This document shows positions 1 to 36,008 of a stretch of 36,008 nucleotides of DNA, in pieces. This DNA is from a virus, in the IMG/VR virus record IMGVR_UViG_3300028925_011923, positions 1 through 36,008 of that record; one strand, given 5' to 3'. The notes below the pieces were generated by a model. That model was not told the origin of the DNA, made no database searches, and was given only the letters and a program-made list of their open reading frames with translations. Position numbers and translations under genes: made by a program. Numbering within the stretch: position 1 is the stretch's first letter; each line of letters starts with the position of its first letter.

Positions 1-483
1 CCTAATTTTACAGCAGACAAGGGAAAATCCTTCAGTTATTTTTCTGTGGTTGCTAAGAATTATCTAATCTTACAGAATAACAAAAGATATAAGGAAGAAA
101 AAAGAACTCTTCATTTATTTGATAAATCAGAGGAAAGTTATTCTGTTCAAGAAACATTAATTGTCGATCCCGAAGACATTTATAATGAACCAGAAAGAGT
201 AGAATTTATAAAACTCTTTATAAAATATTGGGATTATAATCTTCATAAAGTTTTTTCCAAGAAGCGAGATTTGGGAATAGCTTATGCTGTTTTGGAATTA
301 TTAAAACGTGCACACATGATTAATAATTTTAATAAGAAAGCTATTTACTTAATGATTAGAGAAATTACAGATTGTGAAACTTCACATATTACAAAAATTG
401 TAAAACAAGTTCAGGAAATTAAAGATAAACAATATGAAGAATATAAAAATACTGGTATGATTCACGATTATTTTAAAAATTAA
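1..483 (+). CDS. Late-transcription sigma factor, gp55-like (5'-truncated)
   Basis: The frame is open to the left edge, so this is the C-terminal part of a longer gene; the GTG at 46 is internal. The first codons read a FTADKGKSFSYFSVVAKNYL-type segment, the pattern of region 2 in phage late sigma factors (gp55 and relatives), in which an aromatic-rich FSYF stretch is followed by a basic stretch (here NNKRYKEEKR). The last ~45 residues are helical and charged and resemble the C-terminal part of these proteins. In T4, gp55 directs host RNA polymerase to late promoters together with the sliding clamp. It lies just upstream of the baseplate block, consistent with late-gene control. The family assignment rests on motif recognition only. 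Confidence 0.68.
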   Translation, partial: PNFTADKGKSFSYFSVVAKNYLILQNNKRYKEEKRTLHLFDKSEESYSVQETLIVDPEDIYNEPERVEFIKLFIKYWDYNLHKVFSKKRDLGIAYAVLELLKRAHMINNFNKKAIYLMIREITDCETSHITKIVKQVQEIKDKQYEEYKNTGMIHDYFKN

Positions 484-485
484 AT

Positions 486-495
486 AGTTATACTA
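486..495 (+). promoter_or_regulatory. Candidate phage promoter motif (AGTTATACTA)
   Basis: AGTTATACTA lies in the 26-nt gap after the sigma-factor gene and is followed by an AAAGGAG ribosome binding site and the ATG at 510. It matches a motif found in other gaps (8062, 13113, 20864, 27579, 33141, 35780). Assignment as a late promoter is inference; similar strings also occur inside AT-rich genes. Confidence 0.28.
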
Positions 496-509
496 AAGGA
501 GACGATACT

Positions 510-893
510 ATGGACTATATTATTTTTGATGACAAGACACTTTCTGATGTTTTTAAAGACATTTATAAAAATACCGACAGTAAGCGAGAACAGATAAATA
601 CATTTGTTACTAAACTCGTTCGACAAATAAGAACCCCCGAAGATGCAGCAGTCATCTCTCCCATTATTAAGGATTTTATGGATTGTAATGTTAGGAACGA
701 CGAACACATCGTGCGAATCGCACAAATTGCTCAAAGAGCAATTGCTATCGGGACAAAAACTGTTGGTTCTACAGAACTCTTGACAGAAGAAGAGAAACAA
801 CAGCTGTTGAGTAATATCAAACTAGAAATAGACGATTTACAGCAAGAAACAACAGAAGCTGAGGATGAACTAACCCGACTTAAGGTTGGATAA
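510..893 (+). CDS. Unrecognised 127-aa protein, helical, virion or assembly related
   Basis: I do not recognise this family. The protein is soluble and predominantly helical. Its middle (about residues 30-80) is a mixed hydrophobic region, and the last ~35 residues (LTEEEKQQLL onward) form an acidic, Glu/Lys-rich stretch likely to be a coiled coil. No membrane segment or Cys cluster is seen. A strong AAAGGAG at 495-501 supports the ATG at 510. Its TAA overlaps the ATG of the baseplate spike gene by one base (TAATG), so the two are probably translationally coupled. A small chaperone or baseplate accessory protein would fit the context but is inference. Confidence 0.75.
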   Translation: MDYIIFDDKTLSDVFKDIYKNTDSKREQINTFVTKLVRQIRTPEDAAVISPIIKDFMDCNVRNDEHIVRIAQIAQRAIAIGTKTVGSTELLTEEEKQQLLSNIKLEIDDLQQETTEAEDELTRLKVG

Positions 894-2164
894 TGCCTTG
901 GGATAGCTCTATTTCCGAAGGTCAACAGTCCCAAGGACTAGCTTTAAGTCTTGCTGCGGTATTGGATGTTATTACCAACGAAGAACATGAAGACTATTCT
1001 AGTACTGGATTTAATGTAGGAACTGTCCGTTTTAAATATGTAGGATGGGGTGGACACCTTGATTCTGCAGATAATTCGTTTTACGCTTCTTCATTAGATA
1101 TGGAAGTACAATCATATCCTTTAATTGGAGAAATTGTATTTATTCAAAAGGTATTGGGTATACCTTTTTATTCTCGTAGAATAAACATTAATAATAAATT
1201 ACAATATAATTCATTTTCAAATATATTATCTAGGTTAAATCCTGCTAAAACCCCTCAAGATAAAAATCGTAATGTAGCTGCATCAAAAGAAAATGTTATG
1301 CAGCATTCTTCAGCGGTACCATCAGAACATTTTGAGAATAAAAATTATGAAGAAAGAGAATCACTACATACTTTAAAACATTTTGATGGTGATGTTATTA
1401 TTCAAAATCGTTATGGAGCAACGTTACGATTTGGTTCTTCACAGTTGGAAAGTGCATTAAATCAAGAAACTGTGACTGGGACCGTAGAAGGTAGAAGTAT
1501 TTTGGGACCAACACAACCAAAAAACAATGATCCGATTATAATCATGCGTGTTGGTGAACGGGATATGCCTAACACATCAACAACTTCTACCTTGGGTTTA
1601 ATTGTAGAAGATATTAATTTAGATGGTTCGTCATTTGTATTATCAAGTAATCAAATAATTAATTTTCATTTAGCGAGTACAGACAATCCTGTTCATTTTA
1701 GGTCTTCAAACAGATTAGGTAAATCATTTCCTAACCTTGGAGAGCTTGATACTCAGAGTAATTTAACAACAACACCATTAGATGGAAATCAATCCATATT
1801 GAATAGTGGTAGATTGGTTTTGAATGCAAAAACAAATAATATAATTCTTTCTTCTAATCAAGATGTTGTATCTCTAGCAAATAGAGATACAATACTTGAT
1901 ACTGGTCAAGATTTTGTTATAGGTGGAAAACAAATTTATCTTTTAAAAAATTCAACAAGTCCAATAAGTTACGATAATGCAGCGCTTGCTGGAGAAGTAA
2001 TTGCAGTAATTACAAAATTGATCAACGCGTTGAGCACGGTGGGTGCTTACAATACTCCGTTCGGCTCGGCCATACCCAGTCCAGCGGTCGCCGCGCTCAA
2101 AGGGCTCATCATCGACGGGAGTTTAAATAAAATTAAAAGTTATTTGGTAAGAATTGAAAAATAG
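893..2164 (+). CDS. Baseplate central spike/hub protein, gp5-like, no lysozyme domain
   Basis: Residues ~42-90 (GTVRFKYVGW, then DMEVQSYPLIGEIVFI) fit the OB-fold of phage spike proteins such as T4 gp5. The last third is rich in short beta-repeat patterns (NIILSSNQDVVSL, DTGQDFVIGG) like the trimeric beta-helix of gp5/VgrG-type spikes. T4 gp5 carries a lysozyme domain between these parts; here the linker (residues ~100-180) is polar and shows no lysozyme-like catalytic motif, so peptidoglycan cleavage must come from another protein. A GC-rich patch at about 2020-2118 encodes residues ~377-408 in an otherwise AT-rich gene. The neighbours gp25 and gp6 support a baseplate role. Other phage OB-fold spike proteins are the alternative. 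Confidence 0.66.
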   Translation: MPWDSSISEGQQSQGLALSLAAVLDVITNEEHEDYSSTGFNVGTVRFKYVGWGGHLDSADNSFYASSLDMEVQSYPLIGEIVFIQKVLGIPFYSRRININNKLQYNSFSNILSRLNPAKTPQDKNRNVAASKENVMQHSSAVPSEHFENKNYEERESLHTLKHFDGDVIIQNRYGATLRFGSSQLESALNQETVTGTVEGRSILGPTQPKNNDPIIIMRVGERDMPNTSTTSTLGLIVEDINLDGSSFVLSSNQIINFHLASTDNPVHFRSSNRLGKSFPNLGELDTQSNLTTTPLDGNQSILNSGRLVLNAKTNNIILSSNQDVVSLANRDTILDTGQDFVIGGKQIYLLKNSTSPISYDNAALAGEVIAVITKLINALSTVGAYNTPFGSAIPSPAVAALKGLIIDGSLNKIKSYLVRIEK

Positions 2165-2193
2165 AAGTATTGAAACTATTTATTAGTAAGCAT

Positions 2194-2198
2194 GGAGG
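2194..2198 (+). promoter_or_regulatory. Ribosome binding site that fixes the start at 2203
   Basis: GGAGG lies four bases before ATG 2203. The longer in-frame reading from TTG 2170 has no such signal, so 2203 is preferred. Confidence 0.7.
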
Positions 2199-2202
2199 CA
2201 GT

Positions 2203-2577
2203 ATGAAAATTAAAGATTTTAAAAAATTAGTGAAAGAGATAGTTGAACGAGAGATGGTTACTCAAAAAGAACAGATTCTTAAGGAGATTAAGGCTGAGCT
2301 TTTTGATATTATGGCTGTTCAAAAAACTCCTAATACGAAACAAAGTTCTAAAATTAATGAAGGGGCAGAACTTGCCAAGCATAATCTTAGACAAATGTTT
2401 CAACAAAACCTTGGAACTGGACAAGATTCCTTTTTAAACACCTCTAACGTAGCGGCAACCCCCCAAGGCGGTATGCCGCAGACGTTTGAGGGTAAGAGAC
2501 TAACCGAAGACCACGAAGAGGTTCTAGACGCTATTAATAAGGATTATAGTTCGTTGCTGAAGAAGATGGGAGTATAA
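2203..2577 (+). CDS. Unrecognised 124-aa protein in the baseplate operon
   Basis: Not recognised. The start at 2203 is chosen because GGAGG sits just upstream and the protein then begins with MKIKDFKKLVKEIVEREM, an amphipathic helix. That helix resembles the I(I/V)(R/K)E(E/I)-type N-terminus also seen in the small protein at 33191, a pattern I associate with small proteins of marine T4-like phages. Residues ~70-100 are polar (Gln, Asn, Gly, Ser) and probably disordered; the end (EEVLDAINKDYSSLLKKMGV) is helical. Its TAA shares a base with the ATG of the gp25 gene, suggesting coupled translation and a baseplate assembly role (inference). Confidence 0.75.
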   Translation: MKIKDFKKLVKEIVEREMVTQKEQILKEIKAELFDIMAVQKTPNTKQSSKINEGAELAKHNLRQMFQQNLGTGQDSFLNTSNVAATPQGGMPQTFEGKRLTEDHEEVLDAINKDYSSLLKKMGV

Positions 2578-2951
2578 TGACATTAGGATTTACACTTCCC
2601 CTTAGACGAGCAGATGGTGGATATTTTGAAATGTCCAACGACTATATGACACAAATAAAAAGTAATTTTATTAATTTAGTTTCCACCATGAAGGGAGAAC
2701 GGCTAGGAAATTTAACATTTGGGTGTGATATTCATCGAGTTATTTTTGATTCTAATGATGATGATTTATATTCTGAAGCTAAAAGAACAGTAGAAGAAGC
2801 TGTTGCTGCGTGGATGCCTTATATTGAATTAGAAAATTTTGAAATAAATACCACCGATGATGACAAAGATAGATATACAGCAAAAGTTTATATGAGTTAT
2901 AGATTGATAGAAACCCCCGACTTAACAGATCAAGTTTTGATTCAAATTTGA
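2577..2951 (+). CDS. 25: Baseplate wedge protein gp25 (GPW/gp25 family)
   Basis: The 124-residue length and sequence fit the GPW/gp25 family, which forms the inner baseplate wedge and contacts the sheath initiation ring. Residues 27-50 carry the family core: a helix IKSNFINLVSTMKGER followed by LGNLTFGCDI, the T4-like form of the conserved GER-x-x-x-x-FG motif. A helix around EAKRTVEEAVAAWMPYI and C-terminal beta strands complete the expected fold. Translation is coupled to the upstream gene (TAATG overlap, GGGAG upstream), and gp6 follows directly, the usual arrangement of wedge genes. Confidence 0.9.
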   Translation: MTLGFTLPLRRADGGYFEMSNDYMTQIKSNFINLVSTMKGERLGNLTFGCDIHRVIFDSNDDDLYSEAKRTVEEAVAAWMPYIELENFEINTTDDDKDRYTAKVYMSYRLIETPDLTDQVLIQI

Positions 2952-2960
2952 GGATTATAA

Positions 2961-4910
2961 ATGGCAATTAATCAAGTATCTGATGTTGTATTAGATAAAC
3001 GCATTGATAAAAAACAAGTAAAATATTTGAATAAAGATTATTCGGATTTCAAGAAAAGTTTAGTTGAATTCACTAAATTTTACTTTTCAGACACATATCA
3101 AGATTTTAGTGATGCTTCCCCCGGAAGTATTTTTCTTGATTTATCGTCTTATATTGGAGATGTTCTTTCTTATTATACAGATCATTCTTTTAAGGAGAGC
3201 CTATTAGCACACGCTGAAGAAAAGGAAAATATTGTTTCCTTGGCTCAGGGATTTGGATATAAGCCCCGATTAGTAACTCCTGCGTTTTGTACAGTATCAA
3301 TGTCTGCTTTGATTCCAGCCGACTCAGAAGGAAATCTAGAAACAAAATATCTTCCAAGATTTTTGCCAGGTTCTTCTTTCGCAGCTTCGACACAAAATGA
3401 TGTTGGAACTTTTGTTACAAAAGATATTTGTGATTTTGGAGATGCAACTAACAGAGATGTAAGACCGTTTTCTCTTCAAGCCACTGGACTGCCGGATTTT
3501 TATTTGGTATCAAAACCTATAAAAACCATGTCAGGAACAGAAAAAATTATTGAACGGGTTGTTACAACACCAACTAAGTTTTTAAAAATTGAAGTGCCGG
3601 GAGCAAATGTTGTAGATATTAAATCAGTAGTAGATGCTGAAGGAAATACTTGGCATCAAGTTGATAATTTATCTCAGGATTATATTTTTCAAGATATAGT
3701 AGCTAGTCCAAGTTCTACTGCTGTTGTCCCATTTTATAAACTTAAAACAATTAAAACAAATAGAAGGTTTGTTGTAAGATTAAATAGAAATTTAAAAACT
3801 GAATTGATTTTTGGGGGTGGAACCGGCGATTTGTCAGATGTTTATGAAAATCCAGATTATAAATCTGTTTATGATGAAAATTATCTACAAAATATGACAA
3901 ACGTTGCTTTAGATACTCTTAATTTTACAACTGGTAATTCGTTTGGTTTAGCCCCCGGTAATACAACATTAACCATTACCTACAGAATAGCTGGTGGAGT
4001 AACTTCAAATGTTGGATCGGGATTAATTAATAAAATCAGTAATCTTAGTACAGGAAATGAAACCAGAATTCTTTCCACAGCGGATCAAGCTGTTTATAGT
4101 ACAATGTTATCTAGTGTAACTGTTACTAATGATGAAGCTGCTAGTGGAGGGGGGAGTCCCCCAAGTGTTGAACAAATCAGACAATCTGCTATGGGATATT
4201 TAAATGCTCAAGGTCGCATAGTGACATCTACAGATTATGAAAAAAGAGTATTATCTATGCCCGCGAAATATGGAACTATACATAAAGCATTTGTAATAAA
4301 AGATGATGCCATTAATGCTGTAGTTAAATATACCAAAGAAGAACAACAGGGTATTGAGTCAATAGACCCAGAAGATGATATTAATTATGTTGATAATTCT
4401 CCAATTAATACAAATATTAATTTGTATGTGATGGGACTTGATTCTAATAATAGATTAACTACAGTAAACAATTCGGTTAAATTAAATATAAAACAATTTT
4501 TGAAAGGTTATCGAATATTAACTGAGAGAATTAATATTGTAGACGCCTTTAGGGTATCTATTGGTATTAATTATTCCATTGTTGTTTATCGTGGATCTAA
4601 CACCACCGATACGTTGGTTAAGTGTAGTGATACGATTAGAAAATATTTTAATATTGACGATTGGCAAATAAACCAACCTATAATAAAAGATGATTTGTTG
4701 GTAAAAATCGCAAACGTAGACGGTGTTCAGTCTGTAACAACTTTAACATTTATAAACAAATGGCAACAGAAAGATGGAAGTGACTATGCTCCATATTCAT
4801 ACAATATAGAAGCAAACACAAAGGATAGAGTTATTTATCCCTCCGCCGATCCTTGTATTTTTGAATTACGACATCCACAAATTGATATCATGGGGTCCGC
4901 AGTACAATGA
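2961..4910 (+). CDS. 6: Baseplate wedge protein gp6 (baseplate J-like)
   Basis: The 649-residue protein is close in length to T4 gp6 (660). The N-terminus (residues ~23-108) shows the gp6-type pattern: DYSDFKKSLVEFTKFYF, then SPGSIFLDLSSYIGDVLSYY and a helix ending GFGYKPR. The C-terminal half carries the baseplate-J-type segment DYEKRVLSMPAKYGTIHKAFV and later beta strands. gp6 dimers form the ring that joins baseplate wedges. GAGGA lies before the ATG, and the stop overlaps the next start as ATGA. A G6/C5 hairpin at 4149-4162 encodes a short Gly/Ser/Pro linker (SGGGSPPS) and looks incidental. Confidence 0.88.
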   Translation: MAINQVSDVVLDKRIDKKQVKYLNKDYSDFKKSLVEFTKFYFSDTYQDFSDASPGSIFLDLSSYIGDVLSYYTDHSFKESLLAHAEEKENIVSLAQGFGYKPRLVTPAFCTVSMSALIPADSEGNLETKYLPRFLPGSSFAASTQNDVGTFVTKDICDFGDATNRDVRPFSLQATGLPDFYLVSKPIKTMSGTEKIIERVVTTPTKFLKIEVPGANVVDIKSVVDAEGNTWHQVDNLSQDYIFQDIVASPSSTAVVPFYKLKTIKTNRRFVVRLNRNLKTELIFGGGTGDLSDVYENPDYKSVYDENYLQNMTNVALDTLNFTTGNSFGLAPGNTTLTITYRIAGGVTSNVGSGLINKISNLSTGNETRILSTADQAVYSTMLSSVTVTNDEAASGGGSPPSVEQIRQSAMGYLNAQGRIVTSTDYEKRVLSMPAKYGTIHKAFVIKDDAINAVVKYTKEEQQGIESIDPEDDINYVDNSPINTNINLYVMGLDSNNRLTTVNNSVKLNIKQFLKGYRILTERINIVDAFRVSIGINYSIVVYRGSNTTDTLVKCSDTIRKYFNIDDWQINQPIIKDDLLVKIANVDGVQSVTTLTFINKWQQKDGSDYAPYSYNIEANTKDRVIYPSADPCIFELRHPQIDIMGSAVQ

Positions 4911-5947
4911 GTAGAATATACATAACCGCCAGCTCAGATACGAGTATTTATGAAAGGTATGCTAACTTAAATACTGGTCAGGATGAAATTTTAGAAGTTG
5001 GTAAAAAACAAGACAAGTTAGAAAGTTCTAATGGTCGGGTTAGATCGTTAGTTAAGTTTACCTTGACTGATCTTGTTGGTGCTCCAACAAATTCTGATGC
5101 ATATTTGAGTTTGAAGGTAGCCAATGCTACAAAATTAAATCAAAATGCATTAGTTTATGTTTATCCAGTTTCTCGTTCTTGGGAAGAAGGATCGGGATAT
5201 TTTGAACAAAGCCCCTTCAAATCTGATGATGGAGCTACATGGAACACATACGCATCAGCTTCCGATTGGTCAGGTTCCTCTGGTCCTAATCATGGGGCTG
5301 GTGGTGATTATAAATTAACTCCGGTGGTTAGTGCTTCGGTTGTTGATATTAGAAACGATGAACTTAGAATAAACGTAACTGACGTTGTTCAGCCTATGAT
5401 ATCGGGTTCGTCTAAAAGTAGCAATTATGGGTTGCTATTAACATTTTCGGGCAGCGCAGAAGCTGATATTAATAATACGGGAAATATTAAATTCTTTTCA
5501 AGACAGACCCATACGGTTCACGAACCAGTTTTGGAATTGGTTTGGTCGAATCAATCTTTTGTCACTGGAAGTTTGAAAACACTAACTTCGCTTGATATTG
5601 AAGTTGCTCCAAAAAATATGAAGGCTCAATATAGTGTTGGTGAAGTTGCAAAAATGCGATTTACGGTCAGAGACCGATATCCAGTAAAAACATTCGCAAA
5701 TACTAGAAGATTTGATAATAGATATTATTTACCATCTGGGTCTATTTACACTATAGTAGATGCGGGTTCTGGTACAACCGTTGTTCCATTTGATTTATAT
5801 TCTCACGTTGATTGTGATAGTACCGGATCTTATGTAATGATTGATACAAAACCATTGCACAAAAATAGATTTTATGATTTAAGTTTAAAGACCACATTGG
5901 GTAGTGAGGTTTATTTTTCCAAATCCTTTAGATTTAAGGTAGTGTAA
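4907..5947 (+). CDS. DNRLRE-like beta-sandwich structural protein (baseplate region)
   Basis: The first ~210 residues fit the DNRLRE/TGF-beta-propeptide-like beta-sandwich pattern: ITASSDTSIYE, NTGQDEILEVG, RSLVKFTL, SRSWEEGSGYF, DVVQPMI, GLLLTF and FFSRQ in the usual order. The remainder has further beta strands (MRFTVRDRYP, YDLSLKTTLG). Such domains occur in secreted and virion proteins and are non-catalytic. The gene starts inside the gp6 stop (ATGA) and ends TAATAA immediately before the next ATG, so it belongs to the wedge operon. It may replace one of T4's peripheral wedge proteins (gp7, gp8 or gp10), but sequence gives no direct support for a particular one. Confidence 0.75.
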   Translation: MSRIYITASSDTSIYERYANLNTGQDEILEVGKKQDKLESSNGRVRSLVKFTLTDLVGAPTNSDAYLSLKVANATKLNQNALVYVYPVSRSWEEGSGYFEQSPFKSDDGATWNTYASASDWSGSSGPNHGAGGDYKLTPVVSASVVDIRNDELRINVTDVVQPMISGSSKSSNYGLLLTFSGSAEADINNTGNIKFFSRQTHTVHEPVLELVWSNQSFVTGSLKTLTSLDIEVAPKNMKAQYSVGEVAKMRFTVRDRYPVKTFANTRRFDNRYYLPSGSIYTIVDAGSGTTVVPFDLYSHVDCDSTGSYVMIDTKPLHKNRFYDLSLKTTLGSEVYFSKSFRFKVV

Positions 5948-5950
5948 TAA

Positions 5951-6253
5951 ATGAAAAGTAATTGGGTAGGACCACGACTTCAGTGGTCAGAACTTAATGA
6001 TGTATTTTATTCTGAATTTGAGCTTCAAAATAAATTGAGGTTTATTGAAAAATTTCATGTCGATGGTGAAAGTCAGAGAACTTACGTTTATGATCTTAAA
6101 GAATATCCAACAAGGATTAAAAAATTATACATAAAGGGTAATAGTAGAAAGAGGGTACCGATGCAAATGTTAAACATTGAAACAAATACAATTGAAACGG
6201 TCCCTTCGGTATTTTTTAATCGCGTTGGACCCACTGCATTTCAGGAATTTTAA
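5951..6253 (+). CDS. Small 100-aa baseplate-operon protein
   Basis: Not recognised. The protein is compact, mixed alpha/beta and basic in the middle (KKLYIKGNSRKRVP). It starts directly after a TAATAA double stop and its own TAA is part of TAATAATG, so the three genes 4907-7233 are read almost without gaps and without clear ribosome binding sites, pointing to translational coupling. The position among wedge genes suggests a small baseplate component comparable in role to gp53, but I see no sequence match to gp53. Confidence 0.72.
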   Translation: MKSNWVGPRLQWSELNDVFYSEFELQNKLRFIEKFHVDGESQRTYVYDLKEYPTRIKKLYIKGNSRKRVPMQMLNIETNTIETVPSVFFNRVGPTAFQEF

Positions 6254-6255
6254 TA

Positions 6256-7233
6256 ATGCCGTATCCACAGAATTATGCAGAAGACGTAGGAAGTATTGCT
6301 ACTGGAGATCTTGCAAAGATAGAAGAAACTATTTTTAGATTTGCTAGTCCTAATGATGAGATTGTTTCTAAAGTAGTTGCTGATGGTGAGTTGGGGCTGG
6401 ATCTTAGTAATGAGTTTCTTGAATTACACTTTTATACTAGAGGTACTAATGAATTGGTAAAGAGTGTAGTGATCCCACTTTCAGAAAATTATCTTCAGTT
6501 TAGAGATAGCGCTCGAACGAGACACCGTAAAACGAGTTCGGATTCTCAGCCGCGAGATGTGGATTATGTTGCTTATGAGACACTACAGTTAGGTTTGGAG
6601 CTTTGGAATCCAGAAGATCCAGAAACTAGTCTTTATTCAAAATATCTTAGTGATTTAGCTCCTGGCACATATAATTTAATAATTAATTTCTTTTCAAAAG
6701 AGATCGGACATTATACTCAGTTTTCAGTTGATGGTCAACATAGTGCAACTAGTTGGAAAATTGCACAAATTTCTGATACTAGACAAGAATTAATTCTAGA
6801 GCCGATATCTGGTACCGTGGTTGATCAAACGCAGTTTCAACAGTTTGTTGATACATCTATTTTTGCAAAAGATTTTAAATATAGCTTGGTCCATGCATTT
6901 CAAACGCATAGACCACATGATGAAGACAAGTATGAAACCTTAATGAATAACATTCTTGAGCAATTGCGGTTGGATACACTTACATGGAATTATATTGAAG
7001 CACACCACCGTGAACAAGTTGAGGATGTATTAAGAAATGTTGTTAAAGATGTATTTGGTGAAATAAAAACTTGGGTGGATGGTGAGATAGAAGCTAAAAG
7101 ATTTAGAATAACTGATAATAATTTTCAAGCAGTTTTAGCAGACAAAATTGGAACAATTCTTGGTTCATTATCTAATACAAATTCCCATTTAAGTAAGTTT
7201 CCTGAAAATGGTCAACTTTTTTTGAATCAATAA
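6256..7233 (+). CDS. Unassigned 325-aa baseplate-region structural protein
   Basis: Not recognised by family. Residues ~1-190 are beta-rich with regularly spaced hydrophobic strands (FLELHFYTRG, YNLIINFFSKEIGHYTQFSVDG, QELILEPISG). The C-terminal ~130 residues are helical (DEDKYETLMNNILEQLRLD, EAHHREQVEDVLRNVVKDVFGEIKTWVDG) and may oligomerise. No signal peptide or membrane segment is seen. The ATG overlaps the preceding stop (TAATAATG). Downstream, a four-codon reading frame (ATG at 7234, TAA at 7246) separates it from the next gene. A wedge or tail-fibre-attachment role is inferred from position only. Confidence 0.78.
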   Translation: MPYPQNYAEDVGSIATGDLAKIEETIFRFASPNDEIVSKVVADGELGLDLSNEFLELHFYTRGTNELVKSVVIPLSENYLQFRDSARTRHRKTSSDSQPRDVDYVAYETLQLGLELWNPEDPETSLYSKYLSDLAPGTYNLIINFFSKEIGHYTQFSVDGQHSATSWKIAQISDTRQELILEPISGTVVDQTQFQQFVDTSIFAKDFKYSLVHAFQTHRPHDEDKYETLMNNILEQLRLDTLTWNYIEAHHREQVEDVLRNVVKDVFGEIKTWVDGEIEAKRFRITDNNFQAVLADKIGTILGSLSNTNSHLSKFPENGQLFLNQ

Positions 7234-7248
7234 ATGAGTGAGAAATAA

Positions 7249-8028
7249 ATGCCAGTCACGATTAGTCCACCGCTATTTATAGAACTAGGTAGAAGTTCTT
7301 GGGATGCGCCATATGAAACGGATGTTGCAGGTGGTCCCTATACGATTGCTTATGAAAGTTCAGATGCAATTTCGGACACCCTAAAAATAGAATTTTCTCA
7401 GACCGATGGTCCATTGAGATTTTGTGAGCTCGACGGCACAACGACCATAGATGCTCCTGTTAGTATTCCAGATAGAGGTACGTTTCAATTTATGACACGG
7501 GTCTCTCACGACATATTAAATGATCAATCTAGTGATATAACCTTTAGAGGATTGATTACAACAACAGAAGAATCCACGACGGGGACGGTACAACCAGATC
7601 CTTGGTATGAACTTGTGACCGATCCACAAAGCGTGGTCTTCGACGCCAGTGATACAGAAGAAGTCAACGTATATTTCCGACAGGTAAGGACAACGGCCGG
7701 CGTCGAAACGCGAACAAACGCGTGGCCAGATGACGGCTTTTCCATCACGGCAGCCGACGAGCGGTCTGAACAACTAGTTACGTTATCATCTCAAGATCGG
7801 GAAGACAAGCCTACAAGATTAAGGTTGGTTTTTGATGCCGAACAAGGACTCTACCAACCCCCTGCTAAGTTTATACTAAAGCTAACAAACAACAACATAT
7901 ATAAAGATCAAGGGGGTCATCCACTTGAAGTTACGTTAAAATTATCAAAGAAGCGGCCAGTCACCCGCGGCGGAGGCGGCGACGGAGGCACGGACCCGGA
8001 CCCCGAAGAGGGAAACAAGTACTTATGA
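7249..8028 (+). CDS. Beta-rich virion protein with Gly/Asp tail and six-stop terminus
   Basis: Not recognised. The N-terminal ~105 residues and residues ~115-240 look like two beta-sandwich or Ig-like units (PYTIAYESSDAISDTLKIEF; QSVVFDASDTEEVNVYFRQV; KFILKLTNNN). The C-terminus is a low-complexity Gly/Asp/Pro/Glu tail (GGGGDGGTDPDPEEG) encoded by very GC-rich DNA. Base composition shifts at ~7560: the second half is clearly richer in G+C and uses codons such as GCC, CGG and ACG far more than the baseplate genes upstream, suggesting transfer or domain replacement. The ribosome site is weak. The gene ends with six in-frame stops in a row. Confidence 0.75.
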   Translation: MPVTISPPLFIELGRSSWDAPYETDVAGGPYTIAYESSDAISDTLKIEFSQTDGPLRFCELDGTTTIDAPVSIPDRGTFQFMTRVSHDILNDQSSDITFRGLITTTEESTTGTVQPDPWYELVTDPQSVVFDASDTEEVNVYFRQVRTTAGVETRTNAWPDDGFSITAADERSEQLVTLSSQDREDKPTRLRLVFDAEQGLYQPPAKFILKLTNNNIYKDQGGHPLEVTLKLSKKRPVTRGGGGDGGTDPDPEEGNKYL

Positions 8029-8043
8029 TGATGATAATGATAA
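8026..8043 (+). other. Six consecutive in-frame stop codons
   Basis: The 259-aa gene ends TGA TGA TGA TAA TGA TAA without any sense codon between. Other genes in the window end in one stop, or two at 5945, 6251 and 25858. The run may come from a trinucleotide repeat or may guard against read-through. Confidence 0.9.
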
Positions 8044-8061
8044 CAAGTTTGAACTTTAAGG

Positions 8062-8070
8062 ACTTATTAG
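8062..8070 (+). promoter_or_regulatory. Candidate phage promoter motif (ACTTATTAG)
   Basis: ACTTATTAG lies in the 57-nt gap before the long structural frame, 15 nt from ATG 8086, with GGGAG (8075-8079) between. It resembles the motifs at 13113 and 20864. Promoter function is inferred. Confidence 0.35.
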
Positions 8071-8085
8071 TAATGGGAGATTTGA

Positions 8086-10521
8086 ATGTCTGAGTACATC
8101 GATGGAGATTGGCCCCCCGCCAACAAAAGTCGCCGTAGAGCCAGCACCGGACGATCCGAGCTTAAGCTGTTTGATGTGACCGGCGAACCGCTTACTAATG
8201 AGACTTTGCAGTTTACAGAAGCGGGACAGACAAAAACAATTACAGCTCAGCTCCAAGTTTTAGATGAGAGTAATGAGGCAATTCTAGACCACCAGATCGA
8301 TTGGACCTCATCATTTCCAGAGTTGATTAGTGTTACGGCCGATACTACATACGGGAACGAGGCGAGCGCTGTTACAGTCACAGCTATTAAACCAACCGCA
8401 TCTCAGCAAGGTGTAATACTTCGAGCAACATGTGTGGTAACGCCCCCCGACGGCGAAGAAAAAACTATCGAAGCCCAGCGCACTGCGACATTTGTTAGAG
8501 TATTAGGGTGCATGGACCCAGATGCGCTGAATTATGATTCTCTTGCAACCGAAGATAACGGCACTTGTGAATTTATTCAACCATCTTCTACCACCCGCGT
8601 CCCAACCGGATTGGTCACTCAGCATGAGTTTGTAGTTAATTTAAAGTTTAAGTCCGACTATACTCAAATTTCCATACGAACTATTTTAGCTCAGACTATT
8701 ACAGATATGATGCAACCATATTTTGACGATTATTATGATCAATTAAGATATGGAAAAACTCTTCTTAATTTTGATAAAGGTAGTGATCTACCAATATCTA
8801 TGGCTAATGAACAACTTCAAATTATAAATTGGAAACGAGCAGAAGGAAATAAAGTAGCCCTTCGTCTTAAAAATGTACTTCCCACTGGATATCAAGTCGG
8901 CCGCCGGGCTATGGTAGTTAGAGAAATACAAAATCCAGTTTTTGATGTAATTAAATTTTTACCTGTTGAAGTTGGACCCATTGTACCAGAGTTAAGACCA
9001 TCTATACCTTCGGGCAGACTTGGAACCCAAAATAAAGTAACAGGAAGATTAGTAGATTTACTGCCAGGCATAGCTGGAGGATCTGGAGCATTGAGTGTAA
9101 GTTCAAGTTATTCTAATTTTGTTTCAAATCAAGTATTAGAAAATTATTATAATGTGAATCAAACGTCTATGGAGATAAATGTAGATTATTCAAATTTTGA
9201 AAATTTTGTGACATTTGGATCTGCTCAAAAGAGAATTGATGTCTTTAAGGCCAAGTTAGATAAAATACAAGATTTAGTAATAGTATCTCCGGTATTTGTT
9301 GAAGATTTAAATATTTCTGGTTCATCTGCTGAATCGGGATCATATAATACTGTTTTTGGAACGTTGGTAGTCGCTGCGAATGGAACGACTACTTTGTCAC
9401 AGTCGGGTTCTTCAGTGGTATATGACCTGTTGACCGCTACTACTGGAAGTCCGGGCTATGAAGCTTCAGCTTCTGTCTTTGTTGATACATCAAATCAAGT
9501 TTCAAAACAAATACAAGACTTAGTTAGAAATTTTGATGGATATGAAAGTGAGTTGTGGTTTGAATCTAATCTTCCATATTCAGCTTCCGATGAATCGAAT
9601 GTTAACATAAATAATCAATATAAAGTTGATTATACCTATCCGAAGATCTTAGGAATACCACTTGCAACAACCGATCCATTGGTATCTGGCTCGGCCGGGG
9701 GTGAGTGGTATCCACAGATGACAGCTATTGCAATTGATTATGATGCAAATAATAAAAATAGATTAACAGAAAACATTCCAGATTATTTGTGGGATGATGA
9801 AGATTCGGTTGATTTTATAACATTTACCGATTTAATTGGTCATCATTTTGATAATGTTAAAGTTTATATTAAAAATTTGGAAAACTTGTCTTCTAGATAT
9901 CCAAAAATAGATAAAGAAATATCAGCACCTATGGCGGCTAATGTAATAGAATCATTTGGTGTGAGTATTCCAAGTATTTCTGGTGTCGAGGGGCTGGTTA
10001 AGTATGTTACGGGGGATAATACGGGATCTGTTTCTTATAAAAAAATAGCTGATGAATATTATAATAGATATGTTCATGCTTTGCCGTTCATATTGAAATC
10101 AAAAGGAACAAAACAATCTATAAATTCATTACTTAATGTCTTTGGAATTAACCCGAATTTAATTACAGTTCGTGAATCTCTAAAGGGAGCATATACTACA
10201 ATTGAGCCCGTTAAGGTGACAACAACTGAACAAGATTTTGGTTTAGAATTTAATAGTGGTTCTTGGGTAAGGGTTCCATTTTCTGCTAGTTTAAGACAAC
10301 CAAAAACAATACAAGCAAGATTTTCATTGTTGGATGTTAGAAATCAAACAATATTAAATTTTGAGCCGTCATCTTCATATAGATTAAATGTTGAACGACA
10401 TCCATCTGCGGCTACTAACACATATTATACAAATTCTGGTCGATTGGATTTAGTTTCGGGATCATCTGCTACAGGAACGGCTAGTCTTGCTACTACTGAG
10501 TATTTTGATCTCTTTGATTAA
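8086..10521 (+). CDS. N-terminal part of a stop-split giant structural protein
   Basis: Codons 1-811 of a reading frame that continues to 13062 apart from one TAA at codon 812. Domain order: a short linker; an Ig-like (Big_2-type) domain at ~40-137 (ITAQLQVLDE, IDWTSSFPELISV, AVTVTAIKP); a Cys-framed Asp/Asn-rich segment, Cys142 to Cys161 (DPDALNYDSLATEDNGT), like the calcium-binding-type repeats of secreted adhesins; then a long region typical of large virion proteins, including a helical part with PFILKSKGTKQSINSLLNVFGI; and the first strands of a LamG/concanavalin-like domain from ~715 (FGLEFNSGSWVRVPFSASL). GGGAG precedes the ATG. The first ~500 bases are more GC-rich than the rest. As a separate product it would end in mid-domain. 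Confidence 0.8.
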   Translation: MSEYIDGDWPPANKSRRRASTGRSELKLFDVTGEPLTNETLQFTEAGQTKTITAQLQVLDESNEAILDHQIDWTSSFPELISVTADTTYGNEASAVTVTAIKPTASQQGVILRATCVVTPPDGEEKTIEAQRTATFVRVLGCMDPDALNYDSLATEDNGTCEFIQPSSTTRVPTGLVTQHEFVVNLKFKSDYTQISIRTILAQTITDMMQPYFDDYYDQLRYGKTLLNFDKGSDLPISMANEQLQIINWKRAEGNKVALRLKNVLPTGYQVGRRAMVVREIQNPVFDVIKFLPVEVGPIVPELRPSIPSGRLGTQNKVTGRLVDLLPGIAGGSGALSVSSSYSNFVSNQVLENYYNVNQTSMEINVDYSNFENFVTFGSAQKRIDVFKAKLDKIQDLVIVSPVFVEDLNISGSSAESGSYNTVFGTLVVAANGTTTLSQSGSSVVYDLLTATTGSPGYEASASVFVDTSNQVSKQIQDLVRNFDGYESELWFESNLPYSASDESNVNINNQYKVDYTYPKILGIPLATTDPLVSGSAGGEWYPQMTAIAIDYDANNKNRLTENIPDYLWDDEDSVDFITFTDLIGHHFDNVKVYIKNLENLSSRYPKIDKEISAPMAANVIESFGVSIPSISGVEGLVKYVTGDNTGSVSYKKIADEYYNRYVHALPFILKSKGTKQSINSLLNVFGINPNLITVRESLKGAYTTIEPVKVTTTEQDFGLEFNSGSWVRVPFSASLRQPKTIQARFSLLDVRNQTILNFEPSSSYRLNVERHPSAATNTYYTNSGRLDLVSGSSATGTASLATTEYFDLFD
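10519..10521 (+). other. Single in-frame TAA inside a LamG-like domain
   Basis: Translation through this TAA stays in the same frame and completes the LamG-like fold (NPVSIQLKYDAAGVNFDVRK directly after it, LYIGS and SLDEFRTWGE further on). A point mutation, sequence error or read-through codon fits; an insertion or deletion does not, because the frame is unchanged on both sides. Confidence 0.85.
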
Positions 10522-13062
10522 AATCCTGTTAGTATACAATTAAAGTATGATGCGGCCGGTGTTAACTTTGATGTTAGAAAAATAGAAAATGAAGAAACAA
10601 CATTTTCCGCGTCGTTACAGGAGTCAGCACCAAGTATGAGTGCTGATTGGGGATCTTTATCAAACCTTTATATTGGTTCCCCCGCAAAATCATCTAGTGT
10701 TGGATATCATCTCAGTGCTAGTTTAGATGAATTTAGAACGTGGGGAGAACAAATTAGTGATGCAAAATTTATTGAATTTGTAGAAAACCCAGGCATGTAT
10801 GCGGGAAATACCCATACTTCTTCATTACAAAATCTTCATGTTAGATTATCGTTTAATTTACCAGAAGATGTTCGAACACTTGGATATGTGACCAATACTA
10901 CACCATATGAGAACAAATCCCAAGCACCGTCTTTGGCCACCATTGCTAGCAGTGCGGACAATGTAGATGGAATTGCATTTAGTGTTGGATCATCCCCCAT
11001 GTACCAATCTAAGAGAAGTATTAGAACGGTCATTGAAAGTTCATATAAGGTAGGGGCAAGTACACGAACTACTGATATGATACGAATTGCACCAGCACCG
11101 CCGTTGTCGGGATCGTTGAGTAGAACATCAACGTTAACGTCTATTGTTAAGAAATTCCAAACAAGTAGCATGGGATCGACCGATATAGATATATCCATAT
11201 CACCAGTAGATGCTGTGGACAGAGATGTTATTCGTTCGTATGGTAATATTAATTTAGGTAATTTTATTGGTCGTCCGATTGATAGAAATGCTGACAACTA
11301 TCCCTTATTAGATACTATTGAACAAACGTTTGTAAAGAGTTTAGCACCAACAATAGATTATAATGCTTTTATTAGATTTTTTGATAAGTTTTTACATCTG
11401 TTTGGTGATACTGTAAAGGATTATTTCCCCGCCCGCGCTAACATTACAGATGGAATTGTTATTCGTTCTCCAATTTTAAATAGAAATAAACTAAGAGGAA
11501 GAGAAACCATTAAGATGGGGGGAGAGAATACGCGAAGAACAAATAATGCTATTACATCTACTACTGATAAGGATGTGATTAGATCATTCGATCCGACGCT
11601 TTCAATTAGTTCTTCTTTTACAAATGAACTCCAAGCTGATTATTCTAGCATTGATTCAAGTTTGTCATTGTCAGATTATACTGCCGGAACTGCTGTTCCT
11701 GCAAGGTTTGTTGTATCAGCCGATGGATATGATCAAAGTGGGTTTAATACTTTGAATGGTATTATTGTTCGACCTAATAGAGAGCGAGATGCTACCCAAC
11801 GAGGAGATGGAGCATTCCCCGCGTTGCCGTCTGTATTTGCTGGCAGCTCAACCGCAAGTCTGCTTTCTACCACACCTATTCAGGACGGTGCCCTGGCATA
11901 CGGTCCAGTAGATGACTTTACACCGGATAATATAGACGCATATACTTATTTTGATCAATCTCACGGTCTTACTTATATTGATGCTGTTAGAAATCTACCA
12001 GTTACACAATCGTGGATGCCAGCTGCTCCAAATGTTACCAGTTCTGGGTGGATTCATAATAATTCTTATAATTTAGGAGATGTTGTTTTACAACCTATAG
12101 ATACGAAATTATATCTTAGTGGATCGACATATAGTTCTGGAAGTGATTTGTCCGATAATGGAAAATATTATGTATGTCAACCACAAACGGATAGAACATC
12201 TACATTTCAAAGTTTACATCCACCACAACTTGATGGAAATAATTGGGTACCTTTGAAATATAACAAAGAATGGTATCAAAAATTGGCTAGATTTGCATAC
12301 GTTGGTGGTGATACAGATAATGTTTCGTTATTAACAGATACTACTTTTGTAGGGTACGATTCAATACCAAAAGAATATACAAGAAAACACTTTAGATTTT
12401 TTAGAGATACTTCAATTGGAGCTAGACGGAGAACATATGAGGGAACATTAAATACAATAACTACAACCGTTGATGTAGGACAACCATTTGAAGTGTTTGA
12501 TCTTAACGTTCAGACGATCACGGTCGGTAGCAATGACCGCGCTAGTGGTACTGGCACTGATGACGATATCAGGGGTCAGGACGATGGCCTGTTCGACGAG
12601 AGGCCCCTCACCTACCCCATTGGGCCAATGGACCCAACGACTGGACCCACAGCCGATCCTACGGAAGATCCCCGAATCAACGTTATTAGGGATATCATTG
12701 CTACAGTTCCCATCATTGACCCAGTACTGCCCCAAGATCCAGCGGCTATAATTAAGGTCGAAAAAATTGTTGAGATTGAGAAGGTAATTGAGAGTCATCG
12801 CCGCGATATCGGCCATGCCGCTCCTGACGCCGACGCGAGGCGCGATGAAATTGTTCGGTTGAAGAAGCAAGCTAAGGCTATTAGGGATGAATTAGTAGAT
12901 GATATAGTCCGTGAAGACGAAAAGATTGATCCTGTCGCGCGAGTGGAAAGGACTGAACGACCCGATCCATTTGAGATTAAACCAAGTGGTAGAGATCTTC
13001 CTAGAGAGAAAGAGGAAGATTTTGGTCCATCTGTTCCCGACGAGGATGATGGAATGTTTTAG
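10522..13062 (+). CDS. C-terminal part of the stop-split giant structural protein
   Basis: Continues the 8086 frame after the TAA. The coding signal begins directly at 10522, not at the first ATG. The first ATG is at 10636 (808 aa) with AGGAG at 10619-10623, a 12-nt spacing that could allow weak re-initiation. Residues up to ~110 codons after the TAA finish the LamG-like beta-sandwich (LYIGS, YHLSASLDEFRTWGEQISDA, ENPGMYAGN). The middle is a large beta-rich virion region. The end (from ~12500) changes to GC-richer DNA encoding a Pro/Asp-rich linker, a charged helical segment (VEKIVEIEKVIESHRRDI; DARRDEIVRLKKQAKAIRDE), probably coiled coil, and an acidic tail. Likely one polypeptide of ~1,650 residues with the upstream part in relatives. 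Confidence 0.75.
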   Translation, partial: NPVSIQLKYDAAGVNFDVRKIENEETTFSASLQESAPSMSADWGSLSNLYIGSPAKSSSVGYHLSASLDEFRTWGEQISDAKFIEFVENPGMYAGNTHTSSLQNLHVRLSFNLPEDVRTLGYVTNTTPYENKSQAPSLATIASSADNVDGIAFSVGSSPMYQSKRSIRTVIESSYKVGASTRTTDMIRIAPAPPLSGSLSRTSTLTSIVKKFQTSSMGSTDIDISISPVDAVDRDVIRSYGNINLGNFIGRPIDRNADNYPLLDTIEQTFVKSLAPTIDYNAFIRFFDKFLHLFGDTVKDYFPARANITDGIVIRSPILNRNKLRGRETIKMGGENTRRTNNAITSTTDKDVIRSFDPTLSISSSFTNELQADYSSIDSSLSLSDYTAGTAVPARFVVSADGYDQSGFNTLNGIIVRPNRERDATQRGDGAFPALPSVFAGSSTASLLSTTPIQDGALAYGPVDDFTPDNIDAYTYFDQSHGLTYIDAVRNLPVTQSWMPAAPNVTSSGWIHNNSYNLGDVVLQPIDTKLYLSGSTYSSGSDLSDNGKYYVCQPQTDRTSTFQSLHPPQLDGNNWVPLKYNKEWYQKLARFAYVGGDTDNVSLLTDTTFVGYDSIPKEYTRKHFRFFRDTSIGARRRTYEGTLNTITTTVDVGQPFEVFDLNVQTITVGSNDRASGTGTDDDIRGQDDGLFDERPLTYPIGPMDPTTGPTADPTEDPRINVIRDIIATVPIIDPVLPQDPAAIIKVEKIVEIEKVIESHRRDIGHAAPDADARRDEIVRLKKQAKAIRDELVDDIVREDEKIDPVARVERTERPDPFEIKPSGRDLPREKEEDFGPSVPDEDDGMF

Positions 13063-13112
13063 GGACCGCACGCAGTTTTAATTGAAAATCTTTTAAAATG
13101 AATTTAGATAAT

Positions 13113-13123
13113 ACTTATATTAG
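13113..13123 (+). promoter_or_regulatory. Candidate phage promoter motif (ACTTATATTAG)
   Basis: ACTTATATTAG is the fullest copy of the recurring intergenic motif. It sits in an 82-nt non-coding gap, 21 nt before ATG 13145, with AGGAG at 13131-13135 in the would-be leader. Promoter function is inferred from position and recurrence. Confidence 0.42.
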
Positions 13124-13144
13124 AACCAATAGGAGACAACAAAT

Positions 13145-13825
13145 ATGGCATATCTTGACAACACTGTAATTACAGTTGACGCTGTTCTCACCAAAAAGGG
13201 TAGAGAACGATTGGGACAGGGAAGAGACGCTTTTAATATTACAAAATTTGCAGTATCCGATGATGAGATCGATTATTCATTATATAATACCGCTCATCCA
13301 CTAGGATCATCATATTATTCAAATATTATTGAGTCGATGCCTGTTTTGGAAGCAATTCCAGACGAATCCCAAACAATGCGTTATAAATTAGCATCTATGA
13401 CTGTGGGACTCAAGAGACTCCCAATACTTGCCGGAGACGGAGTGCTCTCTTCAATAACATTAGATTCATTGACGGAAACACACAAAATTTCTCCGAAAAC
13501 CATAGTGCATGCAACGGCTGGAGGAACTCTCGATTCCTCTACCACTCTTGATAGTATTCAGGGATATACTATAATTCTATTTGATGAAGAGGCTGCAAGA
13601 GTAGAAATTGAAAGTGGACTACCTGCAGCTGCGAATTATAAAAACGCATCTAATGTTACAGTGAATCCTCTTATTAACTTTTCATCAACTATTGTTAAGG
13701 CTGGATTTAGTTTTACAATTGTACCAAAGGAAGTAACTGCGCAGAGAAATACAAAAATTACAATTTTTGGTAATGAATCTGGAGTGACAAAAACAATGTC
13801 ACTTACAATTAATCCTACAACTTAA
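13145..13825 (+). CDS. Conserved virion structural protein, 226 aa
   Basis: The N-terminus (MAYLDNTVITVDAVLTKKGR, then a FAVSDDEIDYSLYN-type segment) matches a pattern I associate with conserved structural proteins of marine T4-like phages that lie next to tail or neck genes; no enzymatic function is known for them. The C-terminal ~75 residues are beta-rich and look Ig-like (IVKAGFSFTIVPKEVTA, TKITIFGNESGVTKTMSL). AGGAG precedes the ATG, and a candidate promoter lies just upstream, so this may be the first gene of a transcription unit running through 16307. Family memory is not backed by a search. Confidence 0.75.
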   Translation: MAYLDNTVITVDAVLTKKGRERLGQGRDAFNITKFAVSDDEIDYSLYNTAHPLGSSYYSNIIESMPVLEAIPDESQTMRYKLASMTVGLKRLPILAGDGVLSSITLDSLTETHKISPKTIVHATAGGTLDSSTTLDSIQGYTIILFDEEAARVEIESGLPAAANYKNASNVTVNPLINFSSTIVKAGFSFTIVPKEVTAQRNTKITIFGNESGVTKTMSLTINPTT

Positions 13826-13850
13826 TGACTATTTTAAAATAAACTAACTT

Positions 13851-13854
13851 GAGG
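13851..13854 (+). promoter_or_regulatory. Ribosome binding site that fixes the start at 13861
   Basis: GAGG lies six bases before ATG 13861. The alternative TTG at 13849 would place this site inside the gene. Confidence 0.65.
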
Positions 13855-13860
13855 CAAAAA

Positions 13861-15042
13861 ATGGCACAAATTTACAAAAGGATTACCGCAGATGATAGAA
13901 GTTTCATTTCGCAAGAATCGACTACAGGATTGTGGAGTGGAGATACAGGATCGTTAAGTACCCTGCATACTTCGGCTACTCAAATAGCAAAAGCTAATTC
14001 AAAATATTTTGTTGATGTTTATGACGTAGACCCCGCAACCACTTCGTCCGCTGCTGTTCAATTTTCACTAGGATATGGCAATCGTTTTGGATCGGGTTCT
14101 CCAACGTTAACTCAACAAAACACATCAACGCGGGCTGCTCAGGCTGTTTATCTTCAGTTAAAGAATTTACTGTTAGATCCAACCGATACACAATTTACCT
14201 TTGCTAGTTCTGCAACATCTAATCAAATTTATGCTATTGTTATTTCAAGATCTCGTTATAAGGGATACGTTGATTCTGGTAATTGGCAACTTACTCTGAG
14301 TGGTTCAAATGGATCTTTCCACTTTATTGATGACAGTTCACAAACTCTTGGAACCAAAAGATCGTTTGCAAAGAATGGATTAGTCTTCAACGTTGCTTCT
14401 GGTTCTCTTAGCGGAACCCAAGGAAGTACTATTGTATCCACCACTTCTACTGGGTCCGCCGCGACTGCTAAGGGATTTGGATTATTCTATCCGCAAAAGG
14501 GTATTATTATTTTAAATGCAGATGTAATTGGTGCACATGTAGGATTTAAGGCTAGAACTGGATCTCTTGGTGATATTATAGGTAATTCAACAGGTGCAGG
14601 CGAAAACACTTCCTCAGCTGCTGTATTTATAAGTGCTTCAAGTTCAACTAATACGATTCCACGATCACCAATTACGGGGGCATTAGCAGGAACGGGTGGA
14701 GTTTACCAAGATCAATATAATTGGCACGGATTATATCGTAGTATGGTACTTGGATCACAGGACGTTGGGTTTACAGCTCGTTCTGCTGAAATCATTTCTT
14801 CAAATCATTATTTCCTACGGCTTAATAATAAGGAATTCAATTATTCAAACAATCCATCATTTGCTACGGGATCGAATGGTCAATTAGCTAATCAAGATTT
14901 TGAAAATGATCCTAAAGTTTTTGTAACAACCGTTGGGTTGTATAACGATTCAAATGAACTATTAGCGGTTGCTAAACTGAGTCGCCCGTTAGAGAAATCC
15001 TTCTCCAAGGAAGCTTTGCTTAGAGTCCGATTGGATTTCTAA
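13861..15042 (+). CDS. Virion structural protein, paralogue of the 15055 gene
   Basis: The protein (393 aa from ATG 13861) is Ser/Gly/Thr-rich and beta-rich. It contains GFGLFYPQKGIIILNADVIG in the middle and a C-terminal block with NNKEFNYSNNPSF followed by VTTVGLYNDSNELLAVAKLS. The same ending occurs in the next gene, so the two are paralogues. I recall this ending from structural proteins of marine T4-like phages, but their exact place in the virion is unknown to me. No transmembrane segment, Cys pair or catalytic motif is seen. The start is set by GAGG at 13851; the two genes are 12 nt apart and probably co-transcribed. Confidence 0.8.
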   Translation: MAQIYKRITADDRSFISQESTTGLWSGDTGSLSTLHTSATQIAKANSKYFVDVYDVDPATTSSAAVQFSLGYGNRFGSGSPTLTQQNTSTRAAQAVYLQLKNLLLDPTDTQFTFASSATSNQIYAIVISRSRYKGYVDSGNWQLTLSGSNGSFHFIDDSSQTLGTKRSFAKNGLVFNVASGSLSGTQGSTIVSTTSTGSAATAKGFGLFYPQKGIIILNADVIGAHVGFKARTGSLGDIIGNSTGAGENTSSAAVFISASSSTNTIPRSPITGALAGTGGVYQDQYNWHGLYRSMVLGSQDVGFTARSAEIISSNHYFLRLNNKEFNYSNNPSFATGSNGQLANQDFENDPKVFVTTVGLYNDSNELLAVAKLSRPLEKSFSKEALLRVRLDF

Positions 15043-15054
15043 TTGGAGATTTAA

Positions 15055-15942
15055 ATGTCCGTCTTTAAACAGATCGGTGGCGGAAATCATATAGCGGAAC
15101 CCTTTGAGGTCAACGCTGATCATAGTTTCGTATGGGTATCCGGTTCAGCTACAGCCGGTACAAATGGTCAAGCTTCTCCTACATCTTCGTTGAGCGGTTC
15201 GGGATTTAGTATTAATCTCGCTAACGAACCCCCAATAAATTATCCAACTGGCACCACTCAATACTTGGGGGGAATTTCAGACGGTGGATTTCATTCTTAT
15301 CCATTGTTTAATTCTATTAAAAAGTATTTTTATGTTGGAGAAGTGTCTGCTTCATCAGATAATGCTTATGGATTTTATCCATCCGGTTCAATGTTTGTGT
15401 GGAATGTTGGTTCAAATTTTACTGGAGAGGGAATTAAACCAGATACATTTAAAATTGAATTAGCTGGTAGCTCTTTGAATATTCAAGATGATGGCACTGG
15501 AAAACTTAAATTAAATAAAACGGGATCTGTTGTTGGTAATATTTCTTATAATCATGGAATTGCTGCCGTTCAACGAAATATTACTGCTAGTGCTGCTAGT
15601 TTTATATCCACAGATGGAATTTCTATTCGTAATAACGTAGTTGTTACATCCACTTTCCAATCAATTGTTAATATTTATGAACATACGGTAACTTGTACGA
15701 TTCAACCATCGGATTATAATGTAACGTTTAACCCGTCAGCACACACTACTGTGAATGCACTAGATGTGACGGGCTCGGGCAATTATAATAATTATATAGA
15801 TAGTGGTTCGGCTTTACCCTATGTAACAACATTGGGGTTATATAATGATTCTAATGAAATGTTAGCAGTAGCTAAATTATCAAAACCAATAACTAGAATG
15901 AAACACAGTGATCAAACTTTTGTTATTAAGTTTGACGAATAA
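15055..15942 (+). CDS. Virion structural protein, paralogue of the 13861 gene
   Basis: The 295-residue protein shares its C-terminus with the preceding one (VTTLGLYNDSNEMLAVAKLS here) and has comparable middle elements (TFKIELAGSSLNIQDD; ISYNHGIAAVQ) but lacks the long insertion of the 393-residue partner. The N-terminus (MSVFKQIGGGNHIAEPFEVN) is different, suggesting a different attachment partner. GGAG lies seven bases before the ATG. Two diverged copies side by side suggest that they form neighbouring or alternating positions of one structure (inference). Confidence 0.8.
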   Translation: MSVFKQIGGGNHIAEPFEVNADHSFVWVSGSATAGTNGQASPTSSLSGSGFSINLANEPPINYPTGTTQYLGGISDGGFHSYPLFNSIKKYFYVGEVSASSDNAYGFYPSGSMFVWNVGSNFTGEGIKPDTFKIELAGSSLNIQDDGTGKLKLNKTGSVVGNISYNHGIAAVQRNITASAASFISTDGISIRNNVVVTSTFQSIVNIYEHTVTCTIQPSDYNVTFNPSAHTTVNALDVTGSGNYNNYIDSGSALPYVTTLGLYNDSNEMLAVAKLSKPITRMKHSDQTFVIKFDE

Positions 15943-15953
15943 GGAGAAACAAA

Positions 15954-16307
15954 ATGTCAGATATGTTAACGAGATATAATGAATCAACATCTACAACGGT
16001 TCAAAGTGCGCGCAAACAAGCAGAGGGAGACAAAACAACAGCAGTTAATTTTTTTGATAGAGAAACTACATATCAAGATAATTTTACACCAAGAGATAAG
16101 GGTAACGCAACTGTAACTCTTTCTAATGCTGACGATGATACGGTTGGAAATTTTACAGAAGATGCATTATCACACTATAATCAAGAAATTGTAGACTTGG
16201 CTAATGGACATCACAAGTATAATAGATCAAATGTCGATTCACATTATGTAAATCAGAATTTAAATACCCCCGGCGCGATATATCAGCACGGCGCTTCTGA
16301 AAAATAA
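15954..16307 (+). CDS. Small 117-aa polar protein at the end of the virion block
   Basis: Not recognised. The protein is very hydrophilic, rich in Asn, Asp, Thr and His, with few large hydrophobics, and probably extended or disordered on its own (TYQDNFTPRDKGNATVTLSN; HHKYNRSNVDSHYVNQNLN). AAGGAG lies seven bases before the ATG. It is the last virion-like gene before the DNA-metabolism cassette. A small decoration or linker protein is possible but not shown. Confidence 0.68.
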   Translation: MSDMLTRYNESTSTTVQSARKQAEGDKTTAVNFFDRETTYQDNFTPRDKGNATVTLSNADDDTVGNFTEDALSHYNQEIVDLANGHHKYNRSNVDSHYVNQNLNTPGAIYQHGASEK

Positions 16308-16325
16308 TTAAAAAGGTTATAAAAT

Positions 16326-16676
16326 ATGTCAATTACACCTCGTAGCCGTAAGGCTAAGGGGAGACGGTTACAACAAGAAGTATGTAATTTGTTGTTGGAA
16401 CAGTTTTCCCATCTAGAACAAGACGATATCAAGCCCGCCATCATGGGAGAAAGTGGTGAAGATGTAAAACTTTCCCCAGCGGCTAGGAGATCCATTCCCT
16501 ATTCGTTTGAATGTAAATCTCAGGAAAGACTTAATGTTTGGCAAGCACTAAATCAAGCCGATGGTAATAGTAAAGGCCATGAACCTATTTTGGTTTTTAA
16601 ACGGAACCGAAGTAAGATTTATGCGGTTGTCGAATTCGACCATTTACTAAAGTTGTTGGAATTAAACAACAATTGA
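16326..16676 (+). CDS. Holliday-junction resolvase-like PD-(D/E)xK nuclease
   Basis: This short protein has the motif order of small RecB-type/Holliday-junction resolvase-like nucleases of phages: a basic start (RSRKAKGRRLQQE) with Glu18 in the first helix, Asp46 in MGESGEDVKLSPAARR, and the catalytic Glu62-x-Lys64 in YSFECKSQE, followed by a helix NVWQALNQADG and a strand ILVFKRNR. In T4 the resolvase role is filled by the unrelated gp49; here a resolvase-like enzyme would remove branches from replicating concatemers before packaging. AAAAGG precedes the ATG. The neighbouring primase and gp47/gp46 support a replication-recombination role. Substrate specificity cannot be read from sequence. 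Confidence 0.78.
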   Translation: MSITPRSRKAKGRRLQQEVCNLLLEQFSHLEQDDIKPAIMGESGEDVKLSPAARRSIPYSFECKSQERLNVWQALNQADGNSKGHEPILVFKRNRSKIYAVVEFDHLLKLLELNNN

Positions 16677-16687
16677 GCGGTAGGCAC

Positions 16688-16714
16688 TTGACAAACTGTG
16701 TTAATTCTTATAGA
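16688..16714 (+). promoter_or_regulatory. Candidate sigma70-type promoter before the primase
   Basis: TTGACA (16688-16693) is a perfect -35 hexamer, followed after 15 bases by TATAGA (16709-16714). Initiation would fall almost on ATG 16723, implying a leaderless or near-leaderless transcript. It could drive the primase and nuclease genes early. The short spacer is a weakness. Confidence 0.35.
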
Positions 16715-16722
16715 TTATCTAC

Positions 16723-17640
16723 ATGAATGATATATTACTGTCCATAGAAAGTGTTATTGGGTCATCTACGAAATCAACCAAAGACGAACGGTTGTTTATT
16801 TGCCCATTTTGTTATCACCACAAACCAAAATTATCCATAAACTTTGGAAGGCGAATAGGTTTTTGGAAGTGTTGGGTTTGTGATGAGAGCGGTAAGCGAT
16901 TTTCTACACTTTTATATCGTCTTGGATATTCTCGCAAAGAAATAAAAGATGTTCTTCAGGACCATGAAGATTTTTCTTATAAGAAAGAACATAAAGATGA
17001 GAATACTAGAAAACTTTCCCTACCTAGAGAATACAAACCCCTTTGGCAACCAAGTGGGGGTTTTGAATATCCTAATGCTATTAAATTTCTTAAAGATCGT
17101 GGTTTAACCAAATATGATATCTATCGTCACCAGATCGGATATTGTGAGGATGGGTTATACAAATCACGAATTATCATTCCTTCATATGATAATGAAATGA
17201 AGTTAAATTACTTCGTTTCCAGATGTTATTATAACTCCACGACTAAATACAAAAACCCCCCAGCATCTAGAAACAATATTATATTTGAAAATTTAATTAA
17301 TTGGAAGATGCCTGTGGTTTTAGTTGAGGGAATGTTTGATGCAATTAGTGTGAGAAGGAATTGTATTCCACTGTTGGGTAAGATTATGTCTGATAAATTG
17401 AAACAGACTTTAATCAAAACCAAGCCACCTGAAGTTTATGTAATGTTAGATAGAGATGCTCAAAAAGAAGCTATGAAAATTGAGCAGTATTTGAAATCTT
17501 TTTATATAAACGTTAAATTAGTTATACCAACAGATAAAGATCCTAGTGATTTGGGTTTTGAAAAATCATGGGAAGTTATTGGTGGCGCAATTAAAAGTAC
17601 CTTTGTGGATCTCGTTGGTACACGGTTCAACACTGCATAA
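16723..17640 (+). CDS. 61: DNA primase, DnaG-type (gp61-like)
   Basis: The N-terminus has a zinc-binding motif Cys27-x2-Cys30 ... Cys50-x2-Cys53 (FICPFCYHHKP; FWKCWVCDESG), as in primases that read template trinucleotides. A Toprim domain follows: Glu202 in VVLVEGMFDAISV, Asp243-x-Asp245 in VMLDRDA, and a DKDPSDLG segment that completes the metal site. The protein is 305 residues, a little shorter than T4 gp61 (342), with no helicase domain. It would make RNA primers for lagging-strand synthesis with the phage helicase. No Shine-Dalgarno sequence is visible before the ATG; a TTGACA promoter-like site lies just upstream. Confidence 0.88.
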   Translation: MNDILLSIESVIGSSTKSTKDERLFICPFCYHHKPKLSINFGRRIGFWKCWVCDESGKRFSTLLYRLGYSRKEIKDVLQDHEDFSYKKEHKDENTRKLSLPREYKPLWQPSGGFEYPNAIKFLKDRGLTKYDIYRHQIGYCEDGLYKSRIIIPSYDNEMKLNYFVSRCYYNSTTKYKNPPASRNNIIFENLINWKMPVVLVEGMFDAISVRRNCIPLLGKIMSDKLKQTLIKTKPPEVYVMLDRDAQKEAMKIEQYLKSFYINVKLVIPTDKDPSDLGFEKSWEVIGGAIKSTFVDLVGTRFNTA

Positions 17641-17654
17641 TATAGTATAATATA
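17637..17654 (+). promoter_or_regulatory. AT-rich repeat at the gp47-gp46 start
   Basis: ATAATATA occurs twice (17637-17644 and 17647-17654) across the end of the primase gene and the start of the nuclease gene. It includes a TATAAT hexamer (17646-17651) but no convincing -35 element, and no Shine-Dalgarno sequence is present. Confidence 0.3.
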
Positions 17655-20600
17655 TGAAAATAATTGATGTTAACTTTGATAAGTTAAATAGAGTAGTACA
17701 TTTAGCAGATACTCATATTCGTCTTTTCCAAAGACACGACGAGTATAAAAAAGCTTTCAAAAAACTTTATAAACAATTAAAGAAAATAGACCTAGATCAC
17801 GGTGTTATTGTTGTTGCTGGAGATATTTTACATGCTAAATTAGACATGTCTCCTGAAATGATCGAACTAACCTCAGATTTTTTATCAAATCTTGCAACAA
17901 TCGCTCCTACATTGGTCATTGATGGAAACCACGATTTAAATCTGTCTAATCCCCACAGGATGAATAGTCTGTATCCGATTATCAAAAACATTGATCATCC
18001 AGACTTACATTATCTATCTGAAAGTGACATCTATAGAGTAGCCGATACTGAATTTGCTGTATTTTCAATTATAGATGCTTATGCTAGTCCTGAAAATTGG
18101 CCAAGTGCAGATGACATGACGGCTAAAACAAAGATAGCTTTATATCACGGTCCTGTTTATGGAGCAAAAACAGATACACGTTATATGATTAGTTCTCGTC
18201 ATGTTGAGGTTAGTAAATTTGATGGATTTGATATCGCTATGCTTGGTGATATTCACACACATCAAATTATGCAAAGAAGAAATAAATCACAAAATCAACC
18301 GACTGTTGTTTATTCTTCTAGTTTAATTCAACAGAATCATGGTGAAAAAATAGATGGCCACGGGTATGTTGTTTGGGAACTACCATCTTGTAAAATGGAA
18401 TTTCATGAATTAAAGAGTGATACTGGATACGCGACAATAGAAATAAAAAGTGAAGATTTAAATAAATTAGTTATACCCGACAATCTTCCTAAGAATCTTC
18501 GATTAAGAATATATGCTTCAAATATTGAAAATACTAAACTTAAGAAGATCATTGCTGTTATAAGAAAGAAATATAACTTACTAGACATCGCGATAAATCC
18601 AAGCAAACCCGATCCACAGTCGCAGTCAACACAATTAGAAAGATTTGACACCGGCAATCTCAGTGATGTTAATATTCAAAATTCCTTAATACGAGACTGG
18701 ATACTTTCCAATTACCCAATAATATCAGATGAAACTATTGAGTCGGTTGTGAAGATTAATAAACGAGTGAATGGTTTGATTAAGTATTCGGACCAATCTA
18801 GAAATATTCAATGGAAACCTCTTCGATTTACATTTTCAAATCTATTTTCTTTTGGTGAAAATAATACTATAGATTTTACAAACATGCTTGGAACTAATGG
18901 TATTTTTGCTCCAAATGCCAGTGGTAAAAGTTCTTCTATGGAGGCCCTTAGTTTTAATTTGTTTGACAAAACTCCACGAGCATTTCGTGGTGATCACATT
19001 ATGAATATTAGGAAGAAAAAATTTGAATGTGAATTATCTTTTGATGTAAATGGTGAGGTTTATGTAATCAGACGCGTCGGAAAGAAAAATAAGAAGGGAG
19101 CTGTTAAAGTTGATGTAGATTTTTGGAAAGAAAATGAGGATGGCACTACAACTATTTTAAATGGTGAAGATAGGTTTGGTACCAATGCTAATATTCGTTC
19201 TATTGTTGGCACATATGAAGATTTTATTTTAACAACATTATCTGGTCAAACTGGAAATTCATTGTTTATTGATAAGTCTAATTCAGAGAGAAAAGTTCTT
19301 CTCAACCAATTTATGGGGTTGAATATCTTTGAACAGTTAGAAAGAGTTGCTAATGAAGAAAGTAAAGAGCTTCAAGGAATTTTAAAGAAGTTTTCTAGGG
19401 AAGATTTTACAGAACAGTTAGTATCGTTACAGACTGATATAGAAAAACATAATATTGATTTATTAGAAACCCAAACCCAGATTGACGATTTTGATAGAGA
19501 AATGGATGGGTTACAACTTGAGACGGAAATTCTGTCATCTCAGAAAATTAAAGTGCCTGTTACAAACATGGACAAGGGAACGTTATTAAAATCCAAAAAA
19601 TCTTTTATAAAGAAAAAGGAACAAGTTGAAAAAAACATTGATGTGTTGCTTTCTGAATCTAATTTAATTAAAGATAAAATTGATTCTTTGGTATTTGAGT
19701 TAGATAAGATTGATATTGATGAATTGAAAGAGGTTTATGAAAAATATCAAGTTTGTGAAAAAGGATTAACAAGGTTAGAACAAGAATATAATGTATTAAC
19801 AACTTCTATTGATAGTAGACAAAACATAATTAATCAGATTTCAAAATTTAAACACAATCCAGATTGTGAAGTTTGTATTGAAAATAATAAATCAAAGTTA
19901 GAACAAATAAGTGAAATCAATGAAGAAATAAGTATGCTTTCAAACAAAACTTCTGTGTTGGCTGGTGATATAGAAGAACATAAAATTAAACTTTTAGAGT
20001 TTAAAGAGAATTATGATTTATATTTATCAGCCACTTCTATGATGAAAGCTTTGGATAATCATAATATAAAATATAGTTCTTCTAGAAATTCAATTGACAA
20101 ATATACAAACCAAACAATAGTTATAGAATCTGATATAAAGAAACATATAGAAAACATAAATAAGATTGATGAATATAAAGAATCGCTAATAAAGAATAAA
20201 AACATTGATGATGTCATTTTTAAATTAAAAAATTCACAAGTTGTAATTAAAAAGAATATCACAAAACTAACTGCTAATAAGATGGAGATACATTCCGATC
20301 TTAAGGTTAAAGAAAATGGTCGTTCTTCTATTATGGAACAGTTAGAAGAGATGACTAAGATTGAGAGGGAATTTGAAGCATATCGTTATTATATGGAAGC
20401 TATCAATAAAGATGGATTGCCGTACAAATTGATTTCAAAAACCATACCAAATATTGAGGCTGAAATTAATGCTATCCTTTCACAAATTGTTACATTTTCT
20501 ATTGCTTTGGATGTTGATGGTAAGAATTTCGGCGGCAGAATTGTTTATGATCACGAAAGATCTTGGCCACTTGAAAACTCATCTGGTATGGAACGGTTCA

Positions 20601-20857
20601 TTAGTAGTCTTGCAATTCGTGTTGCTCTGTTAAAAGCTTCCAACTTGCCCAAGTCAAACTTCCTTATTATTGATGAAGGAATGGGCACCCTTGATACAGA
20701 ATTTTTACACGGAATGCAATTAATGTTTGATTTGCTAAAAACTCAATTCGATTTCGTTGTTGTTATCAGTCATTTGGATAATATTCGTGATATGGTAGAT
20801 AATATTTTAGAAATTAGAAGTACTAATGGTTATAGTCACATCAATATACTAAGTTAA
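17654..20857 (+). CDS. Fused Mre11/Rad50-type nuclease-ATPase (gp47-gp46, SbcD-SbcC)
   Basis: One 1,067-residue chain holds both subunits that are separate in T4 and bacteria. The N-terminal ~300 residues are the metallophosphoesterase nuclease: Asp19-x-His21, Asp57 in GDILH, Asn92-His93 in GNHD, His165, and His201-x-His203 in GDIHTHQ. The SMC-like ATPase begins at ~395 (FTFSNLFSFGENNTIDF). Its Walker A is at 416-426 (GIFAPNASGKS, Lys425) with Ala419 where Gly is usual. Long coiled-coil arms flank a zinc hook, Cys738-x2-Cys741. The signature SSGMERF, Walker B Asp1007-Glu1008 and D-loop GTLD follow. It resects DNA ends for recombination-dependent replication. There is no ribosome site; the start lies in an AT-rich ATAATATA repeat. 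Confidence 0.92.
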   Translation: MKIIDVNFDKLNRVVHLADTHIRLFQRHDEYKKAFKKLYKQLKKIDLDHGVIVVAGDILHAKLDMSPEMIELTSDFLSNLATIAPTLVIDGNHDLNLSNPHRMNSLYPIIKNIDHPDLHYLSESDIYRVADTEFAVFSIIDAYASPENWPSADDMTAKTKIALYHGPVYGAKTDTRYMISSRHVEVSKFDGFDIAMLGDIHTHQIMQRRNKSQNQPTVVYSSSLIQQNHGEKIDGHGYVVWELPSCKMEFHELKSDTGYATIEIKSEDLNKLVIPDNLPKNLRLRIYASNIENTKLKKIIAVIRKKYNLLDIAINPSKPDPQSQSTQLERFDTGNLSDVNIQNSLIRDWILSNYPIISDETIESVVKINKRVNGLIKYSDQSRNIQWKPLRFTFSNLFSFGENNTIDFTNMLGTNGIFAPNASGKSSSMEALSFNLFDKTPRAFRGDHIMNIRKKKFECELSFDVNGEVYVIRRVGKKNKKGAVKVDVDFWKENEDGTTTILNGEDRFGTNANIRSIVGTYEDFILTTLSGQTGNSLFIDKSNSERKVLLNQFMGLNIFEQLERVANEESKELQGILKKFSREDFTEQLVSLQTDIEKHNIDLLETQTQIDDFDREMDGLQLETEILSSQKIKVPVTNMDKGTLLKSKKSFIKKKEQVEKNIDVLLSESNLIKDKIDSLVFELDKIDIDELKEVYEKYQVCEKGLTRLEQEYNVLTTSIDSRQNIINQISKFKHNPDCEVCIENNKSKLEQISEINEEISMLSNKTSVLAGDIEEHKIKLLEFKENYDLYLSATSMMKALDNHNIKYSSSRNSIDKYTNQTIVIESDIKKHIENINKIDEYKESLIKNKNIDDVIFKLKNSQVVIKKNITKLTANKMEIHSDLKVKENGRSSIMEQLEEMTKIEREFEAYRYYMEAINKDGLPYKLISKTIPNIEAEINAILSQIVTFSIALDVDGKNFGGRIVYDHERSWPLENSSGMERFISSLAIRVALLKASNLPKSNFLIIDEGMGTLDTEFLHGMQLMFDLLKTQFDFVVVISHLDNIRDMVDNILEIRSTNGYSHINILS

Positions 20858-20863
20858 TTTGAT

Positions 20864-20873
20864 ACTTATTTAG
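20864..20873 (+). promoter_or_regulatory. Candidate phage promoter motif (ACTTATTTAG)
   Basis: ACTTATTTAG sits in the 41-nt gap between the nuclease and the fibre gene, 25 nt before ATG 20899. It resembles the motifs at 8062 and 13113. A switch from early-type to late-type genes occurs here, which would suit a late promoter (inference). Confidence 0.38.
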
Positions 20874-20898
20874 TAGAGAACTTTTACATTTATAAATT

Positions 20899-23800
20899 AT
20901 GTCAAGAACGTCTACCAAACCTCGCGGCCAGGGCCTTTTTAGGACACCTGTTTTAATTGAAGATACTGCTTCTTATTCTAAATATTTTGAAGTATCTCAA
21001 TTAGACAATAGAATTTTTCATGCTGGTAAAAATGGATTCTTAATTCGCGGTACCCAGTTTTTAAAACCAAATAGTGAAATTTCAATAGAAATAGTAGATC
21101 GGCTTAATAATCCCGTTTTTGCTAGTGCTGTTGCTGGTTATGAAGAGGGAGGATCACGATTAATATCTGTTGAAATTTATGAAGGAACAGCTGATGGCCC
21201 AGCAAATCTTATAATTTTAGGAACCGCACAAACCTATGCTGATGGTCGCCCAATACCCTCAGACACGCGTGGGTGGCGAAATAGGCCAAATGTTCGTTGG
21301 GTCGTTCCGATTCAAATCGAAACGTCAAATCCAAATATTTCACCTTTACGATTAGCAAACAATCCTACTGCTGTTATTACTGAAAAAGATTATCTTACTA
21401 CTCGTATTGATAAGACAACAGTTACAAGTAGTTTATATACAGCATCTTTAGATTATGATTATGCTGTCAATCGGTCAGATGGGTATGCAATTTATATGTT
21501 AAATAATGCTGGCCAGCCGGCTACATTTTTTGATACAGTAAATGTCGATGGAATTTTTACAGGTTCGCTTTTTAGAAAGACAATAGAATCTGCATCTGCG
21601 GGGACAATAACTACCGTTTCGACGGGTGACAGTCAAGGCTATGTTACCGCAAGTGTTAGCATGTCTCTTGATAAGGTTTTAAATGAGACAACTGCTATTA
21701 CACAAACTCCAATTAAATTTGGAGATGATACCGATTATATTAACCCACTTTTAATGTCTGGATCGTTCCAACGAGTTATACAAATTGCTGATCTGGACGC
21801 GGGAGCAACTAAACATACAATTGAAGAATATACATCTAGTGTAGTGTTTGAGTATGTTTCTGAATCTTTGGTTAATACGACAAGTACATCTTCTGTTTTG
21901 AATTTCAGAATACCATTTGTACAAACTATTACGGGAGAAATTGCAAAGGTTAAGATTAGTTCAAAAGAATCAAATGCGGCTATTACTTCTTTTGTACCAT
22001 TTACAGAATTCGTCCCAGGCGAACGAAACTTAATTACATCTTCTTCTCTGTCAGGGACTCAGATAGGAAGTTTCCACCAAGCTGGGGTATTTACAGAAAG
22101 TCATATTTTAGATAGTAATTGGTTTTCTGCTTTGTTCAATAAAGCAGATGGAGATTTTAATCAAACTGAATATGAATCGGCTGGCACATCTCTTACATAT
22201 GGAAAGACCAGTATAACATCTTCTGAAAAGATTCTTGAAGGTGCTGAGGTCGATCATACCGCAAGTGTTGTTCCTTATTTCTTTGGAACAAAAACCGGAA
22301 TACAACTTTATAAGAATGTTGAATATACTTTAAAATACACAGCGGTTTATACACCAACATATGTTACTAGATCTGCTGGTATTGCTCAATCCGGTCCAGG
22401 CGTCAATGCTGTGGGACATGAGTACACAACTTCAGATATAGGTTCATTAAAAACATTCATAACTAGAACTGCAAACCACATTGATTCTGGAAGTTTTCTT
22501 GTCAATGATGCTGAACCAGTTCAAATCGGATCTGTTTCAAAACATGGTATGTGGGTTGATAATATTACAACCAGAGGACGCGACAAATCTTTATATGAAA
22601 GAGAAGTAAATTTTAAAATACCAGGCGATGGGGTAGCTTATTTAAGATTCAAAGCTGAAACTGGCTTTTGGAATTTCGGAAATATTGAAATTACACCTGC
22701 TGTTGAACGGGGATTTAATCCAGACGAAATTATTTTTGATGCAGAAAATAATACCCTACCAGCTACTACAAATGACTTTAAGATTCAATTTTTAAATTTT
22801 GAAGATATACCCATTGATTATCACCTCATTGGATCGTCCGTATTTGTTTCGGCTAGCAATTTACCATCAGATGGTGTAGATGGTGCTGCTGGAACATCTG
22901 CAGCATCACTTCAAGTCTCATCTAATTCACAAGTTTTTGCATTGGACGATTCAAGTGATACATCTTTATCACCAACAACTGTTACTATTACAGCTAAACA
23001 GCAGAATCAAGCAAGTAATTTAGTGGATGGGGATTTGTCGGTAAACAACAGTGCTGCAAAATCATCGTTTAATTATAGTGCTGGAAGTGGAACAGGAACG
23101 GGAACTGCTACTTGGACAGTAACACCTGACGGTCCCGATTCGGGCGATTTTCCAATAGTTGCTACTGTTACAAATGATGGTTTAAGTGATATTACAACAT
23201 TACATCGGATAGTTGGTGGAGCAGACGGTAGTGCTGCAAAAACTGTAGTTGTAACTGCAACTTCTCCAGTTTTTGTAAAATCACGGGCCGGGACAATAAC
23301 TCCTTCTTCAGTAACTATAACAGGTAATACTCAAAATACTACTACCAATGGAGTTTGGTCAAATTCTGGCGGTGCTATGACCGTAGTAAGCTCTGCTCAT
23401 GCAAATCCTTCAGTTACAGTTAGTAACTCACAATTCGTTGATGGAATGACTGTAACTTACACTCTTGCTGGTGCTGATGGTAGTGTTGCAGATACAGTAA
23501 CACTAAAACTATTAGATGCGGAAGAAGGTGGAGTTCAAGCAATTCTTTCAAATTCAGCCCATGTATTACAAGCCAATTCTATTGGAGCAGTTTCAAGTTA
23601 TGCGGGTAGTGGAACAACGATAAGAGTTTATGAAGGTGCAACTGAATTAACATTTGTAACCGGAACACCTGCGGCGGGTCAGTGGGCAGTAGCGGTAGGA
23701 AATACTGCAAATATAACAGAAGGTGGTGTAACAGATAGTGGAACGTATTGTACAATTGGTAATCACAGCAGTGCTGCAAACGGCACAGATGAATATGTAA

Positions 23801-25860
23801 TTACTTATACCATTAGTGGTAAAACTGCAAATGGAACTAGTTTTACCACATTTACACAAACCCAATCATTATCTAAATCAAAAGCTGGAGGCAGTGCAAT
23901 CACTGCTATTCTCTCAAACGAGACACACACTTTCGAAGGTACTCCAGCTGGAGTAGTATCCGATTTCTCGAATAGTGGAACTACAATATCAGTTTTTGAA
24001 GGAAATACAATTCTGCCATATGATGGTACGGGTACAGCTAATTCAACATTTAAAACTACTGCAACTCAAACGAATATTGTTTCTGGGTCGGCGACTGACG
24101 ATGGTAATACAGTAACTCATGGAAACGTAATCTCAGTAACAGATGACAGTACTACATCAAAAATATCATTTCTCATACAGGGTACGGATAGTGAGGGAAC
24201 ATCTTTTTCAATAACAAAATTACAAACATTTAGTATAGCAAAAGCTGGTTCTACTGCAAAAACCGCAGTTGTAACTGCAAATTCTCTTGTTTTTGTAAAA
24301 GCAAAGGATGGAACCCTTTCTCCATCAACTATTACAATATCCGCTAATACTCAAAATACTACTACCAATGGAGCTTGGTCAACATCTGCTGGAACACTTA
24401 CAAGTATAGTGCATACCCACACGAATGCATCTGCCGTAGTAACTTCAAGTAATTTTGTAGATGGTATGGTTGTTACATATACCCTTGCGGGTGCTGATGG
24501 AAGCGTAGCTGACGCAGTAACACTAAAACAATTAGATGAAGGAAGTGGAACAGTACAAGCAATTCTTTCAAATTCAGCCCATGTAATGCCAGCATCTTCC
24601 ACAGGGGCAGTTTCAAGTTATGTTGGAAGTGGAACTACAATAAGAGTTTATGAAGGTGCAACTGAATTAACATTCCAGAAGGACGCTAGTTTTACAGACG
24701 CTACCTGTGATTATAACAATGATCCAACTATTACACATAATGCAAATGCTAAGATAGTTGCTGGACTGTCGGTATCTGGTACCGGAATCCCAGCCGGAGC
24801 AACTATAGCAAGTATAACAGATTCAACTCATTTTGAATTAAGTGCGTCTACCACAGGTGGAGCAGTTACAAATGGTACCCTTACATTTGCAGGCGTACCT
24901 AAGATTGCATTGGGCATAGGAACCAATAGTGGAGCTGCTTCGGCTGATTATTTGGTCCCCACTGTCGGAGCGAACGATAAAGGATTTTATGCTGATGGGG
25001 CTGGTAATTTTAGAGTTGGTAATGCTACAAATTACATTGCATTTACTGCAGCCACAGGAGTTATAAATCTCAACGGGACATTAACAGGACTTTCAGGCGC
25101 GTCGATTTCCGTGGCCTCGGCCGCCTACGCCTCAATGACCATCACCGGCGGAACCGCGTCCACCACAAAGACCTCCGGAGCACTTATAGTTACGGGGGGA
25201 GTGGGTGCCTCCGGGGACGTTCACGCTGATGATATAAAAGCTCATTCTGATCTTACAGTCTCCGGCACCTCGACACTGACCGGCAACGTCATGATGGCCT
25301 GCACCGCGGCGCTTGGTCGGCTCACGGTGAAGCAAGCGGCTACCAACTACTACGGTATCGTCATAGAGGAATCTGCCAGTGATGCTTGGATTCGTATAGG
25401 TCACAACGGGACGCGAGGCTCAATACACACCTCCTATAACTCTTCCCACACGACAGCCACCCCACTCACACTTGGATCAACCAATTATATTGACACTCAG
25501 TTGGTGTTACAGATTGACGGTGATGTGCTATTTAGTGATGATGTATTGGCTGATGATTTTATTGCTTCTTCTGACATTCGATTAAAGAATGTGACTGGTG
25601 GAGTAACCAATGCACTTTCCACGGTCAATAAACTAAATGCTATTAGATACACTTGGAAAACTCCAAATAAAGATAAAGATATTAAGGAACATATCGGATT
25701 TTCTGCTCAAGATGTTCTTGAGTTGGTACCCGAAGCGGTTTATGGAAGTGAAGAAACAGAGTATGGAATTTCATATAGTAAATTGGTTCCTGTACTGGTC
25801 GAAGCTATTAAGGAATTGACCGCAGAAGTAGAAGCCCTAAAGAAGAAGATGGGGGAGTAA
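20899..25860 (+). CDS. Tail fibre with Ig-like repeats and C-terminal S74 chaperone
   Basis: A 1,653-residue fibre. The N-terminal ~650 residues (GKNGFLIRGTQFL; SRLISVEIYEG; RWVVPIQI) probably attach it to the virion. Residues ~660-1260 are Ig-like repeats, including a duplicated unit (775-919 and 1115-1259) and a third diverged half-unit near 1000. A VSGTGIPAGATIASITDSTHFELS module follows, then a collagen-like and TGGVGASGDVHADDI fibre shaft from ~1400 encoded by GC-rich DNA. The last ~100 residues are an intramolecular S74 chaperone: SDIRLK with Ser1558 and Lys1563 spaced as in the known catalytic dyad, IGFSAQDV, VPEAV, and a C-terminal coiled coil (EAIKELTAEVEALKKK). It should trimerise and cleave itself off. 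No ribosome site is seen. Confidence 0.88.
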   Translation: MSRTSTKPRGQGLFRTPVLIEDTASYSKYFEVSQLDNRIFHAGKNGFLIRGTQFLKPNSEISIEIVDRLNNPVFASAVAGYEEGGSRLISVEIYEGTADGPANLIILGTAQTYADGRPIPSDTRGWRNRPNVRWVVPIQIETSNPNISPLRLANNPTAVITEKDYLTTRIDKTTVTSSLYTASLDYDYAVNRSDGYAIYMLNNAGQPATFFDTVNVDGIFTGSLFRKTIESASAGTITTVSTGDSQGYVTASVSMSLDKVLNETTAITQTPIKFGDDTDYINPLLMSGSFQRVIQIADLDAGATKHTIEEYTSSVVFEYVSESLVNTTSTSSVLNFRIPFVQTITGEIAKVKISSKESNAAITSFVPFTEFVPGERNLITSSSLSGTQIGSFHQAGVFTESHILDSNWFSALFNKADGDFNQTEYESAGTSLTYGKTSITSSEKILEGAEVDHTASVVPYFFGTKTGIQLYKNVEYTLKYTAVYTPTYVTRSAGIAQSGPGVNAVGHEYTTSDIGSLKTFITRTANHIDSGSFLVNDAEPVQIGSVSKHGMWVDNITTRGRDKSLYEREVNFKIPGDGVAYLRFKAETGFWNFGNIEITPAVERGFNPDEIIFDAENNTLPATTNDFKIQFLNFEDIPIDYHLIGSSVFVSASNLPSDGVDGAAGTSAASLQVSSNSQVFALDDSSDTSLSPTTVTITAKQQNQASNLVDGDLSVNNSAAKSSFNYSAGSGTGTGTATWTVTPDGPDSGDFPIVATVTNDGLSDITTLHRIVGGADGSAAKTVVVTATSPVFVKSRAGTITPSSVTITGNTQNTTTNGVWSNSGGAMTVVSSAHANPSVTVSNSQFVDGMTVTYTLAGADGSVADTVTLKLLDAEEGGVQAILSNSAHVLQANSIGAVSSYAGSGTTIRVYEGATELTFVTGTPAAGQWAVAVGNTANITEGGVTDSGTYCTIGNHSSAANGTDEYVITYTISGKTANGTSFTTFTQTQSLSKSKAGGSAITAILSNETHTFEGTPAGVVSDFSNSGTTISVFEGNTILPYDGTGTANSTFKTTATQTNIVSGSATDDGNTVTHGNVISVTDDSTTSKISFLIQGTDSEGTSFSITKLQTFSIAKAGSTAKTAVVTANSLVFVKAKDGTLSPSTITISANTQNTTTNGAWSTSAGTLTSIVHTHTNASAVVTSSNFVDGMVVTYTLAGADGSVADAVTLKQLDEGSGTVQAILSNSAHVMPASSTGAVSSYVGSGTTIRVYEGATELTFQKDASFTDATCDYNNDPTITHNANAKIVAGLSVSGTGIPAGATIASITDSTHFELSASTTGGAVTNGTLTFAGVPKIALGIGTNSGAASADYLVPTVGANDKGFYADGAGNFRVGNATNYIAFTAATGVINLNGTLTGLSGASISVASAAYASMTITGGTASTTKTSGALIVTGGVGASGDVHADDIKAHSDLTVSGTSTLTGNVMMACTAALGRLTVKQAATNYYGIVIEESASDAWIRIGHNGTRGSIHTSYNSSHTTATPLTLGSTNYIDTQLVLQIDGDVLFSDDVLADDFIASSDIRLKNVTGGVTNALSTVNKLNAIRYTWKTPNKDKDIKEHIGFSAQDVLELVPEAVYGSEETEYGISYSKLVPVLVEAIKELTAEVEALKKKMGE
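23221..23655 (+). repeat. Fibre duplication, copy 1
   Basis: Aligns without gaps to 24241-24675 at a constant offset of 1,020 bp (340 codons). Long identical stretches occur near 23327-23353 and 23537-23564. It encodes an Ig-like unit (VVVTATSPVFVK to YEGATELTF). Confidence 0.85.
24241..24675 (+). repeat. Fibre duplication, copy 2
   Basis: Second copy of the 435-bp unit at 23221-23655. Nucleotide identity is high enough in places (NTQNTTTNG, AILSNSAHV and GTTIRVYEGATELTF segments) to suggest a recent duplication or gene conversion. Confidence 0.85.
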
Positions 25861-25863
25861 TAG

Positions 25864-26889
25864 ATGGCGTATCCAACGGATGCTAGTTTAATAAATATTG
25901 GTCAAACTCAATTGGGAAAATCTGGCAATGTTAAACTTTCTGAGTTGAATACAACACACGCTGAGACTAGAGTTTATAGTACATATGGTTATAAACGTGT
26001 AAATAATAATGAAGAGGCTGATAATGATTGTCCGTCCGACTCCGACGCAACAAGTGATTCGGGTAGTATTGGAGCAGCTAATTCGTTAGCTAAATGGATA
26101 GGATATGCTCAGTGGGAAACCGGAGCTCACCCAGGCACTAGTGAATATCCCAATCAAGGACTCAATTTTAATCTTACCGCTAAAGACGCTGGTGCGTCCG
26201 CGACTGACGGGACCGCTGAATTTTCATGGAGCAAACCAGCTGGTTATGCGGGGTTTCCACAAGGATATGTTCAACAAGAACTTTGGGTAAGACCATGTAC
26301 TGGAAGTTCCTTTCCAACCGATTGTGAAGATGACAGCCCGTTTGTTGCTGCACCAGTGTCAAGACGATATGCATTAACAGACGGCACGACCGCGGCAGCT
26401 AATCTCTTAACTGAGAATACTTGGTATGTTGCAGGCGTTCGAATGGCATGGAATGATGAAAATGATAGTGGTGGTACTTATACTCAAACTGGAGCTGGGT
26501 ATCAAATTCATGGTACGCTTGCTTATGGTGGAACAGACTACGGTGACGAGCAGGCAATTGTTTTTCAATCAGATGATTTTATTCCATGTATCGACATTAA
26601 GGTAGGACTATCAGATACTACCTCAACTGTGGGCGCATGTGTTGCTTGTGGGAATTGGAACGTGTCAGGGAATAGAACTGATGTTAAAGTTAATCATACA
26701 GGCTTTGCCACCAGCAAGTACTTGCATGACAATTCGGGAACCTGTGTATCGGGAGATCGTTTATCGCATACTCAGAAATGGGCATCCGCCGACGGTGAAG
26801 TCGCATATACTCTTAGTAGTGGATTTGTTACTACGACCTCTTATAGTTGTCAGAACAACCCAGATGGGCACTCAGAATGTGAGGCGTAA
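25864..26889 (+). CDS. Cys-containing, adhesin-like protein after the fibre
   Basis: Not recognised. The 341-residue protein starts MAYPTDASLINIGQTQLGKSGN, a virion-type N-terminus. The rest is Gly/Thr/Asn/Asp-rich with aromatic residues spread through it, as in receptor-binding tips. It has nine cysteines, several close together (RPCTG...TDCEDD; GACVACGNW; GTCVSG; YSCQNN; SECEA), unusual for a protein folded in the reducing cytoplasm unless metal-bound. GGGGGAG at the end of the fibre gene serves as ribosome site, and the fibre ends in a double stop (TAATAG) four bases from this ATG, so both are co-translated. A fibre tip, adhesin or fibre-assembly partner is the most likely role (inference). 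Confidence 0.72.
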   Translation: MAYPTDASLINIGQTQLGKSGNVKLSELNTTHAETRVYSTYGYKRVNNNEEADNDCPSDSDATSDSGSIGAANSLAKWIGYAQWETGAHPGTSEYPNQGLNFNLTAKDAGASATDGTAEFSWSKPAGYAGFPQGYVQQELWVRPCTGSSFPTDCEDDSPFVAAPVSRRYALTDGTTAAANLLTENTWYVAGVRMAWNDENDSGGTYTQTGAGYQIHGTLAYGGTDYGDEQAIVFQSDDFIPCIDIKVGLSDTTSTVGACVACGNWNVSGNRTDVKVNHTGFATSKYLHDNSGTCVSGDRLSHTQKWASADGEVAYTLSSGFVTTTSYSCQNNPDGHSECEA

Positions 26890-26898
26890 AAACAAACA

Positions 26899-26910
26899 AG
26901 TTATATTATG
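26899..26910 (+). promoter_or_regulatory. AGTTATATTATG at a gene start
   Basis: AGTTATATTATG overlaps the start codon at 26908. It looks like the recurring motif, but a promoter here could only serve a leaderless or downstream message, so it is listed with low confidence. Confidence 0.15.
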
Positions 26911-27573
26911 AATTCATATCACGAAGATGTAGAAAAAACAATAATGGAGGAGACTTCATTAATTTTAGTATTGGTTATTGCAGAGGGTTGTTGGGAAAAC
27001 GATACTCAGATGGAGGTTTTATTGAAACCGCTCCTTGAAGAAAATCAAATACCAGTAAGAGTATTACGGATTTGTTTTAATGATCACGATATGCCTTGGC
27101 CACGACCACAGACAGAAACTTTATATTATTTTGCACCGAAACGGTTAGGTCCATTATTTTCTAGAAAGGGCCCTGAAGCAATAGATAGGTTTTTTGATGA
27201 TTTGGAAATTGCTAAAAAGATGATGTCTGGTGTAGGGTATGCTGAAGCAATTTTTAATGAAGAAGAATTACAACTAATTAATAAAACTGAACACATTTTA
27301 TTGGAAGAAGAAGATCATAAACATGATTATCCGTCCAGTATTAATATGATCAGAAATCTTGGAAAGGATTTGTGGAAGACGGCTAAATATGTTGGCAAGA
27401 GATTACCTGTATTGGTTTCTAAGGATGTTGTTGTTGAACGATATTCAATATGTGAGCTGTGTCCAAATTTAACTGAAGAGGGTAGATGTATTGAATGTGG
27501 GTGTTGGATGAAGAAGAAAGTTAATCTGGCCGCATCATCCTGCCCGATTGGTAAGTGGGATTCCACAATTTGA
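26908..27573 (+). CDS. Thioredoxin-like domain plus Cys-rich zinc-ribbon protein
   Basis: The N-terminal ~105 residues look like a thioredoxin-type fold: a hydrophobic strand (LILVLVIAEG), Cys28 at the usual active-site position but followed by Trp-Glu-Asn so no CxxC pair, a helix, a second strand (VRVLRICF), and PRPQTETLYYFAP placed like the cis-Pro strand. Residues ~105-180 are helical. The C-terminus is a compact metal site: Cys182-x2-Cys185, Cys194-x2-Cys197-x-Cys199, and Cys212 in SSCPIGKW, a CPxGKW ending I recall from small phage zinc-ribbon families (DUF6171-like). It might be a redox, chaperone or DNA/RNA-binding accessory factor. No ribosome site is seen; ATG 26944 is an alternative start. 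Confidence 0.72.
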   Translation: MNSYHEDVEKTIMEETSLILVLVIAEGCWENDTQMEVLLKPLLEENQIPVRVLRICFNDHDMPWPRPQTETLYYFAPKRLGPLFSRKGPEAIDRFFDDLEIAKKMMSGVGYAEAIFNEEELQLINKTEHILLEEEDHKHDYPSSINMIRNLGKDLWKTAKYVGKRLPVLVSKDVVVERYSICELCPNLTEEGRCIECGCWMKKKVNLAASSCPIGKWDSTI

Positions 27574-27578
27574 GTGAT

Positions 27579-27588
27579 ATTTATATTG
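27579..27588 (+). promoter_or_regulatory. Candidate phage promoter motif (ATTTATATTG)
   Basis: ATTTATATTG lies in the 33-nt gap after the zinc-ribbon gene, 18 nt before ATG 27607. It is a weaker match to the recurring motif and the following ATG lacks a ribosome site. Confidence 0.25.
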
Positions 27589-27606
27589 AACCCTAACTAT
27601 ACTAAT

Positions 27607-30288
27607 ATGAGAAAAATAGCAATTTACGCAGGTCGATTCCAACCCTTTCACAAAGGACACGATTCTGCATACAAACAGTTGGTTGATAAGTTTGGAGAGG
27701 AAAACGTATATGTTGCCACCTCCGAACCCAAAGAAACTTCTGAAAGAGATCCATTTAAGTTTGGTGAGAAGAAGCAGATTATGACCGCTATGTTCAATAT
27801 TCCATCAGAACGGGTGGTTCAGGTCAAGAATCCTTACAAACCAGTAGAAGTTCTTTCCAAATTTGATTCAAAAAAGACTGCTTTCATAACAGCGGTCGGT
27901 GAAAAGGACGGAGATAGACTATCTCATGGTAAATATTTCAAGAAATATGACGCTGATGATGAGTTATCCCCATACCAAGATCGTGGATACTTTGTAACGG
28001 TACCTAATTTCCAAGTAGATGATACTGTAATGTCTGCCACGAAGATTAGAGATAACTTGGGGAACCCTGCTATCTCTACTGAAGACAAAATTGACTTTTT
28101 CAAGAAATTATACGGAGACTTTGATCCAAAACTCTTCCGAATGATGAGAGATACCATTGAAAAACGTTCTGCGGAGTCTGCAAAGTCGGATACGCCGAAG
28201 AAAGCGAAGCGTGATTCTTCAATTCTTAAGAGAAGGGTTACAAATCCCCAAACCAGAAGGGACATTTTGGTCAAAACCGCTCTACAATACGATAAAAACC
28301 ACCCAGTTTATAAACTTGCAAAGAAACTCTTCGAGCGGGGACCAATGAAAGAGGTGTTTACATCAGTAATGATAGAAAATGCTTTGATTGATCAATATAA
28401 TTCGTTAGTTGATAATTTCATTGGTAAAAAAGGAAGTGATTATAAGATTGAACTGGGAGATTCACAAACAACCATTGAAAATAAGTGTAAAGAAGCATAT
28501 AAACAGGGTGTATTTTATTATCCATTGGCTCATGCTCTTGGTGTGGTTATGGAGGACAAAGACACCCCAGAAGTAGAAGAGGCCGAGACCCTTGAGGAGA
28601 AAGAAACCTCAACAGCACGCGTGAGAAAGTATTACAAGAGACATCCAGAGAGAGTTAGACGGTATTTAAAGAAAACTCAAGATGACCGTGTGATTAGAAA
28701 TCGTGATCGACAGAGGGCAATCCGTAAACATGGTAAAGCAAAGATGAAAAACCACGATGTTCATCATCCAAAGGGTGTGAATGGTGGTAAGTGGGTTCTT
28801 GCTAAGAAGGATCATGGTAGAGATAAGAAGAAAACGAATGAAATCTTTATTATGGAAGGTGGCGCTGCTGGTCATATGATGCATCCATATGAAGATGTGG
28901 ATTTGACGTTTGATGACTATAAAGAGATTATTGATCAAGGTCTTTTAGGTTCGATGGGCGACGAAAAGCCTGTTACAGAGAAACTAGATGGACAGAATAT
29001 AGCATTTTCCGTTGTTGATAGTGAGATTAGATTCGCTAGAAATAAGGGACATGTGAAAAATGGCGGTGATAGGGCCTTGACAGTTAAGGGAATGATGGAT
29101 AAATTTAAGGATAGAGGTAATATTGAACGTGCATTTGTAGGAGCGGCCAGAGATCTTGAAACAGCTATTAAAGTTTTGCCAGACAAACAAGTTAAAGAAA
29201 TGTTTGGTAATGGAAGTAAATTTATGTCCGTAGAAATCATTTTACCAGATTCTACAAATGTTATTCCTTATGACAAAAACGTTCTTATTTTCCACGGTAC
29301 TATTGAATATGATAGAGATGGAAAGCCAGTATCTTCAAGTCAGGATGATGCAAAAAAGTTTAGTGATCAAATTTTGAAAGTTGGTCAACACAAACAAAAA
29401 ATCTTTGGGCTTCAAGGACCAAAGGTAATTACGTTTAATAACAAAGATATTAAAAAGATGGAAAAGAAGACTAAGAAATTCCATAGAGAAATTGATAGAC
29501 TTAGAGATGAGTTTGGTTTAAAAGATGGTGATCTGGTTCGGGACTATTATGCTAAATGGTGGGAACGTGAAATCAAAAAGGAGTTGGAACAAAAAGGACT
29601 GACAGCAGATGACGATGTAGTAGAAGGATTGATTAATCGTTTTGCTTTTGATGACAAGACAGTACAATTAAAAGATATTGAAGATCGCGAAATTAGAAAA
29701 TGGGTATCTGAATATCAAAAAACTAGATTGCGTGACGTTAAGAAGGTTGCACAAAATCCATTTGAGATGGTGTTCTTGAAGGTTGGTGCTACTTCTTTGG
29801 AAAGAATCTCAGATTTCTTAGCATCAAACAACCCAGGCGCGATTGATCAGATTAAGAAGGAATTAGAGACAGCAATGAAATCTGTGAAAGCAGAAGATGT
29901 TAGTGATCAAGCAGAAAAATTAAGAAAGGAATTTGACAGATTACAACAGGTTGGAATAGATAAGTTGGTTCCATCGGAAGGAATTGTGTTCATATATAAA
30001 GGACAACCTTATAAGTTTACAGGAACATTTGCTCCGTTGAATCAAATTCTTGGTACATTTAAATTTGGCGGCGCCACGCCAAGTGGAGAACCAACCGTAG
30101 CACCTGGCGCACCTGCTGGTGAACCGGACCCAGAAAGGGATAAGGATTTCGTAAAGAAATATTATGGTGATCGGGTTAGAAACCCATCAACCGGCAAAGA
30201 TATTACAGTTCAGTCAGCATTAACATATGACAAGACGCATCCAGCGTATAGAGTAGCAATTAGATATTTATCAAGTAAAATGGGATAG
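27607..30288 (+). CDS. NMNAT-like cytidylyltransferase fused to a KxDG ligase-like nucleotidyltransferase
   Basis: 893 residues from ATG 27607; a GTG at 27574 would add 11 unconserved codons. Residues 1-~190 are an HxGH nucleotidyltransferase (GRFQPFHKGH with His15 and His18; MSATKIR at 142-148), as in NMN adenylyltransferases. The C-terminal part reads like a covalent nucleotidyltransferase (ligase/capping superfamily; DUF6267-like): motif I Lys459-Leu-Asp-Gly, a motif-III-like strand with Glu543 (FMSVEIILP), motif IV Glu791 in SEGIVF and motif V Lys803 in YKFTG. A basic segment with HH and DHG (NHDVHHPKGVNGGKW) between them is HNH-like. A ~35-residue repeat (RVxNPxT...ALxYDKxHPxY) occurs at 210-245 and 856-893. 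It could act in RNA repair, NAD metabolism or RNA end modification; which one is unknown. Confidence 0.82.
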   Translation: MRKIAIYAGRFQPFHKGHDSAYKQLVDKFGEENVYVATSEPKETSERDPFKFGEKKQIMTAMFNIPSERVVQVKNPYKPVEVLSKFDSKKTAFITAVGEKDGDRLSHGKYFKKYDADDELSPYQDRGYFVTVPNFQVDDTVMSATKIRDNLGNPAISTEDKIDFFKKLYGDFDPKLFRMMRDTIEKRSAESAKSDTPKKAKRDSSILKRRVTNPQTRRDILVKTALQYDKNHPVYKLAKKLFERGPMKEVFTSVMIENALIDQYNSLVDNFIGKKGSDYKIELGDSQTTIENKCKEAYKQGVFYYPLAHALGVVMEDKDTPEVEEAETLEEKETSTARVRKYYKRHPERVRRYLKKTQDDRVIRNRDRQRAIRKHGKAKMKNHDVHHPKGVNGGKWVLAKKDHGRDKKKTNEIFIMEGGAAGHMMHPYEDVDLTFDDYKEIIDQGLLGSMGDEKPVTEKLDGQNIAFSVVDSEIRFARNKGHVKNGGDRALTVKGMMDKFKDRGNIERAFVGAARDLETAIKVLPDKQVKEMFGNGSKFMSVEIILPDSTNVIPYDKNVLIFHGTIEYDRDGKPVSSSQDDAKKFSDQILKVGQHKQKIFGLQGPKVITFNNKDIKKMEKKTKKFHREIDRLRDEFGLKDGDLVRDYYAKWWEREIKKELEQKGLTADDDVVEGLINRFAFDDKTVQLKDIEDREIRKWVSEYQKTRLRDVKKVAQNPFEMVFLKVGATSLERISDFLASNNPGAIDQIKKELETAMKSVKAEDVSDQAEKLRKEFDRLQQVGIDKLVPSEGIVFIYKGQPYKFTGTFAPLNQILGTFKFGGATPSGEPTVAPGAPAGEPDPERDKDFVKKYYGDRVRNPSTGKDITVQSALTYDKTHPAYRVAIRYLSSKMG

Positions 30289-30292
30289 GGTT

Positions 30293-30910
30293 ATGAAGAA
30301 AAAAGAATTTGCAAACGTTCAGAAACAAATTAGGACTCAAATGAACAAGTATGCTGATAAGATTATTGTTGGTCAGTATACAGGTGAGAAAGAACCTAAA
30401 CGAAACGAGGGAGAGTTTTGGAATGACCGTGATGGAAAGCAATGGACGGTTAAGGGGGGAATAAAACAATCTATAAGTCCTCTTCAAGACGCAAAAACGC
30501 CGTGGTGGTGTCCTGACTGTGGAAAGAGTATGACTAAGCTAGATGTCAATACTTTCAGAGCTACTAGTCAATGTTATGATTGTGTGGCTAAAGCAGAGAG
30601 TAAATTGAAGATGGGTGGTCTTTGGGATGAACACAAGGAAAAGAAAATTTTAGAAAATCAAATTGATTGGTTGAAGGATAGAATTGTGGAATTAACTCAC
30701 TATCACGATACTCTTTCAAATCCAGAAATTCATCATTTCGATGACGATACCGGGGTTATTTTGAAGATAGATAAATATTCAATGCCTCTTGATACGGTTA
30801 AGAAGGATCTTAGGGATGAGGTAGTCGGTATGAATAAATCATTGAAAGAAAAAGAAAAAGAATACGAAGAGAAACATGGAGAGCAAGATGCCGCTGTTGC
30901 ACTTACTTAA
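30293..30910 (+). CDS. Zinc-ribbon protein with coiled-coil C-terminus
   Basis: Not recognised as a family. Residues 73-97 form a four-Cys zinc ribbon (Cys73-x2-Cys76, Cys94-x2-Cys97; WWCPDCGKSM ... QCYDC). The N-terminus is basic, with a segment EGEFWNDRDGKQWTVKGGIKQ. From ~115 the protein is helical and charged (ILENQIDWLKDRIVELTHYHD; NKSLKEKEKEYEEKHGEQD), probably coiled coil. A zinc ribbon plus coiled coil before the terminase could belong to DNA packaging or late transcription, but no small-terminase signature is visible. The 3' end overlaps the next gene by 23 nt. Confidence 0.75.
   Translation: MKKKEFANVQKQIRTQMNKYADKIIVGQYTGEKEPKRNEGEFWNDRDGKQWTVKGGIKQSISPLQDAKTPWWCPDCGKSMTKLDVNTFRATSQCYDCVAKAESKLKMGGLWDEHKEKKILENQIDWLKDRIVELTHYHDTLSNPEIHHFDDDTGVILKIDKYSMPLDTVKKDLRDEVVGMNKSLKEKEKEYEEKHGEQDAAVALT
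30878..30881 (+). promoter_or_regulatory. Ribosome binding site that favours the start at 30888
   Basis: GGAG lies six bases before ATG 30888, inside the end of the zinc-ribbon gene. ATG 30876 is in frame but lacks an equally good site. Confidence 0.5.
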
Positions 30911-31544
30911 AACTAATGTAAAGCTTGTTGTAGCTGTTTTAATAACCGCTTCTGTTGCTGGATATATAACATCTTGGACAAAACAGTCTCAGCTGGATCA
31001 ATATATCGAAGAATATGAACAGTTTGAAGAAGATGCTGCGGTTGTTAGGGAGTTTGCAGACAGCCTTCAAGAGCAATTGGTCGAAAATGTCCTTGAAGTT
31101 CAACAATTGCAAGATAGTATGATAGTAATTGTTTCCAATCTAAATACCAGTAAAGTCAGAATTGCGGAGTTAGATAGAGAAAGACAAGAATTAAAGGCTC
31201 AAGTAACAGATAGTATTTTAGAAGAAACACCACAAGAAGTTAGAGAGTATGTTGTGGTGATTGAACAAGAAAATGAAGAATTAAAGGTTGCTCTTAGTGC
31301 TGCTGACCAGTTACGACAGAATTTAGTGAATCAAGTTACACTATTAACAATGTCTTTTGATACTCAAACACTGAGGGCAGATTCTTTATATACCATAGTT
31401 CTTAATATTCCTGAGCCACCGGGCAATCCAAATAAAGTTTTTGGATTTATACCAAAACCATCACGAATGCAATCTTTTTTCATTGGGGCTGCGGTAGCAA
31501 CTGTAGCGGCTTGGAAAATTTCTGAAAGCTTACACATACACTAA
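30888..31544 (+). CDS. Two-TM membrane coiled-coil protein upstream of the terminase
   Basis: 218 residues from ATG 30888 (222 from ATG 30876). A transmembrane segment lies at ~11-30 (VKLVVAVLITASVAGYITSW), preceded by a basic N-terminus, which suggests cytoplasmic N-in topology. Residues ~32-160 are a long heptad-like coiled coil rich in Glu, Gln and Leu. A second hydrophobic stretch lies at ~196-209 (SFFIGAAVATVAAW), so both ends may be cytoplasmic with the coil in the periplasm. The coil and N-terminal anchor recall i-spanins, but those normally have one membrane segment and an o-spanin partner, and none is seen here. A membrane-fusion, superinfection-exclusion or lysis-related role is possible. 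The gene overlaps its upstream neighbour by 23 nt. Confidence 0.72.
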   Translation: MPLLHLLKTNVKLVVAVLITASVAGYITSWTKQSQLDQYIEEYEQFEEDAAVVREFADSLQEQLVENVLEVQQLQDSMIVIVSNLNTSKVRIAELDRERQELKAQVTDSILEETPQEVREYVVVIEQENEELKVALSAADQLRQNLVNQVTLLTMSFDTQTLRADSLYTIVLNIPEPPGNPNKVFGFIPKPSRMQSFFIGAAVATVAAWKISESLHIH

Positions 31545-31549
31545 GAAAT

Positions 31550-33133
31550 ATGACTGAAAATCTAAAAGATATTATTAAAAAAGAATATCTAAAATGTGCA
31601 TTGGATTGTGAATATTTCTTAAGAAAGTATTCTTATATTCAAGTACCCAATAAGGGCCGCCAACTTTTTGAATTATACGATTACCAAGCAGAGGCTCTTC
31701 ACGCATTCCAAGACCATAGATATAATATTCTTTTAAAGGGTAGACAAATCGGTATTTCTACTCTAGTAGCTGGATATGCTTTATGGAGAATGTTATTTAA
31801 ACGAGATGAACAAATTTTGGTCATTGCTATTAAACAGGATGTTGCAAAAAATCTTGTAACTAAAGTTAAATTTATGCACCAATTACTTCCTGTTTGGTTA
31901 CGGGGAGATCTTGTAGAGGATAATAAACTTACTCTTAGATTTGGTAATGGTTCAACAATTAAAGCAACTGCAACTCGCGAGTCGGCTGGTCGTTCCGAAG
32001 CTCTTTCTTTGTTAATATTTGATGAAGCTGCTTTTATCGACGGCGCGGATGAAATATGGACATCTTCTCAGGCAACTCTATCTACCACAGGGGGTTCGGC
32101 TGTATTAGTTTCAACTGCTAATGGTGTTGGTAATTTCTTTCATAAAACGTGGACAGACTCAGAAGCAGGAGAAAATGATTTTCATAGAACCTTGTATGAT
32201 TGGAGAGTACATCCCGAAAGAGATGAAGAGTGGGCTGAAGAACAACTTCGTCAAATGGGAGAACTTAGATTTGCTCAAGAACATGGAGCTTCGTTTATTT
32301 TCTCAGGAAATACTGTCATATCTGCAGAAATATTAGAATTTTATAAACAAACTTTTGTTCAAGAACCAGTGGAAGTCCGCGGATTTGATAATAATTTATG
32401 GGTATGGCAACAACCGGACTATGCAAAATCATACATTGTTTCAGCCGATGTAGCGCGAGGGGATGGGGAAGATTATTCTACATTTCATGTAATTGATGTA
32501 GATGCTTCTGAACAGGTTGCAGAATATAAGGGTAAAATATCTCCAAAAGATTTTGGAAATCTTTTAGTCGCAGCTGCAACTGAATATAATGACGCAATAA
32601 TTATTCCCGATAATTCAAATATTGGTTGGTCAACCATTCAACAAATTATTGATCGTGATTATCGTAATCTCTTTTATATGAGCAACGATTTACAGTACAT
32701 AGATACTATGCATCAAATGACGAATAAGCATTATTCGGAAGAAAAGAAAATGGTTCCCGGCTTTACAATTTCTCAAAAAACAAGACCTCTGTTGATAGCT
32801 AAATTAGAATCATATATGAGAGAACAGTCAATTATAATTCGTTCATCTAGAACGATGGCAGAATTAGATACATTTGTGTGGAAAAATGGAAAAGCAGAAG
32901 CTTTAGGTGGATATAATGATGATCTAACTTTGGCGTTAGCAATTGGGCTGTGGGTAAGAGATACCGCTTTACGTTTAAGATTAGAAGGAATAGAATTAAA
33001 TAAACAAATGTTAAATAATATTTCTGGCAAACATACTAAGGCTTTATTTACTTCTGATTCACAAAAGGAAAAGGATGCCTGGGAAATTGATGTCGGTCAA
33101 GAAAAGGAAGATATAAGATGGTTACTGGGTTAA
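31550..33133 (+). CDS. 17: Terminase large subunit (gp17)
   Basis: The ATPase half has the Q-motif-like region (YDYQAEALHAF), a Walker A at 64-71 (GRQIGIST) with Ile69 where T4 has Lys, Walker B Asp158-Glu159 (LLIFDEAAF) and a coupling-type STANG motif. The nuclease half has Asp300 (SADVARGDGEDYS), Asp354 (IIPDNSN) where T4 has Glu, and Asp457-Asp458 (GGYNDDLTLAL), together forming the RNase-H-like metal site. At 527 residues it is shorter than T4 gp17 (610). It cuts concatemers and pumps DNA through the portal. A short, weak ribosome site precedes the ATG; the membrane protein ends five bases upstream. No small terminase gene is recognised nearby. Confidence 0.93.
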   Translation: MTENLKDIIKKEYLKCALDCEYFLRKYSYIQVPNKGRQLFELYDYQAEALHAFQDHRYNILLKGRQIGISTLVAGYALWRMLFKRDEQILVIAIKQDVAKNLVTKVKFMHQLLPVWLRGDLVEDNKLTLRFGNGSTIKATATRESAGRSEALSLLIFDEAAFIDGADEIWTSSQATLSTTGGSAVLVSTANGVGNFFHKTWTDSEAGENDFHRTLYDWRVHPERDEEWAEEQLRQMGELRFAQEHGASFIFSGNTVISAEILEFYKQTFVQEPVEVRGFDNNLWVWQQPDYAKSYIVSADVARGDGEDYSTFHVIDVDASEQVAEYKGKISPKDFGNLLVAAATEYNDAIIIPDNSNIGWSTIQQIIDRDYRNLFYMSNDLQYIDTMHQMTNKHYSEEKKMVPGFTISQKTRPLLIAKLESYMREQSIIIRSSRTMAELDTFVWKNGKAEALGGYNDDLTLALAIGLWVRDTALRLRLEGIELNKQMLNNISGKHTKALFTSDSQKEKDAWEIDVGQEKEDIRWLLG

Positions 33134-33140
33134 GAATACT

Positions 33141-33153
33141 ACTTATACTATAG
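33141..33153 (+). promoter_or_regulatory. Candidate phage promoter motif (ACTTATACTATAG)
   Basis: ACTTATACTATAG lies in the 57-nt gap between the terminase and the small head-region gene, 37 nt before ATG 33191. It is closely similar to the motif at 35780 before the post-portal gene. Confidence 0.38.
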
Positions 33154-33190
33154 AAAGACTTTTACATACAAAACGTATAATGGTATAGAT

Positions 33191-33430
33191 ATGGATAAGG
33201 AAACTTTAATTTCAATTATTCGCGAAGAGATTCATAATGTTCTTCAAGAAAGATCAATGACCGATGCAGAAATAGAAGACAGAGAGCAAATCGTTTTAAA
33301 TTTGAAAAAGAAAGCAAAAGATCTTAAGAAGAGATATGGAGACGATTGGAAAACTGTTATGTATAAGATAGCAACATCAACTGCAATGGGCACATCCAAA
33401 GATTCGGATACTTCAGATGCAAGAGGTTAA
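33191..33430 (+). CDS. Small 79-aa head-region protein
   Basis: The N-terminus is an amphipathic helix (LISIIREEIHNVLQER), followed by a charged helix and a KKRYGDDWKTVMYKIATSTAM ending. I recall this YGxDxxxVMYxxA-type ending from small or prohead-associated proteins of marine T4-like phages, where its role is not established. The position between terminase and portal fits a prohead core or assembly protein. A candidate promoter lies upstream, but no good ribosome site precedes the ATG. The low-complexity Ser/Thr/Asp C-terminus is probably flexible. Confidence 0.7.
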   Translation: MDKETLISIIREEIHNVLQERSMTDAEIEDREQIVLNLKKKAKDLKKRYGDDWKTVMYKIATSTAMGTSKDSDTSDARG

Positions 33431-33436
33431 ATAAAA

Positions 33437-33922
33437 ATGTCACACATTAGATTAACGGGATTGATTGGCCTTCCCGCATTAGGCCAGCTTAATGATAGAG
33501 ATAGAGACGCATACGCCAAACGTGGTTGTGAAGGCTTTTCTAAATCTGGATTGGACTGGTCACCAGAACCAGATGTCGCAGATGGTCCTGAAATCGCTAC
33601 AGTCATCGCCACAGTCAGAGCAGGGAAAGTTCAGGCAGAAGACACAGAAATTACAGAACCTATTGTGGAAGGAATGTATGAAGGTGACGAGGGGGTTGAC
33701 AACCGTCCCTTAAAGTCTTATATTATGTCTATACATAAACAGGCATCGGAACTCTATAATATATTAGATGATACCGAAGATCCCGAAGAATGGGTTATAG
33801 AAAAAATTAAAAGCGCTACCGAATCAATGGCCGCGGTTCATGGTCATATTGCTTATGCAAAGGATAAAGTAGAATCGCTAGAAGGAACCCTTGGGGAGAA
33901 GCCACAAGAAAGAGGCTATTAA
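33437..33922 (+). CDS. 161-aa head-region protein with a conserved helical C-terminus
   Basis: The N-terminal half (GLIGLPALGQLNDRDRDAYAKR, then an acidic/Pro-rich stretch) is not recognised. Residues ~92-150 form a helical unit (SYIMSIHKQASELYNILDD; EEWVIEKIKSATESMAAVHGHI) of the type I recall from many T4-like marine phage head proteins, where it is usually found at the end of small capsid or assembly proteins. AAGAGG lies about ten bases before the ATG. The gene ends six bases before the portal gene, so the two are probably translated together. Function is inferred from position. Confidence 0.72.
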   Translation: MSHIRLTGLIGLPALGQLNDRDRDAYAKRGCEGFSKSGLDWSPEPDVADGPEIATVIATVRAGKVQAEDTEITEPIVEGMYEGDEGVDNRPLKSYIMSIHKQASELYNILDDTEDPEEWVIEKIKSATESMAAVHGHIAYAKDKVESLEGTLGEKPQERGY

Positions 33923-33928
33923 AGGCTC

Positions 33929-35728
33929 ATGGCAGACACATCCGTATTTGAAAGATTAAAACGACTCTTTTCTACTCAAGCAGTAGTTAGAAACATTGGT
34001 GGTAAGAAATTAAAAGTATCTGATACCGCCCAGACCCAAGCATATGGGACTAAAAACATCATTGACCGCTATAGAAGGGTTTATAACGCTGGTCAATATG
34101 GGTATTCGGCTCAAAGTAATTATGACACTTCTTCGTCATTTCAGCAAGCTAGATTACAGCTATTTCGTGACTATGATTTAATGGATCACGACCCCATTGT
34201 CGCATCAGTTCTCGACATATATGCTGACGAATCCACAGTTAAGAATGAATTTGGCGAAATGCTTTCTATTAAATCAGATAATGATGAAATTCAAAATATT
34301 TTGAATAATCTTTTTTATGATATTTTAAATATAGAATTTAATCTCTGGCCTTGGGCTAGAAATATGTGTAAGTATGGAGATTTCTTTTTATATTTGATAT
34401 TAGACCCCGACGCTGGAATTAGTAATGTAATCCCCCTTTCTGTTTATGAAACTGGAAGAATAGAGGGTGATGACGAAACTATGAATCCATTTAGTGTAAA
34501 ATTTAAAGTTGATACTCAATATTCTTTCTTACCAAAGAAAGAATTTGATAATTACGAAGTTGCACATTTTAGACTTCTTTCTGATTCAAATTTCATGCCT
34601 TATGGTAAGTCTATGATTGAGGGTGGGAGAAGGATTCATAAACAACTTCGTTTGATGGAAGACGCGATGTTGATTCATCGAATTACCAGAGCTCCCGATA
34701 AGAGAGTTTTCAAGGTGGACGTTGGTAATATCCCTCCTGCGGAAATCGACAATTATATGGAACGGATTATTAACCAAGTTAAGAGACAGCCTCTGGTCGA
34801 TCAGAATACTGGTGAATATAATATGAAGTTTAATATGCAAAATATTTTAGAAGACTTTTATATGCCAGTCCGCGGCAAGGATTCAGGAACAGAGGTTAAT
34901 AATCTTTCAGGTCTTACATTTAATGCTATTGAAGATGTTGATTATTTATTAAAAAAACTTATGGCTGCTTTTAAGGTTCCCAAGTCTTTCATTGGATATG
35001 AGGAAGATATAAGTGGAAAGGCCACATTAGCTGCTCAGGATGTTCGTTTTGCTAGAACTATTGAAAGAATTCAACGAATTATGGTTAGTGAGTTAAATAA
35101 GATAGCAATTATCCATCTATATATTCTTGGATTTAAAGATGAAGAGTTGGTTAACTTTAGTTTGTCATTAACTAACCCATCTATGGTTTATGAATTGGAG
35201 AAGATTGGTCTTTGGAAAGAAAAGTCAAGTCTTGCAGACCAGTTGGTCGCGGGTAAATTTATGTCCCGTGAGTGGATTTACCATAACATCTTCGAACTTT
35301 CAGCTGAAGATGTTATTATTGAACAGGATAAAGTTCTTGATGATGCTAAATTTGAGGGTACGATTCAAAAAGTTACTCAAGATACCATTAATCCTCCAGA
35401 ACCAGAAACGGGTGGTGAAGAACCGCCAATGGAAGAGAACGTTGAGGACACAGATTTATATGATGCAGAGCAAAGCTTGGACGATGTTCAAAAATTAACA
35501 ACAAGTAAAAAGAAAATGGGCCGTCCACCAGAAGGACATAAATATGGATCGGATAAAGATAAGCTTGGTCGCGATCCGTTAGGGTATAAGGAAATTTTAG
35601 CGGCTATGGACGTTTTACCAAAAAACAAGAAAAATGGACAGTCTTTTGTACATCCGGGGCTAAAGGAATCCTTAAAAGGGTTAGATGGATTCATGGATGA
35701 TCTAGATTCTAAGATTTTAAAAGATTAA
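33929..35728 (+). CDS. 20: Portal vertex protein (gp20)
   Basis: The 599-residue protein fits T4 gp20 in length and layout. The N-terminal wing has LMDHDPIVASVLDIYADEST, the middle carries NLWPWARNMCKYGDFFLYL, RLLSDSNFMPYGKSMIEGG and HRITRAPDKRVFKVDVGN, and the stem and crown follow with LLKKLMAAFKVPKSFIGYEED and FARTIERIQRIM. It forms the dodecamer through which the terminase pumps DNA and on which the prohead assembles. The C-terminus has an acidic stretch followed by KKKMGRPPEGHKYG (AT-hook-like GRPP at 531-534) and ends in an acidic helix. AAAGG lies before the ATG. Confidence 0.93.
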   Translation: MADTSVFERLKRLFSTQAVVRNIGGKKLKVSDTAQTQAYGTKNIIDRYRRVYNAGQYGYSAQSNYDTSSSFQQARLQLFRDYDLMDHDPIVASVLDIYADESTVKNEFGEMLSIKSDNDEIQNILNNLFYDILNIEFNLWPWARNMCKYGDFFLYLILDPDAGISNVIPLSVYETGRIEGDDETMNPFSVKFKVDTQYSFLPKKEFDNYEVAHFRLLSDSNFMPYGKSMIEGGRRIHKQLRLMEDAMLIHRITRAPDKRVFKVDVGNIPPAEIDNYMERIINQVKRQPLVDQNTGEYNMKFNMQNILEDFYMPVRGKDSGTEVNNLSGLTFNAIEDVDYLLKKLMAAFKVPKSFIGYEEDISGKATLAAQDVRFARTIERIQRIMVSELNKIAIIHLYILGFKDEELVNFSLSLTNPSMVYELEKIGLWKEKSSLADQLVAGKFMSREWIYHNIFELSAEDVIIEQDKVLDDAKFEGTIQKVTQDTINPPEPETGGEEPPMEENVEDTDLYDAEQSLDDVQKLTTSKKKMGRPPEGHKYGSDKDKLGRDPLGYKEILAAMDVLPKNKKNGQSFVHPGLKESLKGLDGFMDDLDSKILKD

Positions 35729-35757
35729 TTGTTTTTAAAAATATTGTTTTTAAAAAT
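35728..35757 (+). repeat. Perfect 2 x 15-bp tandem repeat (ATTGTTTTTAAAAAT)
   Basis: The unit ATTGTTTTTAAAAAT occurs at 35728-35742 and 35743-35757. Each copy contains the palindrome TTTTTAAAAA. It lies between the portal and the next gene and could act as an AT-rich UP-type element, a protein-binding site or a weak terminator. It starts on the last base of the portal stop. Confidence 0.9.
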
Positions 35758-35779
35758 ATAGACGATATTTAACATATAG

Positions 35780-35790
35780 ACTTACTATAG
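35780..35790 (+). promoter_or_regulatory. Candidate phage promoter motif (ACTTACTATAG)
   Basis: ACTTACTATAG is followed by GGAAATTTATG, so the start codon is only seven bases away. The AT-rich tandem repeat lies upstream. It resembles the motif at 33141. Confidence 0.32.
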
Positions 35791-35797
35791 GAAATTT

Positions 35798-36008
35798 ATG
35801 AGTATAAAGCATAGTAAATACAAAAATACCGGAATTCTTTTTGAATTACTGACACGACAGATTACCTCTGATATTTTGTCGGGCAGAAAGGAACCGAAAG
35901 CTATTCCTATACTTGAAAGGTATTTTAATAGAAATAAAGAACTAGGAAAGGAACTAGTTCTGTATTTATCTTTCTTTAATGGTAAAAAGTTAAGCGAAAC
36001 CAAGTCGT
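35798..36008 (+). CDS. N-terminus of a post-portal head-operon protein (3'-truncated)
   Basis: The gene runs off the right edge after 70 codons. The start (MSIKHSKYKNTGILFELLTR, then QITSDILSGRKEPKAIPILE) is a pattern I recall from proteins encoded directly after the portal in marine T4-like phages; their function is unknown to me. The visible part is helical and basic, with no signal peptide. AGGA lies about five bases before the ATG and a candidate promoter just upstream. A prohead core or assembly function is suggested by position only. Confidence 0.75.
   Translation, partial: MSIKHSKYKNTGILFELLTRQITSDILSGRKEPKAIPILERYFNRNKELGKELVLYLSFFNGKKLSETKS

Follow-up and report, generated by a model that had tools for sequence, protein, structure and literature searches.

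A probable private nonsense difference in a large tail-region gene of a contractile-tailed phage

Introduction

Nonsense mutations in structural genes of phage T4 lead to nonfunctional fragments, and growth of these mutants needs a suppressor host (PMC9576892). In-frame stops are also found in prokaryotic genes, where possible read-through events with a conserved frame beyond the stop have been described, and many of these stops are considered short-lived and probably deleterious (PMC7918605). Here we analyze a window of 36,008 bases, the IMG/VR virus record IMGVR_UViG_3300028925_011923, which is a fragment of a contractile-tailed phage; all coordinates are positions within this window. Downstream of its baseplate genes lies a large gene, which is interrupted by a single TAA (Table 1). 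Homologs of this gene are present in the Microcystis phage Mel-JY01 (WWT39511.1, 1,336 aa) and in the Flavobacterium phage vB_FspM_immuto (gp109, 1,265 aa), each as a single gene that is annotated as hypothetical. As in the window, both are located 3' of a baseplate wedge gene, whereas they are uninterrupted and share only 22-25% identity with the window gene over most of the aligned length. Similar to the T4 conditional lethals, one substitution introduces an internal stop into a large structural gene and would give a shortened fragment. However, the T4 mutants are isolates that were grown on suppressor hosts, whereas here there is one metagenomic sequence with a possible base error and no known suppressor. 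The stop also resembles the possible read-through events in prokaryotes in having a conserved frame beyond it, but in contrast to those it is known from one sequence only. From the comparison with its relatives it is very likely that the TAA is a private single-base difference, arisen by consensus error or by very recent mutation, and that the stop is without function. Events of this type, be it a nonsense difference or an error in the consensus, are already familiar.

Table 1. Positions of the interrupted gene, its parts and other phage genes in the window.
Feature	Position	Strand	Basis
Large tail/baseplate-region structural gene	8086..13062	+	One frame, 1,659 codons including both stops; single intact ORF in 89/90 relatives
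N-terminal part, higher G+C, variable among relatives	8086..8620	+	Comparison of relatives
LamG/ConA-like beta-sandwich spanning the stop	10237..10800 (approximate, model limits)	+	AlphaFold2, Foldseek, Pfam
In-frame TAA, codon 812	10519..10521	+	GAA (Glu) in otherwise identical sister contig; no stop in 86 aligned relatives
AGGAG and ATG, proposed re-initiation site	10619..10638	+	AGGAG only in near-identical sister and L004
Charged C-terminal extension, higher G+C, lineage-specific, variable junction	12550..13062	+	Comparison of relatives
Baseplate wedge genes	2577-2951; 2961-4910
T4-like terminase and portal	31550-33133; 33929-35728

Results

The gene and its distribution

The upstream ORF (8086-10521) encodes 811 amino acids, and the same frame then runs on to a TAG at 13060-13062. 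As noted in the preliminary description, the frame is open throughout except for the TAA at codon 812, which is its sole internal stop. Since each of the other five frames contains 61 to 206 stops over the same distance, the openness of this frame is far from chance, and both parts of it, before and after the TAA, are coding. Both ends of the gene are richer in G+C than the core and differ among relatives, and the C-terminal extension is absent from L004 (IMGVR 3300009418_000170, from another metagenome).

The gene is one uninterrupted ORF in 89 of 90 loci, a set that includes a few near-duplicates. This supports the earlier assumption of one continuous ancestral frame, and the arrangement as two separate genes, which had been named as the observation that would speak against it, is not what the relatives carry. 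The sole exception is L004, in which a frameshift (L004:9275-9320), located about 1.2 kb 5' of the homologous site, splits the gene into two overlapping ORFs. This frameshift is independent of the TAA and could equally be real or an assembly error.

This tail-region protein is very widespread, as viral contigs contain at least 564 stretches that match it. In bacterial genomes, a scan found a single distant relative, in a Winogradskyella MAG. Neither the protein nor any of 30 homologs scanned (from L026-L105) has a match in PHROGs, no convincing relative with a solved structure was found when the whole protein was used in a sequence search, and no passage on the homologous protein was found in the immuto literature. 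This widespread and largely unannotated LamG-like tail-region protein is of more interest than the stop itself.

A predicted LamG-like domain spans the stop

The preliminary description had proposed that the sequences on both sides of the stop form one LamG-like domain, and the predicted fold and the profile matches are in agreement with that. The AlphaFold2 model of the domain from the intact sister contig (described below) has a mean pLDDT of 79.5 and predicts a beta-sandwich to which the sequences before and after the stop both contribute strands; the stop itself corresponds to residue 125 of the model and is located in an inter-strand loop. Foldseek matches the model to LamG, pentraxin, CBM40 and phage tailspike structures with E of about 1e-5, at TM-scores of about 0.4-0.6 for LamG, pentraxin and CBM40. 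The Pfam profile Laminin_G_3 (PF13385) is found in 18 of 37 homologs of the region, although the sister's own copy is unmatched. On the basis of the predicted fold and the homolog profiles, the region is assigned as a putative LamG/ConA-like lectin domain. The Glu and Arg of its DEFR segment are invariant in the 37 homologs and are located after the stop. With a pLDDT of 60, a model of 961 residues is too uncertain for an assignment of the protein beyond this domain. The PDB matches of this model stem from its LamG part; those to other structures, coronavirus spike among them, were regarded as spurious.

One base distinguishes the window from a sister contig

The sister contig IMGVR 3300028925_011444 (L001/L012/L022) represents the same virus and is 99.6% identical over window positions 8380-23654. 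Over 8527-12549 the two sequences are identical except for the first base of codon 812, which is T in the window and G in the sister, so that TAA stands against GAA (Glu) at position 10519. The exact match of L022 to the window extends over 1,992 bases on the 5' side of this position and over 2,030 bases on the 3' side. Thus, the stop is due to one substitution, as had been proposed, and the whole alignment of the assembly with the sister shows no frameshift and almost no differences outside a few clustered tracts.

Codon 812 is a sense codon in the more distant relatives as well, and a comparison of this kind had been suggested as a check. L002 and L004, which are 82-84% identical to the window, both have GAA, and among the 86 relatives that could be aligned over the site 82 have a sense codon, mostly Glu in the close relatives, four are gapped and none has a stop. 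No other copy of the TAA allele was found in IMG/VR, in a search that may omit records nearly the same as the window. The parts of the gene before and after codon 812 are under similar purifying selection, with dN/dS of 0.41 before and 0.48 after it against L002, and 0.37 and 0.50, respectively, against L004.

Discussion

Consensus error or recent mutation

According to the reading that we strongly prefer, the gene product is one long tail/baseplate-region protein, and, as the comparison with relatives shows, a single G-to-T difference has turned a glutamate codon into TAA in one assembled sequence. A random single-base change in the gene has a probability of about 4.6% to create a stop, and a lone stop is therefore unremarkable as an error. 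Of the two possible origins, a wrong consensus base is slightly favored, either as a plain error or as a defective minority molecule that entered the assembly, since selection would make a fixed nonsense mutation in a structural gene rarer still. The chance that the sampled virus itself carries a nonsense mutation, acquired very recently, is somewhat less than even; in its favor, the window otherwise looks well assembled and agrees with the sister almost perfectly outside a few clustered tracts. A real mutation would terminate translation within the LamG-like domain, and the resulting fragment of 811 residues would lack half of this domain and the whole C-terminal half of the protein, which is under purifying selection just as the N-terminal half is. 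By analogy with the T4 amber mutants, a virus with this mutation would probably be defective. Of the four options considered in the preliminary description, sequence error and recent nonsense mutation fit these data, whereas programmed read-through and host suppression are contradicted or unsupported: the otherwise identical sister has a sense codon, a stop at this site is absent from all relatives, and a search of the window and of the sister contigs for suppressor tRNAs found none. More generally, the case is a caution that an isolated in-frame stop, known from a single metagenomic contig, can mimic recoding; here a sister contig resolves it.

Alternative explanations

It is improbable, though slightly less so than the alternatives that follow, that the TAA is a real nonsense allele, kept in circulation among the viruses because loss of the C-terminal half is tolerated or even useful, for instance as a step in the loss or swap of a tail module, and that the shortened tail protein has a selectable effect. 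The variability of both gene ends among relatives and the independent frameshift in L004 point in this direction, but the lost part goes beyond the variable tail and contains core, well-conserved segments, and the state of L004 may be an assembly artifact. If true, the circulating allele might alter adsorption or drop the module, perhaps complemented by intact co-infecting sister viruses.

Programmed read-through of the TAA, by which short and long virion forms would be produced, is still less probable. The frame stays open past the stop and is under purifying selection, but this needs no read-through, because a copy that is identical over 4 kb but for one base carries a sense codon. Moreover, as this sister shares the surrounding sequence, nothing near the stop has evolved for read-through. 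A stop at this codon is not conserved in a single one of the 86 aligned relatives, and in the predicted structure it lies inside a folded domain and not between domains. Folding of the RNA that follows the stop is ordinary (z = -1.23), and together with the shared surroundings this speaks against a stimulatory structure or leaky context. Neither a terminator nor a promoter was found after the stop.

An arrangement of two genes, the second one re-initiating at ATG 10636, has an even smaller probability. It could draw on the AGGAG at 10619-10623, which is located 12 nt upstream of this ATG just as the preliminary description had measured, and the ATG is 39 codons past the start of the TAA codon, so that the 38 codons given there would be lost. 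However, the AGGAG is missing in 9 of 11 relatives, and where present it belongs to ordinary Gln-Glu codons, the Met of ATG 10636 is an ordinary internal residue in relatives, and nearly all relatives have one ORF instead of two cistrons. Furthermore, both products of a split gene would carry half a beta-sandwich.

Suppression by host or phage, or a recoding of TAA as a sense codon, is the least probable explanation, as nothing was found in its support and TAA terminates 20 of the 28 genes delimited in the window, which agrees with the earlier view that general recoding is unlikely. No tRNA genes are present in the window. Seven are encoded at L024:12308-15579, on a 38 kb contig that belongs to the same virus and overlaps with the window at its left end; they have ordinary anticodons, including Glu-TTC, and none has a TTA anticodon. 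Neither the window nor the sister contigs, which together represent an incomplete virus genome, contain a suppressor (TTA-anticodon) tRNA, and the combination of such a tRNA with in-frame stops in many genes, as in reassigned-stop phages, was not observed.

Further observations in the window

Where the window differs from sister contigs of the same species, the changes are concentrated in a few short tracts (3-186, 1711-1767, 8423-8526, and 12550-12635), while the intervening kilobases are identical, and near 12575 there is an indel of 27 bases. This pattern suggests local recombination or strain mixing, as judged from the alignment. Tract 1711-1767 contains 18 changed bases, all of which are nonsynonymous. 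A diversity-generating retroelement was considered as the origin of this variable tract and rejected, since the changes are not restricted to adenines; a template repeat matching the tract was not found in the window.

Two further large ORFs are located downstream of the interrupted gene. The ORF at 17654-20857 (1,067 aa) matches an N-terminal SbcD-like nuclease profile followed by an SbcC-like ATPase profile, and thus is apparently an SbcD-SbcC fusion. The ORF at 20899-25860 (1,653 aa) ends with a C-terminal Peptidase_S74 chaperone domain and contains an imperfect direct repeat, the copies of which are 1,020 bases apart; it likely encodes a tail fiber or tailspike.
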